From a virus, in the IMG/VR virus record IMGVR_UViG_3300031885_000004, positions 17,510-81,509 of that record: a stretch of 64,000 nucleotides of DNA; one strand, given 5' to 3'. The notes under the pieces were generated by a model, which searched no databases, was not told the DNA's origin, and saw only the letters and a list, made by a program, of their open reading frames with translations. Numbering within the stretch: position 1 is the first letter of the stretch; the number at the start of each line of letters is the position of its first letter. The translations under genes were made by a program, and so were the position numbers. This document shows, piece by piece, positions 1 to 64,000 of the stretch.

Positions 1-424
1 CACCTGGGACAGAATATTCATCTGGTCGTTCAAACTGACGATCAAGCCAACCTTCTCCCTCTATCTCAGCCATTGCTAGTAATGTATCGTCATAGTGCGT
101 CAACAAATTCCGTGGCCCAGTTACATCTGCTTGAATGTCTGGGTCTTCGGTTATTAACCTGGCAATTTTATTTAAATCGCTTCTTTTAGCATAAGGTTGT
201 GCGATCCGCTTATCTATGGCGTCTCCAATCTTAACCATCCCACTACCACCGCACATACCGCACACTTCACCAATACCTAAGATTGAGCTCTGACCACTCT
301 TAAGTATTGATTCATCGGTGCCATGGATTTGAATAATTGTTTGGAATTCCGCATCCTTGGCTGGGATGGCAACTTCAATAATCACAAAAGTCAAATCATC
401 AATGGCTTCGGTAAGCAATCTCAT
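1..424 (-). CDS. Doubly tagged protein, 3' end missing (window edge)
   Basis: An ATG at 424 opens a frame that stays open to the window edge, so 141 residues are visible and the C-terminus is missing. The protein starts MRLLTEAIDDL, a short tag B ending in L-T-E (compare the T4 Alt N-terminus, which I recall as MELITE). Residues 55-61 contain a CGMCGGS half zinc knuckle. Residues 88-97 read ARLITEDPDI, a tag A motif that is internal here instead of N-terminal. The start directly abuts the TAA of the upstream gene (TAAATG), so translation is probably coupled. Having both tags in one chain suggests a precursor cut twice, or a fusion of two tagged genes. Function unknown. Confidence 0.7.
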   Translation of the reverse strand, partial: MRLLTEAIDDLTFVIIEVAIPAKDAEFQTIIQIHGTDESILKSGQSSILGIGEVCGMCGGSGMVKIGDAIDKRIAQPYAKRSDLNKIARLITEDPDIQADVTGPRNLLTHYDDTLLAMAEIEGEGWLDRQFERPDEYSVPG

Positions 425-1579
425 TTAACGGCTCCCATAGAGTCTAATGAACTCTTTATTAAATTCTTCACCCTCATTTTTAAAAGCATCATCAAGCAAC
501 TCGCATGCAGCCCCAACACTATAACCTTTTTCAAGCAAATCTTGCCTATACTTGTCTTTCCTATCCTGCATATCTTTACCCCAACCATCAAGTTTATCCA
601 CACATTCCGGCTCTGCACCCCTGGCCGCATGATATTGTTCTGATCGTTCTATATTCGTTTGATCTTCATCTTCGTCTTCGTGTGGATTATCAACAAAAAT
701 GTTCTCATCCCTTGATTGATTAAATTTTATGGTTTCTTGGCCATGTGATCTTAATAATTGATTAATTCTAATTCGAATGTTTTCTCCAACTAAATCCCAA
801 AAATCTGATGGGGTTTCAGCATTAAATTTTGCATTTAGCGCCTGCAATACTTCCTCAGCAGCTGGTTCTGATGGCAAACCAGTTTCACCTGGTTTTACCA
901 TATAAGCCAAAACTGATCCATCGTGGTGTGTTGTGCCAAATAATTTGTCTATTGCGATTATTTTCTGTTGAACGGTTCCCCTAAGCAAGTGTGGTAGAAT
1001 TTTCTTATAATTATTCCACATTGTATACCACACACCAGAAGCACTAGTAACAGTGCCCCCGTATCGCACTTTCTCGGTTGCTCTATATACCTTCCAAATA
1101 CTATCTATGTCCTCAACCGATAATTCATCTGCTATACTCTCCTGAGTACCAGCCCATTCATTGACGTCGCCATTCGGGTATCTAAAAATATAACCAGGAA
1201 GTTTGGTCCGGTCGGATTTCCCACCAGGTATGACACCTTCTCTCTTATAAGCTTTAAACAATTTGTCCCACGATGATGCAAGACCACCACTAGCAATCCA
1301 AAAATCTTTGTCTGGAAACACATCAATGTCTTCAACTTGCAGCATTACTCTAGCGCCAATTTGCCTATGAAATTGGAAGGCCAAGTCTTGTGCTAACTGA
1401 TTTATTTCTGGTTCAAAATATTCAGAAATACCCTTGTCATATGCTTCTGCTCCAGCAATTGCATAAAAATCATAGATATTGTGAGCACTAATCCATTCGA
1501 CCAGCAATGCTGGAACATCTGGGTCTTCAGTTATCAATCTGGCTATATATTTAGGATCAACCAATTCAATTCTATTCAA
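425..1579 (-). CDS. Tag A protein, 384 aa, unknown effector
   Basis: The N-terminus carries tag A: residues 8-22 read DPKYIARLITEDPDV. Cleavage after I-T-E would leave a roughly 366-residue mature protein beginning DPDV. The body has no domain I recognise. It is mixed and Trp/Tyr-rich in the middle, with an acidic stretch (EDEDED) near residue 300 and a charged helical C-terminus. First gene of a minus-strand pair with the partial tagged gene at 1-424. By tag and context it is a candidate packaged virion protein; no enzymatic function can be assigned. Confidence 0.8.
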   Translation of the reverse strand: MNRIELVDPKYIARLITEDPDVPALLVEWISAHNIYDFYAIAGAEAYDKGISEYFEPEINQLAQDLAFQFHRQIGARVMLQVEDIDVFPDKDFWIASGGLASSWDKLFKAYKREGVIPGGKSDRTKLPGYIFRYPNGDVNEWAGTQESIADELSVEDIDSIWKVYRATEKVRYGGTVTSASGVWYTMWNNYKKILPHLLRGTVQQKIIAIDKLFGTTHHDGSVLAYMVKPGETGLPSEPAAEEVLQALNAKFNAETPSDFWDLVGENIRIRINQLLRSHGQETIKFNQSRDENIFVDNPHEDEDEDQTNIERSEQYHAARGAEPECVDKLDGWGKDMQDRKDKYRQDLLEKGYSVGAACELLDDAFKNEGEEFNKEFIRLYGSR

Positions 1580-1757
1580 TACACCTAAAATATGTTTGAA
1601 AAACCAAAAATAACACGGAGGAAATTTTTATTGTGCTTAGTTTTTTAATAATATATTGTTCATATAACCATTCCTTGGAAACCATAATTTACCACCTCAA
1701 ATAGCATCCATTATGTCTCATAGTTTTACATCTTACATTTGATGTTGGTATATAGAA

Positions 1758-1781
1758 AGAGGGAGCCAAATGGCTCCCTCT
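1758..1781 (-). terminator. Rho-independent terminator
   Basis: A perfect 10-bp stem (AGAGGGAGCC / GGCTCCCTCT) with a 4-base loop. On the minus strand it is followed by TTCTATAT. It lies about 100 bases after the stop of the GC-rich gene at 1883-2275, which it probably terminates. Confidence 0.7.
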
Positions 1782-1839
1782 TGTTGTGTAGGCCCAGATT
1801 GCCCATACCCATAACCATCGCAACCAAGACCGCCAGCCA

Positions 1840-1869
1840 GAGATGGGGGAGGTCTCCCTCCCCCATCTC
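1840..1869 (-). terminator. Strong hairpin after GC-rich gene
   Basis: Perfect 13-bp stem (GAGATGGGGGAGG / CCTCCCCCATCTC) with loop TCTC, starting 13 bases after the stop codon at 1883. There is no U-tract on the minus strand, so it may be a transcript-stabilising 3' hairpin instead of a classical terminator; the true terminator is probably 1758-1781. Confidence 0.5.
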
Positions 1870-1882
1870 AGCCGTTGGGTGG

Positions 1883-2275
1883 TTAGCGATAGTTGGTGTT
1901 CGTGAGCAGATCCTGGGTGTTCTTGAAGAGGTCGTCGTGCACGTTGGCCGTAGACTTCTCGAGCATCTTGTCCTGCCCGATGACCACTGGGAAGTTGAGC
2001 CCAGCGATATTTTCCACAGCCGTCGAGAAAGGCACCACCGGCCTGAGGTAGCGGACCACAGGCAGCCCACGCCGATTAGAAGTAAGGTTCGTCTGCACGA
2101 TGTTCGCGTCCCCATCGAAGGTACTGATGATCTGAGTCTCACGTCCAGGAATGGCCATCACGAGAGGCCGCATGCGGTTGCACATGGCCTTGACGTTCTC
2201 GTGGCGAATCATCTGCCTGAACGACCGCACCCTTTGAAAAACCTTGATGTCCACGTTTGCTGGCTGACTGGCCAT
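1883..2275 (-). CDS. GC-rich unknown protein, 130 aa, probably highly expressed
   Basis: Starts at ATG 2275 with an AAGGAG Shine-Dalgarno about 9 bases upstream. No recognised domain. The chain is soluble, with several beta-like stretches and a polar C-terminus. Codon use is strongly C/G-ending, unlike its AT-rich neighbours but like the genes at 57.8 kb and 60.9-64 kb. It has its own hairpin and terminator, so it is probably a monocistronic, strongly expressed unit such as a virion or host-takeover protein. That role is inference only. Confidence 0.75.
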   Translation of the reverse strand: MASQPANVDIKVFQRVRSFRQMIRHENVKAMCNRMRPLVMAIPGRETQIISTFDGDANIVQTNLTSNRRGLPVVRYLRPVVPFSTAVENIAGLNFPVVIGQDKMLEKSTANVHDDLFKNTQDLLTNTNYR

Positions 2276-2339
2276 CTCTCGATCTCCTTACTTTCAGTAT
2301 TTCAAATGCGTCCAACCTTCACTTTATATTTGCGTGAAA

Positions 2340-2876
2340 ATGCGCGTTTGTAATATATGCGGTACGACAGATGACAAGGTGCCGTTCTATAGGCACCTCA
2401 ATAGATGTAGACCATGTGCACTTGAAATCATATCTGCGTATAACAAAAAGAGGAACCAAGATCAATCATATAAGAAAGCGAGAAGAGTAAGGTGGAGCCA
2501 ATGGCGGTCAAGAAATAATGTCGAGCGCAAAACAAAGCCTAAATCAGCAGAAAAGAGATTTGTGGCAGAACTAGTATCATCAACAAAGAGAGTCTATATG
2601 AAAAAAGATGCCGAATTTGATGTGAGTTCGGAATTCTTTAACCAACTATTAAATGCGCAGAATGGGTTATGCGCATTAAGTGGTGTGCGGCTTGAAAAAG
2701 ATCACTCATTATTAGGAGTAAGAATTGATAAGATAGACAACACAAAAGATTTCACAAAGGATAATACTCGCCTAATATGTGAAGGAATTAAGCGGCTAAA
2801 GAAAGATATGTCAGACGATGAAGTTAAGATATTTATTGGCGAACTGAAGCAAGTTATTATGATTAATTTACGATAA
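2340..2876 (+). CDS. Zinc-finger HNH-family endonuclease-like protein
   Basis: The N-terminus has paired cysteines (CNICG and CRPC) spaced as a small zinc ribbon. The C-terminal half reads NGLCALSG, then IDKIDNTKDFTKDNTRLIC and KRLKKDMSDDE. This is the core of the phage HNH variants with a DRID-x-GYTxDN-like signature, typical of solitary homing endonucleases. I use ATG 2340; a GTG at 2334 is an alternative. A lone plus-strand gene converging on and overlapping the epimerase by 14 bases, consistent with a mobile endonuclease gene. Confidence 0.65.
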   Translation: MRVCNICGTTDDKVPFYRHLNRCRPCALEIISAYNKKRNQDQSYKKARRVRWSQWRSRNNVERKTKPKSAEKRFVAELVSSTKRVYMKKDAEFDVSSEFFNQLLNAQNGLCALSGVRLEKDHSLLGVRIDKIDNTKDFTKDNTRLICEGIKRLKKDMSDDEVKIFIGELKQVIMINLR

Positions 2877-3846
2877 ACTGCGCGTTTCTGTACTTATCGC
2901 TATATGGATCTTTAATTATACCGCTTTTTATGATGTGAATAATTTCTTTAATTCCATCATCGACATCAACGATGGTGTCAAACCCCGCACATTTAATCTT
3001 AGCAAACGATACTGTTATGTCTCTCATGTCTCCGCCAAACGATAAGTCCTTGTATTCAACTTCAACATTAATTATAGACTTGATCTTGGTTATAACTTGC
3101 TCTTTAGATAGATTATTTGAGTCTGATCCGACGTTATATATCTGACCATCGAATTTGTTAGATGGCCACTCGAGAACCATAGCTATGGCTCTAATAATAT
3201 CAAATATGTGGCAAAATGATCTCCTATAGTCACGTTGATATATTGTTATCTTGCCTTTGGTTATTGCGTCCAATACAAATTGATTGATTATGAGATCAAA
3301 TCTGGTCCTTGGCGATGTGCCAAACAATGTGGCAAACCTAAATATTAGTGGTTTGCATATGTCATCCTTATGGTCTAGTAAGAATCTCTCCGCTTCAATT
3401 TTGGTTTCCGCGTAGAGTGATTGCGGGTTTAATGGCGACTCCTCAGTCACTGGCGAGTTATCTAATGATAACCCATAATTGCTATATGTGGATGCGAATA
3501 TGATCCTTGGCACCATTGACTCGCAAGCAGCCCCATAAACTCTCTTTGTACCATCAACATTATATGCTCTTGCAACTTGGCTACCAACCTGTTGGCAAAT
3601 CGGGAAGCCAACTAGAGCCGCTAGATGGATAACTACATCGGCATCTGAGAAGGCTGAGGCTAAATCTGCTTCGAGAATATCTTCAGCTATCATGTTGAAT
3701 CTACTGCCGAAGCACACGTAAGGCAGCATGTGCTCGCCGCCAAACATCATTTTGTCTATAATCGTAACATCATGACCAGCACATAACAGAAACCCAGTAA
3801 GTTTAGATCCAATGTATCCAGCTCCACCAGTTATAACTATATTCAT
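2863..3846 (-). CDS. NAD-dependent nucleotide-sugar epimerase/dehydratase (extended SDR)
   Basis: The N-terminal Rossmann motif TGGAGYIGSKL is the extended-SDR GxxGxxG dinucleotide site. An acidic residue follows the second strand (IIDK), which favours NAD. The catalytic set is visible as Ser/Thr in FASTYSNYG and the YxxxK motif as YAETK. Length 327 matches UDP-glucose 4-epimerase and GDP-mannose dehydratase relatives. It would supply a modified sugar nucleotide, perhaps for the glycosyltransferases at 47-50 kb or for DNA or capsid glycosylation. The exact substrate cannot be read from sequence. It is last in the minus-strand run with the PurZ-like, DeoC-like and deoxyribosyltransferase-like genes. 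Confidence 0.85.
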   Translation of the reverse strand: MNIVITGGAGYIGSKLTGFLLCAGHDVTIIDKMMFGGEHMLPYVCFGSRFNMIAEDILEADLASAFSDADVVIHLAALVGFPICQQVGSQVARAYNVDGTKRVYGAACESMVPRIIFASTYSNYGLSLDNSPVTEESPLNPQSLYAETKIEAERFLLDHKDDICKPLIFRFATLFGTSPRTRFDLIINQFVLDAITKGKITIYQRDYRRSFCHIFDIIRAIAMVLEWPSNKFDGQIYNVGSDSNNLSKEQVITKIKSIINVEVEYKDLSFGGDMRDITVSFAKIKCAGFDTIVDVDDGIKEIIHIIKSGIIKDPYSDKYRNAQFIVN

Positions 3847-3855
3847 GATATAATC

Positions 3856-5106
3856 CTATCCGCAAACAATCATTTCATCTAATTGTGCGCCGGTCCCAAC
3901 ATATATTAGCTCGGCTTTAGTTTCACGCAAGACTGGGATTATATTTTCATCGGCCCACATCGCGAATTTGTTAGTTACAATGTTGTTTTGGTGTGGGCGC
4001 ATTAAAGATCCAGTTAGCCTGCCATGTTTACCAGTCATTTCATAGTCAACATAATTTGCAAAATTAACCGATATAAATGTCTTCCCAAGCGTCGAGTTAT
4101 ACCTAATAGCTTGTATTAGATTCTCTTTACTAAATGTAAAGACTCTCCTTGGTAACTTGGTCACTGATGTCATTTCGATTATTGGTATTGGCGATCCGCT
4201 AGATTTCGTAACATCATCCCACGATATTTCCCTTTGGTCGCCATAACCAGGTCCAGAGTCACCGTGATATATCGTGACTTTCCTACCAGTTTGATTATAT
4301 CTCTGCGTTTCTTCCCAGGTTAAATGCTTCCCAGATTCGTCAAGATACTTATTGCTATTAATTCTGATTGGGAATGTCCTGCAATTAAGAACCACATTAC
4401 CGGCATATCTGACAGGAAGCATCATATCATCAAACCCAGCAGCCACAGTAACATTCCTAGATGTACAATGCGGGTACATCGGTCCCATTAGACTTAACTG
4501 AAACCCCTGTGCTATCTCAAGAAGGCCAGACTGACCACGGTCGAGCCTGGCCATTATCTCTTCCGATGTGTCGCAAATAAATTCTTTGAGTGATTCAATA
4601 TTCTTGGCAATCAGCACGTCGTCGCGTCTTAATACTCTCCTCGCCCTACATGCTCCAACTCCGTGACAGGTCGATCCAGCCTTCATTGTTCCTTCGTGCT
4701 TGGTCGGCTTGCCATCAAAGTCGACTTCGCCTCTCTCGAATGCAGAGTCTTTATCTTGAATTATGGTGGCAAGGGGGTGCATCCCTAAGCGTTTGGGTTT
4801 AATGTTGTTCTCTTCGATCTCCCTGAAGAATGCCTTAAGTTCTATTGACGATCCTGGTCCAATATACATCTTTTCATATTGGTCTAAATACGCGCAACTG
4901 TTAAGTGTTTGGTAGAAATAAGCCTTCCCAGGAAATCTAACCCAGTGACCTGCTTGAGCCGAAAAAGCGTTACAGCAGAATTGCCAGTTGTCGGCGTATT
5001 CGCACATGAACGAAGCAACCTTGCCTTTGCCAGAGCTCCCGGCGCTTGCGTCCATACAGATCGTCAACTTGCCTGGCTCAAAAACTTTATTTGTGTCGAA
5101 GCGCAT
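3856..5106 (-). CDS. purZ: PurZ-like adenylosuccinate synthetase homologue
   Basis: ATG 5106 is chosen because AAGGAG lies directly upstream; the product is 416 aa. The P-loop region reads GSSGKGK where PurA has GDEGKGK, so the PurA catalytic Asp13 is Ser. The NAGH His of PurA is kept as QAGH. Other PurA-type features include the CTSRN segment and the C-terminal GTGAQLDE, comparable to the STGPDRTE end of PurA. Asp13 replacement is what I recall for phage PurZ enzymes, which aminate dGMP towards 2-aminoadenine (Z) nucleotides instead of IMP. It is longer than the classical PurZ proteins I remember. It could instead be a diverged PurA. It sits 13 bases after the DeoC-like gene in one operon. 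Confidence 0.65.
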   Translation of the reverse strand: MRFDTNKVFEPGKLTICMDASAGSSGKGKVASFMCEYADNWQFCCNAFSAQAGHWVRFPGKAYFYQTLNSCAYLDQYEKMYIGPGSSIELKAFFREIEENNIKPKRLGMHPLATIIQDKDSAFERGEVDFDGKPTKHEGTMKAGSTCHGVGACRARRVLRRDDVLIAKNIESLKEFICDTSEEIMARLDRGQSGLLEIAQGFQLSLMGPMYPHCTSRNVTVAAGFDDMMLPVRYAGNVVLNCRTFPIRINSNKYLDESGKHLTWEETQRYNQTGRKVTIYHGDSGPGYGDQREISWDDVTKSSGSPIPIIEMTSVTKLPRRVFTFSKENLIQAIRYNSTLGKTFISVNFANYVDYEMTGKHGRLTGSLMRPHQNNIVTNKFAMWADENIIPVLRETKAELIYVGTGAQLDEMIVCG

Positions 5107-5119
5107 GATATCTCCTTTA

Positions 5120-5800
5120 TCACTTAGCGGCATTAACCGCTTTGGCTGCCAATTCACCGGTTATGTGGAGGGCTTGTTGTAGTGTTACATCAAACACTAG
5201 TCTATTGTCGATTTTTAGTAGCTCATCAATCATGGTCGCGTCTATATTACCAGACACCTTTAGTGGTCTAGCTGTCATGCTTCGAATTCTCTCGATAGCT
5301 ATTGCATGTTCTTTGGCCCCAACATTAGGGATAACAAGGTGCTGATCAATTCTAATCATGTGTGGTGGATATTTGTCGCATGATTTGGTGAAATTGTCGA
5401 TTTCTTCTTTGGTTCTTGTATAATACCCGAACACATACCTAAGTTCAATAAGAGGATTAACCCTTCTCATTAATTCACCAATAGCTTTGACCTCATTAGA
5501 TGTTTCGATTTGAGTTTTTTTACTGGTCAGTAATATATCAATGCCCTCAACCCGAAGGGTCATTGGGTTGATCGTCTTAAGCTTATCTGTTGCGAAATTC
5601 TTCCCGTCTGGAAAGTCAATGGCTGCTATTAATTTAAACTGCCCTCCTTTGGTCGATCTGTCGGTTAACATCATTGGGGTAAATTCTGGAGCAATAACAA
5701 CAGCTGGGCATCTATATTTCACGGCAAAATTGGTGACTGCATTGTGATCGACGTCTGGTTTTAACATGTTGATTTCTAGGTGTGATGTAATATTAAACAT
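5120..5800 (-). CDS. DeoC-like TIM-barrel aldolase
   Basis: ATG 5800 has a GGAGG Shine-Dalgarno. The chain has the alternating strand-helix spacing of a (beta/alpha)8 barrel. IAAIDFPDGK near residue 80 resembles the VIGFPLG strand of deoxyribose-phosphate aldolase, and a lysine follows at the end of the strand that reads LLTSKKTQ. At 226 aa the length matches DeoC. A role in deoxyribose or deoxynucleotide salvage is plausible given the flanking PurZ-like and deoxyribosyltransferase-like genes. The Schiff-base lysine is not certain by eye, so a non-catalytic or new-function relative is possible. Confidence 0.5.
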   Translation of the reverse strand: MFNITSHLEINMLKPDVDHNAVTNFAVKYRCPAVVIAPEFTPMMLTDRSTKGGQFKLIAAIDFPDGKNFATDKLKTINPMTLRVEGIDILLTSKKTQIETSNEVKAIGELMRRVNPLIELRYVFGYYTRTKEEIDNFTKSCDKYPPHMIRIDQHLVIPNVGAKEHAIAIERIRSMTARPLKVSGNIDATMIDELLKIDNRLVFDVTLQQALHITGELAAKAVNAAK

Positions 5801-6416
5801 TGTTTCCTCCGTTCATTCGCTCTAGATCTTCTCGACGCCACGTTAGGAAAATCCATTTGACTGGGTCTAGTTTAATTAACCCTTTATCTATCTTTAAAAC
5901 ATGCTTTAATAGACTATCCCAGTCTTTGAAGAAAACGTTGCTATAATCATCGGCTGTTGATGCCGCGCCCAATATCCATGTTGAAGGAATTCCGTCTGGG
6001 CAACAAAACAACACTGGTTTGCCTTCATATATGGCGTCGTATACCTCCTCACAAGTCCCAAAAGTTGGTTTGATTGGCAAATAGCATATAACCCAATCCA
6101 CAGCACTAACAATTCTCAAGCATACTTTACGCATATAAGCATTAGCCGTGAATACATCGCGCACATTGATGGTGGTGAAGTTGTCCTCACCACATATTGT
6201 CTTAGCAATTGCGGGGCCGTCCCGCAGAACCTCCCTATACACAGCAGGATTAATGCGACATGATGATGGGAACCATTTTGGCTTGATTAATGGATCATAT
6301 ACTTTTATCCCAATCGCCGATAATTTAATGGCCAGCTCGTTTCTCCAAGAGCTGGCCATTAAATCGTGTTCAACTGGCCCTGCAAGATAGCAGGTGGTGT
6401 TGTGTAGTATGCTCAT
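5793..6416 (-). CDS. Nucleoside 2-deoxyribosyltransferase-like protein
   Basis: The N-terminus reads CYLAGPVEHD, the YLAGP phosphate/ribose loop that marks the nucleoside deoxyribosyltransferase/YtoQ-type Rossmann family. A GTCEEVYDA segment near residue 125 matches the family's conserved G-(T)-x-x-E motif, with the catalytic Glu. These enzymes move deoxyribose between bases or hydrolyse (d)NMPs. It overlaps the DeoC-like gene by 8 bases, so the two are translationally coupled. With the PurZ-like enzyme this makes a coherent deoxynucleotide remodelling cluster. The product of the pathway is unknown. Confidence 0.65.
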   Translation of the reverse strand: MSILHNTTCYLAGPVEHDLMASSWRNELAIKLSAIGIKVYDPLIKPKWFPSSCRINPAVYREVLRDGPAIAKTICGEDNFTTINVRDVFTANAYMRKVCLRIVSAVDWVICYLPIKPTFGTCEEVYDAIYEGKPVLFCCPDGIPSTWILGAASTADDYSNVFFKDWDSLLKHVLKIDKGLIKLDPVKWIFLTWRREDLERMNGGNNV

Positions 6417-6447
6417 GTGCAGTCAAATACGACCGCGCATGCATAAA

Positions 6448-6942
6448 CTACTTACTTTTCTTTCCCTTCTTACCACCACCAAGGTTGTAGATCGCAAGCG
6501 CCTTCTGCTTTACCTTTGGCGTGGTCTTGGAACTATCAATCGTCTTCTTAAGTTCTGTCCTAGAAATTTTTTGACCCTTCTTCTTGCCCAATGCTTTCCT
6601 AAGTGACCCCTTGGTCCCGCCCTTAGATGGCGGCTTATCTGCCTTCTTCAGCGCCGTCTGGCCCCATTTCTTGGCTTCCATAAGAAATGGGTTCATCCCA
6701 AAACCACGGCCAAAAACAACACTTGGCCTTGCTATGGCTCCCTCGGAAATGCTTTTTACAAACCCGCTTTTCGGCTGTGGTAGTTTAGAAACTGACTTTC
6801 CACGATTAATGCCAGCGGGCTTCGGCTTAGTAAATCCTGGGCCAAGCGTTACCATCCCATATTTTACGCCACCACCATGGCCTCCTTTGGCGGATGTTTT
6901 GGTCTGCTGACCCATTCTTGGTGAATTGGTTTTCTTTGCCAT
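6448..6942 (-). CDS. Lys/Gly-rich basic protein, possible DNA-condensing protein
   Basis: 164 residues, very rich in Lys, Gly, Pro and Ser, with clusters such as ALGKKKGQK and GGGKKGKKSK at the C-terminus and no hydrophobic core. A strong AGGAGG Shine-Dalgarno precedes ATG 6942. The composition resembles histone-like or internal head proteins that neutralise DNA. It has no tag of the kind seen elsewhere in the window. Function is inferred from composition alone. Confidence 0.7.
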   Translation of the reverse strand: MAKKTNSPRMGQQTKTSAKGGHGGGVKYGMVTLGPGFTKPKPAGINRGKSVSKLPQPKSGFVKSISEGAIARPSVVFGRGFGMNPFLMEAKKWGQTALKKADKPPSKGGTKGSLRKALGKKKGQKISRTELKKTIDSSKTTPKVKQKALAIYNLGGGKKGKKSK

Positions 6943-6963
6943 GACTACCTCCTGTTTTACTAA

Positions 6964-8025
6964 TTATTTTTGCGCCTCAGTTTCCTTTTTGGTCAACAGT
7001 TCATTGGCTCGATTCAAAATAACATCTACCGCTCCAATTTGATCTAAATTTTCAAAGCTCGAGACAAATTTAAACTTATTGTGTGATGAGCAGAATGTAA
7101 ATCTCGCTAACTCCTCTGGCTTAAGGGTGCTAATAGCATAATCGTAATGCTCAGCTTCTTTTTCAAATCGTTTAATTCTATTCTCATTTGATACGTCTGG
7201 ATTCTGTCCATACCTGTGCAATTTGCCATCAACTGCACTCATGTCACATCCGAATATATATGATTTTTCATACCCCATCCACAATGCGACTTGCATCGAG
7301 GCGTACGTCGTTGATCGCCCAATATGGAATCCTCTAGTTAGGTCGCGTGAGAACCCCTTACCAGCCATCGTCTTAACCATAATTTGATTTGGATGTGTGG
7401 CCCTAACCGAAGATGCGTTAATAATTGTTCCTTGGTAGCTAGACCAAAATTCTTGATTTCTATTGTATTGTGATTGATCACAGAATATCCAATATTTGCT
7501 TGGCCAGACTCTTAACTCTGGTTTATTGATGCACATAATGTCTATTTTAACGTGCCCAAGCAACTTATCAAGAGGAGCTTGATTGATAGATGGCCCACAT
7601 GCTAAGATAACCAAAATTCTGCTATGCCCAATCCCTCGTAGGTTTCTTATCTTATCTAAGTGCTTCCCGAGAAGCGCGTCCTGTGCTTTACGAAGATGAC
7701 TTGGGCGCACCTGAGTTAGGGTTCTCTCTTTTGTCTTAGGTCTTATTATTGAAACTTGATTTGGTATCACAGACGATCTTGGTTTGGTGATGGTTGGCGC
7801 CAATGATGACTTTGGCGGCGTTCTTATAATGACGTGCTGCTGCGGTTTTACTGCTGGCACCCTATTATAAACTGTAGGTATTTTGACAGCTCCCTTTGGA
7901 TGTAGTGAAATTGATTGTGATATGGACGATACTTTTATAATTCTGACTGGTTTGAATATTGGATTAACTTTTAAATTCATATCATATATATTTTTGAATA
8001 TGTTATGTGATGACAGTCTTGTCAA
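6964..8025 (-). CDS. DUF115-like / sialyltransferase-like Rossmann protein
   Basis: The first 130 residues are basic and low in complexity, with many Ile-Lys-Pro repeats. The C-terminal 220 residues start with ILVILACGPSINQAP, the GxGPS nucleotide loop of the DUF115/MAF and Cst-type transferase fold. GFHIGRSTTYASMQVALWMG and IFGCDMS follow, also typical. A role in transferring a nucleotide-activated sugar is plausible, and a sugar-nucleotide epimerase lies 3 kb away. It overlaps the sigma-like gene by 23 bases. Acceptor unknown. Confidence 0.6.
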   Translation of the reverse strand: MTRLSSHNIFKNIYDMNLKVNPIFKPVRIIKVSSISQSISLHPKGAVKIPTVYNRVPAVKPQQHVIIRTPPKSSLAPTITKPRSSVIPNQVSIIRPKTKERTLTQVRPSHLRKAQDALLGKHLDKIRNLRGIGHSRILVILACGPSINQAPLDKLLGHVKIDIMCINKPELRVWPSKYWIFCDQSQYNRNQEFWSSYQGTIINASSVRATHPNQIMVKTMAGKGFSRDLTRGFHIGRSTTYASMQVALWMGYEKSYIFGCDMSAVDGKLHRYGQNPDVSNENRIKRFEKEAEHYDYAISTLKPEELARFTFCSSHNKFKFVSSFENLDQIGAVDVILNRANELLTKKETEAQK

Positions 8026-8440
8026 TAGTTGACAGAGAGCCCCAGATATGATTTAATTGCGTCGATGACAGCTGATCTTTGATGTCCACGTTGGATAAAG
8101 CTCTTTTTGCGTATTTAATTATGGCTGTCTTTCTGCGGGCGTCTCTGTTCTTTAAGCTGTATAAATGTCTGAAGATAGTCGTGGTTAGTAAATTGAATAC
8201 TGGTGCTCTATCATCAAACGTGAGTCTACCGTCTTTAATCTTATCCATGGTCAAAATAAATGCTTCGTGTGCTAGATCGGCGTGCTCTTCTTCATCTTTT
8301 GGTCTGAATTTAGTTGATATTCCGATACAGATCTTATAAACCTGTTGCTGGAGCCCTTCCCACGCGCTATCACATTTTTCTATTTTCCATTTAGACCAAT
8401 TTCGTTCGATTTCTTCTGAAGATACATAATTCATAATCAT
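8003..8440 (-). CDS. Sigma-70 region 2-like factor (T4 gp55 type)
   Basis: 145 residues. The segment HADLAHEAFILTMDKI, then PVFNLLTTTIFRHLYSLKN, follows the sigma region 2 plan: a helix ending near D-(L/I), then an aromatic-rich -10 recognition helix. There is no room for a full region 4, as in T4 gp55, the late sigma factor that works with the sliding clamp. It would direct host RNA polymerase to phage late promoters; the TATAAGAAT repeats at 62.45 and 63.16 kb are candidate targets. An ECF-like sigma is an alternative. Confidence 0.6.
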   Translation of the reverse strand: MIMNYVSSEEIERNWSKWKIEKCDSAWEGLQQQVYKICIGISTKFRPKDEEEHADLAHEAFILTMDKIKDGRLTFDDRAPVFNLLTTTIFRHLYSLKNRDARRKTAIIKYAKRALSNVDIKDQLSSTQLNHIWGSLSTIDKTVIT

Positions 8441-8511
8441 CTCCTAAATATTGTTAAAATACATGGCAATATTAAAAATGCATTATATCATCTAAGAGGG
8501 AGGGAAACAAG
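8441..8511. promoter_or_regulatory. Divergent intergenic region with small inverted repeat
   Basis: It separates the divergent sigma-like gene and the 530-aa gene. It contains AATATTG (8447-8453) and CAATATT (8467-8473) as a 7-bp inverted repeat, which could be an operator, and AT-rich -10-like sequence. A GGGAGGG Shine-Dalgarno serves the plus gene. No promoter can be fixed by eye. Confidence 0.35.
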
Positions 8512-10104
8512 ATGCAAGTTGCACGGTTATGTCTCAGAGGTAGTTTGGTCAATTATACGTCAAAGAACCTTAACCGCGATCAGAGCCTTGATGTAGACCA
8601 AATCACCGTTAAAATGATTAACGACCCTGAGATTGCATCAAGTAAAGGTAAATTCAAAAGACAACTGGCCAGAACCATTAAGGGTGAGTATCTAGATTCG
8701 CAGGATGTTGCTGAAACTGAATTCTGGATATCAACGTGGCGTGCCGTATTGTCTCTCACATATCATGTACCACTGGAATGCAGAATGTTCGGCAAGGCCA
8801 CGATCAACGGCCATATTGCAAGAAAAAAGACAATGCTATATAATGGAGATGTAATTGAGATAGGTGATAATATCGCTATATCTGCCGAAGAAATACTGCC
8901 CATCCCACCGCAACATATCTTACACATCTGCACGCCCGAAGAAACTATCGATATCACAACCAACGTACGAGCATTGCTTACTAATCCTGATGAATCAACA
9001 AGATTCGTCATCATTAAAGATAATAACGTTATCTTTGGACCAGCATCACCTAAGGCCAAAAGCCATAGAACCAAAATCAATGGCGACTTTAGCCAAACAA
9101 ATGCCAAAATTGGCGACATCTGCCGCATCGTCGAAGGCCGGGACAAAGGGCTAGAAGTTGTAATCGGTAAAGTGACGCCTGAGTCAATTCACATGGGTGA
9201 CCCGCAACCATTGGTGATAGGGTCGGACCCAGAAGTGATGAGGATGGCATATAATGAGTTGAAAGACGAGTATTCGCCTTCTCAACTCGATCCGCAGATG
9301 GTTGTGCTGCCTGCGGTTAAGCCGATTCATCTAATAATCAGGTCCCGGAGAACCAACCCGGAAGTAATCTTCGACGATTCACAGATGAGAAAACTCGTCA
9401 AGAATTATGGATGGGAACTCTTCGGACAGATCATCAAGGAGAATAAAAGACCCATGTCCAAAACTCCCAAAATAATTAAGGGTAGCGCTGACGCCGTCGC
9501 GCTACAAATCATAACATCGTTGTTTTCGTCTGGTAAGGAATCAATCAAGTACGAGGTTGTAAACAACGCTTCGATGATCAAGACTTCAACCGGTTTATTG
9601 CCGATGTGGATCGTGACCAAAATTGGAGAGTTGAAACGCGAATTCATTGCACTCAATGTTGATATCAAAGTGGTGGAGGGAGAGGGAATCTACATCAAAC
9701 CAATCGGTATGACCCCAACCATATCGAGACGTATTGTAGACGCTCAATACATACAGACTAAGTCATTTGACGACCAATATAATCAAGACAGCGATCAAAC
9801 CGTCAGAGATGTCCTTGAATCTCAAATCGCTGACAAAACCAAGACGGCTACCAACTTAAACTCACTATTCAGTAGTGATGCAATGAGGGAGCTTATTAGT
9901 AGATTACCACCAAAGATCGTAGAATATGTGCAATTAAGGGCGTGTCCACCACTGGATTTCGACGAAAAGTTTGGCAATCATCCGAAGAGATCAGATGTGG
10001 CAAGCTACCTTGGCATACACCCAAACGAAATAAAGAAATTCGATTCTATCATCAGGATGCAAATGCTGGCACTTGGAATGGGACCGGACTCTCCTCAAAC
10101 ATAA
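8512..10104 (+). CDS. Large unknown protein, 530 aa
   Basis: No family recognised. Residues about 100-125 (INGHIARKKTMLYNGDVIEIGDN) look like the end of an FHA or small beta-domain: NGxxxxxxxxLxxGDxIxIG. A region around 200-220 (KIGDICRIVEGRDKGLEVVIG) resembles a KOW-like beta-hairpin. The C-terminus has a helix-turn-helix-like stretch (RSDVASYLGIHPNEIKKFDS). Preceded by a strong Shine-Dalgarno and by a gap carrying the divergent promoter. The mix of small nucleic-acid-binding-like modules could suggest a transcription or RNA-associated role, but this is weak inference. Confidence 0.7.
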   Translation: MQVARLCLRGSLVNYTSKNLNRDQSLDVDQITVKMINDPEIASSKGKFKRQLARTIKGEYLDSQDVAETEFWISTWRAVLSLTYHVPLECRMFGKATINGHIARKKTMLYNGDVIEIGDNIAISAEEILPIPPQHILHICTPEETIDITTNVRALLTNPDESTRFVIIKDNNVIFGPASPKAKSHRTKINGDFSQTNAKIGDICRIVEGRDKGLEVVIGKVTPESIHMGDPQPLVIGSDPEVMRMAYNELKDEYSPSQLDPQMVVLPAVKPIHLIIRSRRTNPEVIFDDSQMRKLVKNYGWELFGQIIKENKRPMSKTPKIIKGSADAVALQIITSLFSSGKESIKYEVVNNASMIKTSTGLLPMWIVTKIGELKREFIALNVDIKVVEGEGIYIKPIGMTPTISRRIVDAQYIQTKSFDDQYNQDSDQTVRDVLESQIADKTKTATNLNSLFSSDAMRELISRLPPKIVEYVQLRACPPLDFDEKFGNHPKRSDVASYLGIHPNEIKKFDSIIRMQMLALGMGPDSPQT

Positions 10105-10123
10105 ATTAGCGTTTGAGGTGAAC

Positions 10124-10465
10124 ATGGCAATAGTAATAGAAGTACCACCATCGTATGAAGATGGTGTCGAATCTGGAAGTAAAACTATTACATATCAATT
10201 GCAAGATGAATTGAAGGTAGGCGATACCACTACTATAATTGCTGGTTCTGCCAAAAGACGCATACGCATAACCAAGAAGGCATGGATACCAGAAATACAA
10301 ATGGGTAATAGACTAAGGTCAGAAATTATTCAAAATATCCCAAAGGGTAAGGCATTTAGTGGTGCTTTTCAGATTTCATATGAATATATTGATAAACACA
10401 CAGTTAAGCCACGAAAATATGGCGAGGATGTTGATAAAATAGCTGGCTTAATTGATATTGACTAA
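10124..10465 (+). CDS. Small unknown beta-rich protein
   Basis: ATG 10124 follows GAGGTGAAC and is preferred over the upstream start at 10073, which would overlap the previous gene. 113 residues; predicted mostly beta (VTIIEV-type N-terminus, alternating hydrophobics), basic in the middle. Co-directional with the 530-aa gene, probably co-transcribed. No known family. Confidence 0.65.
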   Translation: MAIVIEVPPSYEDGVESGSKTITYQLQDELKVGDTTTIIAGSAKRRIRITKKAWIPEIQMGNRLRSEIIQNIPKGKAFSGAFQISYEYIDKHTVKPRKYGEDVDKIAGLIDID

Positions 10466-11007
10466 TATACTGGCCTATTCTTCTCATACCAACTACCAGA
10501 CATCGTTGGGCCGATCATTGGTTTATTAAGCCCCAACGGCGGCAAGAAGTGAGCCATAGCTGGAATACGCACGCCCGGAGGCATTTCTAATATCGACCCT
10601 TTATTCCTGCTTACTATTGACATAATAAAGTCTATTATATCTCTTGGTGTCTTCTTCATCTCGCTTGGAAGATTTGGGTTGTGGAATCCCATTAAACTTC
10701 TTCTGAATTCCATTAAATTAGGGTGTGTTGATGTGCCAAGGTCCATTCTGTTGGTGCCAAGAACAAATAAATTCCACCCTATAGTTACAACATTGGTTAT
10801 TGGATCCATTCTATCGACATATGGCACAATCTCAACGCTGGTTATTAATTCTGGGATCCTAAATGGTACATCGAACATTATTGGTGGGTATACTGGATTA
10901 TCGAATGGCTCAGAAAATCCTTTATCTTTAAAGAATCTTATCAACAGACGCTTGACTAGTTCTTCAAGCATCGCTGCACGGATTATATTATGAGTCCTTT
11001 GATCCAT
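10462..11007 (-). CDS. Unknown protein downstream of SbcC-like gene
   Basis: 181 residues, starting one base after the stop of the SbcC-like gene, so it is in the same operon. Helical N-terminus (residues 1-30), then a beta-rich middle and a Pro/Gly-rich C-terminus. It converges on the plus-strand gene ending at 10465 with a 4-base overlap. No family recognised; by position it may assist the SbcCD-type nuclease, but nothing in the sequence shows it. Confidence 0.7.
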   Translation of the reverse strand: MDQRTHNIIRAAMLEELVKRLLIRFFKDKGFSEPFDNPVYPPIMFDVPFRIPELITSVEIVPYVDRMDPITNVVTIGWNLFVLGTNRMDLGTSTHPNLMEFRRSLMGFHNPNLPSEMKKTPRDIIDFIMSIVSRNKGSILEMPPGVRIPAMAHFLPPLGLNKPMIGPTMSGSWYEKNRPVY

Positions 11008-11008
11008 A

Positions 11009-13165
11009 TTATATATTTGATTCTATGTAAGAAAAGGTTCCTCTCTTCCTAACTGATATCTTAGATGGGAACGCGTCAAGAAGATCGGTCTTATGGCTTA
11101 TTATCATAATCGTACTTGGTTTAGGACGCGAGTCTAAATTACCACAGAAATCGTTCATAATAACTTCTGTGAATGATTCGACACCTCTACTATCCAACGC
11201 CCCATCAACTTCATCTAAGACCATTATATTGCATTGCTGCCCATACATATTTATAAATAAATCGTGCAACGCAAACATCATTGCCATATCAATCCGTTTT
11301 CTCTCACCACCAGAGCATAGATCATAATCCCACTTTGACGGTAACACCGATAATGTTGGTGTAAACTCTATCCCAAAATCGCAACTAAATGCTTCCAAAT
11401 AATACTGAATCCTTCTATTTAGAATTGGCATCATGTTCATTAGCACAAACTGCTTTATCTTGTTCCTATCTCCATATGCCGACTTGATATAAGATAGATG
11501 CTCAAACAACATATTAAATTTCAGTCTAGTAGCATCAGACTCACCAATTTTCTTGGAAATACCAGCAATCTGTGATTTTATTAGATCAATCGTTCCACAA
11601 TGTGGGTTAGCCTCAATAGATAACGAATCAACTTGTGTCTTAAGATTTAATATTGATTGATCCAACAAATCAGCCAGAGACTTTAATCTCATTGCGCTAT
11701 CTATCGTAATTGTCGGCGTTGATTGCCTAGCCTGCTCGGCAACTTTGCGTAGCATATCATCTATAGCAATGAGGTCAGCCTCATATTTGATGATGTCAGA
11801 TGATAGCCTATTATTTTCGCTAGTCGTATGCTCAATATCATCTAGCATCATTTGAATTGACGAATTAATTTTAATTGCATCTTCAATCGACGCTATTTTG
11901 GGTATTGGAGGGAGCTTTAATATTAAATCTTCATGGAATTTAATATCTGATGCGATAGATTCTATTTCAATTTTAAGCTTACTTACATTATCAATCATCG
12001 GCCCGCACATGTCTATTGCGTGTTCTTTACCTATCTTCTGCTTGCACTTTGGGCAAATTGTACCAGATGCGGCGTCCCAATCTCGAATTGACGATTCAAT
12101 ATTTTGTGATGCAACTTCCTTCTCCATCATCTTTCTGCGAAGAACGTTTATTGCGCTGGTGGTGTCAATAATCTTCTTTGACAACTCTGCGCTAATCACA
12201 TGTTCCTTTTTCAATTGATCAATATCGTATTTCTTTCCACCATTAACTTTAGAGACGCATTTGGCTATTCTGTCGTTATTTGAATTTATCTTCTCTCTAT
12301 TTTGTATTATTGAGGTCTTTATAGCTGATTCTTTACGCTGATATTCCTTAACCTTATCGTCTATCTTACATATTGCGTCCCACCTTATCTTTAGACGCTC
12401 TATATCCGGCACGTCTATCGAATTACGCTCTTTTTTCTTGTTAACTATCTGTTTTTCAAACTCTTCTATTTTAATAGATCTAGTCTTATCATATTCATCC
12501 TTCAAAGCCACTGTTCTCAACAATTGATCATTTAATCTAGTTAGTTCTGCCTCATAAGCAGATAGACTAATTGAACATTTGGTAGCGGCCTGCTCAGTTT
12601 TTTCAGTTTTAGACTTGGCAACAGAAGCCCACAGATTAAGTCTATCAAGATTAAGCAATCTCTCCAAAGCAGCTCTACGTTTGGCATCTGCCATTTCTAG
12701 AAATGGCTTAGAAAACTGACCAAAAAATGTACTAGACACGAATATGTCAAAATCAAGACCAAATAAGTCATCAATAAATTGCTGAGTATTGGTTGTTGTC
12801 GATAGCGTTCTATCTTCACCGTTTAGCGATATCGACAGCTCATTCCTTCCTTCCGTTTTCCTGGTCCTGCTAATTTCCCATCCGTCAGTAGTCTTGATTG
12901 TGACGACACAATTTTCACCAGTATCCCAATTTACAATCTTATCGCCAGGCTTATCTTTAGAAAATGTTCTGCCAAATAGGCACCATATTATAGCTGTGGT
13001 AAGTGCTGATTTTCCACTACCATTACTATCTTGAAATCCATCGCTATCATCTTTATTACCAACGATAAGAATTGGTCCTAAGCCATCGATATGCAAATTA
13101 GTATCGTAATCACCATACGATAAAAAATTCCTAATTTCCAGATCGCTTATAGTTAGCTTGCCCAT
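11009..13165 (-). CDS. SbcC/Rad50-like ATPase (T4 gp46 type)
   Basis: 718 residues. Walker A NGSGKS lies at residues 48-53 within an N-terminal AAA/ABC half. Long coiled-coil segments flank a central zinc hook CPKCKQK. The C-terminus has the ABC signature CSGGERKR and Walker B IMVLDEVDG, then an ISHKTD switch region. Together with the SbcD-like nuclease it forms the recombination nuclease that resects double-strand ends in T4-like phages. Its ATG overlaps the TAA of the upstream nuclease gene (TAATG), giving coupled translation. Confidence 0.95.
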   Translation of the reverse strand: MGKLTISDLEIRNFLSYGDYDTNLHIDGLGPILIVGNKDDSDGFQDSNGSGKSALTTAIIWCLFGRTFSKDKPGDKIVNWDTGENCVVTIKTTDGWEISRTRKTEGRNELSISLNGEDRTLSTTTNTQQFIDDLFGLDFDIFVSSTFFGQFSKPFLEMADAKRRAALERLLNLDRLNLWASVAKSKTEKTEQAATKCSISLSAYEAELTRLNDQLLRTVALKDEYDKTRSIKIEEFEKQIVNKKKERNSIDVPDIERLKIRWDAICKIDDKVKEYQRKESAIKTSIIQNREKINSNNDRIAKCVSKVNGGKKYDIDQLKKEHVISAELSKKIIDTTSAINVLRRKMMEKEVASQNIESSIRDWDAASGTICPKCKQKIGKEHAIDMCGPMIDNVSKLKIEIESIASDIKFHEDLILKLPPIPKIASIEDAIKINSSIQMMLDDIEHTTSENNRLSSDIIKYEADLIAIDDMLRKVAEQARQSTPTITIDSAMRLKSLADLLDQSILNLKTQVDSLSIEANPHCGTIDLIKSQIAGISKKIGESDATRLKFNMLFEHLSYIKSAYGDRNKIKQFVLMNMMPILNRRIQYYLEAFSCDFGIEFTPTLSVLPSKWDYDLCSGGERKRIDMAMMFALHDLFINMYGQQCNIMVLDEVDGALDSRGVESFTEVIMNDFCGNLDSRPKPSTIMIISHKTDLLDAFPSKISVRKRGTFSYIESNI

Positions 13166-14229
13166 TATTGATGGTCTTCCTCTAATTCTGGTTTTAAACT
13201 AAATGATTCGTCTAATATCTGCTTATTTAGACCAATCAATAATTGTTCATTGAGTCCTTTGGGCTTGTCATATATTAGATATTTTTCAAATAGCGACGTC
13301 GGCTCTACCGGCGCTTCAGCATTGCTTGACAATTCTTTCTCTTTGGCTTTTATCCAGGATATTTTAATGGCGCCTTTAGATTCCAATTTGGCTCTTATAT
13401 CGTTTAGTTCGTCACGGGACTTAGTTGTATCTAGCATAATTCTAACGTTACAATTAGATAGGTCAAGTCCTGCAGCATCTGGCTCGAGTATAGTTATAAA
13501 ATCTGGTGGAGGAGTGCCACCAATTAAGCGATTGCCGATCTTAATATCGATAAATTTAGCTTCTCCCGATTCTATATCATACTCGTAAAATCCATGGCTA
13601 ACCATTCCCTCATCAAACCTAAACGGTAATGGGCTGCCAGGAATCAATACTTTGCCTATCTGTTGGTTACAATGAAAATGGCCAGCAAACACCTTCTCAA
13701 ATTTGGTTTGGTCAAATCTAACGGCCCCCCAATGCTGCATCAGGAAACAAACATTAGATGTTGCACCAGATACTCCAACGTGCGTTAAAAGCACCTCACC
13801 ATCTTCAGCCTTATCATCATAATAATCAAGCACCGACATGTATACATCTTCATTCTGGATGAACGGTATAATCCTAAATCTACGTCCGCCAATTTTAATC
13901 AATGCAACATCGTTAATTAATGTCATCAGCCTCTTCATTGGACGTAACGAATTAATGTCCCACGTGTGTCGAAGAAACATATCGTGATTACCTGGGAACA
14001 TTACCCATTCTTGCCCATAAGTATACTTTGTCTCATCTAGAAAGTCAGCAACATCAGAAATGACTTTAATATTTAGATTGACTCTATCGTGGAAAAGATC
14101 ACCAGCCACCATAACTACATCTATCCCATTTTCTCTCGCATATTGTCTTATGGTCCGCATTGACCATAAGCAGTCATCAAGCTTATTGTGAACGCCGCAG
14201 TGAATGTCCGCACATACGATGATCTTCAT
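13165..14229 (-). CDS. SbcD/Mre11-like nuclease (T4 gp47 type)
   Basis: 354 residues with the calcineurin-like phosphoesterase motifs in order: DIHCGVHNKLDD, GDLFHDR, GNHD, THVG and GHFH. These coordinate two metals for 3'-5' exonuclease and endonuclease activity. It partners the SbcC-like ATPase downstream with a 1-base overlap. The C-terminal third is the capping/ATPase-binding part and less conserved. It starts at ATG 14229, about 20 bases after the fibre gene. Confidence 0.95.
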   Translation of the reverse strand: MKIIVCADIHCGVHNKLDDCLWSMRTIRQYARENGIDVVMVAGDLFHDRVNLNIKVISDVADFLDETKYTYGQEWVMFPGNHDMFLRHTWDINSLRPMKRLMTLINDVALIKIGGRRFRIIPFIQNEDVYMSVLDYYDDKAEDGEVLLTHVGVSGATSNVCFLMQHWGAVRFDQTKFEKVFAGHFHCNQQIGKVLIPGSPLPFRFDEGMVSHGFYEYDIESGEAKFIDIKIGNRLIGGTPPPDFITILEPDAAGLDLSNCNVRIMLDTTKSRDELNDIRAKLESKGAIKISWIKAKEKELSSNAEAPVEPTSLFEKYLIYDKPKGLNEQLLIGLNKQILDESFSLKPELEEDHQ

Positions 14230-14248
14230 AATGCGGATTAAATACTGG

Positions 14249-16408
14249 TTATCTACCCCAGCCGATATCTACCACCTGGACATTCGCTTGTTGCGTTAAA
14301 GTCTCTATGGTTCCTTTATATTGAGAAGTAACTCTTATAGAATAACCTCGGCAACATTGCGATCTTGTATCATTAATCATCACATTTATAACTATATCAA
14401 CATCTACACCAGACAATGGCTTAACCATAAACGTAACATTACCTGGTATAGACGATAGCTCAGATGCACCGCCGCCGCTTATTTCGGCGTTTTTGTTATT
14501 GTCCTCAAATATTATAGTGCTATGGACAGAACAATTATCTTGATACTGACAATTATCACGCTCTTTTGAACCACCGCACAATTCTGGCTTCCAATCGAGC
14601 TGCACTGTAATATCAACTGGGCCGTTAGATTTTATGTTGGCTTTGTATGTGTCTGTTCTTCCATCTACAACACTATATTGCGTAGATGATTGGAGTCGAT
14701 TTGATTCGTCAACCACCATCTGATCTAATTGCATCCCACCATTTTGTAGCTCAAATGTGATTGGGCTATCGCAATCACAATCACATTCTGGTGGGTGTGG
14801 TTTTGGGGCCTTCAGAATTGGCTCTTTAGCTTCACCATCGCATGCGAGTCCTTGCGCATTGGCGGCGCCAGATGGCAGTTTTTCAAGCTCGCCACATCTC
14901 CAATGGTTGACCCCGCATGGATTGTCCCCAACATTTGGACACCAGAAGAACGGCTCCTGGCAACATTGCTCATTTGGCCGTGGTGGAGTCACTATTCTAA
15001 ATGGATATTTAGGATCCGTTAAGTCCCACCATTCAAATTTATACGCATTGTAGCGTGCGGCTGATAGACAATCTGGCGTCGGCTCCCACGATGGCAGTTC
15101 TAATTCCGGCGGTGTATATTCAGGTGGTGCATATTGATAATATCCAATGTCTTTGCATCTCCTGGTTGTGACTTTAGCAGCCGCGAATTTCGCTTGCATA
15201 ATATCACCAACCGGTAGTGAACTGGCGCTTAAGGCTAAATTGCTAACACATACATCTGTTGGTAACGAATAAGATAAAGAGAACATACTATTTGTAAGGT
15301 CAGATTTTCGCAAACTAGATATGACTGACCCAGATTGTATCGATGTATCTGCAAGTATTTGGTTTGATACAAACAAAAATGGCGAGCCATCCCTTCCAGC
15401 TTGACCTTTTGGCCCTCTCTGCCTTACTTTATATCTCCAACTTGAAATATCACTAGCACCTTTAGTAAACGATAGTGTACCCCATATCTTATTAGTGCTA
15501 TGATCAAAATTGATTTCAGTATTTGTGATACTAATATCTATTCTATTATCATATATTATAATAGTGAGAGGCTTCGATTCTTCTGGCCACACACTAGCAG
15601 TTAATAGACTATCAATTATTCCTTGGATTCTAACGACATCAATCCCAAGTGAGACTATACTTTCTAGTTTAATAATGGCCGCATCTATATTGTTATTTTG
15701 TACATCTCCATGCGCCTCATATTCTAATTCAGACGCTTGTTTTTGTTGATCAGTCAGGTTCTGACTTTCGCTTCCACCAACTACGATTGGCGACGTCCCC
15801 CCAGATATCCTAATTAAATATTCAACTAGGATCGTATTGGCGCGATATAATCTAAGTGATATGTCCGCATCTATTGGTGTGTCGACTGTAGTTTCAAATT
15901 CAAACTGGTTGTCAGAAGCATGCGTTGGTAGGAAATATCGCTCGCGCTCTGCTGGTATACCATCTCTACCAGTTATGCCTTTTAACCCAACTTGTCCTTT
16001 CGGACCGGCACAACAACTACGTAGGAGCTTCTGGTATAACCTATTCCTATCAAGTTCAATTTGCAACTTACCATTTGGCCTTGGATAAAATCTTATTAGA
16101 TCATCAGACGAATAGAAGAAATAATAATAAGGAATGTCACCTGGAGTATCGAGTTTGAATAAACCAAAATCCATTCCTTTGTCTATTAATTCTTGAATTA
16201 ATAACATTCTCTTATAAAGCGACGGGTATACCAAACCATCGTTATATCTAGTAACAAGATCTGGAGATTCAATCCTGCCCTTGTATACCCACGTATCATG
16301 CTCAGTATTATACTCGAATATATTACCATTACCATCGATGATTTGGTCGCCATCTTTCATCCCCCTGGATGGCAGTTTGGGCGGAGACGGTGTTAATTCT
16401 TCTGTCAT
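14249..16408 (-). CDS. Collagen-like, cysteine-rich virion fibre/adhesin candidate
   Basis: 719 residues. Two short Gly-X-Y runs are visible: GPKGQVGLKGITGRDG near residue 137 and RGPKGQAGRDGSP near 330, each between beta-rich blocks. A Cys/Pro-rich region spans about residues 410-540 (CCQEPFFWC, CDCDCD). The C-terminus is a beta-sandwich-like region. This plan fits a phage tail fibre, head fibre or surface decoration protein. It overlaps the upstream P-loop kinase by 4 bases (ATGA). No chaperone or receptor specificity can be read. Confidence 0.7.
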   Translation of the reverse strand: MTEELTPSPPKLPSRGMKDGDQIIDGNGNIFEYNTEHDTWVYKGRIESPDLVTRYNDGLVYPSLYKRMLLIQELIDKGMDFGLFKLDTPGDIPYYYFFYSSDDLIRFYPRPNGKLQIELDRNRLYQKLLRSCCAGPKGQVGLKGITGRDGIPAERERYFLPTHASDNQFEFETTVDTPIDADISLRLYRANTILVEYLIRISGGTSPIVVGGSESQNLTDQQKQASELEYEAHGDVQNNNIDAAIIKLESIVSLGIDVVRIQGIIDSLLTASVWPEESKPLTIIIYDNRIDISITNTEINFDHSTNKIWGTLSFTKGASDISSWRYKVRQRGPKGQAGRDGSPFLFVSNQILADTSIQSGSVISSLRKSDLTNSMFSLSYSLPTDVCVSNLALSASSLPVGDIMQAKFAAAKVTTRRCKDIGYYQYAPPEYTPPELELPSWEPTPDCLSAARYNAYKFEWWDLTDPKYPFRIVTPPRPNEQCCQEPFFWCPNVGDNPCGVNHWRCGELEKLPSGAANAQGLACDGEAKEPILKAPKPHPPECDCDCDSPITFELQNGGMQLDQMVVDESNRLQSSTQYSVVDGRTDTYKANIKSNGPVDITVQLDWKPELCGGSKERDNCQYQDNCSVHSTIIFEDNNKNAEISGGGASELSSIPGNVTFMVKPLSGVDVDIVINVMINDTRSQCCRGYSIRVTSQYKGTIETLTQQANVQVVDIGWGR

Positions 16409-16995
16409 GGTTTTGGCCTAAATAGGTTTTGCCTACCACGTTCCAAGTTATGTTTGATTATTTTCTTCTTTTGCTTAACAGATATAGGCATATTGTCTGG
16501 AATGTGCTCTATAACCGTAATTATTGGTTTAGCATTAATTATGGTGTTATCGACTGAGATTAAGTCAATCGATTGGATCCACGATACAGTTATAACTTTG
16601 GAAAATCCTTCGAGCAATTTCGGCATATCTATATCATGACTTTCTTCTATTTCTTCTTTTGTATAATCATCACTGGAACATTGATCAATTGGGCGAGTTA
16701 CAACATAGGCGCATATTGCCGCCCCAAGTTTTCTTGCTATGTCGATTATCGATTTCCTATGTGAAAGTTTATTATATATCGTTGTATCTATTATGATATC
16801 TCCTCTAACTATAAAAAATGCAATGAGCTGCTGGAGGATCTCATAGTCGTTGTCTCCGAATCCTATGCTAAAAGCAAGTTCTTCAATAGATATTCTATAA
16901 ATATTCTTCTTCCCAATTTGCATATATCTAGCAAACGTCGTCTTCCCAGAATTGTGTCCACCACACAATAGGTGAATTATCCTTGGGTTAACCAT
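16405..16995 (-). CDS. P-loop kinase (polynucleotide kinase-like, AAA_33)
   Basis: Walker A GGHNSGKTT lies at residues 12-20. An Asp-rich strand DIIIDTTIYNKLSHR follows, matching the D-x-T/N-x-N-x-x-x-x-x-R substrate loop of T4 polynucleotide kinase-type proteins. 196 residues, kinase domain only, with no phosphatase domain. It would phosphorylate 5'-OH ends or small molecules. A second, tagged relative is at 18452-18976. First gene of the operon that continues into the fibre gene. Confidence 0.7.
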   Translation of the reverse strand: MVNPRIIHLLCGGHNSGKTTFARYMQIGKKNIYRISIEELAFSIGFGDNDYEILQQLIAFFIVRGDIIIDTTIYNKLSHRKSIIDIARKLGAAICAYVVTRPIDQCSSDDYTKEEIEESHDIDMPKLLEGFSKVITVSWIQSIDLISVDNTIINAKPIITVIEHIPDNMPISVKQKKKIIKHNLERGRQNLFRPKP

Positions 16996-16999
16996 AAAA

Positions 17000-17200
17000 T
17001 TATATATCGTCGACTTGATCTATAAATATTGAATTCTTCACCCATTCATCGCACGTTATTTTAATTAATTTAATAATCTTCTCAGAATCAACATACTCTA
17101 TTTCCCATAAGTCTCCGCATATCCTACTTGATGTTACCACAACATTTCTCCCTCTGTATACCCATAGCGAGAATGGTAGAATAGGTGTTATTGCATCCAT
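17000..17200 (-). CDS. Small unknown protein, 66 aa
   Basis: Compact beta-rich protein of 66 residues between two same-strand genes, with 2-4 base spacings on both sides, which supports it as real. Motif-free apart from alternating hydrophobic strands and an acidic end. Function unknown. Confidence 0.6.
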   Translation of the reverse strand: MDAITPILPFSLWVYRGRNVVVTSSRICGDLWEIEYVDSEKIIKLIKITCDEWVKNSIFIDQVDDI

Positions 17201-17202
17201 AA

Positions 17203-17412
17203 TTAGACACTATATGATTTCTTTTTAATTAAACCACGCATTGAACCAAACATTGTTCGTCTATTATAACATCGTTCGTTATCGTTGATTTTGGTGCATC
17301 CTGAACATAACCTCCTACCAGCCCAGGTCAAGAATGGTTTTTGGCATTTTAGGCATAACATAGTCTTAATGATGCTTCCGTCTGGACCTGATGTTTGTGA
17401 TGTAAGTTTCAT
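17203..17412 (-). CDS. Small zinc-ribbon protein
   Basis: 69 residues with CLKCQKP and CSGCTK, two CxxC pairs separated by 14 residues, a classical zinc ribbon. Basic C-terminus. Two bases upstream of the next minus gene, so part of the same operon. It might bind nucleic acid or serve as a transcription adaptor; not determinable. Confidence 0.65.
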   Translation of the reverse strand: MKLTSQTSGPDGSIIKTMLCLKCQKPFLTWAGRRLCSGCTKINDNERCYNRRTMFGSMRGLIKKKSYSV

Positions 17413-17423
17413 TTATCTCAAGC

Positions 17424-18029
17424 CTAAAAATATAAATTATCTATCATATATCTTACGCCAAAATTATGATCAATATCAGTAATATACCCTAGGTTTTTGG
17501 CTTTATGGAGCCAATCACCCATCATTATTCTATCACGTGGCGACCCAATTTGTTTTTCGACGTGGTTACATAATTTTGTGAAATTGAATGTATCAGAAAC
17601 AAATTGGCGAACAGCCAGATCGCTAAAGTGCCAAAGTGGTGCTGAGATCTTAGAAGTAGTTGCAAGCGCTTGTTTTATTATGATTTGCTCTTTATCTTTT
17701 AGTATATTAAACCACTCTTTCCCTTCTATTGAAATATCTGACTCACGCACTGGTTGCTTTTCATCAATTGGTTCTAATGTACCATCAGGTTGTTGGACAA
17801 ATTTCTTCTCTCGCAGAGCGCGAATATATTCTATGGCTTCTGCTCCGGAAAATCCAGCGCGTTCTAGTAACCTGCGCGCATCGTTCAAGCCCATTTCATT
17901 TCCTTCGATCACGAAGCGATATCTTACGATGTCCCCAGTGCTCGTAATGATCACCGATATATAATCTGAATCGTGCACATCAGGATCTTCAGTGATTAAT
18001 CTCGCCATATCTTCTGGAATAGTGTTCAT
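17424..18029 (-). CDS. Tag A protein, 201 aa
   Basis: Starts MNTIPEDMARLITEDPDV, so the tag A cleavage signature I-T-E ends at residue 14. The rest contains a helical segment (ARRLLERAGFSGAEAIEYIRAL) resembling a UBA/three-helix module, then a helical C-terminal half. No enzyme motif. It lies at the left edge of a cluster of seven tagged genes between 17.4 and 23.6 kb. Candidate injected protein of unknown role. Confidence 0.75.
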   Translation of the reverse strand: MNTIPEDMARLITEDPDVHDSDYISVIITSTGDIVRYRFVIEGNEMGLNDARRLLERAGFSGAEAIEYIRALREKKFVQQPDGTLEPIDEKQPVRESDISIEGKEWFNILKDKEQIIIKQALATTSKISAPLWHFSDLAVRQFVSDTFNFTKLCNHVEKQIGSPRDRIMMGDWLHKAKNLGYITDIDHNFGVRYMIDNLYF

Positions 18030-18067
18030 CTTCTAATACACTCCAGATGGCCCATCAAAACAAACAT

Positions 18068-18406
18068 TCATCTTCCAAACCAATGTTCATACATTTTATC
18101 TAGAAATTCTTGATTTATTGGGTATCCTGACGCATCTCCTATCACAGTATCTTTGTTACAATATGGGCATGGGGCAGTCGGTTCGCGTGGCTTACCGGTT
18201 TTAGGATGTGGATTTTCATTCATCCAATCGGTGACCTCAGATGGTGGGAATATCATACCACAGTAGAAGCACCCACACTGTTTGCTTCTTAATATTTCAC
18301 TTTGATTCGAAATCGAATGGTCATGAGCTTCGATAACATCATATATCCCAGGATCTTGTATGCCCATCTCATCCCAGCCTTCGCCAATTAATTGTATTAG
18401 TTTCAT
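18068..18406 (-). CDS. Tag B zinc-ribbon protein (CFYC/CPYC type)
   Basis: N-terminus MKLIQLIGEGWDEMGIQDP is tag B with cleavage signature I-G-E, and shares the following GW(D/E)E(M/L)GI(Q/E)DP with the protein at 59656-60267. The body has CFYC...CPYC and ends SGYPINQEFLDKMYEHWFG. This is a recognisable small bacterial cytoplasmic protein family whose members read CFYC-x-x-x-F-x-P-S-E and VIGDASGYPI. So a host-type zinc protein has been given a phage tag. Biochemical role unknown. Confidence 0.75.
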   Translation of the reverse strand: MKLIQLIGEGWDEMGIQDPGIYDVIEAHDHSISNQSEILRSKQCGCFYCGMIFPPSEVTDWMNENPHPKTGKPREPTAPCPYCNKDTVIGDASGYPINQEFLDKMYEHWFGR

Positions 18407-18451
18407 ATTTAGTCCTATGACTTACGAGTGAGCCTGTCGTCAGTAAGATAT

Positions 18452-18976
18452 TTATGATGCCTGCATGGTGTAATCAAATTCTTCTTCCTCTGGTGGTATC
18501 AGAGCATTAAATTGCCCACGCACGGCATCCTCCGGCACTCTCTTGTCTCCACGCGTTAGTTGTCTAGCTACCAGAGTTTCGACGTCCGCGCCTGGGAATG
18601 TTATTGCAATAGCTACGTATCCAAATTTCTTAGCGTTCTCAATATAAAAAGACCTACGCCTAGGTGTCAGATTGGTATTATCAACATATATGTCTTTCCC
18701 AGTTTGAATCAATCTTATAAATTCATCATTAGCTTTATTTGAAAATTGCAAGTCTTCAGACGATTTCTTCCAAGCTACAGCATAATCTTTTGGGTCGTAC
18801 CAGCGGTGGCGAAGAATATCAAGCGAAAAGACTTCAATATCTGGATTGTGTCTTTTAAGCTTGTTTAGAAATGTACTTTTACCAATACCAGAAGGTCCAA
18901 TTGGCATATATAGCATTGGCCTATTTGGTATATCTGGGTCTTCTGTAATAAACCTAGCTATATCTGCTGGTTCCAT
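18452..18976 (-). CDS. Tag A P-loop kinase (polynucleotide kinase-like)
   Basis: Begins MEPADIARFITEDPDI, tag A with F-I-T-E. Walker A GPSGIGKST lies at residues 27-35. The substrate loop DNTNLTPRRRSFY is near residue 100, and the lid arginines lie in RQLTRGDKR. This is the AAA_33/T4 polynucleotide kinase N-terminal domain plan, without phosphatase. If packaged and injected it could act on nicked RNA or DNA ends at once after infection, for example against host anticodon nucleases. That role is inference. ATG overlaps the upstream TAA (TAATG). Confidence 0.75.
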   Translation of the reverse strand: MEPADIARFITEDPDIPNRPMLYMPIGPSGIGKSTFLNKLKRHNPDIEVFSLDILRHRWYDPKDYAVAWKKSSEDLQFSNKANDEFIRLIQTGKDIYVDNTNLTPRRRSFYIENAKKFGYVAIAITFPGADVETLVARQLTRGDKRVPEDAVRGQFNALIPPEEEEFDYTMQAS

Positions 18977-19494
18977 TAGCTTTTGGTATCCATTTTATAA
19001 GCATCAGCCATCATTTCGGTCATTCTCTTACAAACATGATCAATAGCTACCATATTTTTACTAGCAGCATATATCTCAGCTCGTTCTATATCTGGTATAC
19101 CAACCATTATTCCTGGTTTATTCATAGCAACAGGATCATCGATGTAGTCGTATAACGTAAGTTTAACGTCGTCGTTTTCATCAACAGACATTGCTAAAGT
19201 ATATTTAGTTAGATATTTATTAAGGGCATCTACCCATGGTTCAACATACCATCCACTCTTATTTTGGTGAAGTGCATTTATTACTTGATCGCGTATTGAT
19301 AATGCTATTTCTTTGGTGTCATCAACCAAAGCGGCGATTGGTGTACCAGCACCACCTTTAGGACAACCATATTTATGTCCAGTACCACCCTGTTTCTTGT
19401 CCCACCCACCACACGAATTACAATATTCCTCAGACAGAATGTCTGGGTCTTCAGTTATTAACTTAGCTATGTCTTTAGGATCCTTTGGATTCAT
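18976..19494 (-). CDS. Tag A protein with short zinc motif
   Basis: N-terminus MNPKDPKDIAKLITEDPDI, a long form of tag A. Residues 24-40 read CNSCGGWDKKQGG then KYGCPKGG, a possible one-site zinc knuckle. The remaining 130 residues are helical, with no known motif. Translationally coupled to the tagged kinase downstream. Candidate packaged protein; function unknown. Confidence 0.75.
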   Translation of the reverse strand: MNPKDPKDIAKLITEDPDILSEEYCNSCGGWDKKQGGTGHKYGCPKGGAGTPIAALVDDTKEIALSIRDQVINALHQNKSGWYVEPWVDALNKYLTKYTLAMSVDENDDVKLTLYDYIDDPVAMNKPGIMVGIPDIERAEIYAASKNMVAIDHVCKRMTEMMADAYKMDTKS

Positions 19495-19514
19495 TAGTTT
19501 AGTCCGCCACCAAC

Positions 19515-20360
19515 TTATGCTGGTCCCGCTAATTTATGATTAGCTATTATATTTTTTCGCACATTGGCATTCATGATTAAATATGCGATTCTCGAGATGA
19601 TTCGGTCTTCAACAGATGATGTTTTAGATTTAACACTTAGTACGTCCCAAGCATCTCTATTAGTTTGGACATTGATTCCGAATCCGCTTAATATGTTAGA
19701 CATCTGCCCTGCGATAGAGGACGGCATTTTGTCTCTCTCGGTTGGTTCTGGGTCAGTCATTATACTTCTAATTTTGCGATGCTTTGAGCTACTATGATTT
19801 TTAGACCTCCAATATGGGTCATCGTCATCAGATTCAGGTCTGTCAATTAGGCAGGTAGAGTCTACCTGGCAAGATGATGGGAAAAACTCAATTGAGTTCA
19901 TACTCTTGTTTGAATATATCTCTATGGTGTCTCGAGCGCGAAATTCAGACGTCGCAGCCGCATAACATCTAAGAGCCAATAATATCTGCGAGTCTGAGGT
20001 CATTGCTTGTTTAAGCATATTGGAATATTGGTCGATCCCAACTGAATTTATTGAGTCTTGCACGAATTTAAATAACTTATCATCGGCTATCAATTCGGCT
20101 TGACTTAACGACACACAAATTCTCTCCCTAATTTCGTCAGCTTCCTTTTGCGATAATTTCCTATAAGCGAGTTTATCTAAGTCATCATGCATCTGCCATA
20201 ATTCTGATGGATATAACTTATCGTTCCATATAGCTCCTGGGCATGAGTGTTTTACTTGTTTTTGGGATTCTGGAAGCTGCTGGTGTGAAACAACTACTTC
20301 AGTGTTTTTGGAAGGTTGGATTACTGGCTGGGCTACATTTCTTTTTGGAAAGTTAATCAT
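19515..20360 (-). CDS. Unknown 281-aa protein
   Basis: Gln/Ser/Pro-rich first 45 residues, helical centre, and a polar stretch with DDDD followed by His/Ser/Lys near residue 190. No tag, signal peptide or enzyme motif. Sits inside the tagged cluster in the same orientation. Function unknown. Confidence 0.65.
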   Translation of the reverse strand: MINFPKRNVAQPVIQPSKNTEVVVSHQQLPESQKQVKHSCPGAIWNDKLYPSELWQMHDDLDKLAYRKLSQKEADEIRERICVSLSQAELIADDKLFKFVQDSINSVGIDQYSNMLKQAMTSDSQILLALRCYAAATSEFRARDTIEIYSNKSMNSIEFFPSSCQVDSTCLIDRPESDDDDPYWRSKNHSSSKHRKIRSIMTDPEPTERDKMPSSIAGQMSNILSGFGINVQTNRDAWDVLSVKSKTSSVEDRIISRIAYLIMNANVRKNIIANHKLAGPA

Positions 20361-20363
20361 ACG

Positions 20364-20600
20364 CTATTTATTTATAAATATGTCGATCATCTTTTTGACA
20401 TCTTCTATTCTGCTGCGGTGCGCGACAATAGTATATTTCCCAAATCTGATGATTATCAAATTTGATATACCAACCATACCTATAGTTTCATCTAAATCTT
20501 GACAGTACACCATATTGTCGTTGCAATCCGCAGTATGCAGATTATTGCATCTCACTGGGTTACATGGGTCTATAAAGTTAGCATCTTGTGGATTCATCAT
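20364..20600 (-). CDS. Small Cys-containing unknown protein
   Basis: I choose the ATG at 20600 (or 20597) since the longer frame to 20681 runs into the upstream tagged gene. About 79 residues: Asn/Asp/Cys-rich first half (CNPVRCNNLHTADC) and a beta-strand-rich second half ending with an amphipathic helix. The small fold resembles a phage single-domain regulatory protein only in size. Function unknown. Confidence 0.5.
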   Translation of the reverse strand: MMNPQDANFIDPCNPVRCNNLHTADCNDNMVYCQDLDETIGMVGISNLIIIRFGKYTIVAHRSRIEDVKKMIDIFINK

Positions 20601-20607
20601 GCACCAT

Positions 20608-21321
20608 TTATACCAAACTATGCCACTTTCCATCCTCGCAATATATATCAATAAGGTGTGGCCAGATTGTGTCTGTGGCATAATAGTCGTTTGTTGTGTG
20701 TTCTATTTCAAAATTATGGTCTAGCCGTGCTCTTAAGAGCACTGCCTGACCTTCATCTGGCGCGAACTGCCATATGTGTTCAGCACTGTTCATCCAATAA
20801 CTTCTTCTTCCTGATGTGCCGTCTGGCCACGTTTCCTGGTCAGTTCCATATGATGGACTATGTGTTAATAAGCCTTGCTTTGCAATCTGCAGGGCATTTT
20901 CTAGATTAGTTATGTGATATACGTGGCGGTTGTCTGATGGAACAGGGCCATCAACTTTCATTGGTTTTGGCACATCTTGATTATCTAATCGATCACAAAC
21001 GGTCTTTATTAAATCTTCAGTATTTCCTTGCTTATATGGATCCCATGGGACCGCAAAACTATCAATTATTTTGTCATCTTTTGATATGTTAATTATTATT
21101 TCTTTGACGTTTGAGAAATACAGTACGTGCGTTCCAATGTTTGCTATAATGTGTGGGTTGTCTTTCTTACTAACCCATAACACCCTAAAATCATGATCGG
21201 CAGTCAATCCTATTTCATGTTTAGCGTCGACTTTATATCCAAGATCTTCAAATTCGGACATTAAGAGATCTACGAAGTTAGGTGTGTATCGTTCATCTTC
21301 AAGTAATACAGCTAATTTCAT
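20608..21321 (-). CDS. Tag B ADP-ribosyltransferase-fold candidate
   Basis: Start at ATG 21321 gives MKLAVLLEDERY, tag B with L-L-E. The C-terminal 110 residues read VYHITNLENALQIAKQGLL, then a YWMNS segment and VLLRARL. This is the H...Y layout of the KptA/DarT-like ADP-ribosyltransferase fold: a YH(I/V)T strand, a helix, then G(L/I)L. A clear third-motif Glu is not certain. T4 injects the ART Alt from its capsid, so a tagged ART here is a close functional parallel. Target (protein, DNA or RNA) unknown. Confidence 0.6.
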   Translation of the reverse strand: MKLAVLLEDERYTPNFVDLLMSEFEDLGYKVDAKHEIGLTADHDFRVLWVSKKDNPHIIANIGTHVLYFSNVKEIIINISKDDKIIDSFAVPWDPYKQGNTEDLIKTVCDRLDNQDVPKPMKVDGPVPSDNRHVYHITNLENALQIAKQGLLTHSPSYGTDQETWPDGTSGRRSYWMNSAEHIWQFAPDEGQAVLLRARLDHNFEIEHTTNDYYATDTIWPHLIDIYCEDGKWHSLV

Positions 21322-21355
21322 CGGTCTGCCCAAGAACTAACACTTCGATCAATTG

Positions 21356-21961
21356 CTAACTATTGTTTTGTGCCGCTTGTAACGCGTTTTTATACCACTC
21401 GTTCAACTTTGGTAGGTAGGCTTTTTGTTGTTCTCCAGTCATCTGCCCACTTTCCCTCTGCTTTTTAAGTTTTTCTATAGCAGCATGAAATTGTTCTTCT
21501 ACCCAAGCGACATATTGTTTCTTGGCTTGAGATTGAGCTGGTTGTTGAGCTGGTTGTTGAGCTGGTTGTTGAGCTGGTTGTTGAGCTGGTTGTTGAGCTG
21601 GTTGTTGAGCTGGTTGTTGAGCTGGTTGTGTTTTTGCGGCATTCATCGCATCTGCACGGCTTGCATATTTTAATGGACGTTTACAACTATTACACGCTAA
21701 AGACAATGGTTTATATAATGATCCAATTGGTTTGTGGCAATTACCACAGAATTTTTCTCCAGTGCTTTTGTCTGTGTCGATATATCCCAAGGATTTTGCT
21801 GCCTTTTCTATCCTGTCTTCTTCTCTCATGCCACTCGGATCTTTGGGATCGTGGCCCTTCCCGAAGGTGCGGTCGTCGAGCGTTGCAGTCTGCTCGTCCT
21901 GCTCTTGTGGCACGTCCGGGTCTTCGGTAATCAATTTAGCTATGTCTTTGGGATCGATCAT
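21356..21961 (-). CDS. Tag A protein with zinc ribbon and (AQQP)n linker
   Basis: ATG 21961 follows GGAG and yields MIDPKDIAKLITEDPDV. A zinc ribbon CGNCHKPIG...CNSCKRP sits near residues 80-105. It is followed by about eight perfect AQQP repeats encoded by a 12-base tandem repeat, then a helical charged C-terminus. This is a modular adaptor plan: tag, zinc module, flexible linker, helix. Longer frames to 22084 lack a better start. Function unknown; candidate packaged protein. Confidence 0.75.
   Translation of the reverse strand: MIDPKDIAKLITEDPDVPQEQDEQTATLDDRTFGKGHDPKDPSGMREEDRIEKAAKSLGYIDTDKSTGEKFCGNCHKPIGSLYKPLSLACNSCKRPLKYASRADAMNAAKTQPAQQPAQQPAQQPAQQPAQQPAQQPAQQPAQSQAKKQYVAWVEEQFHAAIEKLKKQRESGQMTGEQQKAYLPKLNEWYKNALQAAQNNS
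21537..21636. repeat. 12-bp tandem repeat encoding AQQP
   Basis: Eight near-perfect copies of gctggttgttga in a row inside the tagged gene. Each copy encodes Gln-Gln-Pro-Ala on the minus strand. Likely a slippage-prone flexible linker; length variation between related phages is expected. Confidence 0.9.
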
Positions 21962-21992
21962 TGTATACTCCAAGAGTAAAACGCACCGAGTT

Positions 21993-22487
21993 TTATTCAC
22001 CAGAAGGATATGCAACCCAAGCGGCTTGTTCATATCCTTCTGGCCACGCCAACAAAGACTGTATTGTTCTATGCCATCCTTCAATCAGTTCATAGCCATC
22101 GTTGCGCTTTATCATTATTATCGGTTCTTTTGATGGTCCTGCTTTTATTATTTCTTTTTGCTTTTGATGCCTTTCTGCGTCTCGTGGAACCAAATCTGGG
22201 TTTTCACCTTCAATTCTTCTTTTGAGTTTTTGACGTATTCTAGGAATAAAAATGTCTAAAGTAACGGTTATTGTTTCTAATTTCCATGTCGAATCAGATA
22301 ACCATGTTGATTTCCATTCTTTAGCCCATTTTGGATCATCTTTTATTATAGGATATATAAAATCTTTGATGACATAATCCGGAACCTTTGGGAAGGTGTC
22401 TTTTAAATATCCAACCATCGGTTGTCTTAATTCACAAAAGACATCTGGATCTTCAGTGATCAGTTTAGCTATGTCTTTGGGATCCAC
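21993..22487 (-). CDS. Tag A ParB-like protein
   Basis: Starts with GTG 22487 (MDPKDIAKLITEDPDV). The C-terminal third has EPIIMIKRNDGYELIEGWHRTIQSLLAW, the ParB/sulfiredoxin-fold motif in which a (D/E)GxHR loop binds nucleotide. ParB-like domains act as CTPases or nucleases, or in phage and plasmid systems as DNA-binding or anti-restriction proteins. It overlaps the upstream tagged gene by 19 bases. A second ParB-like tagged gene is directly upstream, so the pair probably arose by duplication and diverged strongly. Confidence 0.7.
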   Translation of the reverse strand: MDPKDIAKLITEDPDVFCELRQPMVGYLKDTFPKVPDYVIKDFIYPIIKDDPKWAKEWKSTWLSDSTWKLETITVTLDIFIPRIRQKLKRRIEGENPDLVPRDAERHQKQKEIIKAGPSKEPIIMIKRNDGYELIEGWHRTIQSLLAWPEGYEQAAWVAYPSGE

Positions 22488-22864
22488 GTTGACGCTTCCT
22501 TTATTTGATCGATAGTCGCGATAGTTGCTTTGATTGTCTTTGCACCAATAGTTAATGCCTTTCTTATCCTATGCGTCCCATCTATTAAATCTCCAGTTTC
22601 ATCTAATATTATCGGGTAATTAAGATCTGCTCTCGCTTCCCATTCGCTATCTTCTCCAAATTGCCATCCTCTCTTTATAAGATTTTTATATAATGATTTG
22701 GTGCTGACGAACTTTATAGGATTGTTTTTGGTTATTATCCAAAGTTTTCTGATGTTTATTTCATATAAGCCAGTTTCATCTTCATATGTCTGCGACCCCT
22801 CATCTGATGCCGTTGGCACATCTGGGTCTTCAGTTATTAATTTGGCTATGTCTTTAGGATCCAT
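22469..22864 (-). CDS. Tag A ParB-like protein
   Basis: ATG 22864 gives MDPKDIAKLITEDPDV. The C-terminal half contains YPIILDETGDLIDGTHRIRKALTIG, the ParB-type loop D-G-x-H-R. The last residues continue into the start of the next tagged gene (19-base overlap). Compared with the neighbour at 22487, the tag differs in six codons, all synonymous, so the peptide is what is kept. Head of the minus-strand tagged cluster; the divergent tagged metalloprotease starts 34 bases away. Confidence 0.7.
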   Translation of the reverse strand: MDPKDIAKLITEDPDVPTASDEGSQTYEDETGLYEINIRKLWIITKNNPIKFVSTKSLYKNLIKRGWQFGEDSEWEARADLNYPIILDETGDLIDGTHRIRKALTIGAKTIKATIATIDQIKEASTWIPKT

Positions 22865-22897
22865 GCAATATCTTTGCGTTATGATCAAAATTAATGT

Positions 22898-23572
22898 GTG
22901 AAACTTAGTGTTTTATTTGAAGAAGATAAGGTCACTGTCGGATCGCGTTTTATATTAAATATTATAAAGCGTGCTCTAGAGCAGAAACCAAGCACTCCGA
23001 CAGAATTGCGCAAGATATTATATACGATTGCTGGTCAGAATGGCATATTACATGGAAATAAAATTCAATTGCCTAAAGATATTGATCCAGACGGAAAATT
23101 TTATCTAGTAGTATACCCAGAATCTGCTGATGGTAAGACTAATGCTGAAGCGCATGGGAGCGCAATAAGATTATACGCCGATGTGATATTAAAAGACCCA
23201 AAGCGTGCAATTCCTAATATCAATGGAATCATCACCCACGAATTGGCTCATATTTTCGAGAAAGAGGGAACTTCTCCCGATGAAGATGTGATCGACGCTG
23301 GGGAAAGAACCGTTAAGTACCTATCTGATAGTGGAGAGATAAATTCAAACGCTAGACAAATAGCGACTCTATATAATCATGTGTTCCCTGGCCAACCGCT
23401 TGATGATGCCAAATTAAATGAACTCGCGCAGCAATACAAAGATAACGAGACGATGCAGTGTTATCTGATTAAATTTAGATCTAAAGATATACAAAGCAAA
23501 TATGCACATATTGCGGATTTGGAGCAGGTATATCAAGATATTATTGACAAAATACAAAAGCATCTAACTTAG
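22898..23572 (+). CDS. Tag B zinc metalloprotease candidate (HELAH)
   Basis: GTG 22898 gives MKLSVLFEEDK, tag B with L-F-E. The zinc-protease motif HELAH lies near residue 116 in ITHELAHIFEKEG; HExxH provides two His ligands and the catalytic Glu. A downstream Asp/Glu (DAGERTVKY) may be the third ligand. 224 residues. If packaged and injected, it would be a protease acting on host proteins early in infection, or on the cell envelope. The protease call rests on the motif and its helical context. Not a recognised phage lysin family. Confidence 0.65.
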   Translation: MKLSVLFEEDKVTVGSRFILNIIKRALEQKPSTPTELRKILYTIAGQNGILHGNKIQLPKDIDPDGKFYLVVYPESADGKTNAEAHGSAIRLYADVILKDPKRAIPNINGIITHELAHIFEKEGTSPDEDVIDAGERTVKYLSDSGEINSNARQIATLYNHVFPGQPLDDAKLNELAQQYKDNETMQCYLIKFRSKDIQSKYAHIADLEQVYQDIIDKIQKHLT

Positions 23573-24152
23573 CTGTTTCATATAATGCCTTTGCACGTCT
23601 CTGATGTATATAAAGCCAAAGTGAAAACGATACCGAAATTCATGGCAAAAATTGAACCAGTAGTTAAAAGAATTACTAAGCGAAGCGAAAACAAAAGTAA
23701 AAATGCGCCGTTCAAAACGTTCTCCTTTAGCCCGCGCCCGTTGATAAGGGCTAAAGGCGCCGGAGGTCTTCGGCGGGTTAGGCGTAAAACAACCAGTTCA
23801 TGAGCGGGCCTTCGCCAAAGGCGTCGTAAAATCCTGGCAGGAGCGAGTGCTCCCCGGCGAATTCGAACTGCTTATAGCCGGGACCATGTGCATCCTGAGG
23901 TGGCTCTCGAAAGGGAGTTTCGAGCGTGAGAGGCGCTCGGCGGTTGAGCCTCTGCCGGGTCGGGGAAGCGAATTAAGAATCGCCGAACCGTTTAGAACCA
24001 CCGTGAAGAAGATATCTAAAGATCATTTCGATTTCGATCCTCTTTAACGATTTCGAAACCTTTTTGATATCTCTTCTAACCGGCTCTGCCACATACGCTG
24101 GGCAAGGCTGGGATGCGGTTGGAAGGAAGCAGAGTATCAAAGCAGACAAGAG
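23573..24152. other. GC-rich structured intergenic region, possible ncRNA
   Basis: No convincing gene. A 72-aa basic frame (23585-23803) and a 66-aa frame (23847-24047) exist but lack a Shine-Dalgarno and known motifs. Many hairpins occur: TTTAGCCC/GGGCTAAA at 23726-23755, CCCCGGC...GCCGGGA near 23853-23882, GAGC/GCTC near 23841-23852 and AGAGGC/GCCTCT near 23930-23955. GC content jumps compared with both flanks over 23730-23990. A structured RNA, or an old insertion, fits better than a gene. I found no match to tRNA, tmRNA or RNase P signatures. Confidence 0.4.
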
Positions 24153-24344
24153 TTATTTTACGAACATAGACAGGATCTTGAGAACTGTGAAACCAGCTGC
24201 TGTTAATGTCTGGATGGTTTCTTTGGTTGCTTTAGAATTGCGAAGCTTAGCGGCAGCCTCCTCGAAGACCTTAGCTGCGTCATCGGCAGAAAAGGAATTG
24301 AGGTCGACCTTCTTATCTAGTCCAAGCTGATCATAAATACCCAT
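24153..24344 (-). CDS. Small helical protein, 63 aa
   Basis: Short helical protein with an Ala/Lys-rich centre and a hydrophobic C-terminus (TAAGFTVLKILSMFV). One base downstream of the lipoprotein gene, so co-transcribed. Could be peripheral to membrane via its C-terminal helix. Function unknown. Confidence 0.6.
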   Translation of the reverse strand: MGIYDQLGLDKKVDLNSFSADDAAKVFEEAAAKLRNSKATKETIQTLTAAGFTVLKILSMFVK

Positions 24345-24345
24345 A

Positions 24346-24732
24346 TTACTTACCTCTCTTCGATTCGATTAGATCGTAAATCTGCTTGCCTTGGGCTACC
24401 CACGCCGGTAGCTCCTGAATTACGCTACTGAAGAACGCAGGGTCTAATGTATCAGACTCTGCAGCTCCCTTAATGACCAGAAGCCAACAATAGTTGATAG
24501 TCAATTGCTCGATAATAGCCTTCTTCTGGGCATCAAAGATCACTTGATCCTCAGGCTTCCACTCCGGATTAGCTTTAGCTAGTTTTTCAAAGTTGTTCAG
24601 CTGGCGGACAACATTTTTCTCGAGATTGACCTGGTTTTCTGTGGCCATAATATTACCGGGGCCAAAGTCATCAAAACTAGTGCATCCGACGAACAGCATG
24701 CAGACAGCGATAATAGCGAGAATAGAACGCAT
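24346..24732 (-). CDS. Putative lipoprotein, 128 aa
   Basis: Starts MRSILAIIAVCMLFVGCTSF: a short charged start, a hydrophobic core and a lipobox LFVGC with Cys17. So the product is exported and lipid-modified in a Gram-negative or similar host. The mature part is helical. Strong AGGAGG site before ATG 24732. An outer-membrane spanin component, a superinfection-exclusion lipoprotein or an adsorption blocker are options; no motif decides. Confidence 0.75.
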   Translation of the reverse strand: MRSILAIIAVCMLFVGCTSFDDFGPGNIMATENQVNLEKNVVRQLNNFEKLAKANPEWKPEDQVIFDAQKKAIIEQLTINYCWLLVIKGAAESDTLDPAFFSSVIQELPAWVAQGKQIYDLIESKRGK

Positions 24733-24870
24733 GGTGCCTCCTATAACTTCAACCTACCAGTATTTTTGTCGCGAGCAAGCAGCGTAAATATTTAGGAGCA
24801 CAAAAATAAAGCAAAGAAGATTTAGACTACGCAACGTATTTTATTATTAGCAATTTAATGGTGGTGAATC

Positions 24871-25131
24871 ATGAGGGGAGCAACAGAAAAACTAATGGTA
24901 TTAACGCCAAACCAAGCACGAGCCGCGCAATGTTGGTATCAGTTCATCGGTGATATAGTTGCGGCAGATAGGGCAATGGAAAGGAAAATTACCCAGGTTA
25001 GCAAACCAATCGTGCTAAATGACCGAGAATGTTCAATACTCGCAAGATGGTGGAACTATCTTCCGAGCAACTTAGTTGATCCTGGCGATAGAGATTTATA
25101 CGATACAATCAGAAATTTTTTATTTAATTAA
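24871..25131 (+). CDS. Small unknown protein before polymerase operon
   Basis: 86 residues, Trp/Arg-containing and helical, with GGTGG upstream of ATG 24871. Plus-strand leader to the polymerase block but separated from it by a strong hairpin. No recognised domain. Confidence 0.6.
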   Translation: MRGATEKLMVLTPNQARAAQCWYQFIGDIVAADRAMERKITQVSKPIVLNDRECSILARWWNYLPSNLVDPGDRDLYDTIRNFLFN

Positions 25132-25151
25132 GCAGCGTCCCGTCTGAGGCC

Positions 25152-25187
25152 AGTTTTGGGCCGCCTCGTAACAGGGGCGGCCCAAAA
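25152..25187 (+). terminator. Strong hairpin between small gene and polymerase gene
   Basis: Inverted repeat GTTTTGGGCCGCC ... GGCGGCCCAAAAC, 13 bp with a loop of about 10 bases. It lies 20 bases after the stop at 25131 and about 27 bases before the polymerase ATG. The stem's own A/T end can supply a partial U-tract. Terminator or attenuator. Confidence 0.6.
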
Positions 25188-25213
25188 CATATACAGAGAG
25201 TATTTGAGCCACT

Positions 25214-26626
25214 ATGGAAGATGTCAGAACACCAGACGCAATAGATGATATAGAGATTAAATATCCAGGACCAAAAGATTTGGTGCATCTGCACTCACAT
25301 ACTATATTTTCAGCTCTTGATGGTATTGCATCACCAGAAGATTATATGAAAAGGTGCGGAGAACTTGGTATGTCAGCTATTGCCATAACCGATCATGGGT
25401 GTCTTGCATCTTTCCCAGACGCTTATTTTGCGGCCAAAACATATAAGATAAAATTCATACCAGGATGTGAGATATATTATAATGATCACCACAATGAACT
25501 ACAGGAATTCCAAAAAAGTGGTAATAAATGGTCATCTTTGAAATTGTTGGACCTAGAAAAATATGAATTATTACGCAGGCATAGACACGTAACTGTTTTG
25601 TCTAAAAACCAAGTTGGGTATAAAAATTTAATCCATATGACTACCAATGCATGGGAAATTGGCCATTATTATAAACCAAGAATCTGGATGGATATACTTG
25701 ATAGCCATAAAGACGGGCTAATTATTCTTAGTGGGTGTATGAATGGTCCGGTATGTCACGAGATAAGGGCAGCACACGAATTAACCATTAAAGGCCAAAA
25801 TTCGGAAGCAAGTAGGCATTTAGAGATGGCCAGACAGTGGTTAAATGATATGCGCGAAATATTTGGGAAGGACCTATATATTGAAATGCAAATGCCGGGT
25901 AAAGACCTTGACGGGTCAATCCAAGCTTTCGCGACATGCGCGAGATGGTCTGATGAATTTGGCATAAAAGCCGTCATAACTAATGATTGCCATTATATTC
26001 ACAGACAAGACTTTGATGTTCAAAAATGCATGATGGCGGTTGACCAAAAAAAGACATTAGATGATCCTGAGCTATTCACCACCAATTCAAGCGAGCAATA
26101 TTTTAAGAGCAGATCGCATCTTAGGGCTATATTCCACGAGCATGGCTATAATGCAGATGTTAGTCAGGCTAAATTTGAAGAAATTTGCGATAACACTGTT
26201 GAAGCTGCAGAAAAATGCGATGGGTTTAAACCAGACCTATCACCAAAATTACCAGCCATTAAAAACGCTAGTGATAAACTAACAGTTTTAGTATTAAATG
26301 CTCTCAAGGATAAGGAGTTATATAATAGCCAGAAGAAATATGAAGTTGATGGAAAGATGGTCACCCATAAAGAGCAAGCCCTGATAGAATTAAGTCGGAT
26401 CATCTCGAAAGGCTTCGCGCCATACTTTTTAGTGATTCGAGATTTAATACAATATTCTATTAATAGTGGATGGGATGTTGGTCCTGCCAGAGGTAGCGCT
26501 GGCGGATCATTGGTTTGTTTTCTAATCGGGATCCACGAGCTTGATCCATTAAAGTGGCACCTATCATTTAATAGGTTCATGTCGCCGTCTCGAGGCGGCA
26601 ACATGCTGAAAGTATCAATGGAATAA
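25214..26626 (+). CDS. Family C DNA polymerase (PolIII alpha), N-terminal fragment with PHP domain
   Basis: 470 residues. The PHP domain opens with LVHLHSHT (H25, H27, H29) and continues with ITDHG (59-62) and a late NDCHYIH motif, so several metal ligands of an active PHP exonuclease are present. The C-terminal part has the polymerase palm segment GPARGSAGGSLVCF and NRFMSPSRGG. There it stops, just before the catalytic Asp-x-Asp motif, which is found 1.4 kb downstream in another gene. So the replicase alpha subunit is encoded in two pieces that must assemble. The last codon overlaps the next gene's ATG. Confidence 0.9.
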   Translation: MEDVRTPDAIDDIEIKYPGPKDLVHLHSHTIFSALDGIASPEDYMKRCGELGMSAIAITDHGCLASFPDAYFAAKTYKIKFIPGCEIYYNDHHNELQEFQKSGNKWSSLKLLDLEKYELLRRHRHVTVLSKNQVGYKNLIHMTTNAWEIGHYYKPRIWMDILDSHKDGLIILSGCMNGPVCHEIRAAHELTIKGQNSEASRHLEMARQWLNDMREIFGKDLYIEMQMPGKDLDGSIQAFATCARWSDEFGIKAVITNDCHYIHRQDFDVQKCMMAVDQKKTLDDPELFTTNSSEQYFKSRSHLRAIFHEHGYNADVSQAKFEEICDNTVEAAEKCDGFKPDLSPKLPAIKNASDKLTVLVLNALKDKELYNSQKKYEVDGKMVTHKEQALIELSRIISKGFAPYFLVIRDLIQYSINSGWDVGPARGSAGGSLVCFLIGIHELDPLKWHLSFNRFMSPSRGGNMLKVSME

Positions 26627-27051
26627 TGTATAAAGAAATTGACCAGCTGCTTAGAAGAGGATTTTGCGCCATTAGTATAATGGCTGATCCAGATGGATCA
26701 TATAAAGATTCAAATGAAGTATGGGGCGAATCATATGTTTATATCAGCATTACACATAAGCAATATACGTCAGAACTAAGGTTTTTGTTTAGGTCGATTG
26801 GTTTCACACAAACCTGTGATACATTACGAAAATTAGTCAAAATGTATGATGATCGAAAAGGTGATGTGTGGGAGTTATCAAACCAGAAGAGAATACCATT
26901 GAATTTGTTGCCAACCGATAAAATATTAATACAAGGAACCATTAATGGGCTTAAAATAGCTAGAGAAATTTTAGGATTAACTATCCATGACCAAAGAGAA
27001 GTTAAGCCTACTCCGAGACCTGGTGGCCAAAGCCCTACATGCACAAGCTAA
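26626..27051 (+). CDS. Unknown protein between polymerase halves
   Basis: 141 residues; ATG overlaps the upstream stop (TAATG). Mixed alpha/beta with a basic, Pro-rich tail. No recognised family. One of three genes lying between the two polymerase gene fragments; it could be a polymerase accessory or inserted cargo. Confidence 0.6.
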   Translation: MYKEIDQLLRRGFCAISIMADPDGSYKDSNEVWGESYVYISITHKQYTSELRFLFRSIGFTQTCDTLRKLVKMYDDRKGDVWELSNQKRIPLNLLPTDKILIQGTINGLKIAREILGLTIHDQREVKPTPRPGGQSPTCTS

Positions 27052-27388
27052 CTACATACGCATAGTTGGAGACGACTTGCCAATTCGCGCTTATATTACA
27101 CTATTTAAGTGGCCAGATGTAACAAGTAGCTTGGTGCTGGCATTGAACGACAATGAATCAGCAATTGATGTCGCGATTGACGATTTATCGGCCATAATTA
27201 TTTGCACGCTAAGGCCATTAGCATTAACGTATGTTGATATTGCCAAAAATGCAATGGATAAAGATGCCGTCAGGGAGGAGATAAACTTATTATCAAAATC
27301 GGGAAACATACATAGCTCAAGAGACCAATTAATTAAGATAATTAATGGCATCAGTGATGCCAACCATGGATTCCCACGAATAATTTAG
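26987..27388 (+). CDS. Unknown protein between polymerase halves
   Basis: 133 residues, helical at both ends with a beta-rich middle. It overlaps the previous gene by 65 bases in another frame; ATG 26987 is the only good start. No motif recognised. Confidence 0.55.
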   Translation: MTKEKLSLLRDLVAKALHAQANYIRIVGDDLPIRAYITLFKWPDVTSSLVLALNDNESAIDVAIDDLSAIIICTLRPLALTYVDIAKNAMDKDAVREEINLLSKSGNIHSSRDQLIKIINGISDANHGFPRII

Positions 27389-27398
27389 GAATGTAAAC

Positions 27399-27758
27399 AT
27401 GAAAATTGAGACTGGTGGGATAGTCAGTAAAAAGACTGGGTCGAAGTTCGCTGTTATAATTAAGATAGGTAGTGAAATTAGATCGTATGTGCATGAAGTC
27501 AAATCAGATTCGACACTTAATTATGTTGAATTATTGGCGGTTAAATTTGCTTTACTTGGTTCGAATGTTACACCAATAATAATTTCAACACCAAACGTCT
27601 ATGTATGTGATATCTTAAGGCATGAGGGCGATAATTGGCTAAAACTGCCAAAATCAAATAAAGAACTAGTAGATGAAATCAGAAAGCTTATAATAGAAAA
27701 GAATGCATCAATAACGTTCGAAAGAAACGAAGAAATTAGGAAACTGTGTAGCTCATGA
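27399..27758 (+). CDS. Degenerate RNase H-fold protein
   Basis: 119 residues. The order is two strands, then TLNYVELLAVKFALLGSN, then IIISTPNVYVCDIL, which copies the RNase HI layout (N-x-x-x-E-L-x-A helix, then a strand followed by D-S-x-Y-V). The Glu is kept but the first-strand Asp and the DS Asp are not evident, so nuclease activity is doubtful. It may be a structural piece or primer-handling relic. It overlaps the polymerase C-terminal fragment by 4 bases (ATGA). Confidence 0.4.
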   Translation: MKIETGGIVSKKTGSKFAVIIKIGSEIRSYVHEVKSDSTLNYVELLAVKFALLGSNVTPIIISTPNVYVCDILRHEGDNWLKLPKSNKELVDEIRKLIIEKNASITFERNEEIRKLCSS

Positions 27759-30700
27759 CGTGGAAGGAACTGAAAAGATTGGCGGCCAACACCCTCGCCA
27801 CGAGGTTTAAGGGTAGAACTACAGAATATACCGGAAGGTTAAGATATGAATTAGACCAAATAGAGTTACAGGGTGCTGAGGATTATTGGATTGACCTATA
27901 TGATAGTAAAAGAACGTTCGACACCAACCATAATGGGTTGGTATTTCCACTGCTTCTTGGGATAACCAGCATCAACCCAATAGAACGCAGCATACCACAT
28001 AATATTGTATATCAACCAGATTATCCAGACATTGATACTGACTTCCTACCGATAGCACGCGATCATATTAAAAAATATGCATCAAAACAATATGGTGAGG
28101 ATCGCGTATGTAGTGTTGGGTTGTGGCAGACATATAAACCAAAGTTGGCGATAACAGACGTGTGTAGGGTAATGAAGATTGACCCAACAGAAGCGCAGAG
28201 GCTTACTAAAGAACTACCAGATGAATTCGACGATATGGATTTTGAAGCGGCATGTAATGCCTACCCGAATTTTAAGACATTTGCGGACAATAACGACAGC
28301 GTAATCAAAATGTCGTATAGGCTAGTGAAATTAATTAGGTCCCAAGGAAGACATGCAGGTGGGTTAATAATATCAAGCGTACCAGTACGTGATTATATTC
28401 CTCTTACTAAAAGCCCATCTGGACCAAAAGGGCAATGGACATCGGCGTGGACGGAAGGCAAAAGCACTCAACTGTCAAAATTTGGATTTATAAAATTTGA
28501 CATACTTGGCTTAACCAACCTTTTGCATATATGGATATGCAAACAGTTTATAAAGAAAAATCGCGGAGTTATAATCGATTGGGGCGATATGGACCCCGAG
28601 GTTGATAGGGCCGGGTGGGAAATATTGCCGGATGGCACCAAGAGCGCCATAAGTTTTAAGGACGACCTAGCGTTAGATATGGCCGATAAGAGAAGAGTAG
28701 AGACCATATTCCAATTTGAAACAGATCTCGCTAAAAGCATAATCCAAAAGGGGCATGGTGTAAAAAGTTTCTATGACATGGTTATTTATACGTCTCTTGG
28801 TAGACCAGGACCTTTACCGCTGGTCAACGATTATGTTGCAAGAAGAGACGCCAAAAATGATGATTGGAAAACCAAAGAGGACCCTAAAATAGTAGAAATT
28901 TTATCAGACACTTACGGGATTATAGTTTTTCAGGAGCAACTAAGCAAGTTCTTCATCAAAATATGTGGATTCACAGTACCAGAAGCCGAAGCCGCGAGAA
29001 AGGCTGTAGCTAAGAAGTGGGCCGATCAACTAAAAAAGATCAAAGACAAGATGATTGCTGGGGCTACCAAAACAATCGGGCACGATAAGGCGGTTGAGTG
29101 GTGGGGTAAAATAGAGTCATTTGCTAGATATTGCTTCAATGCCTGCCTAGACGGCGACACGACCATTGTCAATCCAATAACATTAGAAAGGACGACGATA
29201 GAACAATTATATCTAAATCCAAAGCCGTTCAAGCTGTTGTCATTTAATAATGGTGAACTAGTAGCCGACGATGTGGTCAATATACACTACAATGGCATGC
29301 TGCCAATATATCAAGTTATGTTTAGTAATGGGCTTACGCAGAACGTGACTATTGGCCATAAATTTATGAATGTTTATGGCAACATGGAAACTGTTAAGTC
29401 TCTCTTGAAGACCGGTCATGCAATCAAATATATAAGTGATAGCATGACTGGAGGAGAATATGTTTCACAAGCTAAATCTGCAAATAGAGAAAGAAGTGGT
29501 AAGGATGTACCAGGAGGGTGCATCATACAAAGAAATAAAAAACGACATAAGAGCATTTTCATCGGACGGAACGATAAGGAGAATAATAAAAAAGCATGGC
29601 GTACAGAGATCATTTATAACTCAAGCATCCAACAGTGTGAACCATTATTACTTTTCGAAGATAGATTCGCCAGAAAAGGCATATTGGATCGGGATGTTGA
29701 TAGCAGATGGGTACGTTCACAACGGGAGGGGATATGTAAGTTTGCAGCTCAATTCGAAAGATCAATTGCTGGTGGAGCAATTTGGCCAAGATATAAAAAC
29801 ACCAAGGAAGATGGTAATCTGCAAGAAACAGCGTGCTGGTCCGCAATCGAGGATATCAGCCAGCAGCAGGATGTTATTAGCGGACCTAAGCAAATATGGT
29901 GTGATTCAGGGAAAAGAAGGACGGGAGATAATGCCACGCATGCGGTTTATTTCCCATCTTCTGAGAGGGCTTATGGATGGAGACGGAACGATTATCGTAA
30001 ATGGCAAGGGATATCCTATGGTAAAATTTTGCGGATCTCCGAAAGTAGTAAAAGGATTCAGGGACGCGATAATCAAGCACTGCAGGGTAAGAGTGAGCAA
30101 GATAACAGAATATTCAGAGAGGATGAACGCTGTGGCGTGGTCTGGCCTAAAACAGTGCAAACCGATCCTGAGATATCTCTACAGGGGGGCAACGAGATTC
30201 TTGGTAAGGAAGCAAATCGTAGCGGATGCTATATTAAGAGCATCAGATATATCGGAGTTAAGAGGACATATTCGCCAGAGATGAGATCTATTCAGCACAA
30301 TTACATAACCTCACCACAGGATGGTCAACCAATACAAGCAAATTCACATGCAATGGCTTATATAGTTATTACATTTAGGTGTTTGTGGTTGAAAGCCCAC
30401 TATCCAACAGAATGGTGGGCATCGGTCATGACGAATTGCAAACGCGAAAAGTTGGTTAAGTATATGGGAATCGCTAGATCTGAGGGAGTGAAATTCGGCT
30501 CCCTTGACTACAACCAGCTTAGCCAGACTTTCTCGGTCAGCGGGGATACAATTACTTTGGGGTTAGAAAGCATTAAAGGCATTGGCGATAAAGCTGCATT
30601 AAAAGCGCAAGGCGACCGCGATTGCACCAGTTTTGATGAATTTGTGTCACAAGCATCGAAGAACAAAATAATATTTGAGCGGTTAATTAAACTCGGCGCA

Positions 30701-31342
30701 TTTGATAAATTACACCCAAATAGGAAAGCATTATGGAACTGGTATCTTTATAAATATGGATCTGGGAATGACACCAAGATCGTTAAAGAAGAAGTGGCGG
30801 CCAAATTAGCGTGGAGCGATGAGAATATTGCTAAAGAGAGGCTGAGACAGACTAAAGAATTTCTAGCCAATTATCCTAGGAAAAAGAAGATACCAGCTCA
30901 TATAGAAAAATGGAAACCGAAAAACAATCCGACAATCCAACAATTCGAAGAAATGTTCGGAGATTTTTCATATGAGGAAAGGCTAAAATTTGAAAAGGAA
31001 TATCTTGGATATTATTGGAGCTCGCCTCTTGGTATATATAATTGCGCCAACCAAACTATAGATGATGCTAGATCTACTGGGATTCTTGAGGCGGTGATTG
31101 ATAGCATTGATACTAGGAGAGGCAAAAACGGAGCATTTAAACAATTAAATGTCACAGATGGTATTGAAATTGCCAAAGTAATGGTGTGGCCCGATGAACT
31201 TGCTATCAATGACGAGAATATATTCAAGGAAGGCATGGGAGTTAGAATGAGAGTATCTTGGAAAGAAGAATATTTGAGCTTTAACGTTAGATCAGGCTCA
31301 ATTGTATTGCCACTGGAGAAGAAGAATGCTGCTCCAATCTAA
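27755..31342 (+). CDS. Family C DNA polymerase (PolIII alpha), catalytic C-terminal fragment containing an intein
   Basis: 1195 residues. Residues 25-50 repeat the pre-palm module (TGRLRYELDQIELQG). Residues 91-97 are PDIDTDF, the catalytic Asp-x-Asp motif. FARYCFNA at 456-463 is interrupted by an intein (464-863), after which SHAMAYI and LWLKAHYPTEWW continue the FNKSHSAAY block of PolIII. Further on are the HhH motif ESIKGIGDKAA and a C-terminal OB-like region. Mature extein is about 795 residues. It works with the PHP-bearing fragment at 25214-26626. Splicing must succeed for activity. Confidence 0.9.
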   Translation: MTWKELKRLAANTLATRFKGRTTEYTGRLRYELDQIELQGAEDYWIDLYDSKRTFDTNHNGLVFPLLLGITSINPIERSIPHNIVYQPDYPDIDTDFLPIARDHIKKYASKQYGEDRVCSVGLWQTYKPKLAITDVCRVMKIDPTEAQRLTKELPDEFDDMDFEAACNAYPNFKTFADNNDSVIKMSYRLVKLIRSQGRHAGGLIISSVPVRDYIPLTKSPSGPKGQWTSAWTEGKSTQLSKFGFIKFDILGLTNLLHIWICKQFIKKNRGVIIDWGDMDPEVDRAGWEILPDGTKSAISFKDDLALDMADKRRVETIFQFETDLAKSIIQKGHGVKSFYDMVIYTSLGRPGPLPLVNDYVARRDAKNDDWKTKEDPKIVEILSDTYGIIVFQEQLSKFFIKICGFTVPEAEAARKAVAKKWADQLKKIKDKMIAGATKTIGHDKAVEWWGKIESFARYCFNACLDGDTTIVNPITLERTTIEQLYLNPKPFKLLSFNNGELVADDVVNIHYNGMLPIYQVMFSNGLTQNVTIGHKFMNVYGNMETVKSLLKTGHAIKYISDSMTGGEYVSQAKSANRERSGKDVPGGCIIQRNKKRHKSIFIGRNDKENNKKAWRTEIIYNSSIQQCEPLLLFEDRFARKGILDRDVDSRWVRSQREGICKFAAQFERSIAGGAIWPRYKNTKEDGNLQETACWSAIEDISQQQDVISGPKQIWCDSGKRRTGDNATHAVYFPSSERAYGWRRNDYRKWQGISYGKILRISESSKRIQGRDNQALQGKSEQDNRIFREDERCGVVWPKTVQTDPEISLQGGNEILGKEANRSGCYIKSIRYIGVKRTYSPEMRSIQHNYITSPQDGQPIQANSHAMAYIVITFRCLWLKAHYPTEWWASVMTNCKREKLVKYMGIARSEGVKFGSLDYNQLSQTFSVSGDTITLGLESIKGIGDKAALKAQGDRDCTSFDEFVSQASKNKIIFERLIKLGAFDKLHPNRKALWNWYLYKYGSGNDTKIVKEEVAAKLAWSDENIAKERLRQTKEFLANYPRKKKIPAHIEKWKPKNNPTIQQFEEMFGDFSYEERLKFEKEYLGYYWSSPLGIYNCANQTIDDARSTGILEAVIDSIDTRRGKNGAFKQLNVTDGIEIAKVMVWPDELAINDENIFKEGMGVRMRVSWKEEYLSFNVRSGSIVLPLEKKNAAPI
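29144..30343 (+). mobile_element. Intein in PolIII alpha with an out-of-frame endonuclease
   Basis: The intein starts at Cys464 with block A CLDGDTTI, has block B GLTQNVTIGHKFM, block F-like IQHNYITSPQDG and ends QAN before Ser864 (N|S junction), 400 residues. The penultimate His is replaced by Ala. It sits in the highly conserved FN-(K)-SHSAAY loop of family C polymerases. The region between blocks B and F is a meaningless Arg/Lys/Gln-rich translation in the polymerase frame because it encodes an endonuclease in another frame. No stop codons interrupt the polymerase frame. Confidence 0.85.
29460..30284 (+). CDS. LAGLIDADG homing endonuclease nested out of frame in the intein
   Basis: 274 residues from ATG 29460 with GGAGG five bases upstream. 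An N-terminal helix-turn-helix region (QEGASYKEIKNDI...TIRRIIKKHG) is followed by LAGLIDADG motif 1 AYWIGMLIADGYV (about residue 75) and motif 2 LLRGLMDGDGTI (about residue 170). So it is a complete two-motif monomeric endonuclease with its own DNA-binding domain. It lies entirely within the intein but in a different reading frame, and ends just before intein block F. It would cut intein-less polymerase alleles and so spread the element. Confidence 0.85.
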   Translation: MFHKLNLQIEKEVVRMYQEGASYKEIKNDIRAFSSDGTIRRIIKKHGVQRSFITQASNSVNHYYFSKIDSPEKAYWIGMLIADGYVHNGRGYVSLQLNSKDQLLVEQFGQDIKTPRKMVICKKQRAGPQSRISASSRMLLADLSKYGVIQGKEGREIMPRMRFISHLLRGLMDGDGTIIVNGKGYPMVKFCGSPKVVKGFRDAIIKHCRVRVSKITEYSERMNAVAWSGLKQCKPILRYLYRGATRFLVRKQIVADAILRASDISELRGHIRQR

Positions 31343-31754
31343 AGACGGCATCAGATGCGATATTTGCGGTATGGTTCTGAAAAATGAGTTTATATATTAT
31401 TCAGAAGAGTGGAGAGCAATCGAAGTAAATAATGTTGGACAATCAGTAAGGCCAGGAGGCTTGATTGGATCATTCGACATTTGTCCATCGTGCTATAGCA
31501 GCAGATTGGAAAGTTGTAAAAAGAACATCAATAAATTCAAAGCTGGTAGTATTAAATGTGATTTATGCCCGCTATATATAAGCGGCAGCAAGTTTGTATA
31601 TTTTAGGGTTATGGTTGATAAAGCCGATGTTAGTTCGGATGGACATGCGGGTGTTGAAAGAAAATTCATGGATTTTAATGTGTGTTTATCTTGCAAAAAC
31701 CAGGTTTTTGCTAAGATGGAGCAAACTAAGAGTAAAGGAGGAGATTGGTCATGA
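31326..31754 (+). CDS. Two-module zinc-finger protein
   Basis: ATG 31326 lies inside the end of the polymerase gene with AGAAGAAG upstream. 142 residues with two similar halves, each beginning CDxC (CDICGM; CDLCPLY) and ending CxxC (CPSC; CLSC). This suggests a duplicated zinc-binding treble-clef or ribbon. Co-transcribed with the polymerase. Possible nucleic-acid-binding accessory; not a known family to me. Confidence 0.65.
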   Translation: MLLQSKDGIRCDICGMVLKNEFIYYSEEWRAIEVNNVGQSVRPGGLIGSFDICPSCYSSRLESCKKNINKFKAGSIKCDLCPLYISGSKFVYFRVMVDKADVSSDGHAGVERKFMDFNVCLSCKNQVFAKMEQTKSKGGDWS

Positions 31755-32284
31755 GCGAGAAGAAGAAAGTTAATATGTCTGATAAAACTGTTCTAGCGTA
31801 TAGTTTACGCCACGTATTTGTTAATGGCGCTGAAGTTGAATCTAGACCAGTACAGTGGGATGGGAAAGATTACGATGGCCAAGGACATGACGAGTCAGGT
31901 AGAGGCGTATTGCCAATTGCATATATAACAACATGCCCAGAATGTGGTAATTTGATCCAATTTGGCGCGTCAGACATTGTGATTAAAGATGGTAAAGATA
32001 TAGTAGTATGTCAGCGGTGCCTATCGCCTGGTAATAGTGGCAGACCAAAGCTTGGACCGCCGAATACCAAACTTCAGAATACGATGCCAAAATCGTCTGA
32101 AGCCAAGTCAATTGAAACATCGAAGATCATTGAGGCACCAAAGGCAGTTGAGGCACCAAAGGCAGTTGAGGCGCCAAAGGCAGTTGAGGCACCAAAGGCA
32201 GTTGAGGCACCAAAGGCAGAACCAAAGCCTGACTTATCTGAATTTAGTGACCCGATCAAATCTGGGGCGATGAAACTTGACTGA
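31751..32284 (+). CDS. Zinc-ribbon protein with EAPKAV repeat linker
   Basis: ATG 31751 follows GGAGGAG. CPECGN...CQRC forms a zinc ribbon near residues 62-85. Five EAPKAV-type repeats follow and then an acidic tail PDLSEFSDP. The plan of zinc module, flexible Pro/Ala linker and acidic C-terminal peptide is often used to dock on replication partners such as SSB or clamp. Function inferred only from layout. Confidence 0.65.
   Translation: MSEKKKVNMSDKTVLAYSLRHVFVNGAEVESRPVQWDGKDYDGQGHDESGRGVLPIAYITTCPECGNLIQFGASDIVIKDGKDIVVCQRCLSPGNSGRPKLGPPNTKLQNTMPKSSEAKSIETSKIIEAPKAVEAPKAVEAPKAVEAPKAVEAPKAEPKPDLSEFSDPIKSGAMKLD
32128..32220. repeat. 18-bp tandem repeat encoding EAPKAV
   Basis: About five near-perfect copies of an 18-base unit (gcaccaaaggcagttgag), within the zinc-ribbon gene. 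Expected to vary by slippage. Confidence 0.85.
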
Positions 32285-33173
32285 TATTATCTTAGGGAGT
32301 GGGTTGAATGGACTTCTCGCTCACTTAATATTGGGCGAGCAGAGTAAATTTATTGCATATAAAAAATCTCGTTTTTTCTCACATCAGATCCCGATATCTG
32401 ACAACCACATCGAAGCAAGCGAAGACGGCCCAAGATTGGCCACACTTATTGGCCTCCCATTACGCAAGAAATATTTCCCAGTAGCAGTGTCATATCGCGG
32501 CGAGCTAATATTCAATAAAAGAACGTGGGCGTCGACCATTGTCGATAAAGTTTTTCAAAGCCATCCAGCTGCCTATAATATGCTATGTAGAGACTTTAAC
32601 GTCTATGAATTGACTGCTAAATCATTGTACGATTTATTGATCTCAAAATATCAAGATGAAATATTAAAGTCTCCACCACAAATCATCAGAATATTAGATA
32701 AACGCGTTATTACATCGGATGGCACAGAAATATCATACGATAGAATAATTAGTACAATTCCATTAAACGCGTTACTCGAATTGGTTGGTGACGACTCAGT
32801 TCTAAAATCACTTGACTATCATGTCTTTTTGATGGCGACTGACGTTTTCAACTTAGAGGGCGCACAAAGATGTTATATAGGTGACGTAGCCATTCCTTTT
32901 TGGAAGGTTAATGTTTTAAATAATAATTTATATCAATTTTTTGCCAATAGCGAAGTATCTAATGCCGAAAAGGTCTTTTCTTTATTAGCTAAAGATAGGT
33001 TTAGAATAATATCGAACACAATTATAAAAGAGGCATTTCCAGACGGCGCACCCCCAATTGAAATAATTAAGAAATTAGAATCAAAATCAATATTCTGTAT
33101 TGGCAGCAATGCTAGGTGGGACTACTTTTTTGATATAGCATCTAGTATAAGTAAACTATTTTCACTAAAATGA
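32277..33173 (+). CDS. FAD/NAD-binding oxidoreductase (amine oxidase / UDP-galactopyranose mutase-like)
   Basis: TTG 32277 start overlapping the previous stop by 8 bases. The N-terminus DIILGSGLNGLLAHLIL is a GxGxxG dinucleotide fold. YDRIISTIPLNALLELVG near residue 160 is the characteristic substrate-domain strand of amine oxidase/protoporphyrinogen oxidase and mutase-like flavoproteins. 298 residues, short for the family. The C-terminal SIFCIGSNARWDYFFD is the usual second FAD-contact strand. Substrate unknown; sugar nucleotide or small-molecule redox chemistry is possible. Confidence 0.6.
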   Translation: MTDIILGSGLNGLLAHLILGEQSKFIAYKKSRFFSHQIPISDNHIEASEDGPRLATLIGLPLRKKYFPVAVSYRGELIFNKRTWASTIVDKVFQSHPAAYNMLCRDFNVYELTAKSLYDLLISKYQDEILKSPPQIIRILDKRVITSDGTEISYDRIISTIPLNALLELVGDDSVLKSLDYHVFLMATDVFNLEGAQRCYIGDVAIPFWKVNVLNNNLYQFFANSEVSNAEKVFSLLAKDRFRIISNTIIKEAFPDGAPPIEIIKKLESKSIFCIGSNARWDYFFDIASSISKLFSLK

Positions 33174-33853
33174 TGTATGATTATGAAGAAGATAGGATGG
33201 AAAGGGAAAGAGCTCATTTTGATTGGATTCCCATGAATGATGCTAGAATGACGATGCTCAGGTCGCTACGTGACACATGCAAGGATTGCGTCTTATGTCA
33301 ACTTGGGCGCGGGCATCAGGTGGCGCATAAAGAAAGTATAGATCCGCACGTTTTTAGCACCATGGTGCCAAGTAAGTTCATGGTGATCGGGCAGAACCCC
33401 GGCTTTGAAGAATGCAAGCAGGATCAACCGTTCGTTGGCGATGCTGGTAAAAAGTTTAACCAAGAAATTGAAAAATATGGCCTAACGAGAAATGATTTTT
33501 ATATCACCAATATAGTAAAATGTTATACGCCAGACAATCGTAAGCCAGAACCGGGCGAAGTAGATAAATGTAAGTTATTCTTGCTCATGGAGCTAGAAAT
33601 TATAAGCCCTCAATTTGTGATTACGCTTGGTGCAGTTCCTTTTGAAATATTGTGCCCAGACGCTTTATACGCTAAGGCACTTGGTAAATTCACATACTCA
33701 GAATTGATCAAAAAGAAGGTATATGCAATATATCATCCGTCGCCTAGAAATATGATAGTAGAAGAAAGAAAAGAAAGATTTGATAGATGCGTCGAATTGC
33801 TGTGTTTAATGATGAAAAATCTTAAGCAAACGGGGCAAGTGAGTAACACGTAA
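33170..33853 (+). CDS. Family 4-type uracil-DNA glycosylase (Fe-S)
   Basis: ATGA overlap with the upstream gene. CKDCVLC near residue 38 gives the first iron-sulfur cysteines. Motif 1 is VIGQNPGFEE with a downstream DAGKKF, then NIVKCYTPDNRKPEPGE (NxxKCxPPxNRxP box), and motif 2 as YHPSPRN. These match UDG family 4/UDGb. It removes uracil from DNA. In a phage with a possibly modified base set it may also act in base quality control. 227 residues, normal length. Confidence 0.85.
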   Translation: MMYDYEEDRMERERAHFDWIPMNDARMTMLRSLRDTCKDCVLCQLGRGHQVAHKESIDPHVFSTMVPSKFMVIGQNPGFEECKQDQPFVGDAGKKFNQEIEKYGLTRNDFYITNIVKCYTPDNRKPEPGEVDKCKLFLLMELEIISPQFVITLGAVPFEILCPDALYAKALGKFTYSELIKKKVYAIYHPSPRNMIVEERKERFDRCVELLCLMMKNLKQTGQVSNT

Positions 33854-34235
33854 CGTTCTTAATGTGGCGTTTAGTTAACGTCCATTTGTCTTCTTTAGTT
33901 GTTCTAAGATATTGTTTGAATTTTTGCATCAACGGCGATAATTCTTTATCGTCACAAGATATGGCAGACGTCAGATCATTTTTGGGTACGTACCTCGGTG
34001 GAGTCTCGCCACGTGCGCTATCGAGTATCTTGAAAATGATGTCGAGCTTGCCCTCCCATTTGCGCTGTGCAGTTTCTTTCTTGTTAATCGGCTGCGGTCT
34101 TAGACCATCCAATTGGCCTTTTAGTTTAATTTGGATATCATTTGATAACATTGATTGCCTTTCTATTTCTAATTTTAGGGTTTCATCTAAACCTATTTCA
34201 ATTATTTCAACCTTTGATGGTCGATTGTCATCCAT
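33822..34235 (-). CDS. Unknown charged protein
   Basis: ATG 34235 gives MDDNRPSKVEIIEIG; the longer frame would overlap the divergent gene. 137 residues, Lys/Glu-rich and helical. Overlaps the 3' end of the glycosylase gene by 32 bases, convergent. No recognised domain. Confidence 0.55.
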   Translation of the reverse strand: MDDNRPSKVEIIEIGLDETLKLEIERQSMLSNDIQIKLKGQLDGLRPQPINKKETAQRKWEGKLDIIFKILDSARGETPPRYVPKNDLTSAISCDDKELSPLMQKFKQYLRTTKEDKWTLTKRHIKNVTCYSLAPFA

Positions 34236-34246
34236 TGGAGAACTCC

Positions 34247-34993
34247 ATGAACCTATTAAATAGATGCGCCATCTGTGATTCGGCAACTAATTTAAATACC
34301 AAGATGACTGTTACCATCGATAGTATTGAATATAATGTAGCAATATGCTCAGACCATGAGGATTCATCTCCCAAGAAAATAAAAGCAGCTATTTCAAAGC
34401 AGATCGATGAGATCAGCAAAGCCAGAGAAGTGGCCCAAAAGTATGGTCTAATACTAATCGAGCCAACCAAAGTAGCCGCAATAACTCCAGCTGCTCCGGC
34501 TCCAGCTGCTCCGGCTCCAGCTGCTCAAATACAACCACATAAATTGCCATCTGGACTTAGAGCTCAAAAAGTGGGTTCTAGAAATCAAATTACCGCAAAA
34601 ACTGCGGTTGCCGAACCAGAGCCAATCATTCTTCCGTCATCTGACGCTCCCAGTGACGCTGAAAAACACGACAATTATAACTTACCAAAAGCCACATTAA
34701 GAGAGACAGTAAAAGACCAACAGAAATTGACTACTCCGTCGCGTGGGTCTATTATCTTACCCAAAAAAATTATAGATAATGAAGGTGGGCAGACAGATAT
34801 CAAGATAGTTAACTCGGGCGGTGATCTTGCACTACAGACAAGGTTTAAACAACTAGCAGAAACTAGCAAAAGCAAACCACCAGACTTAATAAGAGGTGGT
34901 TATCTGGTGCACAATTGTAACTCTTGTGGTGGCACTGGCAAATTAAAGGGCAGTGCGTGTATAGCGTGCGGTGGCGAGGGTATTGTTCCTTAG
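34247..34993 (+). CDS. Multi-zinc protein with DnaJ-like C-terminal knuckles
   Basis: ATG 34247 with GGAG upstream. N-terminal CAIC pair, then a helix and an (APAPAA)n linker encoded by short tandem repeats near 34490-34530. The C-terminus has CNSCGGTGKLKGSACIACGGEG, two CxxCxGxG motifs as in the DnaJ central zinc domain. 248 residues. Perhaps an adaptor or chaperone-like protein; unknown. Confidence 0.7.
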   Translation: MNLLNRCAICDSATNLNTKMTVTIDSIEYNVAICSDHEDSSPKKIKAAISKQIDEISKAREVAQKYGLILIEPTKVAAITPAAPAPAAPAPAAQIQPHKLPSGLRAQKVGSRNQITAKTAVAEPEPIILPSSDAPSDAEKHDNYNLPKATLRETVKDQQKLTTPSRGSIILPKKIIDNEGGQTDIKIVNSGGDLALQTRFKQLAETSKSKPPDLIRGGYLVHNCNSCGGTGKLKGSACIACGGEGIVP

Positions 34994-35271
34994 TGGTGTG
35001 AATATAAATTATATGGTCTGACTATTGCCCCGCTTGGTGTGAATGACTTAATATTACTCCACGATTGGTCGGGATACCCTATCTTTCCAGCAGTGCCAGG
35101 AGATGGCGCATTAAAGAATTTTCTGTGTTCTGGCTTTAGCGGCGTGTCTTGATTGCCGCTCCTTGACGACAATGGTTGCCCAGTTAGTTCTGGTCTATTC
35201 GGGTCTTGTTGTTTTAGAAATTGCCCCTTATAGGCGATTAACCCCATATTATACAAATAATCAAGCTTCAT
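34990..35271 (-). CDS. Small unknown protein with tag-B-like start
   Basis: 93 residues starting MKLDYLYN, which matches tag B except that the cleavage Glu is Asn. The rest is Pro/Ser/Gly-rich and probably disordered. It overlaps the upstream gene by 11 bases. It may be a decayed or uncleaved member of the tagged set. Confidence 0.55.
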   Translation of the reverse strand: MKLDYLYNMGLIAYKGQFLKQQDPNRPELTGQPLSSRSGNQDTPLKPEHRKFFNAPSPGTAGKIGYPDQSWSNIKSFTPSGAIVRPYNLYSHH

Positions 35272-35584
35272 TTAGTGATACCGCAGCCAAAAACCCGGTA
35301 TTCCATTTGTGAAATGATAAGTCCGACACATTTAATTTATTTTGCTTAATAATATCACCAATTAATGTTTTCAGTTCTTCTGATTTTTGCGCATCGTCAG
35401 CGATATCTGGCTTGTCGGGGCCGAGTGGACGCATTAATATTACTAATGTATTTCCGTTGCCCATTCCGTAAGCATTTGAAAATATTGGATCCCATTCAGA
35501 AATACCACCAATGTTGATGCGTTCGAGCTGATATCGTAGGCGGTTTGATAATGAACCCAACAATTTCTCATTGAGGATAGGCAT
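35261..35584 (-). CDS. Unknown protein, 107 aa
   Basis: Helical start, then a beta-rich centre with a Gly/Asn loop and a short acidic segment. Sits one base downstream of the next gene, so co-transcribed with it. No motif recognised. Confidence 0.6.
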   Translation of the reverse strand: MPILNEKLLGSLSNRLRYQLERINIGGISEWDPIFSNAYGMGNGNTLVILMRPLGPDKPDIADDAQKSEELKTLIGDIIKQNKLNVSDLSFHKWNTGFLAAVSLNEA

Positions 35585-36289
35585 TTATTCGCGGATTTCC
35601 TTATCTATTGCCGACCATAAATCATCGTCGTTTATCCCAAGTTTCTCATATACATTATTTATCGATTCACTAGTCTCTTCGTTAATAGCACGCACCGCCG
35701 ATATCTTTTGATCTTGATCTGCCGTCACTTTATATGTAACCTTCCAGATTCCACTTGTGGTGTTTACGTTAACTGAATCTTCAAATGCTTCCATATAGAT
35801 CCCACCCTTACCGCCCCTATCGCCTTCGGGTGCTGGCCCACCACCAGTGAATGGCTTAGAAGTTTGCGGCTTTCTATTATCCGCATGGCTTGTCATGTCG
35901 GCAATCTCATCCATATTTGGATTCCATCCAGCGTCTTGCTCTGACGGCTTTGATGGAGATAGTTCATTGACCATTGCGTCGAGGTATTTCAAAGCCTGAA
36001 GTCGTTCCTCCATTGGAACGGCTCTAGCTGACATCTCTTTCTCGAAAGATAATTTGAAAGTTGGGTTGTCAATGTACTTATGACTGTGTACTGCAAAGAA
36101 CGCGGACGTTAGGGAGTCGGCAAACGGCGATTCAGCTGCTTTTAGCGCGAATGCGTCGTCTATACCCTCCCACCTAAATTGCGACGTATGTGAGGTTTCA
36201 TTATGAATAGGAACTCCGAGGCGAGCATCTTGCTGCAGCATGGACGATATCGCCTCGAGCAGCATTTTTTCATTGGGATTAAGAGCCAT
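35585..36289 (-). CDS. Unknown 234-aa protein
   Basis: ATG 36289 is chosen because GAGGAG lies just upstream; the frame to 36364 runs into the divergent promoter. N-terminal helical domain rich in Glu/Ala, a Gly/Pro linker near residue 165 (FTGGGPAPEGDRGGKGG), then a small beta-alpha C-terminal domain. No family recognised. Confidence 0.65.
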   Translation of the reverse strand: MALNPNEKMLLEAISSMLQQDARLGVPIHNETSHTSQFRWEGIDDAFALKAAESPFADSLTSAFFAVHSHKYIDNPTFKLSFEKEMSARAVPMEERLQALKYLDAMVNELSPSKPSEQDAGWNPNMDEIADMTSHADNRKPQTSKPFTGGGPAPEGDRGGKGGIYMEAFEDSVNVNTTSGIWKVTYKVTADQDQKISAVRAINEETSESINNVYEKLGINDDDLWSAIDKEIRE

Positions 36290-36337
36290 AATAGTCTCCT
36301 CATTCTTTCTATATTTACATTTGATTAGGATCGAACA

Positions 36338-36598
36338 TTGCTTAAACAATTTGATATAGTACAAATTAAGTCAGCTAAGAATATTAAATTCTTATCTGGC
36401 CCACCAGGCAGACCAGCATCACCACAAGGCAACTGGTCTGTAATTGGTTTTATCGGCTCCGACGTATTAATATCCAAAGATGAGACAGTAGTTAGAACGC
36501 CACTTTCGGAGATAAGACTAATAGCGTCATACAACCCGAATGACTATATAAACCGTAAATTAACAAAGGAGGCTAAAAATGGCGAAGAAAAGAAATAA
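36338..36598 (+). CDS. Small beta-rich protein overlapping recA
   Basis: Likely TTG start at 36338. 86 residues with an SH3-like run of strands (FDIVQIKSAKNIKFL, WSVIGFIGSDVLIS). Overlaps the start of recA by 20 bases, so translation may be coupled. A similar small beta-rich gene follows recA (37663-37995). Function unknown. Confidence 0.5.
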   Translation: MLKQFDIVQIKSAKNIKFLSGPPGRPASPQGNWSVIGFIGSDVLISKDETVVRTPLSEIRLIASYNPNDYINRKLTKEAKNGEEKK

Positions 36599-37682
36599 AA
36601 ATAAGGGCGAAGGAGATTCTGAGTTTCCAGAGAACGAAGAGAATGAAGTAAACGAAGATTTGCAAGGTGCAGAAAATGCCATGGCTGCAATCAAAAAGAG
36701 ATTTGGTGACGGCGCGATTATTCGAGGTGATGGTACAATTATCAAAGACATAGAGTCTATATCTAGCGGGTCGTTGGCAGTAGACATAGCTCTTGGGATA
36801 GGTGGATTCCCAAAGGGTAGAATATGTGAAATATTCGGTGCGGAAGGTAGCGGGAAGACAACGCTTGCACTTTCGACGGTAGCTTGTGCACAAAGAGCCG
36901 GTGGAACAGCTGCATATATTGATGCCGAGCATGCCCTTGATCTTGGGTATTCTAAAGATATAGGCGTCAATATGAGCAAATTGTTAGTGTCTCAGCCAGA
37001 CTCTGGTGAAGAAGTATTGACGATCGCTGAAATCTTATGCAAATCGAAATCAGTCGATGTTATTATCATTGACTCAGTCGCCGCAATAGTACCAAAGGCA
37101 GAGTTAGATGGTGAAATTGGTGATTCGCATATCGCAGCGCAAGCAAGATTGATGTCACAATCTCTCAGAAAGATTAAGGGCGTTGTAAATCAGAGTAAAA
37201 CTGCTCTGATTTTTATCAACCAAATAAGAGAAAAAGCAGGAATGTCATTTGGAAACCCAGAGACTACGCCTGGTGGTCGAGCCCTAAAGTTTTATGCTTC
37301 AGTTAGAGTTGATCTAAGAAAGGTTGAGGGTATTAGGTTGTCATCAAAGGGCGAAGAGGCCCCGATTGGCCACATAGTTAGAGCGCACATAATCAAGAAC
37401 AAGGTTGCGTCACCATTCAAAAAAGCTGAATTTGAAATTTATTATGGCAAGGGTATCAGCGAAGAAGCTGACATCTTGAATCTTGGTGAGCAGTGCAAGA
37501 TCATCCAAAGGACAGGTAGCTGGCTTAGCTATGCATCGCAGAAGCTTGGACAGGGGAAGCAGCCCGCCATTAAGTATCTTAAGGACAATCCAAATATAGC
37601 TAAGGAGCTCAAAGAGATGATCTTGGATTTGATGATACCCAACAGGAAAAGGAGAGAAGAAGATGGCAGCGTCAAAGCCTAA
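36579..37682 (+). CDS. recA: RecA recombinase
   Basis: 367 residues. Walker A GAEGSGKT is at 87-94, Walker B VIIIDSVAAIVPKAE follows, and loop L2 FINQIREKAGMSFGNPETTPGG is intact. An acidic 30-residue N-terminal extension precedes the core. This is a bacterial-type RecA, not the UvsX type of T4. It performs strand exchange with the gp32-like SSB and the UvsY-like protein further downstream. An AGGAGG-like site precedes ATG 36579. Confidence 0.97.
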   Translation: MAKKRNKNKGEGDSEFPENEENEVNEDLQGAENAMAAIKKRFGDGAIIRGDGTIIKDIESISSGSLAVDIALGIGGFPKGRICEIFGAEGSGKTTLALSTVACAQRAGGTAAYIDAEHALDLGYSKDIGVNMSKLLVSQPDSGEEVLTIAEILCKSKSVDVIIIDSVAAIVPKAELDGEIGDSHIAAQARLMSQSLRKIKGVVNQSKTALIFINQIREKAGMSFGNPETTPGGRALKFYASVRVDLRKVEGIRLSSKGEEAPIGHIVRAHIIKNKVASPFKKAEFEIYYGKGISEEADILNLGEQCKIIQRTGSWLSYASQKLGQGKQPAIKYLKDNPNIAKELKEMILDLMIPNRKRREEDGSVKA

Positions 37683-37995
37683 CTGGGATATCGGAGATCT
37701 AGTTTATGTTGAAGCGTCTGCAAAAGTGGGGTTCTTGGAAGCCTATAAGGTTTCCAATATAGTCCGTGCAAGAGGCAGGTGGCTTTATACAATCGACGTC
37801 AATCAAAAACCACCATCGGAACCAACCGTGATGTCAATGGTAGACATCAAGAACACTGATCAGATATTCTTTGATGAAAGTGAACTCATTAATTACAAAG
37901 ACGCGCTTCTGCTCATGAAACGCTCGCTTGATATCAAAACCAAGCGCGTAAATCAACTAATTAAGAAGTATTTCCCAGAAGGAACTGAGACATGA
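37663..37995 (+). CDS. Small beta-barrel-like protein
   Basis: 110 residues; an SH3/KOW-like beta start (WDIGDLVYVEASAKVGFLEAYKVSNI) followed by a helical end. It overlaps recA by 20 bases and the helicase gene by 4 bases, so it lies between RecA and helicase in one operon. Possibly a helicase-loading or recombination accessory; inference from position. Confidence 0.6.
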   Translation: MAASKPNWDIGDLVYVEASAKVGFLEAYKVSNIVRARGRWLYTIDVNQKPPSEPTVMSMVDIKNTDQIFFDESELINYKDALLLMKRSLDIKTKRVNQLIKKYFPEGTET

Positions 37996-39341
37996 ACGAG
38001 GTATTGGGGAAAAGTGAAGAGAGGCCATTTGGGCCAAATGAAGAGAAGGCCATTATATCTTTGGCCTTTACTGCGCCGGAGTTCTTTAGTTCTGTTGGAC
38101 AGCATATAGATACAAAATATTTCCATCTACCAGAAGTTAAGTTCGTGCACGCAATTATCAGCTCGTTATACGAAAAACATGAAGTGATGCCAACACGAGA
38201 GATGGTGCGCGACATTGCAATGAAGCAATTGTCGGTGGATGATGACTATCAAAGAATATTAGACGTAGTAGATCGACCATCGGATCCAAGAGAAATACCA
38301 ACGATTAAAGATACTGTCATTGATTGGGCAAGAAGTAAGGCATATGGATTGCTATATGATGAAGAGGCTATAGACGCGTATGAGAGTGGCGATTATGATA
38401 AAATTTCAGAAATATTCGAAAACGCACAGAGAATTGTTGATGTATCACAAGCTGGAGATGAATTCTTCAAAACCTACAAGGATATTTTCAATCTAGATTT
38501 TGAGGAAAAATTAACGACTGGCTTCAGAGATCTAGATAGGCTTATTAACGAAGGTGGTCCAACTCGTGGGGAAGTATTTGTTTGGATGGCACCAACAGGG
38601 GTTGGCAAATCACTGACATTGGTCAATTCTGGTGCGATGTGTTTCAGATCTAATCTTAAAGTTCTGCATGTTACACTTGAACTTTCGAAAACCAAGACCA
38701 AGATAAGGTATGCAGGAGTTTTTAGTAGAATACCGACAACTCTAAGAATTCAGAATAAAGAAAAGGTTGAAGCGGCGATTGAAAAGGAAAGATCAAGCCA
38801 TACTGGCGACATAATAATATATGAATTTCCACCAGATGAAATTAGTGTCGATACTATATACCAGATAATAAAGTGGCTCAAAAAAAGTAAAAATTGGGTA
38901 GCTGATGTTGTAATTATTGACTATCTAGAACTAATGATGTCCAAAAGGTCTTATTACAACAAAGATGACTACGTTAGACAAAAAAGGGTTGCAACCGAGA
39001 TTAGAGGTCTTGCACAGAGCGAGCACGTTCTGGTTTTTACTGCCACGCAAACCAATAGAGAATTAGGCGCTAGGAAGGAAAAGAGTGAGGGAGGTGGCCA
39101 GGGTGGCGGAGGGGGCGGAGGCGGCGTGATCGATATAAATAGAGCAGCTGAATCGTATGGTAAGATGATGCCATCTGATTATGTGGTTAGCATTAATCAG
39201 AATTCAGAAGAGTATGCTGCTGGTAGATTTAGGTTTTATGTGGCCAAAAACAGAAATGGATTTAAATTTAAGACGATCAGTGCCAAAGTTGACTATAGCA
39301 CAATGATTGTCGAAGTAGATAAGATGCAGTCAATAACATAG
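37992..39341 (+). CDS. Replicative DnaB-like helicase
   Basis: 449 residues. Helical N-terminal domain (about 1-130), then Walker A APTGVGKS at 200-207, Walker B as VVIIDYLELM, and a TATQTN motif. Near residue 375 an extended Gly-rich loop occurs (GGGQGGGGGGGG) before INRAAESYGK, which replaces part of a DNA-binding loop. It unwinds DNA at the fork for the family C polymerase. No primase domain is fused and none is recognised in the window. Confidence 0.9.
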   Translation: MNEVLGKSEERPFGPNEEKAIISLAFTAPEFFSSVGQHIDTKYFHLPEVKFVHAIISSLYEKHEVMPTREMVRDIAMKQLSVDDDYQRILDVVDRPSDPREIPTIKDTVIDWARSKAYGLLYDEEAIDAYESGDYDKISEIFENAQRIVDVSQAGDEFFKTYKDIFNLDFEEKLTTGFRDLDRLINEGGPTRGEVFVWMAPTGVGKSLTLVNSGAMCFRSNLKVLHVTLELSKTKTKIRYAGVFSRIPTTLRIQNKEKVEAAIEKERSSHTGDIIIYEFPPDEISVDTIYQIIKWLKKSKNWVADVVIIDYLELMMSKRSYYNKDDYVRQKRVATEIRGLAQSEHVLVFTATQTNRELGARKEKSEGGGQGGGGGGGGVIDINRAAESYGKMMPSDYVVSINQNSEEYAAGRFRFYVAKNRNGFKFKTISAKVDYSTMIVEVDKMQSIT

Positions 39342-39350
39342 GACATAAAT

Positions 39351-39728
39351 ATGCCAAGATATAATTACGCATGCCAGAGTGGTTGCAAATTGTCAGATGT
39401 CAAGAGTGAGCTAAAAGACGTTGTGATAATTGTGGCCAAATCTGGTAGGCTGATCTGGGAAGAAGCACACAGTATTAAAATCACACCTTCTATTAAATGC
39501 CCTCTATGCAGAGGCGCGGCATCAATAACACTTGAGGGGGTGCTTGCGCCTGTATCTTATATAAGAGGTTACGGCTATCTCGACAAAGCTGGGTGCAGAC
39601 GGAACATGAACTTGCACAAGTTGACAACAGATGATCCGTATGCACACATGCGAGAACGAGGAGAGGCAGACGACCTCAAGTGTCGGCTTAAAAAGGGTAA
39701 AACACCAGTCAAGAAGTATTTCGCATAA
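39351..39728 (+). CDS. FmdB-like zinc-ribbon protein
   Basis: 125 residues. MPRYNYACQSGC at the start and CPLCRG near residue 48 make a zinc ribbon of the FmdB kind (Pxx-Y-x-C). The remainder is basic, with KKGKTPVKKYF at the end. Sits between helicase and polymerase A-like gene. A role in replication or transcription is possible; unknown. Confidence 0.65.
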   Translation: MPRYNYACQSGCKLSDVKSELKDVVIIVAKSGRLIWEEAHSIKITPSIKCPLCRGAASITLEGVLAPVSYIRGYGYLDKAGCRRNMNLHKLTTDDPYAHMRERGEADDLKCRLKKGKTPVKKYFA

Positions 39729-40837
39729 TGTTATTATTAACAGCCTTCGACTACACAAAATATCCATATAAACCGTTATTGTCGTTACTTAAAATTGGCG
39801 ACAGGACGGAAATTTTTTATTTATATGCCAAAGGGTCCAACCGGAAGATATACGATGTAACCTCTGACATATTTGCTATTGGGAATATCGTGGACTCATC
39901 GCAGGAACCAGTGTACCTTAATGACGCTAAATCGCATATAATTGCATTTAATTTACGAAATAATCATAATCTATACCAACTAACAGCCGCCATACCCACA
40001 CTAAGCAACAATAGATATATAGAGCTATTTAATTCAATTGCTTTAGTTGACCTTAAACCAGATAGATGGAGGAACCTACTCGGCGCCAGTTCCTCCACAT
40101 ACATATCAATGGAAAGGAAGCCGATATTTCTCGATGAAATAAAAGTACAACCGATCTACGCACTTGATACTTATACTGGTAGATCTAGGTGTCATAACTA
40201 TAACATCCAAGGTGCTCCGGAAGACACTCCAATCAGAACGGAAGATGCAGATAACTTATTCATATGCTGCGATTGGATGGCTGCAGAAATTAGGGCTGCA
40301 GCCTTACTGTCTCATGATGAATTGTTAAATGAAAGTTTTATAAAATCAGATCCACATACGATGTTATCGGAGGAGCTTGGTATTCCAAGAGATGAATGCA
40401 AACGCCTATATATGCGCACGATTTATTCTATTGATCTTGATTCCCCAATCTTGGAAATATATCCAAAGTTAAAAGAGTGGATGCAGAATCAGCTAAACGC
40501 GCTGGAAAGGGATGGCTCTTTATGCTCGCCTCTTGGTCGAAAATTTAAATTGGGTAGTCGTGACACCAAAAGCGTATTTAATGCGGTATTGCAAGGGACG
40601 GTTGCCCACGCGATGCAATCATCATTAATAAAATTGTCTGATAAATTAAAAGCATATATGCTCACTGAAACACATGACTCAATCATATTCTCTTGTAGAT
40701 CAGGGCTTGTGCCGCACGTAATAAAAGAAGCAACACAGGTGATGTTAAGACCATTGACTGAAATGGATACGTTCCCTCTTAGAGTTTATGTTGGGCGTCA
40801 ATGGAAGAAGTGGAAACTATATAGGGAATATAGATGA
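39728..40837 (+). CDS. Short family A DNA polymerase-like protein
   Basis: 369 residues, less than half of PolA. Motif A is CCDWMAAEIRAAALLSHDE (palm Asp present), a motif B-like helix is RDECKRLYMRTIYS (spacing shortened), and QGTVAHAMQSSLIKL precedes motif C THDSIIF (Asp present). There is no 3'-5' exonuclease domain. So it could be a trimmed gap-filling or Okazaki-processing polymerase, or a specialised polymerase working with the FEN nuclease at 42.5 kb. In Z-genome phages a family A polymerase (DpoZ) is used, but this one is much shorter. Confidence 0.75.
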   Translation: MLLLTAFDYTKYPYKPLLSLLKIGDRTEIFYLYAKGSNRKIYDVTSDIFAIGNIVDSSQEPVYLNDAKSHIIAFNLRNNHNLYQLTAAIPTLSNNRYIELFNSIALVDLKPDRWRNLLGASSSTYISMERKPIFLDEIKVQPIYALDTYTGRSRCHNYNIQGAPEDTPIRTEDADNLFICCDWMAAEIRAAALLSHDELLNESFIKSDPHTMLSEELGIPRDECKRLYMRTIYSIDLDSPILEIYPKLKEWMQNQLNALERDGSLCSPLGRKFKLGSRDTKSVFNAVLQGTVAHAMQSSLIKLSDKLKAYMLTETHDSIIFSCRSGLVPHVIKEATQVMLRPLTEMDTFPLRVYVGRQWKKWKLYREYR

Positions 40838-41313
40838 AGGATTGGTTTTCAGAAAACGTGCCAGAGGATATCGCCAAACGTATAGTGCGTATCAGGGCTG
40901 AGATTGGTGAGGATCAGGTAGTAGATAGAGATTTTAGGCCAGACTTAGCGATCGACTATGAAACGCTTGAAGAATCATTGATGACGGCTCCGCAAACTTT
41001 TGCGTTCTGGGCGATGGTCTATAGCGAACAAAAAGCATATGTGGCAAAACTTGATAGAATATCAAAGCGTAGAAGAGCACAAATATACGATCTAATAATT
41101 GAAGAATCGCAGAAAAAGTCTGTTAAAGTACCAGAGAAAATACTTCGAGAGCTAGTCGAAAAAGACGATAAGCTATTGGAAATTGAGAGCAAATTAATAT
41201 TGGCTAATCGTACTCTTGGCAAACTTTTCAACATTGTCGATGCGATGAAACTCAAAGTTGAGGCATTGCGATCGTTGGCTGGATTCAAAAGGCAAGAGCA
41301 ATCAGCACCGTAA
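40834..41313 (+). CDS. UvsY-like recombination mediator candidate
   Basis: 159 residues, almost entirely helical. Residues 45-80 (LEESLMTAPQTFAFWAMVYSEQKAYVAKLDRI) resemble the L-x-x-E-S-L...Y-x-x-x-(Y/E) helix pair at the core of T4 UvsY. Placed between a polymerase and the SSB gene, where a recombinase mediator makes sense. ATGA overlap with the upstream gene. Similarity is weak, so an unrelated helical accessory is possible. Confidence 0.45.
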   Translation: MKDWFSENVPEDIAKRIVRIRAEIGEDQVVDRDFRPDLAIDYETLEESLMTAPQTFAFWAMVYSEQKAYVAKLDRISKRRRAQIYDLIIEESQKKSVKVPEKILRELVEKDDKLLEIESKLILANRTLGKLFNIVDAMKLKVEALRSLAGFKRQEQSAP

Positions 41314-41324
41314 GGAGATTTCAA

Positions 41325-42521
41325 ATGCAAGAGTCTGAAAAGAAGAAAATGCTCGAGAAGATGCGCCAGCGCATGAAGGACGAAAAGGGCAGCTCTAGGG
41401 ACCCAGCGATGTTTAGGGTTCCGAACACTAAACCGAACGAAACATTTAAGTATCGATTTGTAGTGCTTCCCGGTATTGCCAAAGGCCAGAAATGCATCAC
41501 TGGTGAAGCGTCTGCAACTATGGATGAGCGCCAATGGCCCGGTGAAGATGGAACAATTAAGAAGATGCCATGGTTCTGCGTTAGCGGCGGTCTTCACTGG
41601 ATTGATCGCAGGCCATATGGTTGTCCAAGGTTATTCGATAAAGCTAAATGCCCTTGGTGCGAACTCGGATTTGAACTTCGCAGAGAGTGCGATGTTGAAG
41701 ACAAAAAGCGAGCACTCGCCAAGCTATATCTCCCCAGGACAATGTCTGCAGTGAATATTTATTTCCCTCCATCGAACGTCAATCCCGCTGATCTTCATGG
41801 GAAGGTCATGTGGTATCAAATGCCAAAGACCGTTTTCGATAAGATGGAAGAGTGTTGGATGCGTGACGGTCCTGGCGATGATCCAGAAAATGACCCAAAA
41901 CCCTACGGCATGTTCTGGGATCCAGAGGATTGTTTAATATTCCAGGTTGAAGTCACACACAAGAGTGGTTATAACAACTATGAAAGCTCAAAATTCCTGG
42001 TCAAGCGCCACAGGCTTGCCGAAACACCAGAGGAAATTCAGGCAATCCTCGATCAGCGCCACGATATCGTAGCCAAGTTCCCGCCTAGAAATGCCAAGGA
42101 ACTCGCAGACTTACTCGAGAAGGTTGGTCAAGGCGAAATCCCGAAGACTAGTGGCGCTGATGGCGACGAAGACGAAGAACTTCCAGAGCAGAAGAGCGCA
42201 CCAAAGGCAGCACCATCCAAATCTGCTCAGCAGAAAGCGGCCCCTGCTCCTGCGGCACCGGCACCGGCGGCACCAGCACCGGCACCTGCTCCTGCGGCAC
42301 CGGCACCTGCTCCTGCGGCACCGGCACCTGCCCCAGCACCAAAGGCATCAAAGCCAAAACCCACCATCGATGAAGACGATGGTATGCCGTCAAGCAGCAA
42401 AAAGCCTGCTCCTCCGACCACAGCACCGGCAGCCGCTAAGGCTAAGGCCACGAGCTCAGTAGATGAAGTGGATGATCCTGAGCTAAAGAAGCTGCTAAAC
42501 GAGGTCAGGGAAGAGATATAG
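41325..42521 (+). CDS. gp32-like single-stranded DNA-binding protein
   Basis: 398 residues. Basic helical N-terminus (KKKMLEKMRQRMKDEKG) as in the gp32 B-domain. The OB core holds a zinc site HWIDRRPYGCPRLFDKAKC then PWC, with H-x8-C-x8-C-x2-C spacing close to T4 gp32. The C-terminus has a long Pro/Ala linker (about residues 300-345) and an acidic tail (EVDDPELKKLLNEVREEI) that would bind partners. AAGGAG precedes ATG 41325. It coats single-stranded DNA for replication and RecA-driven recombination. Confidence 0.9.
   Translation: MQESEKKKMLEKMRQRMKDEKGSSRDPAMFRVPNTKPNETFKYRFVVLPGIAKGQKCITGEASATMDERQWPGEDGTIKKMPWFCVSGGLHWIDRRPYGCPRLFDKAKCPWCELGFELRRECDVEDKKRALAKLYLPRTMSAVNIYFPPSNVNPADLHGKVMWYQMPKTVFDKMEECWMRDGPGDDPENDPKPYGMFWDPEDCLIFQVEVTHKSGYNNYESSKFLVKRHRLAETPEEIQAILDQRHDIVAKFPPRNAKELADLLEKVGQGEIPKTSGADGDEDEELPEQKSAPKAAPSKSAQQKAAPAPAAPAPAAPAPAPAPAAPAPAPAAPAPAPAPKASKPKPTIDEDDGMPSSSKKPAPPTTAPAAAKAKATSSVDEVDDPELKKLLNEVREEI
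42238..42345. repeat. Pro/Ala linker repeats in SSB gene
   Basis: Degenerate repeats of cctgctcctgcggcaccggcac encode (PAPAA)n between the OB core and the acidic tail. GC-rich compared with the rest of the gene. Confidence 0.8.
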
Positions 42522-42527
42522 GCTTTC

Positions 42528-43451
42528 ATGCGAAGCTGTGAGCACCTATTAATTGATGGCAAGAATGCCATATATCGTGCTATATTTGCTGGATATGGGG
42601 ATCCAGCATTTAAAGCGACCGGATATGACTATTTCGTAATAATGGTTAGATTTATTGGTAGTTATATTTCATTATTTAATCCTCATAATGTACATATATT
42701 TTGGGATGGACCTAGAGATAAAATATGGAGGAAAGCGATAATTCAAGAGTATAAGGAGCACAGAGCAGAAAAATACAAAGATCTTGAAATCGATATTCAT
42801 AGCGAGTTAAAAAGACAAGTTGGTTTATCAATCGTAGCCTTCAAATATTTGAATTGTAGACAATATTATAGAGAAGGTATGGAGGCTGACGATCTTATAT
42901 ATTCATTCTGCACGCTAAATCGCGAATCAACTGTGATAATATCAAGCGACCAAGATTTCAGGCAGATAAGTTACAAAATGGATCATGTTCATATATATAA
43001 TCCATTATCAAAAGAACCGCAGGTAGAGCCAAAGCCGGATGTCGATGTGGTAATTGTTAAGTCGCTTATGGGAGATAAGTCAGATAATATTATCGGGTAT
43101 TACAATATTGGGCCAGTCAAGTCAACAGAAATGGCTAAAGATAAGCCTAAGATGCAGGAGTTCCTTAGGTCAAATAAAGCAATTGTTATGGTTGATGGCG
43201 AGCCTAAGGTAGTAGGTGATTCGCTGTTTATGAGAAATAGACGAATTATTGATTTATCGTGGTGCCCGCACATTGCGGATAATTGTGAGTATGTGGAATA
43301 TAAACAGCAAACTATGATAATCTTAGATCAAAAAAAGGTTGAAAATATGGCAAATCAGAATAGAGTGCGCGGCTTACCTTCCGATTTACCAAGATATATA
43401 CCACAATTTATGGCTTTAGCGTCACCACGACATACTGGTCAATGTGATTAG
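42528..43451 (+). CDS. FEN-type 5' nuclease (T4 RNase H / PolA 5' nuclease-like)
   Basis: 307 residues. The conserved metal-binding acids are in LLIDGKNAIYRA, IFWDGPRDKIWR, GMEADDLIYSF and ISSDQDFRQI, and KSLMGDKSDNIIGYYNIGP is the H3TH motif. It removes RNA primers and flaps. Together with the short family A polymerase-like gene it reconstitutes the PolA activities as separate proteins. Converges on and overlaps the next minus gene by 44 bases. Confidence 0.92.
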   Translation: MRSCEHLLIDGKNAIYRAIFAGYGDPAFKATGYDYFVIMVRFIGSYISLFNPHNVHIFWDGPRDKIWRKAIIQEYKEHRAEKYKDLEIDIHSELKRQVGLSIVAFKYLNCRQYYREGMEADDLIYSFCTLNRESTVIISSDQDFRQISYKMDHVHIYNPLSKEPQVEPKPDVDVVIVKSLMGDKSDNIIGYYNIGPVKSTEMAKDKPKMQEFLRSNKAIVMVDGEPKVVGDSLFMRNRRIIDLSWCPHIADNCEYVEYKQQTMIILDQKKVENMANQNRVRGLPSDLPRYIPQFMALASPRHTGQCD

Positions 43452-43653
43452 GTATGAATCCGTCAGCCACTTCTAGTTCAAGATAATCTTTAAGTGTTGG
43501 ATTATTGGCTGTATTTGGGATTGTGTTATCTTCTATGACTCTATGCTGAGTCTCGAACGATAGATTCTCCTGAATTGTGGACTGCTTTTTAATCACACCG
43601 CCGCCAGGCTTCACTCTTACCATTCCAACGTAGGCAACGTGTACTTGCGCCAT
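43408..43653 (-). CDS. Small unknown protein, 81 aa
   Basis: AGGAGG-like site before ATG 43653. Beta-rich start (MAQVHVAYVGMVRVKPGGG), charged middle. In operon with the HNH gene immediately upstream. No motif. Confidence 0.6.
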   Translation of the reverse strand: MAQVHVAYVGMVRVKPGGGVIKKQSTIQENLSFETQHRVIEDNTIPNTANNPTLKDYLELEVADGFIPNHIDQYVVVTLKP

Positions 43654-43654
43654 G

Positions 43655-44098
43655 TTAGCCTCCTTCGTCCATACTTACTTTTGATTGTTTAGTTTCTATG
43701 AGCGCATATTCTTTCGACATAATTTCGAAAGTTTCCTTAAATGTGATCTGGTTCTTCCTACTTGGTTCTTGTGCCAATAACCATTCCCATCTATTTGGTA
43801 AATTATTACAAAGCCATTTATAAAACGCCACCGGTGCCTTATGCGGCGATAGCTCAAACGAATATTTATGATGCGATGCGCAAATCGCCAAGCCATTCAT
43901 TACCGCGTGGCGATGCGAATACATTTCTCTTGGGATCATATGGTGTGCTTGGACATATATTTCTGAGCCGCACACCGCGCATTTTCCATTGCCGACAATA
44001 AATACAAGCTTCCTCCAAATATTGTCAGCCTTATTTCTCCACAACCTTGAGTTGTGGTCATCCCTCTTCTTTTGTAATTTACTCTTCTTAAGCTTCAT
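43655..44098 (-). CDS. HNH endonuclease
   Basis: 147 residues. CAVCGSEIYVQAHHMIPRE, then NGLAICASHHKYSFE, is the HNH beta-beta-alpha metal site with CxxC and CxxH zinc ligands. Basic N-terminus. A solitary HNH between two plus-strand operons is most often a homing endonuclease; a terminase-associated HNH is an alternative. Confidence 0.85.
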   Translation of the reverse strand: MKLKKSKLQKKRDDHNSRLWRNKADNIWRKLVFIVGNGKCAVCGSEIYVQAHHMIPREMYSHRHAVMNGLAICASHHKYSFELSPHKAPVAFYKWLCNNLPNRWEWLLAQEPSRKNQITFKETFEIMSKEYALIETKQSKVSMDEGG

Positions 44099-44183
44099 AT
44101 AATATATACTTATGCACTTGTATGCGTATATATTAGTGCGCTCCCATGTGCCAAAAATAACTTAGTCATTTGGGAGAGTCGCC

Positions 44184-44372
44184 ATGGCATGCTGTGGAAG
44201 AGCTCGCGGAATTAAGATTCAACTCAACAATGGAATTAGGAGTGGTAGAGATAAATGCCCAGTATGTGGAACGCAACTAAGAACAATATATGCCTTTGAT
44301 CCTATAACCAAAAAACAAAACGTCCAAAAGAAATGCTCAAATCCAAAATGTAACTACCGGAGAAAGATTTAA
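44184..44372 (+). CDS. Small zinc-ribbon protein
   Basis: 62 residues with CPVCG and CSNPKC pairs, a compact ribbon, and a basic tail. GGGAGAG upstream of ATG 44184. Overlaps the next start by 1 base. Unknown role. Confidence 0.65.
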   Translation: MACCGRARGIKIQLNNGIRSGRDKCPVCGTQLRTIYAFDPITKKQNVQKKCSNPKCNYRRKI

Positions 44373-44938
44373 TGGCCAAATATATGGCAATATGGGTAGC
44401 TGCCATAATATTTATAGAGGCGGTAGTCGAAATAGAAGTAGAATCGGAGCTATTCAAAGCAATCCGCGCCAGGCTTATGCCATCAGAGCACTCACGATTC
44501 ATCACTATTAGATGGTACATAAACGGGTTATTCAGCTGTGGATATTGTTTGTCTGTTTGGGTTAGCGCAATAGTTGCGTTATTTGTGCCAACTAAGTTTA
44601 TCAACGATGGGATGGGGTCATTGCTATCTGAAATTGTTGATTGCCCGATCATTTTTATGGTATCTAGTTATATAATAAGTGTATTTGTGCTCCATAGGTT
44701 TTCGAATTGTTTGCACGAATTAATTCATAGATGGATCAATCGAATGCCATACATCATGGCATTTAGACCAGTATCTGATTTCAGTATAACGAATGACATC
44801 GTTGGAGGCATCAATGGAAAACCCACCACAGATAACGGACGTGGTGCTGAAGAACGAATCGGAATTGAACCAACTATTAGTAAACTTCCAACCATCGAGC
44901 AAGAGCCACGTCCGGAAGACTCTAATGGACGGGTTTGA
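44372..44938 (+). CDS. Membrane protein, DUF1360-like
   Basis: 188 residues. Hydrophobic segments at about 5-20, 50-70 (GLFSCGYCLSVWVSAIVALF) and 88-108. The CGYCLSVW signature is like DUF1360 membrane proteins, where a Cys pair precedes a membrane helix. The last 45 residues are polar and overlap the next gene in another frame by 125 bases. Possibly an envelope or lysis-related protein; unknown. Confidence 0.65.
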   Translation: MAKYMAIWVAAIIFIEAVVEIEVESELFKAIRARLMPSEHSRFITIRWYINGLFSCGYCLSVWVSAIVALFVPTKFINDGMGSLLSEIVDCPIIFMVSSYIISVFVLHRFSNCLHELIHRWINRMPYIMAFRPVSDFSITNDIVGGINGKPTTDNGRGAEERIGIEPTISKLPTIEQEPRPEDSNGRV

Positions 44939-45170
44939 ATCGTTGCGTAAGAGAGTAGAAATTAGTGGTAAGTTGGATGACATTGACTATACAAGATTTG
45001 GGGAATTCCAGCCAGCTCCAATGCACCTAAACCTATCAATTAGATCTCTAGATAACTTCATTAAAAGAAGGATGGGTGGCGAGAGGGTTGATCTTAAGAT
45101 TCAATGGACAATTGGCCAGACTAAATTCACATTTGATCCCTGGAGTGGTTGCCTTGAAAGAAGTTCTTGA
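44814..45170 (+). CDS. Unknown protein, 118 aa, overlapping start
   Basis: ATG 44814 has GGAGG five bases upstream, which fixes the start inside the preceding gene. Acidic N-terminus, helical centre, beta-rich C-terminus. The overlap of 125 bases is long even for a phage. No family recognised. Confidence 0.6.
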   Translation: MENPPQITDVVLKNESELNQLLVNFQPSSKSHVRKTLMDGFESLRKRVEISGKLDDIDYTRFGEFQPAPMHLNLSIRSLDNFIKRRMGGERVDLKIQWTIGQTKFTFDPWSGCLERSS

Positions 45171-45330
45171 AGTTGCGATTGTTGGTGTCGGTATAGCATC
45201 GGTGTGGTTCTATATCAGAAGTCTCGTGACGGGTGATCTTACGCCCAGATCATTTATGAGATGGGGCGCAATCATAATACCAATTAGTATTTTAATGTCT
45301 GGTGGATTAAAGGCACTACATATTATATGA
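45154..45330 (+). CDS. Small membrane protein, 58 aa
   Basis: TTG 45154 with GGAG eight bases upstream; overlaps the previous stop. Two hydrophobic segments (VAIVGVGIASVWFYI and WGAIIIPISILMSG) joined by a short polar loop. Two-helix small membrane protein, perhaps holin-like in shape. No lysis enzyme is adjacent. Confidence 0.5.
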   Translation: MKEVLEVAIVGVGIASVWFYIRSLVTGDLTPRSFMRWGAIIIPISILMSGGLKALHII

Positions 45331-45632
45331 TAAAATCATTTCAAGTCGGGTTGGCGCAGTACATGCCGATTCAAGAGTGGGAGCCAGAGGTTGGCGATAT
45401 TATAATATACCACGGGTGGATTGTGCATTGGTTTGGTTTGATAAACCAAATCGAACCTAATGGTATCGTTAGCGTTGTCAGAGCAGGGATACCGATTCTG
45501 TTACTAACGATGGGCCAATCTAAGATGAGCAAATCAATCTCTAAAATTGACTCAGATGAAATAAAATTGTCAACTGGTGGTAAATATGCAGTTGTAAAGA
45601 ATGTTAGAAATGCAACAGTCTGGTACGTCTAA
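45327..45632 (+). CDS. Small beta-rich unknown protein
   Basis: 101 residues with a small beta-barrel-like series (VGDIIIYHGWIVHWFGLINQI). Overlaps neighbours by 4 and 32 bases. Unknown. Confidence 0.55.
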   Translation: MIKSFQVGLAQYMPIQEWEPEVGDIIIYHGWIVHWFGLINQIEPNGIVSVVRAGIPILLLTMGQSKMSKSISKIDSDEIKLSTGGKYAVVKNVRNATVWYV

Positions 45633-46143
45633 AATCCCTTCCATAATAGCATATCCAGAAATATTACATATCGATAGAGTTCCAGAGCTGAAAGATAGGC
45701 TAGTTTATATCATAAGATCATATAAGCTAGATGGAACTTCTATATTAATCTTTAGGAATAGTGGTAAAATCGGAATAAGGTTTGGTGATTTTGCTGGAAA
45801 TATAATTGAACCAGAAAAGTTAGATAAGAAATTCGCCGCTAATTATGTTGGTCCACTAGTCGATTTAATGAATCGAGCAAGAATACCGCAAGCGCAATTT
45901 TATTTTTCTGGTGATATATTGGTTGACATTAGAACACATTTAGATAAGATGTCTGGACCCGGCATGGTTAAAGAACTATGCTCTAAAATAATCCCAACAC
46001 AGGAGATAATTGCTATTAAAAAATTAGACGATGGCTTGCTGAAAGAACTTCCATCAATGGGCCAAGTTATATTAAAACATAGTTCATTCAAAATTATTGT
46101 AAGAGGAGATAAATTCTTACCACTTTATGCGAGGTCGGGATGA
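45601..46143 (+). CDS. Unknown alpha/beta protein, 180 aa
   Basis: Start at 45601 or at the in-frame ATG 45610. Alternating strands and helices with SYKLDGTSILIFRNSGKIGIRFGDF, which faintly recalls the K-x-D-G motif of nucleotidyltransferases/ligases (KLDGTS). A downstream strand VILKHSSFKIIVRG would fit a ligase motif. A small RNA/DNA ligase-like protein is a speculation; most other ligase motifs are not evident. Confidence 0.5.
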   Translation: MLEMQQSGTSKIPSIIAYPEILHIDRVPELKDRLVYIIRSYKLDGTSILIFRNSGKIGIRFGDFAGNIIEPEKLDKKFAANYVGPLVDLMNRARIPQAQFYFSGDILVDIRTHLDKMSGPGMVKELCSKIIPTQEIIAIKKLDDGLLKELPSMGQVILKHSSFKIIVRGDKFLPLYARSG

Positions 46144-46574
46144 GAAGGCTATCATCTGCGCAGCGAAGGATTATTTCCGAGCAAGAGACGCTTGGGGTAG
46201 ATAAGTTAAAACCCACAATAAAACCCACAATAAAACCCACAATAAAACCCACACCAAAGCCAGAGCCAGCTGGTGATGAACTTGCAACACTCGAGCTGCC
46301 TGAGCTAACAGAACCACCAGCTGATCAGCCTGAAATTGGTGATGTAGAACTATTACAAAAATGCAGAGAATATTTAGAAGAATCAATCTCCAATCTCAAT
46401 AAAATCGGAATCATACTTGGCGCGAGGTTAAAAGATTTCTCAACAAGAGAAAGTTTACTAGCCGTTAATAGTCAACTAGATAAAGTGATCGACGCAGTAA
46501 ATGAAAGAATTCTTAGGCAGGCTTCTAAAGATGGATATGATGTCAGCGCGATGCTTCCAGGAGAGCAGAAATGA
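46140..46574 (+). CDS. Protein with KPTI repeats and coiled C-terminus
   Basis: 144 residues. Begins RRLSSAQRRIISEQE, which also contains an I-S-E that could be cleaved. Then four KPTI/KPTP tandem repeats (12-bp DNA repeats near 46210-46255), a Pro/Glu-rich linker, and a helical C-terminal domain. ATGA overlap with upstream gene. Unknown. Confidence 0.55.
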   Translation: MRRLSSAQRRIISEQETLGVDKLKPTIKPTIKPTIKPTPKPEPAGDELATLELPELTEPPADQPEIGDVELLQKCREYLEESISNLNKIGIILGARLKDFSTRESLLAVNSQLDKVIDAVNERILRQASKDGYDVSAMLPGEQK

Positions 46575-46957
46575 AGCTAGATCTATTATATGAGACGACC
46601 GTAGTTGGTGCCATAGCAATTAAGCCAGCAGCCTTTGATGGCGATGGTAAGATTGACATTGTAAGACCAAGAGGGAGACAAAGGTGGTATTTGGCGTATG
46701 CAAACGACAGTTACACCGATGGTTTGATGGAAAAGAAGGATTCAACAACTCAAAAGGAAACTATACAAGTTGGTGATCAACCAAAGAATGTCAAAACATT
46801 AGTCTGGCAACCGCAAAAGACAGGTGGAATGACCAACAAATCATTATATATACCAAAGGGTACGATAGAATCCAAACCATATGGTGGTAGTGAAATGTGG
46901 CACACAAATAACCCAGCCAAACATCATGATGAACATATCCTAAAGCCATCCCGGTGA
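46571..46957 (+). CDS. Tag B protein, 128 aa
   Basis: N-terminus MKLDLLYETTVVG, tag B with L-Y-E. The rest is beta/turn-rich with many Lys, Gly and Trp residues and a His-rich end (KHHDEH). No enzyme motif. Overlaps the preceding gene by 4 bases. Candidate packaged protein of unknown role. Confidence 0.65.
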   Translation: MKLDLLYETTVVGAIAIKPAAFDGDGKIDIVRPRGRQRWYLAYANDSYTDGLMEKKDSTTQKETIQVGDQPKNVKTLVWQPQKTGGMTNKSLYIPKGTIESKPYGGSEMWHTNNPAKHHDEHILKPSR

Positions 46958-46990
46958 TATATAAAATGGTTAAGATGCACACGAGGGCGT

Positions 46991-48931
46991 ATGTCAAGGT
47001 TAGTAGAATACGTCAATCCTCATCCACATACAGTTCAGATAACTGGCCCCAATAAAGAAATTCATCGCATCCCAAAATATGCAAAAGTTGTCCTGTCTGA
47101 TTGGTATATTGATCGCTATACTCCAAAGTTCTTACGAGTTGCTAGGATACTTAGCGACCAAGGGCTGCCAAACCGATCAAATGGCGTTTCAGTACAAACA
47201 ACAAGACCGTACGTTCTTGGTGCGCAAGTTGCCGTGAGAGCACAAAAAATTAAGAATAGTGAGCATAGGATTATTAAAGCCACAGAAGGTATAAGAAACA
47301 TCGTAGATGGTGTCAGAAGTACCAGAAGTCAGAGGAAGGAGCTGATATCTAGGGGCCGCATAGTAGGTAGGACTATCCCAAATGCCTCGAAGATTTATAA
47401 CCAAGTAGTTCAAGACGTTTTTATTGCTATCAGCAATAATATTGGCGTCGGCATCATGAGTTATAACAGACTTGGGCCTCTCCAACGATTGGTGGACTCT
47501 ATCAGAAAATATACCGATCTTTCTAGAACAACTATATTCATAAGTGATGATGGATCAACCGATCCTAGCCTAAGACAATGGCTCTCTACGCAAGATGATA
47601 TGGTAGTGTTAAATAATCACGACAATCTTGGAGTAGCTGGCAATTCGAATAGATTACTAAATTGCCTCAAAAGATTTAAGCATAAAATAATATTAAATGA
47701 TGATGTAGAAATATTGTCGAATGGGTGGGAAAAATTTTATGCCGATGTTATGGCCAAAACCGGTCTCCACCATTTATGCTTTAGACAAGATGGGTTATGT
47801 GGCGCATCTAGGGGTGAAGGTCGCAAATCTGTGATCAACAATGTTTTGGTGCAGACCATAGGAGAGAAACCACATGGTGCTGTGATGGCATTTGATGACG
47901 TAGCGTTTGATAAAGTTGGGTATTTTGATAGTCAATTGGGCCATTATGGCATGGAACACGTTGATTGGTCAAACAGAGTTGGATTGTCTGGCATTCAACC
48001 AAGTGGATTTCACGACGCATCTGGTTCAGATAAGTTCTTTATAATACATAAAGAGCAGTCGGCTGCGACCAATCGAGGCGCTCACTTAAAAGAAAATCGA
48101 GCACTTTACAACCAGTTACAAAACGATAGGTCAAGAATATTAGTCCAATGTGCACCGCAATCTAATGTTCAATCGATTTCTGTTATTATTCCTATTAGAG
48201 ATGTTGGAAGGACTGGATCGGCCAATACTGTGATAAGTTGCTTGAAGGCACAAAAATTCCCAGATATTGAAATTATTGTAGTCGAACAGGATAGCGATAG
48301 ACGATTTGACTTTAAGCCGTCTAATCCGATAAAATATGTGTTTGTTGGTAATTCTAAGCCAAACCAGGAATTTAACAAATCAAAAGCTTTTAATAAAGGA
48401 GTGTTAATTTCTAATCATAATAAAATTATAATGCACGACGCCGACATAATAATACAAGCTAATTATATTAGAACGATATTTGGATTATTAGATGCATATG
48501 AAAGTTGCCATATAGGCGCTAGGGTATTATATATAGACACTACATCTACAACTAAATTGGCGCAAACTGGCAAAATAGGTAAGGACTATACATGCGAAAG
48601 AGCAGTTGGGTATTTTGAGGGTGGATCAATTGCGTGCAGAAAGGACACATTTTTCAAAGTTGGTGGATTTAACGAAGCATTCGAAGGCTATGGTTGCGAG
48701 GACTGCGATTTCTTCACTAGATTGAAAGATCACAGTCGTTTTTATAGTCAGCGTTCGATTGACATGCTGCATATGTGGCATTCTAGAGTCTCTGGGTGGG
48801 ATCGCAGGCATAAAATAAATAAAGATCTCATAGCGTCCATCGGTAAAACTATGAAGGGAAAGGTCTATATAAATCATCTGGTTGCCCAGATGCAAAACAA
48901 ATATCCAGAATCAAAGGCATTCTATGGCTAA
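46991..48931 (+). CDS. Bifunctional glycosyltransferase with two GT2 domains
   Basis: 646 residues. After a 150-residue N-terminal region come two GT-A domains. Domain 1 (about 155-330): GVGIMSYNR, IFISDDGSTD, ILNDDVEI. Domain 2 (about 395-600): SISVIIPIRD, IIVVEQDSD, MHDADIII, and EGYGCEDCDF, which resembles galactosyltransferase acceptor motifs. Both have a D-x-D-like metal site (DDD, DAD). It transfers two sugars or builds a disaccharide on DNA, virion protein or host surface. The epimerase at 2.9 kb may supply donor. Confidence 0.85.
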   Translation: MSRLVEYVNPHPHTVQITGPNKEIHRIPKYAKVVLSDWYIDRYTPKFLRVARILSDQGLPNRSNGVSVQTTRPYVLGAQVAVRAQKIKNSEHRIIKATEGIRNIVDGVRSTRSQRKELISRGRIVGRTIPNASKIYNQVVQDVFIAISNNIGVGIMSYNRLGPLQRLVDSIRKYTDLSRTTIFISDDGSTDPSLRQWLSTQDDMVVLNNHDNLGVAGNSNRLLNCLKRFKHKIILNDDVEILSNGWEKFYADVMAKTGLHHLCFRQDGLCGASRGEGRKSVINNVLVQTIGEKPHGAVMAFDDVAFDKVGYFDSQLGHYGMEHVDWSNRVGLSGIQPSGFHDASGSDKFFIIHKEQSAATNRGAHLKENRALYNQLQNDRSRILVQCAPQSNVQSISVIIPIRDVGRTGSANTVISCLKAQKFPDIEIIVVEQDSDRRFDFKPSNPIKYVFVGNSKPNQEFNKSKAFNKGVLISNHNKIIMHDADIIIQANYIRTIFGLLDAYESCHIGARVLYIDTTSTTKLAQTGKIGKDYTCERAVGYFEGGSIACRKDTFFKVGGFNEAFEGYGCEDCDFFTRLKDHSRFYSQRSIDMLHMWHSRVSGWDRRHKINKDLIASIGKTMKGKVYINHLVAQMQNKYPESKAFYG

Positions 48932-49925
48932 GCTAACCATCTTTATCACCAATTCAAAATCTGGCGCATTTTATGAGATAGCCACCGGATGGTATAATTC
49001 ATTTAAATTGGGTGGTCATAATGTGACTATGTGGGATGGTGATCCACAGACATGGCACAGATTAATTCCTGATATTTTCATTGGATGTTCTGGATGGAGG
49101 CAAACGCCGCCGTCTGATCACAAAGCTAGGATAGCAATCCACGTCAATCCATATTGCAATTCGATAGTCCAAGTTCCTGGCGGTCCAGTCATAAACGAAG
49201 CAAAGGTGGCTATAGATTGGACGCTGCAACAAAAACCACTATTTGTATTTGGATATGGTACTCAAGAAGATGTCGAGAGATTATGGTTTAAATGGCATCA
49301 AAATCATGGAATAAATATTATTGGAATGCCAAATGCGGCTGATATAACCAAATATAAACCCATACCAAAAAATCATGATTATATATGCGATATTGGTTGG
49401 GTTGGCGGTTATTGGGGATATAAAGCAATCAACTTAGATAAATATTTAATTCCAATAGCTAAAAGACATCACACAATCTGGCTTGGATGGAGTGGCCCGT
49501 CAGGTCTGTGGAAAGGAAAAGCCACACAAGACCAAGTATTGTCGCTATTTAATTCGGCCAAAGTATGTCCTTGCGTTGTTGAGCCACACACAACTAAGTT
49601 TGGTATTGATATACCAGAAAGAATTTTTAAAGTCGCTGCGTGTGGGGCTTTGACGATATCAGATCCAATATATGGGATTGATAGGTTATTTAGCAAAGAC
49701 GTACTACCAACGGCCTCTGATCCATCAAGTTATCATCAACTCGTCGAAATGTATATTAATATAGACGAAGCTTCTAGAAAGAAACAAGCTAATATTATGA
49801 GATCTAAAGTATTACATGACCACACATACTTAAATAGAGCTCAAACATTTCTGCGGGCTTTTGGGTATAATAACGAAGCCAATGAATATGACATTCTTAT
49901 TTCCAAGGCTTGTGAAAACTTATAA
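48924..49925 (+). CDS. GT-B type glycosyltransferase
   Basis: ATG 48924, overlapping the upstream stop by 8 bases. 333 residues. KLTIFITNSKSGAFYEIATGWYNSF, then a C-terminal half with PERIFKVAACGALTISD, the E-x-x-A/G-C-G nucleotide-sugar binding motif of CgeB-like/GT1-type GT-B enzymes. Forms a glycosylation operon with the two-domain enzyme upstream. Target unknown. Confidence 0.8.
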   Translation: MAKLTIFITNSKSGAFYEIATGWYNSFKLGGHNVTMWDGDPQTWHRLIPDIFIGCSGWRQTPPSDHKARIAIHVNPYCNSIVQVPGGPVINEAKVAIDWTLQQKPLFVFGYGTQEDVERLWFKWHQNHGINIIGMPNAADITKYKPIPKNHDYICDIGWVGGYWGYKAINLDKYLIPIAKRHHTIWLGWSGPSGLWKGKATQDQVLSLFNSAKVCPCVVEPHTTKFGIDIPERIFKVAACGALTISDPIYGIDRLFSKDVLPTASDPSSYHQLVEMYINIDEASRKKQANIMRSKVLHDHTYLNRAQTFLRAFGYNNEANEYDILISKACENL

Positions 49926-50241
49926 TCTTATCATAATTGTTACCATCAGCCTTAGATGCAGCTTTTAAGCATAAATCTTTGAAACTATCAACCTGCATTA
50001 GTTTATCAACCAAATATCCATATTTGGCATTTACGTCTTCTTCGTTAAAACTTGACGATCTCCACATATTAATCTTTTTAGAATACCACATTACGTTAGC
50101 TGTATCTACACCTCTTGCTATATTTATATAAATGGTTATTGTTATAGCTGTTCCGCATGATTCAATATTGCCTTCTATAAATATGTGTATATCTTCTGGT
50201 TGGTCGCTAAATTTCAATTCTTCGTATCGCCATCTACTCAT
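49897..50241 (-). CDS. Unknown protein, 114 aa
   Basis: Minus-strand singleton converging with the glycosyltransferase gene (29-base overlap). Beta-rich with a C-terminal helix. No motif. Its promoter would share the 27-base gap to the divergent gene at 50269. Confidence 0.55.
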   Translation of the reverse strand: MSRWRYEELKFSDQPEDIHIFIEGNIESCGTAITITIYINIARGVDTANVMWYSKKINMWRSSSFNEEDVNAKYGYLVDKLMQVDSFKDLCLKAASKADGNNYDKIISFHKPWK

Positions 50242-50268
50242 GCGTATTTAATCGATCAAGATTAACGT

Positions 50269-50787
50269 ATGTTTGAATATCAAATACAAGGTCTCAATCA
50301 GATGCGACGACATTCTGATGAATCTAAGCGGCTACGAGAATTCGCTGAATCCATAGAACACGACAAAAGAATGTTGGCGGAGTATTTAAGAGCCAGGGCC
50401 AAGGCTCTAATGACAGAGGATAGAAACGATTGGGACATAGCATGGAGAGCCCAAGCTAGAGCAGAAGAGGCCGAGTTAGTCAATGTAATTGATGAAATTG
50501 ATTATCTTGATTTTCCGATTATCTGGAATGGCAAAAAAGACATACCAACGGATCTATACATAACAATAAATGGGCACAATGTCCAACTATTAAGATCAGA
50601 GAACATAAAATTCGCATCAAGACAAATGATAGAAAACGCAATATCAGACGCACAAACTGTGCTAAATTGTTCTAATGCGAGTTCTTTAGTAGATAATTTG
50701 CATCACAAATTTAATGGTAAAACATGGAAAGTAATAGAAACGTGCGGCAAACAAATAGAGAAATTAATTGGCAACCGAGATAAGTAA
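50269..50787 (+). CDS. Unknown helical protein, 172 aa
   Basis: Long charged helix over residues 15-75 (coiled-coil-like, Glu/Arg/Ala-rich), then a small alpha/beta C-terminal part. First gene of a plus-strand run of small genes that continues to 54.6 kb. Unknown. Confidence 0.6.
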   Translation: MFEYQIQGLNQMRRHSDESKRLREFAESIEHDKRMLAEYLRARAKALMTEDRNDWDIAWRAQARAEEAELVNVIDEIDYLDFPIIWNGKKDIPTDLYITINGHNVQLLRSENIKFASRQMIENAISDAQTVLNCSNASSLVDNLHHKFNGKTWKVIETCGKQIEKLIGNRDK

Positions 50788-51160
50788 AGGCGATAAGATT
50801 AGAGTAAGAAGCCACCAAATTAGCATTGGTGGAGTTAAGGTTTTAGTTGAGGGATTTACTGGTACATTTATAAATGAATACACTGGCACCGATGGTAAGG
50901 CATACGCTAATGTTAGTGGTAATAGTGTACATGCTGGTTATAGGACAGTTTTGTTAGAACATATTAGCCATCTAAACGAAAATGAAGAAACACCTAACTT
51001 TGACGGCGCGTCATACACCATCAGATGTGTTGAGTGCTACGAAGCAAGGAAGATTTCACCACAGAATTTGGGTAAAGTGAGGAGATGTATAGCATGTCAG
51101 AAGAAACACGATCGACTAACAGCGAGAGAGAGATCAAAACAGAGAAAGAAGTCAAAGTAA
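50768..51160 (+). CDS. SH3-like/zinc protein
   Basis: TTG 50768 within the end of the previous gene. 130 residues: a KOW/SH3-like beta start (KGDKIRVRSHQISIGGVKVLVEG), then CVEC...CIAC zinc ribbon and a strongly basic tail (RERSKQRKKSK). Nucleic-acid-binding plan; function unknown. Confidence 0.55.
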   Translation: MATEISKGDKIRVRSHQISIGGVKVLVEGFTGTFINEYTGTDGKAYANVSGNSVHAGYRTVLLEHISHLNENEETPNFDGASYTIRCVECYEARKISPQNLGKVRRCIACQKKHDRLTARERSKQRKKSK

Positions 51161-51351
51161 GAAAGGCTCAATTTAAAGATGAGCGCGGTAAATGGATAGA
51201 TATGCCAATGGTCGATTATAGGATCACGCCAGAAGTTACAGCATTTGAAGCAGCTCGACAGCAGAAAATGGTGACTAGGGTAATTGAACCAGACGGTAAA
51301 GGTGGCATAGTAGTGATAAAGATGTTTAGGAACCAAAAGCGGAGAAGTTAA
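51094..51351 (+). CDS. Small charged protein, 85 aa
   Basis: ATG 51094 has GGAG nine bases upstream and is preferred over ATG 51085, which abuts the Shine-Dalgarno. Lys/Glu-rich start, beta-rich end. Overlaps the previous gene. Unknown. Confidence 0.5.
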   Translation: MSEETRSTNSEREIKTEKEVKVRKAQFKDERGKWIDMPMVDYRITPEVTAFEAARQQKMVTRVIEPDGKGGIVVIKMFRNQKRRS

Positions 51352-51711
51352 ATGAATGTTAAGCTTAGCCTAGAGCTTCAAAAGAAAATTAGAGATCTTA
51401 TCGGTGGTGATAAGTATTCTGCGTTGATGAAGTTAATCCAAGAGTATGGTATTATCATTGTCGACGGCGCGTCTGAAATCTTAATCAGCCTGCCGAAGAT
51501 TGAAATCTCAGCACCATTTCAAAAGCAGCTTGGGCCAGTTAGGCGATTTCAATTCCATTGTAAGATTAATGGCCAGGAATTAAACGACTTAACCAAAATT
51601 GAACTTGACCCGTTTGACTATTCAGACGGCAATCCATTAGAAGTCAGGCTTACTGTAAAGCCCGGAGGGTTGAAGCCACTTGATAATCAAGCTGAGGAGA
51701 TTGCGAGATGA
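51352..51711 (+). CDS. Unknown protein, 119 aa
   Basis: Helical N-terminus, then a beta-rich domain with an Asp/Pro loop. ATGA overlap with the following gene, zero gap to the preceding one. Unknown. Confidence 0.6.
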   Translation: MNVKLSLELQKKIRDLIGGDKYSALMKLIQEYGIIIVDGASEILISLPKIEISAPFQKQLGPVRRFQFHCKINGQELNDLTKIELDPFDYSDGNPLEVRLTVKPGGLKPLDNQAEEIAR

Positions 51712-52106
51712 TAGAATCAGGATTAGTTAATATATTGTGCGACAATGAGGTCATTATCGCACAAGTTGTCGATAAAAATCAAAATTTATACAAGTCTCTG
51801 AATATCACAATGGGTGCAGTAAATGTTCTTGATGTGATAGAAGCCAAACCAAACGACAAGGGAGTCCTAGAATTGATTGGTGTGATAGAAGAAGGAATCC
51901 CACATAAAGAATTATTCTTCTTCAAGGATGCACAAGATTGGTCTGAAATATGTATTAAAGCGGGGTCTATGAGTGATAAGTGCATCATCCAAGGCTTGGC
52001 CATGCCGCATGGCCCACAACCAGGAGTCGTGGCCATAGCTTATATTGAAGGGTTTGATGTTCGAATCACATTTGGTAGTTTAATTCAAGCGATGCCAGAA
52101 GAATGA
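51708..52106 (+). CDS. Unknown protein, 132 aa
   Basis: Beta-rich protein starting MIESGLVNILCDNEVIIAQVV; Gly/Pro loop MPHGPQPGVVAIAYIEG near the end. Four-base overlaps with both neighbours mark a tightly coupled operon. No family recognised. Confidence 0.6.
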   Translation: MIESGLVNILCDNEVIIAQVVDKNQNLYKSLNITMGAVNVLDVIEAKPNDKGVLELIGVIEEGIPHKELFFFKDAQDWSEICIKAGSMSDKCIIQGLAMPHGPQPGVVAIAYIEGFDVRITFGSLIQAMPEE

Positions 52107-52312
52107 CCTGCTGCTATCTTTGCGGTTCACCAGTAGAAACTAGGGATCCATCGCCGCTTATGGTCTTAATCACATGCGGCAGTAAGGAAAACCATATATT
52201 ATGTAGTCTATGTTCTGTGGCTTTAGATGAGGCAAGAAATAATCTACGAAGATCAGGAAAGACAACATTGCAAAAAGACTCAAATGGCATTATTTCAACT
52301 ATCATCGGTTAA
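52103..52312 (+). CDS. Small zinc-finger protein, 69 aa
   Basis: CYLCG and CSLC pairs spaced 33 residues apart give a treble-clef or ribbon; a basic helix follows. Unknown role. Confidence 0.6.
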   Translation: MTCCYLCGSPVETRDPSPLMVLITCGSKENHILCSLCSVALDEARNNLRRSGKTTLQKDSNGIISTIIG

Positions 52313-52333
52313 CTGTATTTTAACGAGGCAGTC

Positions 52334-52648
52334 ATGCGAGAGCCATTCGTATTCTACTGCGAAGGTGGGTGTCACATTTTTGTATTAGCCAATCTTGACA
52401 CTTCTCTAAACGGGGAACATGTGATCGTATGCCCGAAATGTCACCATAGACATTATAGAAAAGTTGAAAATGGTCAAATCACAGATTTCAGACACAGTAG
52501 GGGCGATGCTGTTGACACAATAGAACCGATGCCCTCCGCTGCCTTTCCCTCGCGTGAAGAGGCCATGAAGGCTATTCAGATAGATAGGGACCCATTTATG
52601 ATGGATCTTTGGGTCAGGAAGGCCCAAGACGAAGGCTGGAAACAATGA
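52334..52648 (+). CDS. Small zinc-binding protein, 104 aa
   Basis: YCEGGCH and CPKCHHRH supply Cys/His ligands in the first 45 residues; the rest is acidic and helical. Overlaps the next start by 4 bases (ATGA). Unknown. Confidence 0.6.
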   Translation: MREPFVFYCEGGCHIFVLANLDTSLNGEHVIVCPKCHHRHYRKVENGQITDFRHSRGDAVDTIEPMPSAAFPSREEAMKAIQIDRDPFMMDLWVRKAQDEGWKQ

Positions 52649-53013
52649 CTAGGCGTATTAAATCTAAAAGTGATGGGAATATAGCGTTATATGTTAATGG
52701 TGGATTTGCCAATAGCGAGACGCTGCTTTCAGATGTTATTGAAGCAATAAATAGCTTAAAAATAGATATAGCAAAACTTAAAAATAATACGCACCCACGT
52801 GGGCCGCACGATATAGTTTTTAGACCACAAGAAAAGCCAGTTAAAATCTTGAGATGCCGCATGCCATCTAACGGTGAAATAACCCCATCGCGCAAAGCCA
52901 AAAGAGATGACTTAGCCGAAATGCTTGGCCAAAAGAAATGTGTAGCGTGTAATCCGCTCGACCCCAAATGCAAGAAATGCAGTGGAACGGGATATGCAAA
53001 GGAGAAAAAATGA
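52645..53013 (+). CDS. Unknown protein with C-terminal zinc knuckle
   Basis: ATG 52645. Helical middle and C-terminal CVACNPLDPKCKKCSGTG, a DnaJ-like knuckle as seen in the gene at 34247. The last codons overlap the next ATG at 53010. Unknown. Confidence 0.6.
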   Translation: MTRRIKSKSDGNIALYVNGGFANSETLLSDVIEAINSLKIDIAKLKNNTHPRGPHDIVFRPQEKPVKILRCRMPSNGEITPSRKAKRDDLAEMLGQKKCVACNPLDPKCKKCSGTGYAKEKK

Positions 53014-53261
53014 ATACTTCAACGCAAGAACCAGAAATTGGAATCATGCGGATTCTTGATATGAACGGTGATCGCCGGATAGTATGGCGCAAGAAGTCAA
53101 TTCCTGAAATCGAAGAAGCAAAGAAGGAATTTAGGAAGGCAATTATTGATGGTCATATTGCCTTCAAAGTAGATAATGGCGGCAGTAAAGGCGAGAAACT
53201 CACAGAGTTCGACCCCACCGCCGAAGAGATCATCTTAGTTCCCCCAATGGTAGGTGGATAA
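53010..53261 (+). CDS. Small unknown protein, 83 aa
   Basis: ATG 53010 with AAGGAG upstream. Mixed alpha/beta with a Lys/Glu helix. Coupled to the next gene (stop overlaps ATG 53261). Confidence 0.55.
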   Translation: MNTSTQEPEIGIMRILDMNGDRRIVWRKKSIPEIEEAKKEFRKAIIDGHIAFKVDNGGSKGEKLTEFDPTAEEIILVPPMVGG

Positions 53262-54001
53262 TGGTATACGGATATCCAACCAACGTAACTAATGCAATTG
53301 GCCCAAACCCACAAGCTGGTCCATCGGGATATTACTGGGCTGATTGTACAGCCAGCACCAACCAAGAATATACTGTTGGTAGTTATATCACTGTTGGGGC
53401 CACCACAGCCTCATGGATTACCAACATTGTTTATAATAATAGTACCACCAATGGCTATGTCTATACAACGCCATGGGAACAAGACGCAACTACTGCGTAT
53501 GCGGCAGCGAATATTACATGGTTGCCGCCGACAGCTAGAATGTTAAAACTAGAGAAACTTAAGAACCAGATTAGTGATCATACAATTTACAAGAGAATTG
53601 GTGTCGGAAAAGCTGGCAATGTAGCTGAGGAAAGATCAAGAGAATCACTTAAGGCGATAATTGGTCTAGATAGATATAAGAAATATCTAAAAGATGGTTT
53701 TGTAATGATTCATAGTCCACTTGGAAAGTTCTATCAAGTGTTCCCAGGCCACAAGATGACTGAATTTAAGGAAGATGGTAAGGTTACTAAGGAGAGATTG
53801 TGTATAGTCTTCAAGGATAAAGATTTGCCGCCTACAGACGTGTTGATCATGCGCATGATGATGATACTCGGCGATGAAGAGGGACTTAGGAAGATTGCAA
53901 ATATTCACGCGGTGGCACCGGCATACGAAAACGCTGGGATCTGGAATCAAATTGCTCCACCAATTCCGATGGTGCAACAACAAATGGTTGAAGCTGCATA
54001 G
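53261..54001 (+). CDS. Two-part unknown protein, 246 aa
   Basis: The first 90 residues are Thr/Asn/Tyr/Ala-rich and beta-like, as in virion surface proteins. The rest is a charged alpha/beta domain (KDGFVMIHSPLGKFYQVFPG) with a long Met-rich helix. No tag or signal. Unknown; virion association is only a guess. Confidence 0.6.
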   Translation: MVYGYPTNVTNAIGPNPQAGPSGYYWADCTASTNQEYTVGSYITVGATTASWITNIVYNNSTTNGYVYTTPWEQDATTAYAAANITWLPPTARMLKLEKLKNQISDHTIYKRIGVGKAGNVAEERSRESLKAIIGLDRYKKYLKDGFVMIHSPLGKFYQVFPGHKMTEFKEDGKVTKERLCIVFKDKDLPPTDVLIMRMMMILGDEEGLRKIANIHAVAPAYENAGIWNQIAPPIPMVQQQMVEAA

Positions 54002-54010
54002 GAGGAAATC

Positions 54011-54223
54011 ATGGGCGAGGTAAAATCGTCTATTCCGCAAACTCAAGAGAGCATCGATAGCGTCATCGATGATGTCGTGCGCAAGATTGCAATCAAAGAA
54101 AATGATCTCGAAGAAGAAAAGGGAAATGAAAAGAAGAACGAGAAAAGTATAGTTATCCTTAAAAGCGCTCTAAAGCTTCTCAACAGCGCGAAGAAGAAGC
54201 TAGACGAATATAAGAAAACATAA
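54011..54223 (+). CDS. Small coiled-coil protein, 70 aa
   Basis: Nearly all Glu/Lys-rich helix with heptad-like spacing. GGAGG upstream of ATG 54011. Unknown. Confidence 0.6.
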   Translation: MGEVKSSIPQTQESIDSVIDDVVRKIAIKENDLEEEKGNEKKNEKSIVILKSALKLLNSAKKKLDEYKKT

Positions 54224-54225
54224 GT

Positions 54226-54564
54226 ATGCGTAAATCAGCCATTGCTACCCTCAAGAAGATGCTTGAAGATCAGAAGAAGCGTCTTCTTGAAAATGTTAAT
54301 TCTATGTCTAATTATCAGCAAGATGTTAATCGCGCTGATCGTAGTTCAGACGAAATAGATATGGAATATGCACACGCATTATCGTCTGAAGTGATTGAGC
54401 AGTATAACGCAAAATTGCAAGAAATAGAGTCTGCGCTTAATAAAATAAATCACGGAAAGTTTGGAATATGCAATGAGTGTGGCAAGATCATTGCAGATAA
54501 GCGTCTAAAGGTCATGCCAAGTGCTAGATTATGTTATAAATGCGCATCAGAAGCTGAGAGCTAA
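54226..54564 (+). CDS. DksA/TraR-like zinc-finger protein
   Basis: 112 residues. N-terminal coiled coil (about 1-70), then ALNKINHGKFGICNECGKIIADKRLKVMPSARLCYKCA. This is the DksA/TraR C4 zinc finger with its usual A-L-x-R-I-x-x-G-x-Y/F-G lead-in. Such proteins enter the RNA polymerase secondary channel and alter promoter kinetics, so the phage may use it to bias host transcription. Last gene of the plus-strand run, converging with the tagged gene at 54561. Confidence 0.88.
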   Translation: MRKSAIATLKKMLEDQKKRLLENVNSMSNYQQDVNRADRSSDEIDMEYAHALSSEVIEQYNAKLQEIESALNKINHGKFGICNECGKIIADKRLKVMPSARLCYKCASEAES

Positions 54565-55520
54565 GTTTCCCACGGTATAGTATCAATTGGCGATTTGGCC
54601 GTACCAATAATTGATTCTTTAACATACCCAATGCCATTAGGTCCAACTATCTTACCTAAAATTGATCCTTTTATATCTGCGCTTTCTACCCACTCTTGCT
54701 CTAATTCAAGATCAACAGAATCACCATATAATGATTCGGCCTTAACAATCTTATAAACAACATTCACACATTCCCAGCTACGTCCTCCTAATGAAGATCG
54801 GCTGAATTCAGCCTTCGGGCTTGCAATTTCATCGTCGTAATCGTCTTCATATCGGCGGCGGTTACGTCTTCTTGGCCTACTATAACCAGATGGAGCATCC
54901 CATTTTACTCTAAGTGTCGCCACCAACCTAATTTGATCCCATGGAAAAGAATTAGCTAATTCCTTATCTGTGATGCCGAATTTATGCTGCGCTTGACCCT
55001 CGAATGTTATGCTAGCCGCACCTTGCGGATCAGTCCACTCAAGCTCATCACTACTATATTCCGGGAATTCTTCTGGCCCAGACATGGATGCTGGATAATA
55101 ACTACCAGACCAATGACCTTTAATTATAGCACTACCAGCATCGTCTATATCTGTGGTCGATGCTATGTGCGCTAATAACTGCTTGTTCGAAAGAGCCGCC
55201 AACAATGGTTGTGTTGAGGTGGTGGGTTGGAATGCCGCCGGGTTCTGCAGGAACGTCTGGAATGGCTTCCACCCACCCTTGAATACGTCGTAGTTAATTG
55301 GATAATTTTTTGCGATGATATCTATTGCTTGATCGATATCATGTCGGGACCACATCTGAGCTTTTAGTTTATCCTCTAATTGCTTTCTGGCTGTAGCAAC
55401 ATCCATAGCCGAAAGATTGATTTCGTCAACTATCTTCCTGACGTCAGAGGTGAGATCCTCATTTATGACGTCAGGATCTTCTGTAATCACATTGGCGATA
55501 TATTTAATATCATTTTTCAT
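54561..55520 (-). CDS. Tag A protein, 319 aa
   Basis: Starts MKNDIKYIANVITEDPDV, a diverged tag A with V-I-T-E. The body has helical segments, a middle beta domain, an Arg/Asp low-complexity loop (PRRRNRRRYEDDYDDE) and a C-terminal beta domain. No known motif. This tag copy lies 32 kb away from the main tag A cluster, so the tag is dispersed. Candidate packaged protein. Confidence 0.75.
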   Translation of the reverse strand: MKNDIKYIANVITEDPDVINEDLTSDVRKIVDEINLSAMDVATARKQLEDKLKAQMWSRHDIDQAIDIIAKNYPINYDVFKGGWKPFQTFLQNPAAFQPTTSTQPLLAALSNKQLLAHIASTTDIDDAGSAIIKGHWSGSYYPASMSGPEEFPEYSSDELEWTDPQGAASITFEGQAQHKFGITDKELANSFPWDQIRLVATLRVKWDAPSGYSRPRRRNRRRYEDDYDDEIASPKAEFSRSSLGGRSWECVNVVYKIVKAESLYGDSVDLELEQEWVESADIKGSILGKIVGPNGIGYVKESIIGTAKSPIDTIPWET

Positions 55521-55539
55521 TATTAATATATCTTTGACA

Positions 55540-55851
55540 TTATATTGTCCGTCTGACCGCCTTTTTGGTGGCTGGTCTTAGTCCGTATTGCCTCGCTTTA
55601 ACAACACGGACTGCACTTGAAGGCTGGATCGTAACTTGTGGTAGCTTATAATCACCGGAATGCTCGTGCGCAGCACCAACCTTATCCATCATATCGCATA
55701 TTTTTTGAATTGTGCATGGTGGCGTTGATGGATCTGTATCTGGGATCTTAGATCCAGACACAGAGTGAATAGACGCTTTGGCCGTTGGCCAAGCTTGCTT
55801 TTCAACTAAGTTCCTTGGCCCGGAGGGCCGTCCACTCCCTTGTCTCCGCAT
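55540..55851 (-). CDS. Small basic unknown protein
   Basis: 103 residues, Pro/Ser/Lys-rich, mostly disordered, with a basic C-terminus. Overlaps the upstream gene by 46 bases; a start further inside is possible. Unknown. Confidence 0.45.
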   Translation of the reverse strand: MRRQGSGRPSGPRNLVEKQAWPTAKASIHSVSGSKIPDTDPSTPPCTIQKICDMMDKVGAAHEHSGDYKLPQVTIQPSSAVRVVKARQYGLRPATKKAVRRTI

Positions 55852-56159
55852 GGGTCTGGCAAAAGCCCCATAAGAATTTTCTGCGGCTTAATCTTCGGAA
55901 AATAATCAAATGGCTTAACTTCTTGCAATATGCTGAATGGAACGACAATCCTAACGATGCCACTTATTGATAGGCTGACACTATCGTCAACAACAAATAT
56001 GGCAACCGTGGGTTTATTTCCAACTTCACTAGAATGAAGACTGAAGTATCCGCCTTTCAATGCTGCCCCATCCATCTTAACCCACACCTTTAAGGTGTCG
56101 TCGGCTGGGTCCCACATCGATTCTACGCGGACATTGTCAGATATGATCCTTGCGAACAT
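55806..56159 (-). CDS. Unknown beta-rich protein with Gly-X-Y end
   Basis: 117 residues, beta-sandwich-like. Ends GDKGVDGPPGQGT, a short collagen-like tail as in the fibre protein at 14.2-16.4 kb, so it may be a truncated or separate virion fibre piece. Overlaps its neighbours on both sides. Confidence 0.55.
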   Translation of the reverse strand: MFARIISDNVRVESMWDPADDTLKVWVKMDGAALKGGYFSLHSSEVGNKPTVAIFVVDDSVSLSISGIVRIVVPFSILQEVKPFDYFPKIKPQKILMGLLPDPCGDKGVDGPPGQGT

Positions 56160-56484
56160 TATTTTTCTCCGGTTTATTCATAGAATTGATGACAACTAGC
56201 GCTCGTAATCTTTCAACCATCTTTGGTAGGAATTCCGGATCAAATAGATCGTAAGTATGCTCGATGTAATTGTAATTTGCAGGATAGATTCCAACCATTG
56301 TGCTAGATCCATCTGGTCTATACATATACTCTATGTATCTCAATTTGTTCTTGGTGACTTTGAAGCTTCCCAAGTTAAAGCCGTTCTTGATAATATGACC
56401 ATTCTTATATTCGAATCCGTTGCATGTTAAATACTTAATTACTAATTCCTCAGCTTCTTGTTCGTGTTCACGCTCGTTGTTCAT
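56137..56484 (-). CDS. Unknown protein, 115 aa
   Basis: Glu-rich helical start and an alpha/beta body ending in a DLFDPEFLPKMVERL segment. The gene at 57376-57705 has a similar segment (DLYDPGSLDKIIDMI), so the two may be paralogues. This one has no tag. ATGA overlap with the upstream gene. Confidence 0.55.
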   Translation of the reverse strand: MNNEREHEQEAEELVIKYLTCNGFEYKNGHIIKNGFNLGSFKVTKNKLRYIEYMYRPDGSSTMVGIYPANYNYIEHTYDLFDPEFLPKMVERLRALVVINSMNKPEKNNVRKDHI

Positions 56485-56729
56485 GAATCTGAAATACTAT
56501 CCCCACTTTCCCTGACCCAAGTACACAATTTCCGTCTCTTAATTCCAACCCATTTACCACATATCGTGCACAATACGAATTGCGCATTGTTTCTGACGCT
56601 TACCTTTTTGCATCTGTCTCCTTCGGACTTCCCTCTCGTGCACGTAACTTTAATCCATCCATCTTTAGTTACGAAAATCCAATGACCACCCCTTATAGAT
56701 GACAGCCATTTAGACAGCCATCCAAGCAT
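56481..56729 (-). CDS. Small basic Cys-containing protein
   Basis: 82 residues, Trp/Lys/Arg-rich, with CTRGKSEGDRCKK and CTICGK. A C-x-n-C...CxxC zinc site is likely. First gene of a minus run; the 110-base gap to the divergent tagged gene must hold both promoters. Unknown. Confidence 0.5.
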   Translation of the reverse strand: MLGWLSKWLSSIRGGHWIFVTKDGWIKVTCTRGKSEGDRCKKVSVRNNAQFVLCTICGKWVGIKRRKLCTWVRESGDSISDS

Positions 56730-56839
56730 ATCTTATTTTTGGTATGGCATTCAGCATTTTTCGATATCCCGAATGTCAATATTGCCGCGTTTTCGGTTTT
56801 CGACTCTGAGAAGCCAGATGGCATCATCAAAGATACTTC

Positions 56840-57361
56840 ATGAGGCTTTCTGAGCTAGTTGAAGACGTAAGCGGAATAATTAGCAAACCATACTTATATC
56901 ACGTAACGAGCAAGTCAAACCTTCCAGCGATACTTTCTAACGGCCTGATCCCATGCCGTAAGGGGGTGGTGTTCCTTAGCTACTCAATAGAGGCCGCCAA
57001 GAATTGGGCATCAGCCCTCGAAAGTTCACACCCAGTAATTATCAAGCTCAAGCTACAAGATTGCCTCCCGATCTATATGAGAGACTTCGTCTACACTTCT
57101 CCAGCTAAGATGTGGGGCCGCGATGCTGCAAATCCCGACGACGATAAGCCGCTACTTTATGCTAGATGGAGTAGCAAGCATGGAGGAGCAGGTGACCTAG
57201 TCAAGATAGAATCGATAGAGGAGTTTAAGGACTGGCTTGAAACGATCGAAGCATATAATGTCGACATCCATAGGGAACAAGTTAGCAACTATGATATGTT
57301 AGAGGTGATGGTTGACAGGCCAATACCACCATCGGCGATAACTGGCGTCATATCAGTTTGA
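56840..57361 (+). CDS. Tag B ADP-ribosyltransferase-fold candidate
   Basis: Starts MRLSELVEDVSG, tag B with L-V-E. Then YLYHVTSKSNLPAILSNGLI, VVFLSYSIEAAKNWA and C-terminal MLEVMVDRPIPPSAITGVI. This is the H-Y-E layout of the ART superfamily: YH(V/I)T strand, (F/Y)LS-x-S strand, and an E-V-x-V-x-x-x-I-P-P-x-x-I strand as in KptA-like enzymes. 173 residues. All three motifs are visible, so an active transferase is likely. With tag B it parallels T4 Alt as an injected ART. Confidence 0.7.
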   Translation: MRLSELVEDVSGIISKPYLYHVTSKSNLPAILSNGLIPCRKGVVFLSYSIEAAKNWASALESSHPVIIKLKLQDCLPIYMRDFVYTSPAKMWGRDAANPDDDKPLLYARWSSKHGGAGDLVKIESIEEFKDWLETIEAYNVDIHREQVSNYDMLEVMVDRPIPPSAITGVISV

Positions 57362-57375
57362 GAATCTAGATCGTC

Positions 57376-57705
57376 TCAACCATTTAGTTCGTGGCTCTTG
57401 ATCATATCTATTATTTTGTCAAGTGACCCAGGATCATATAAATCAACCTCACCTATGACATCTGCAGTGCCTGGGGTGAACAGGCTCATGCCATTGTCCG
57501 ATACCCATATCTGAGATGGCTCGCCGCCAACACTGATTGAGAAGCGCCCACCCGTAACGTAACTGGTCCGCGACTGAATTTGAATCTCATCGAACGGCTC
57601 TTTGAATTCGCAATCGATTCCTTTCGACTTCAAGTATTCATATATTAATTCTAACGGCTCAGCATCTGGACTCTTATACTCGGCAAGTAATTCTTTAAGT
57701 TTCAC
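57376..57705 (-). CDS. Tag B protein, 109 aa
   Basis: GTG 57705 gives MKLKELLAEYKSPD, tag B with L-A-E, and is preferred over upstream ATGs because the promoter-like box CCACGCGGAAAATAT (57724-57738) would otherwise be coding. The start context (AAAATATTGC-GTG-AAACTT) resembles that of the tagged protease at 22898. The body is alpha/beta with DLYDPGSLDKIIDMI near the end. Unknown function. Confidence 0.6.
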   Translation of the reverse strand: MKLKELLAEYKSPDAEPLELIYEYLKSKGIDCEFKEPFDEIQIQSRTSYVTGGRFSISVGGEPSQIWVSDNGMSLFTPGTADVIGEVDLYDPGSLDKIIDMIKSHELNG

Positions 57706-57723
57706 GCAATATTTTTGACCTTC

Positions 57724-57738
57724 CCACGCGGAAAATAT
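57724..57738. promoter_or_regulatory. CCACGCGGAAAATAT box, copy 1
   Basis: Exact 15-base match to two other copies at 60281-60295 and 60512-60526. Here it lies between the divergent starts of the tagged gene (57705, minus) and the signal-peptide gene (57819, plus). Promoter element or protein-binding site is likely. Confidence 0.5.
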
Positions 57739-57818
57739 TCGTCCGGAAAATGAGGATTCTCGAATCAGGGGACCCATCAAAAGTATTTCGTGGAGATCGA
57801 AAGTTTGGAGGAAGAATA

Positions 57819-58121
57819 ATGCGTATCGGAGTGGCACTACTTGCGTTGATGGTTGCGTTCTGCCTAAGCACTGGACCGAAGATGGTCCTAGCCGGAGACG
57901 ACACGAAGCAAGAAGTGAAGAAGGACGGTGACAAGGAAGTGAAGGATGGCGCCGACCTGGTTAAGAAAGGCGCCGAGCAGATCGTTGAAGGTGGGACCGC
58001 GACCGCCACGAGCTTCCTGAACAGCATTCCATGGTACGCCACCCCCATCGGGTTCGTCGTCGGATTCCTGATCGGGCTCGTGATCGGTAAGAAGAAGCCG
58101 TCCAATCACGGCAAGAAATAG
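57819..58121 (+). CDS. Exported protein with C-terminal membrane anchor, GC-rich
   Basis: ATG 57819 with GGAGG upstream. A signal peptide (MRIGVALLALMVAFCLS, cut probably near VLAG), a Lys/Asp/Glu-rich middle and a C-terminal membrane helix YATPIGFVVGFLIGLVIG followed by KKK. So the middle would face the periplasm, with a single anchor. Codon use is GC-rich. Possible superinfection exclusion or lysis-control protein; unknown. Confidence 0.75.
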   Translation: MRIGVALLALMVAFCLSTGPKMVLAGDDTKQEVKKDGDKEVKDGADLVKKGAEQIVEGGTATATSFLNSIPWYATPIGFVVGFLIGLVIGKKKPSNHGKK

Positions 58122-58697
58122 TTACGACACCAGTTTGAAATGGATTTCCGTAACCTTAGCTTCGCTTATTAGGTTCTCTGGCTGGTCCATCATAAACGCC
58201 GACCCGGCTTGCACCAATATCTTCCCATCGCCGTCAAATATCACCCAATCCTTCGTAATGTCCCCAAAGTGCACGAACGCCGGGACGTACTCCGGATCGT
58301 AAATGTCCGCCTTCGTGCATGTCTCCCATATCTTATTTCTATTTCTGACCAGCGCAGTCTCCCGCGCCTTAATCTCCGCTATCATCGTTACATTCAGGAT
58401 GATATATTCGACCGCCTTCATAGGCTTTACTAATATCTGAGCGCTTATATAATTGTCGTTGCACTGTCCTACATTTACCCTGAACTGCATCTCTGGTATA
58501 CCAATGCCATCTATCGTCTCCTTTATCGTGTTTCTTAGCCCCATTCCGTCCGAGAATATTGTATCTCTCAGCGTCTTAGAGATTTCACTCTTCACCTTTT
58601 CTATAGTCGCCCAGTGCCTTAGGGAAATCAACCCAGACACCTGTTCCTTCTTTTTTGACGTTAACTCGTGCTCTGAGATTAGTCCTATTGATTTCAT
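58122..58697 (-). CDS. Tag B-like protein, 191 aa
   Basis: Starts MKSIGLISEHELTSKK, tag B variant ending I-S-E. The body is beta-rich in the middle with helical flanks and no known motif. Stop abuts the convergent exported gene. Overlaps the NADAR gene by 4 bases upstream, so in one operon with the NADAR and ART-like genes. Confidence 0.65.
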   Translation of the reverse strand: MKSIGLISEHELTSKKKEQVSGLISLRHWATIEKVKSEISKTLRDTIFSDGMGLRNTIKETIDGIGIPEMQFRVNVGQCNDNYISAQILVKPMKAVEYIILNVTMIAEIKARETALVRNRNKIWETCTKADIYDPEYVPAFVHFGDITKDWVIFDGDGKILVQAGSAFMMDQPENLISEAKVTEIHFKLVS

Positions 58698-59113
58698 TGT
58701 TCTTCCCTTATCTTCATCAATATCTTTCCCAGGTTATTGCTTCCCGTTCCCGTCCTTAGGTCAACTCCCCAGAACTTATCTCCCCACCTGTTGCCTTCCT
58801 CTAGTTCCGCATCACCCGTCTCGAGGAGCATCTTCCTTAATCCAGGGTCCTGGAACTTTCGCCTAACCAATTCTTCCATTATTTTGACCTTCACCTGTTC
58901 CCAATCTGGCCTCAGGGTGATCTTCCTACCCCTCTTCTTGGCCACTCCAGGCGTGTCTGAAACCCTTATCCATTCTCTTTCTGCATCGACTGTCGTCTTG
59001 GCAGCCTGGTAGGCGTGCTCTACCGAAGGGTATTGCACTCCCTCCAGCTCGACCTTTGCCTCCCAGAAGTTACTTAAGAATCTATATTCTCCCTGGAATT
59101 CAGCGATCTTCAC
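58694..59113 (-). CDS. NADAR-domain protein (YbiA-like)
   Basis: GTG 59113 follows GGAGG by 5 bases. 139 residues: FQGEYRFLSNFWEAKVELEGVQYPSVEHAYQAAK is the NADAR signature, with WGDKFWGVDLRTGTGSNNLGKILM at the end. NADAR proteins act on N-glycosidic bonds of ADP-ribose-type compounds; some are reported to remove ADP-ribose from guanine in DNA made by DarT1-like toxins. The GTG overlaps the stop of the upstream ART-like gene, so the two are translationally coupled. Confidence 0.9.
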   Translation of the reverse strand: MKIAEFQGEYRFLSNFWEAKVELEGVQYPSVEHAYQAAKTTVDAEREWIRVSDTPGVAKKRGRKITLRPDWEQVKVKIMEELVRRKFQDPGLRKMLLETGDAELEEGNRWGDKFWGVDLRTGTGSNNLGKILMKIREEQ

Positions 59114-59577
59114 GGGTCCCTCCTTCGGGTCCTTTTTGGGTCCTTTATGGAGACGTGCTTCATCGTCAGGTCGCCGAACCCGAAGCACACCGGGCACATA
59201 ATTCCTCTATTGGTCATCGATCCGCAGGGCAGGAGATGCTGCCCGTCATCTGGGTATCCTATTTCTCCACGCCCTTCGCAGTTGGGGCAAGGTCTGTTCA
59301 TATTGCTGATCCGTAGGTATCTGTTTGCTTTAGGATTATAGAGGATATTTTCTAGAGTGATTTTTTGTAAGAACACTATCCTGCCTATGCCTATTGGCTC
59401 GTAGCTCTTCCACTCCCACCCAGATGGCTGCTCCTTGAACAACACCCCGAAGACATAGGGTCCTCCCACGTATATTGCTGCCTCGAAACGACTTGTAAAA
59501 TACATTCCGACACTAAATCCCTCTTTAATAATTATATCGGCTTTCTCCTGTGTCGTTCCGTGATAGGCAATAATCAT
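59110..59577 (-). CDS. ADP-ribosyltransferase-like protein fused to zinc knuckles
   Basis: 155 residues. MIIAYHGTTQEKADIIIKEGF, then GMYFTSRFEAAIYVGG and IVFLQKITLENI follow the H and Y strands of an ART/KptA-like or DUF3990-like fold. The C-terminus carries CPNCEGRGEIG and CPVCFGFGD, DnaJ-type zinc knuckles. The third catalytic motif is not clear. Directly upstream of and coupled to NADAR, forming an ART/NADAR pair. Not tagged. Confidence 0.6.
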   Translation of the reverse strand: MIIAYHGTTQEKADIIIKEGFSVGMYFTSRFEAAIYVGGPYVFGVLFKEQPSGWEWKSYEPIGIGRIVFLQKITLENILYNPKANRYLRISNMNRPCPNCEGRGEIGYPDDGQHLLPCGSMTNRGIMCPVCFGFGDLTMKHVSIKDPKRTRRRDP

Positions 59578-59655
59578 ATCATAATTTTGGGTCGAGGCAT
59601 TGCTGCAGCCATACTTGTTAGATACTTAAGGAGCAAATGTAGTTCGGAGATGAAT

Positions 59656-60267
59656 ATGAAGCTCATAATATTATATGAAGGATGGGAAGAGCTTGGTATC
59701 GAAGACCCATTCATAAATGCGTTCAATGTATCATATACGATATACGATGCTATATTAAATAATCCTATTGGAACGCACCACAAAATTATGAAAGAATACT
59801 CTAATACGTATAAAGCATGGCGTCTGCACGCAGCTAGTTCTGTTGATGATTTTCGTGCCGCAGAAAGAAAGTTAGAAGGTGTTACTCCACCAGATGTATC
59901 ATTTCACAAATCCGGCGATGAGATTACAGTGTTCATACCAATACTAGAAACCTATACTGACATACATCAGCAGTTTGGCAATAGGGCTTATTTAAATCTT
60001 CGTATAAGATGCAATTGTGGTCTAAGATCCGTTAGTTGTCATCTTGAATCTGATTTAATAGCTAACAGCCGAGGAACCAATACAAAATTACATACAGTAA
60101 CAGACGATGCGGTTGGATCAGAAGAGGTAATATATCGCTCAGTGAAGCAGTTTGTTAGTGAAGTCCGGGATACTGCCGCGAGAGTATTGGTTGGCGAAAC
60201 TAAAGGAACACCAGAACATCTAATAGAACCAGGGACTATGATAGAATTTGACCCCGATGTACATTAA
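59656..60267 (+). CDS. Tag B protein, 203 aa
   Basis: ATG 59656 has GGAG six bases upstream and gives MKLIILYEGWEELGIEDPF, tag B with L-Y-E plus the GWEELGIEDP extension shared with the zinc protein at 18068. The body is alpha/beta with CNCG near residue 120 and an acidic end. The last codons fall in the 5' copy of a direct repeat flanking the array at 60309. Function unknown; candidate packaged protein. Confidence 0.7.
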   Translation: MKLIILYEGWEELGIEDPFINAFNVSYTIYDAILNNPIGTHHKIMKEYSNTYKAWRLHAASSVDDFRAAERKLEGVTPPDVSFHKSGDEITVFIPILETYTDIHQQFGNRAYLNLRIRCNCGLRSVSCHLESDLIANSRGTNTKLHTVTDDAVGSEEVIYRSVKQFVSEVRDTAARVLVGETKGTPEHLIEPGTMIEFDPDVH

Positions 60268-60280
60268 TATATATATCTCT

Positions 60281-60295
60281 CCACGCGGAAAATAT
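60281..60295. promoter_or_regulatory. CCACGCGGAAAATAT box, copy 2
   Basis: Within a direct repeat of about 38 bases (TGTACATTA(A/G)TATATAT...CCACGCGGAAAATAT) whose second copy is at 60488-60526. It overlaps the end of the tagged gene at 60267. Confidence 0.5.
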
Positions 60296-60308
60296 CTTTC
60301 GTCTGCCG

Positions 60309-60485
60309 CATCTCAGACCATAATGCATCTCAGACCATAACACATCTCAGACCACGCATCTCAGACCACGCATCTCAGACCATAACGCATCTCAGACCAC
60401 CATCTCAGACCACGCATCTCAACCACGCATCTCAGACCACCATCTCAGACCATAATGCATCTCAGACCATAATGCATCTCAGACC
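60309..60485. repeat. CATCTCAGACC array, 12 units
   Basis: Twelve copies of CATCTCAGACC (one with a deletion) separated by 2-6 bases (ataatg, ataac, acg, ac). The unit is 13-17 bases and irregular, so not a CRISPR. It could be iterons for a replication or partition protein, or simple slippage DNA. Confidence 0.85.
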
Positions 60486-60511
60486 TTTGTACATTAGTAT
60501 ATATGCCGCTT

Positions 60512-60526
60512 CCACGCGGAAAATAT
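60512..60526. promoter_or_regulatory. CCACGCGGAAAATAT box, copy 3
   Basis: Third exact copy, in the right-hand direct repeat after the array. It faces the GC-rich gene block starting at 60884. Confidence 0.5.
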
Positions 60527-60643
60527 CGCTCGCTTGAAAGAAAATAGAGGACCTGGGTGGGGATCCCCCATCCCCCTCCCCATGGTCCCCATCCCCTCCC
60601 CCCCTCTCCGGGAAGTACCAGAATATTCTGTGTGTGGTACTTG

Positions 60644-60830
60644 GCGCGGGGCGGCTCGACCGGCGGCGGGGCGGCGGCGCGGGGGGGCGCGGGCGCGGGG
60701 GCGCGGGGCGGCGCGGGGCGGCGCGGGCGCGGGGCGCGGGGCGGCGCGGGGGCGCGGCCCGGCCCGGCGGCCCGGCGGCCCGGCGCGGCCCGGCCCGGCG
60801 CGGCCCGGCCCGGCCCGAGCCCGGACAACG
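60644..60830. repeat. GC-only low-complexity tract
   Basis: Almost exclusively G and C (gggcggcgcggg-type microsatellite, then ggcccggcgg-type). Both strands give open frames of Gly/Ala/Arg/Pro. Similar shorter tracts lie at 61575-61625, 62493-62560 and 63190-63245, always in the untranslated part before a GC-rich gene. Confidence 0.85.
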
Positions 60831-60883
60831 GGAAACCGACCGCCCCGGCGATTGACCGGGGAGGCGGCAGATAGAGGTGGAGC

Positions 60884-61273
60884 ATGTTCACCATTCCCGA
60901 CGTCCGTCCCGACAGCGCTCAGGTTCAGCACCCGGCGGTCTCGGAGTACACCCTGAAGGTGTACGCCGCCCGCTACCCGGCGATCAAGTTCGTCGGAACC
61001 GACACGTGGACGCTCCCCGAAGAGCACGGGAAGAAGGGAGTCCTCGTCCAGTGCCAGTGCGGGAAGGTGGTCTTCCGCAGGACCTCGGACCTGCACACCT
61101 TCGTCGGGTGCCTGATCTGCAAGCCTGCGATCCGCGCCACCTCCGGTGCGGAGCGCAAGCTCGAGCGGACCCTGGGCATGCTGAAGGCCCTCGAGGAGGC
61201 CAAGGCCATCGAGGCGGCGCGGATCGCCGCCGCCAAGGCCCTCGTCGAGGGGGGCGGCACGACCGCCACCTAG
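60884..61273 (+). CDS. GC-rich small zinc protein, 129 aa
   Basis: ATG 60884 with GGTGGAGC upstream. CQCGK...CLIC supplies four cysteines near residues 58-85; the C-terminus is a long Ala/Glu/Lys helix (residues 92-125). Codon use strongly GC-biased. Followed by an 11-bp terminator, so a self-contained unit. Function unknown; probably highly expressed. Confidence 0.75.
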   Translation: MFTIPDVRPDSAQVQHPAVSEYTLKVYAARYPAIKFVGTDTWTLPEEHGKKGVLVQCQCGKVVFRRTSDLHTFVGCLICKPAIRATSGAERKLERTLGMLKALEEAKAIEAARIAAAKALVEGGGTTAT

Positions 61274-61296
61274 GGACGGACTCCACCCTGCGGACT

Positions 61297-61327
61297 GGGC
61301 CGGGGGACCTCTCCCCCGGCCCTTTCT
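61297..61327 (+). terminator. Rho-independent terminator
   Basis: GGGCCGGGGGA / TCCCCCGGCCC, 11-bp perfect stem with CCTC loop, followed by TTTCT. Ends the gene at 60884-61273. Confidence 0.8.
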
Positions 61328-61666
61328 GCATGGGCGGCGGACATGTGGGGACACCCTATATAGGGTACCACACACGTCCGCGAGGACAGGCCGACGTGTT
61401 AACTCACAAACATTATATTGGTTAACACACGTCTTGCCCGGCCCGGCCACGGGATTTTTATTGTTAAATTAACACACAAATAATATATTGTTAACACACG
61501 TTATATCCTCTTTGCTTTCACTGCTGACGACCATCTTGAATTGGTTGTGGGACCGCGATGAAAGACCCCTTCTCGGGGGGCGGCGGGGCCGGTGGTCCGG
61601 GGGCGGCGCGGCGGCCCCCGAGAAGGGGCCGCCTGGTGATTTGGGTGAGGCTTCAGAGGGTTCTGC
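61328..61666. promoter_or_regulatory. Intergenic region with GTTAACACACGT repeats and a 14-bp inverted repeat
   Basis: No gene. It holds a CCCTATATAGGG palindrome near 61354. Two direct repeats of the form (T/A)ATATTG(G)TTAACACACGT lie at about 61412-61431 and 61482-61502, the first paired with an inverted ACGTGTTAAC. A perfect 14-bp inverted repeat CCCCTTCTCGGGGG (61566-61579) / CCCCCGAGAAGGGG (61615-61628) encloses a GC tract. The AT-rich TTAAC repeats look like promoter or operator sites for the next gene. Confidence 0.5.
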
Positions 61667-61849
61667 ATGATTCTCGTGACCGTGCGTGGCCGAGCGAGTG
61701 CCAAAGTGGTGCCGAGATCCGGCTCTCTGAAGGTCTCCCTACTTTTTGAGGCAAGTGCCGAGGAGGGATTATGCGTTAATCATTTCAAAGGGCTCCAAAT
61801 CAGAAGTGCAGCGTCTACGACGATCGATCTATTCATCAGCAGCGGGTAG
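61667..61849 (+). CDS. Small GC-rich protein, 60 aa
   Basis: ATG 61667 after AGAGGG. 60 residues: beta-rich start MILVTVRGRASAKVV, hydrophobic end. A terminator starts at its stop codon, which supports it as a real gene. No family recognised. Confidence 0.55.
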   Translation: MILVTVRGRASAKVVPRSGSLKVSLLFEASAEEGLCVNHFKGLQIRSAASTTIDLFISSG

Positions 61850-61873
61850 GGCCTAACGGACCTGCCCGCTTTT
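61842..61873 (+). terminator. Rho-independent terminator
   Basis: GCGGGTAGGGCC / GGACCTGCCCGC stem (12 bp with two G-U pairs), loop TAAC, then TTTT. Overlaps the stop of the 60-aa gene. Confidence 0.75.
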
Positions 61874-62196
61874 AGACCCTCCACTCTATCGAAGCATTCG
61901 AGGCGGGGCTCGGCGCTCCGCCCGAATGCGTAGACTGGCTGCTCTTGGGTAGCCGGTCTACGCATTCGTATTCGTACATCACAGGGCTGATAACATACCA
62001 CGTGGCGGCGCAGGCCGCTCAGTACATCACACCCTCGGTGGGCGGAATCGGCGATCCGCGTTTTAATGACTGCAATTCTTCCCCCTACTTGTATGTGGGG
62101 GAAGCGCGGTCCGACGTTGCGCTCACCTATTTTGTACACCACACCGGTTCCACGTGGAACGCGGTGTTAGGAAGGTTTGTTTGTGGAGGGGTCAAC
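61874..62196. promoter_or_regulatory. Structured leader with two mutually exclusive hairpins
   Basis: No gene. Hairpin 1 pairs GCATTCGAGGCGG (61894-61906) with CCGCCCGAATGC (61918-61929). Hairpin 2 pairs CGAATGCGTAGACTGGCT (61923-61940) with AGCCGGTCTACGCATTCG (61951-61968), 18 bp with one G-U pair. They share CGAATGC (61923-61929), so only one can form. A further TTCCCCC/GGGGGAA hairpin is near 62078-62105. Layout fits an attenuator or riboswitch-like leader for the gene at 62197. Confidence 0.45.
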
Positions 62197-62400
62197 ATGA
62201 AGAGCGACTGGATCTGCGACTGCGGGCGGCGGAAGAAGGCCGGGACGGCGGTGTGCTCGGGGTGCAAGAGCGAGTCGAAGGCCCTCGAGAAGGGCAAGAT
62301 GGATCGCGTTCTCAAGTTCGCGGCGGGCCGCTTCTTCTACGAGTTCAGCGACCCGGCGAACATCCAGACCGGCCTGGTGGTCGCGTACAAGGCCAAGTAA
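62197..62400 (+). CDS. Small GC-rich zinc-ribbon protein, 67 aa
   Basis: ATG 62197 follows GGAGGGG. CDCGRRKKAGTAVCSGC gives a compact zinc ribbon; basic helix after it. Own leader (with alternative hairpins) and own terminator. Likely nucleic-acid binding; unknown. Confidence 0.75.
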   Translation: MKSDWICDCGRRKKAGTAVCSGCKSESKALEKGKMDRVLKFAAGRFFYEFSDPANIQTGLVVAYKAK

Positions 62401-62421
62401 CATCACACGGGGCGTTCGATT

Positions 62422-62448
62422 GGGGCGGCCATTGGCCGCCCCTTTTTT
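62422..62448 (+). terminator. Rho-independent terminator
   Basis: Perfect GGGGCGGCC / GGCCGCCCC stem with ATT loop and TTTTTT. Textbook terminator. Confidence 0.92.
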
Positions 62449-62498
62449 GTGTATAAGAATCAACGCCCACGAAGAGCCCCTCCTCGCGGCGCGGCGGG
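62443..62498 (+). repeat. 56-bp direct repeat with TATAAGAAT, copy 1
   Basis: Starts with the terminator T-run and continues through (G/T)TATAAGAATCAACGCCC into GC-rich sequence. It is repeated with one mismatch at 63147-63202. Both copies follow a terminator and precede a GC-rich gene. TATAAGAA resembles the T4-type late promoter TATAAATA, so this could be a late promoter plus shared 5' leader. Confidence 0.6.
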
Positions 62499-62596
62499 CG
62501 CGGCGGCGGGGGGGCGGCGGGCCGAGCCGCCCGGCGCGGGGGCGCGGGGCGGGGGTTGCCCTTTGTGTTCGGTGTCGATTTTGCGGAGGGTTACAC

Positions 62597-62971
62597 ATGG
62601 TCAAGTTCAAGTCGGGAATGCAGGCCAAGATCGTCGGGAACAGCGGCAACCATTCGCTCCCTGACGGTGAGATCGTCACGCTCACCCAGCGCATGGCGAA
62701 CGGAATGTGGATGACCGACCGGGGGGTCTACGTCAACCTCCGGGACATCAAGGCCATCGAGCTCACGGAGAGGGAAATCCAGGAGGAGATCGCGAAGCTC
62801 AAGGCCGAGGTCGACGTCCTCGAGGCTCGCGTCCGGTGGATGAAGGAGACGAACACGGCGCAATACGACGAGACGGAGTTCAAGGTCTGGATGACCTTGA
62901 AGGCGATGGACAAGAAGATGAGCCCGATCGAGCGCGCCCGCATGATCGCCCGCATCATCAAGGGCGAGTAA
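62597..62971 (+). CDS. GC-rich protein, 124 aa
   Basis: ATG 62597 with GGAGGG nine bases upstream. First 50 residues beta-rich (KIVGNSGNHSLPDGEIVTLTQR), SH3-like, then a long charged coiled helix (TEREIQEEIAKLKAEVDVLEA). No family recognised. Between repeat copies and with its own terminator. Confidence 0.75.
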   Translation: MVKFKSGMQAKIVGNSGNHSLPDGEIVTLTQRMANGMWMTDRGVYVNLRDIKAIELTEREIQEEIAKLKAEVDVLEARVRWMKETNTAQYDETEFKVWMTLKAMDKKMSPIERARMIARIIKGE

Positions 62972-62990
62972 GCCCAGCGGGCACCACACG

Positions 62991-63019
62991 CCGGGGCGGG
63001 GGCAACCCCGCCCCGGTTT
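62991..63019 (+). terminator. Terminator with GCAA tetraloop
   Basis: CCGGGGCGGGG / CCCCGCCCCGG, 11-bp perfect stem with GCAA (GNRA) loop, then TTTC. Ends the 124-aa gene. Confidence 0.8.
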
Positions 63020-63023
63020 CGTC

Positions 63024-63095
63024 GGCCTTGCCCCACCGGATAATAGCCCGGTTGAGGGAAGGTGAAAGGGGGTTCGATTCCCCTCAAGGCCGCCA
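63024..63095 (+). tRNA. tRNA-like element with intact acceptor and T arm, abnormal middle
   Basis: GGCCTTG (63024-63030) pairs perfectly with CAAGGCC (63085-63091). The T arm GGGGG-TTCGATT-CCCCT is intact, discriminator G and encoded CCA follow. The 37 bases between are too few and do not fold into normal D and anticodon arms by eye. So it is a decayed tRNA or a tRNA-like minihelix. It lies between two terminators. Confidence 0.45.
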
Positions 63096-63110
63096 GACCC
63101 ACCTTCGCTA

Positions 63111-63152
63111 GGCGGAGGCAAGGATTTTGATCGCCTTGCCTCCGCCTTTTTT
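63111..63152 (+). terminator. Rho-independent terminator
   Basis: GGCGGAGGCAAGG / CCTTGCCTCCGCC, 13-bp perfect stem with a 10-base loop, then TTTTTT. Ends the tRNA-like transcript. Confidence 0.92.
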
Positions 63153-63202
63153 GTTTATAAGAATCAACGCCCACGAAGAGCCCCTCCTCGCGGCGCGGCG
63201 GG
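63147..63202 (+). repeat. 56-bp direct repeat with TATAAGAAT, copy 2
   Basis: Same as 62443-62498 except one base. Followed by a GC tract and the gene at 63272. Confidence 0.6.
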
Positions 63203-63271
63203 GGCGGCGGCGCGGCGGCGGGCGGGGCGCTGTTGCCCGCGCCGGGGGCCAACAGTTTTGCGGAGGGTCAC

Positions 63272-63538
63272 ATGACTAAGACCAAGAAATGCGGAAAATG
63301 CAAGTTCATCAACAAGGAAACCCACAAGAAATGCAAGAAGAGCGCGTCGTCGCCCACGTCGAGGTTCTGCACGGCTCATCGGGGTGTCATCCTTCGGGAC
63401 ATGCGTGAGTCAGGTTACCTTGACGGATGGGATCCGAAGTTGGCGCACACGAACAGCAAGGTGAACGTGATCGACGACAAGATCCGCGAGGCGTTCACCA
63501 CCAAGGTGAAGCTTGAGGAGGTGGGCCTGGTCGACTAA
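63272..63538 (+). CDS. GC-rich small Cys/Lys protein, 88 aa
   Basis: ATG 63272 after CGGAGGG. N-terminus KKCGKCKFINKETHKKCKK, then CTAH, a possible zinc cluster, with a charged remainder. Unknown. Confidence 0.7.
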   Translation: MTKTKKCGKCKFINKETHKKCKKSASSPTSRFCTAHRGVILRDMRESGYLDGWDPKLAHTNSKVNVIDDKIREAFTTKVKLEEVGLVD

Positions 63539-63567
63539 CCCAGCCCGGCCTGACTTCGTCCTCGGTT

Positions 63568-63639
63568 TCGGGGGTCGTCCAACCGGCAGGACATGGGACT
63601 TTGGATCCCAGAATTGAGGTTCGATTCCTCACCCCCGAG
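63568..63639 (+). tRNA. tRNA-Gln (anticodon TTG)
   Basis: Complete cloverleaf: acceptor TCGGGGG/CCCCCGA, D stem GTCC/GGAC, anticodon stem TGGGA/TCCCA with loop CTTTGGA (anticodon TTG), variable GAAT, T stem TGAGG/CCTCA with loop TTCGATT, discriminator G. CCA is not encoded. It reads CAA, a codon that the AT-rich phage genes favour. Confidence 0.95.
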
Positions 63640-63664
63640 TTAGGTCCAATTGGAGGGAATACAC

Positions 63665-63946
63665 ATGAGTCTGAAATTCTCCAAGCTGATCCAGGAAGCT
63701 CTTGCGGAACTGGAAGAAGCGGGCGGAGACCCATCAGAGCTGTCGGCCAGTTCCTGCACGTCTGGGTACAACAACGACGGATCGACGGGGTTCGACATCT
63801 TCGAGAACGGATATCAGCTCGGCCAGGAAGCCGGTGACCAGTCGGTTTGGCACGCCGACAGCAATGACGGGGAGGTCGTTTACTTCTTCATCGGTGACGA
63901 AAAGGACATCGTCGTCAAGATCAAGGCCGCGCACACGGGTGTGTAA
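63665..63946 (+). CDS. GC-rich protein, 93 aa, with possible tag
   Basis: ATG 63665 with GGAGGG upstream. Starts MSLKFSKLIQEALAELEE, which contains L-I-Q-E and looks like a longer tag B. Acidic overall, beta-rich end (GEVVYFFIGDEKDIVVKI). Directly downstream of tRNA-Gln. Unknown. Confidence 0.7.
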   Translation: MSLKFSKLIQEALAELEEAGGDPSELSASSCTSGYNNDGSTGFDIFENGYQLGQEAGDQSVWHADSNDGEVVYFFIGDEKDIVVKIKAAHTGV

Positions 63947-63962
63947 AGGACTGGAGGATCAC

Positions 63963-64000
63963 ATGAAAACGCCACCAGGCGTCACGGTCGATGACAGGGG
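63963..64000 (+). CDS. Start of a GC-rich gene cut by the window edge
   Basis: ATG 63963 after GGAGGATCAC. Only 12 residues are visible (MKTPPGVTVDDR). Same leader style as its neighbours. Confidence 0.6.
   Translation, partial: MKTPPGVTVDDR

Follow-up and report, generated by a model that had tools for sequence, protein, structure and literature searches.

The DNA analysed here, called the window throughout, is a stretch of 64,000 nucleotides corresponding to positions 17510-81509 of an 81,509-base virus record. Proteins encoded on this contig match a UvsX-like recombinase, a DnaB-like helicase, an SbcC-like nuclease subunit, and a phage single-strand-DNA-binding protein; a DNA polymerase match is spread over two ORFs, and another protein matches the Gp23 major capsid family. 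The contig carries 26 tRNA genes, 25 before the window and one inside it. We read the source contig, on its sequence, as that of a T4-like phage. The two polymerase ORFs lie at 25214-26626 and 27755-31342; in the second, 1153 residues cover 713 positions of the profile, and the approximately 440 extra amino acids could possibly represent an intein or an inserted endonuclease. A NADAR-domain protein (58694-59197) is located near two proteins that resemble ADP-ribosyltransferases by eye (56840-57361 and 59110-59577), and one of 25 proteins in a scanned set matches the KptA/Tpt1 family.

The locus of interest is a non-coding array of an 11-letter word, bracketed by direct repeats and positioned between two plus-strand genes. 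Its features are the following:

57724-57738, plus strand: third exact copy of the box, between divergent genes and about 2.5 kb from the array
57724-57738, 60281-60295, and 60512-60526, all plus strand: the box, CCACGCGGAAAATAT, which lies in the second half of the repeats
59656-60267, plus strand: upstream gene, 203 aa as called, 39% G+C, with its stop codon (60265-60267) within the left repeat
60194-60549, plus strand: bubble in which C exceeds G (70-nt windows), rut-like in composition and extending over the array and its two flanking repeats
60258-60296, plus strand: left direct repeat, overlapping the last codons and the stop codon of the upstream gene
60258-60274 and 60488-60504: first half of the repeats, TGTACATTA(A/G)TATATAT
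60280-60296 and 60511-60527: second half of the repeats, TCCACGCGGAAAATATC
60309, 60326, 60343, 60357, 60371, 60388, 60401, 60428, 60441, 60458, and 60475, plus strand: starts of the exact copies of CATCTCAGACC
60415, plus strand: the unit with one base missing, CATCTCAACC
60488-60527, plus strand: right direct repeat
60640-60830, no strand assigned: tract of low complexity with strong folding, 183 of its 191 bases being G or C
60884-61273, plus strand: downstream gene, 129 aa, 68% G+C, which opens a G+C-rich block

The array occupies 60309-60485 of the plus strand and contains 11 exact units together with one copy that lacks a base; the twelve irregular copies described by an earlier, sequence-only reading of this DNA thus resolve into 11 exact ones and the short one at 60415. 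Start-to-start spacings are, in order, 17, 17, 14, 14, 17, 13, 14, 13, 13, 17, and 17 nt, and the 11 spacers take five forms (ATAATG three times, ATAACA and ATAACG once each, ACG four times, and AC twice). Tandem Repeats Finder scored the array up to 235. The presence of 11 exact 11-mers inside 177 nt is not coincidence, and no exact CATCTCAGACC occurs elsewhere in the 81,509-base record. In the array (60309-60485), the unit includes nine bases (TCTCAGACC) with complementarity to E. coli 16S rRNA (at GGTCTGAGA); 1.5% of random 11-mers from the window show the same complementarity, which is possibly coincidental.

The direct repeats, approximately 40 nt long, are composed of TGTACATTA(A/G)TATATAT, six or seven differing bases, and then CCACGCGGAAAATATC. 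That the array is flanked by repeats sharing a box, as proposed from the letters, was confirmed at 60258-60296 and 60488-60527, and the exact recurrence of the box at 57724 between divergent genes was likewise borne out. Of these genes, the one on the minus strand starts at GTG 57705 (in the open frame, the match to the family profile starts at residue 86), and the one on the plus strand at ATG 57819. No further match to the box with at most one mismatch was detected in the 81,509-base record, while shuffles of the window gave a mean of 2.14 matches even with three mismatches allowed; three exact 15-mers within 2.8 kb are not coincidence. Across this record, the search for box and unit that the sequence-only reading had suggested found the box at three sites and the exact unit in the array alone. 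The box as a coding remnant was considered, as one frame of all three copies reads PRGKY by eye, and dropped because a 1-nt shift separates the two flanking repeats and the box shows no variation.

Around the array, the G+C content of the genes rises from 39% before it to 68% after it. Neither neighbor gave a Pfam or PHROG match, the upstream gene being scanned as 59560-60264 and the downstream gene as 60884-61273. G+C-rich islands with small genes also occur near the contig start. At the contig end, G+C-only low-complexity tracts (60643-60824, 61566-61640, 62486-62552, and 63190-63230) separate small G+C-rich genes, and an exact 47-nt sequence at 62452 and 63156 leads into two of them; these tracts could be either real spacers or an assembly artefact. 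A chimeric contig joined at the G+C jump was considered, and three features of the sequence make it less likely: the third box is exact in the part of lower G+C, tRNA genes are found at both contig ends, and islands of G+C-rich genes lie near the contig start too.

Four related contigs were found through the first polymerase ORF. Two are identical in that ORF and, provided that they are collinear with the window, stop short of its 48-kb position. The related record G003 has 67% identity in the ORF and is syntenic with the window up to about 52.1 kb, with one further match at 55543-55887; window proteins past 55887 gave no tblastn match at E<=1e-5 in the first 20 kb of G003. This is the only relative reaching that far, and it has no recognisable match there to the array stretch. 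The four records contain neither the exact unit nor the box at up to two mismatches, none of them being known to cover the homologous place. Within its first 20 kb, G003 holds a run of small paralogous genes (L054:851-9439) with the pattern MKL..LYE...DPDSF.KI, noted by eye. A profile built from twelve of these paralogues recovered four members in the present contig at E<=0.0011, namely the minus-strand gene starting at 57705, the frame at 56137-56484 on the minus strand, and two frames before the window. The comparison with G003 thus places the array in an accessory region that is poorly conserved and shows some remote gene-family kinship. Farther on in G003 (L054:11698-13462), two proteins resemble ParB N-terminal-domain proteins by eye, and no window protein matched that stretch by tblastn.

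Protein relatives were found for neither of the genes flanking the array, nor for 54561-55520. Searched by BLAST against 50,697 phage records, 56100-64000 and the polymerase region had no match, and BLAST of 60240-60560 against plasmids and phages returned short weak matches alone (E of 1 to 4). In a species-genome collection of 257 Gb, two exact units within 30 nt of each other were found in 12 stretches; viral contigs gave three stretches with such pairs, and one with the reversed word. Background rates for exact 11-mer pairs ranged from 2.3e-4 to 3.0e-3 per position in sets of DNA from loci fetched for other reasons, which are not a random sample, and tens to hundreds of stretches (pooled estimate 127) are expected for one word in 257 Gb. 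Since 12 were observed, the unit shows no excess elsewhere, and the idea of an element shared with other genomes was rejected as not above the background of tandem repeats. The array itself appeared in no other record in the word-pair scan of the species-genome and viral collections, a scan that possibly excludes the records closest to the window. The 15-mer box occurs in 28 viral stretches; inspected by eye, none of the 28 contexts has the flanks seen here, and the box was rejected as a spread motif. Among the papers listed as containing the word, none is by title on phages or bacteria, and the titles and abstract beginnings of the literature matches listed mention neither this array nor rut sites built of repeats in phages.

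Considered as RNA, the sense strand of the array contains 68 C and 19 G in 177 nt, and among 162,666 windows of this length on both strands the array alone reaches its value of C minus G; in shorter windows of 78 nt, six places reach its best C-over-G value. The predicted folding energy is -14.2 kcal/mol in the sense and -62.0 kcal/mol in the antisense orientation; no window among 920 of array length folds as weakly as the sense strand, and the 206 of matched G+C average -45.7. No structure beyond that of shuffles was detected in plus-strand RNA of 60250-60560, and Rfam at gathering thresholds matched tRNA alone. The array starts 41 nt past the upstream stop codon and is untranslated, the gene call being mechanical. 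Among 26 gene 3' ends it ranks first in weakness of folding and in the C-minus-G value of the first 100 nt, where the 26 are called genes followed by at least 60 nt of non-coding DNA, many of them in the tRNA region, in which tRNAs fold well. No intrinsic-terminator-like site was predicted on the plus strand of 60268-60884 by a weak scan (10 sites in 8 kb, with 7.0 expected from shuffles).

A passage of PMC9160355 describes rut sites as C-rich, G-poor, and unstructured, and a passage of PMC2988021 as "unstructured, sometimes C-rich". The array agrees with such sites in composition, in lack of predicted folding, and in its untranslated position after a coding region. As in rut sites of bacteria and phages, a C-rich, G-poor, and unfolded untranslated RNA lies past the stop codon, here with no predicted intrinsic terminator before the next gene; the difference is that this candidate Rho-binding site is made of 12 copies of a word between direct repeats. 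If the array is regulatory, the lack of folding and the excess of C over G in this 3' UTR suggest an action in the RNA and not as iterons in the DNA. Among single functions we rate that of a rut-like terminator or insulator highest, tentatively and at less than even confidence. Starting from a low prior for such a function, we take the rut-like evidence to count as a factor of roughly 7 to 15.

The model that we favor joins this candidate function to an origin by local duplication and repeat growth. Such an origin is probable given the bracketing direct repeats, the third box, and the lack of a recognisable match of the stretch in G003; the sequence-only reading had offered a duplication-born zone as one option, and this fits the bracketing repeats, the third box 2.5 kb away, and the missing G003 match. 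Copies of an intergenic segment of about 40 nt would have been duplicated, and slippage or recombination between them would have produced the tandem array. A transcript of the upstream gene would then end in a 177-nt, C-rich, G-poor, nearly unfolded and untranslated 3' tail, followed by the strongly folded tract of very high G+C and by a block of genes that differ in composition. Host Rho could load on this tail after the stop codon, and transcription would presumably end ahead of the G+C-rich block, with the tract at 60640-60830 as a possible pause zone.

Several observations weigh against a rut function. Repetition of a word magnifies any bias in its composition: when 1500 random contig words of similar G+C were repeated in the architecture of the array, 15.9% folded as weakly, 9.3% were as rich in C over G, and 103 (6.9%) matched both features. 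The strand was picked after inspection. By bubble area the array is only 10th of 3036, and it is 2nd of the 1611 bubbles with less than 30% antisense overlap to called genes. In addition, the flanking boxes are left unexplained by a rut function.

The same control bears on the strongest competitor, in which slippage or recombination between direct repeats in a variable region expanded the array neutrally, and unit and box were duplicated without a selected function. We give this account somewhat less than an even chance, and absence of function is rated slightly above the rut-like reading. It agrees with the equally rut-like character of 6.9% of random repeated words, the lack of a recognisable match in G003, the variable spacer lengths, the unit missing a base, and spacings without phase. 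The phage also readily forms tandem repeats, as five more arrays (21533-21629, 32130-32219, 34485-34526, 42237-42331, and 46207-46253) score at least 80 outside the G+C-only tracts; unlike the present array, however, these lie inside called ORFs and have main periods that are multiples of 3. A weaker two-copy repeat with a period of 25 is present at 38004. Ordinary slippage-grown repeats share with this array near-identical copies, mosaic spacers, and a poorly conserved region, but here the spacer length varies, the word is better kept than the spacers, and longer direct repeats bracket the whole. Eleven of the 12 copies keep the 11-mer exactly, as against five forms among 11 spacers, a contrast seen before the unit was defined, and the box is unchanged at three places; both speak against purely neutral growth.

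A third account takes the 11-mer (or the quasi-palindrome GGTCTGAGATG) and the box as sites for a phage or host regulator of the genes at 57705 (minus), 57819 (plus), and 60884 (plus). The exact box between divergent genes is consistent with operators, as are the imperfect palindrome TTCCACGCGGAA that forms the core of the box copy at 60510-60521, the perfect palindrome TTCCACGTGGAA at 62148-62159, and the G+C content of the plus-strand genes next downstream of boxes, 57819 (56%) and 60884 (68%). Against them, no sigma-70-like promoter, the single type scanned, was predicted on the plus strand of 60250-60884, the exact unit accompanies no other contig gene, the spacings are out of helical phase, and unit and box are absent from the four related records, none of which is known to cover the place. 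We regard operators as unlikely. The palindrome extends to a perfect 14 bp, GTTCCACGTGGAAC, at 62147-62160, and its core is one base off the box copy at 60510; the two may possibly constitute a shared operator.

A related comparison is with PeSLs, which, reportedly after Arbiol et al. 2010, are mobile regulatory cassettes of T4-type phages. The likeness lies in a short repeated intergenic element beside variable-region genes of a T4-like phage; the difference lies in the absence here of a promoter by consensus scan and of folding beyond shuffles, and in just three copies of the box. The consensus scan found no match to a PeSL-type early promoter, and by eye TTGACC-16 nt-TATATA is visible at the left copy only. 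A PeSL-type stem-loop was not detected in 60250-60560, which folds less well than its shuffles: 90 of 100 shuffles equalled or exceeded it in stability (z +1.26).

The sequence-only reading had suggested iterons serving replication or partition. A role of the array as a replication origin or as a centromere-like site is the weakest explanation, and we assign it a very small chance. Plasmid iteron origins and short-repeat centromeres are likewise clusters of short direct repeats in non-coding DNA, and twelve direct 11-bp repeats in a non-coding stretch with short AT-rich runs in its flanks would suit such a role; here, in contrast, the phase is irregular, no initiator or partition gene was found, and the phage has T4-type replication genes. 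No Rep, ParA, ParB, ParM, ParR, TubZ, or TubR family was detected among 105 proteins of the incomplete contig (Pfam, E<=0.001), among the ten nearest, or in PHROG scans, with 12 larger proteins scanned against PHROG only and short or doubtful ORFs left out of the family scans. The DnaA box TTATNCACA occurs at chance frequency in the window (3 versus 3.37 expected), with none near the array (nearest at 62448). The units have no common helical phase, as the mean vector is 0.07-0.09 at 10.4-10.6 bp, a value reached by random spacings in 81-88% of trials. A GC-skew check, also proposed from the letters, gave no extreme of cumulative skew at the array; its maximum in the window falls near 54 kb, away from the array at 60.3 kb. 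Iteron origins are not known to accompany T4-type replication genes. An iteron or centromere function is unlikely.

Returning to the duplication-born array with a candidate Rho-loading function, a more specific possibility is that the phage itself amplified a short word, rich in C and not prone to folding, and so built a site for Rho loading at the border between its native genes and the G+C-rich ones. Such a site could act as an evolvable, length-tunable terminator or as a decoy for host Rho; judged from the sequence, we consider this doubtful. Should the array be neutral, it would add one more case of repeat growth in a variable phage region. Should a repeat-built Rho-loading site prove true, phages could quickly create and tune terminators at the joins of gene blocks of unlike composition.
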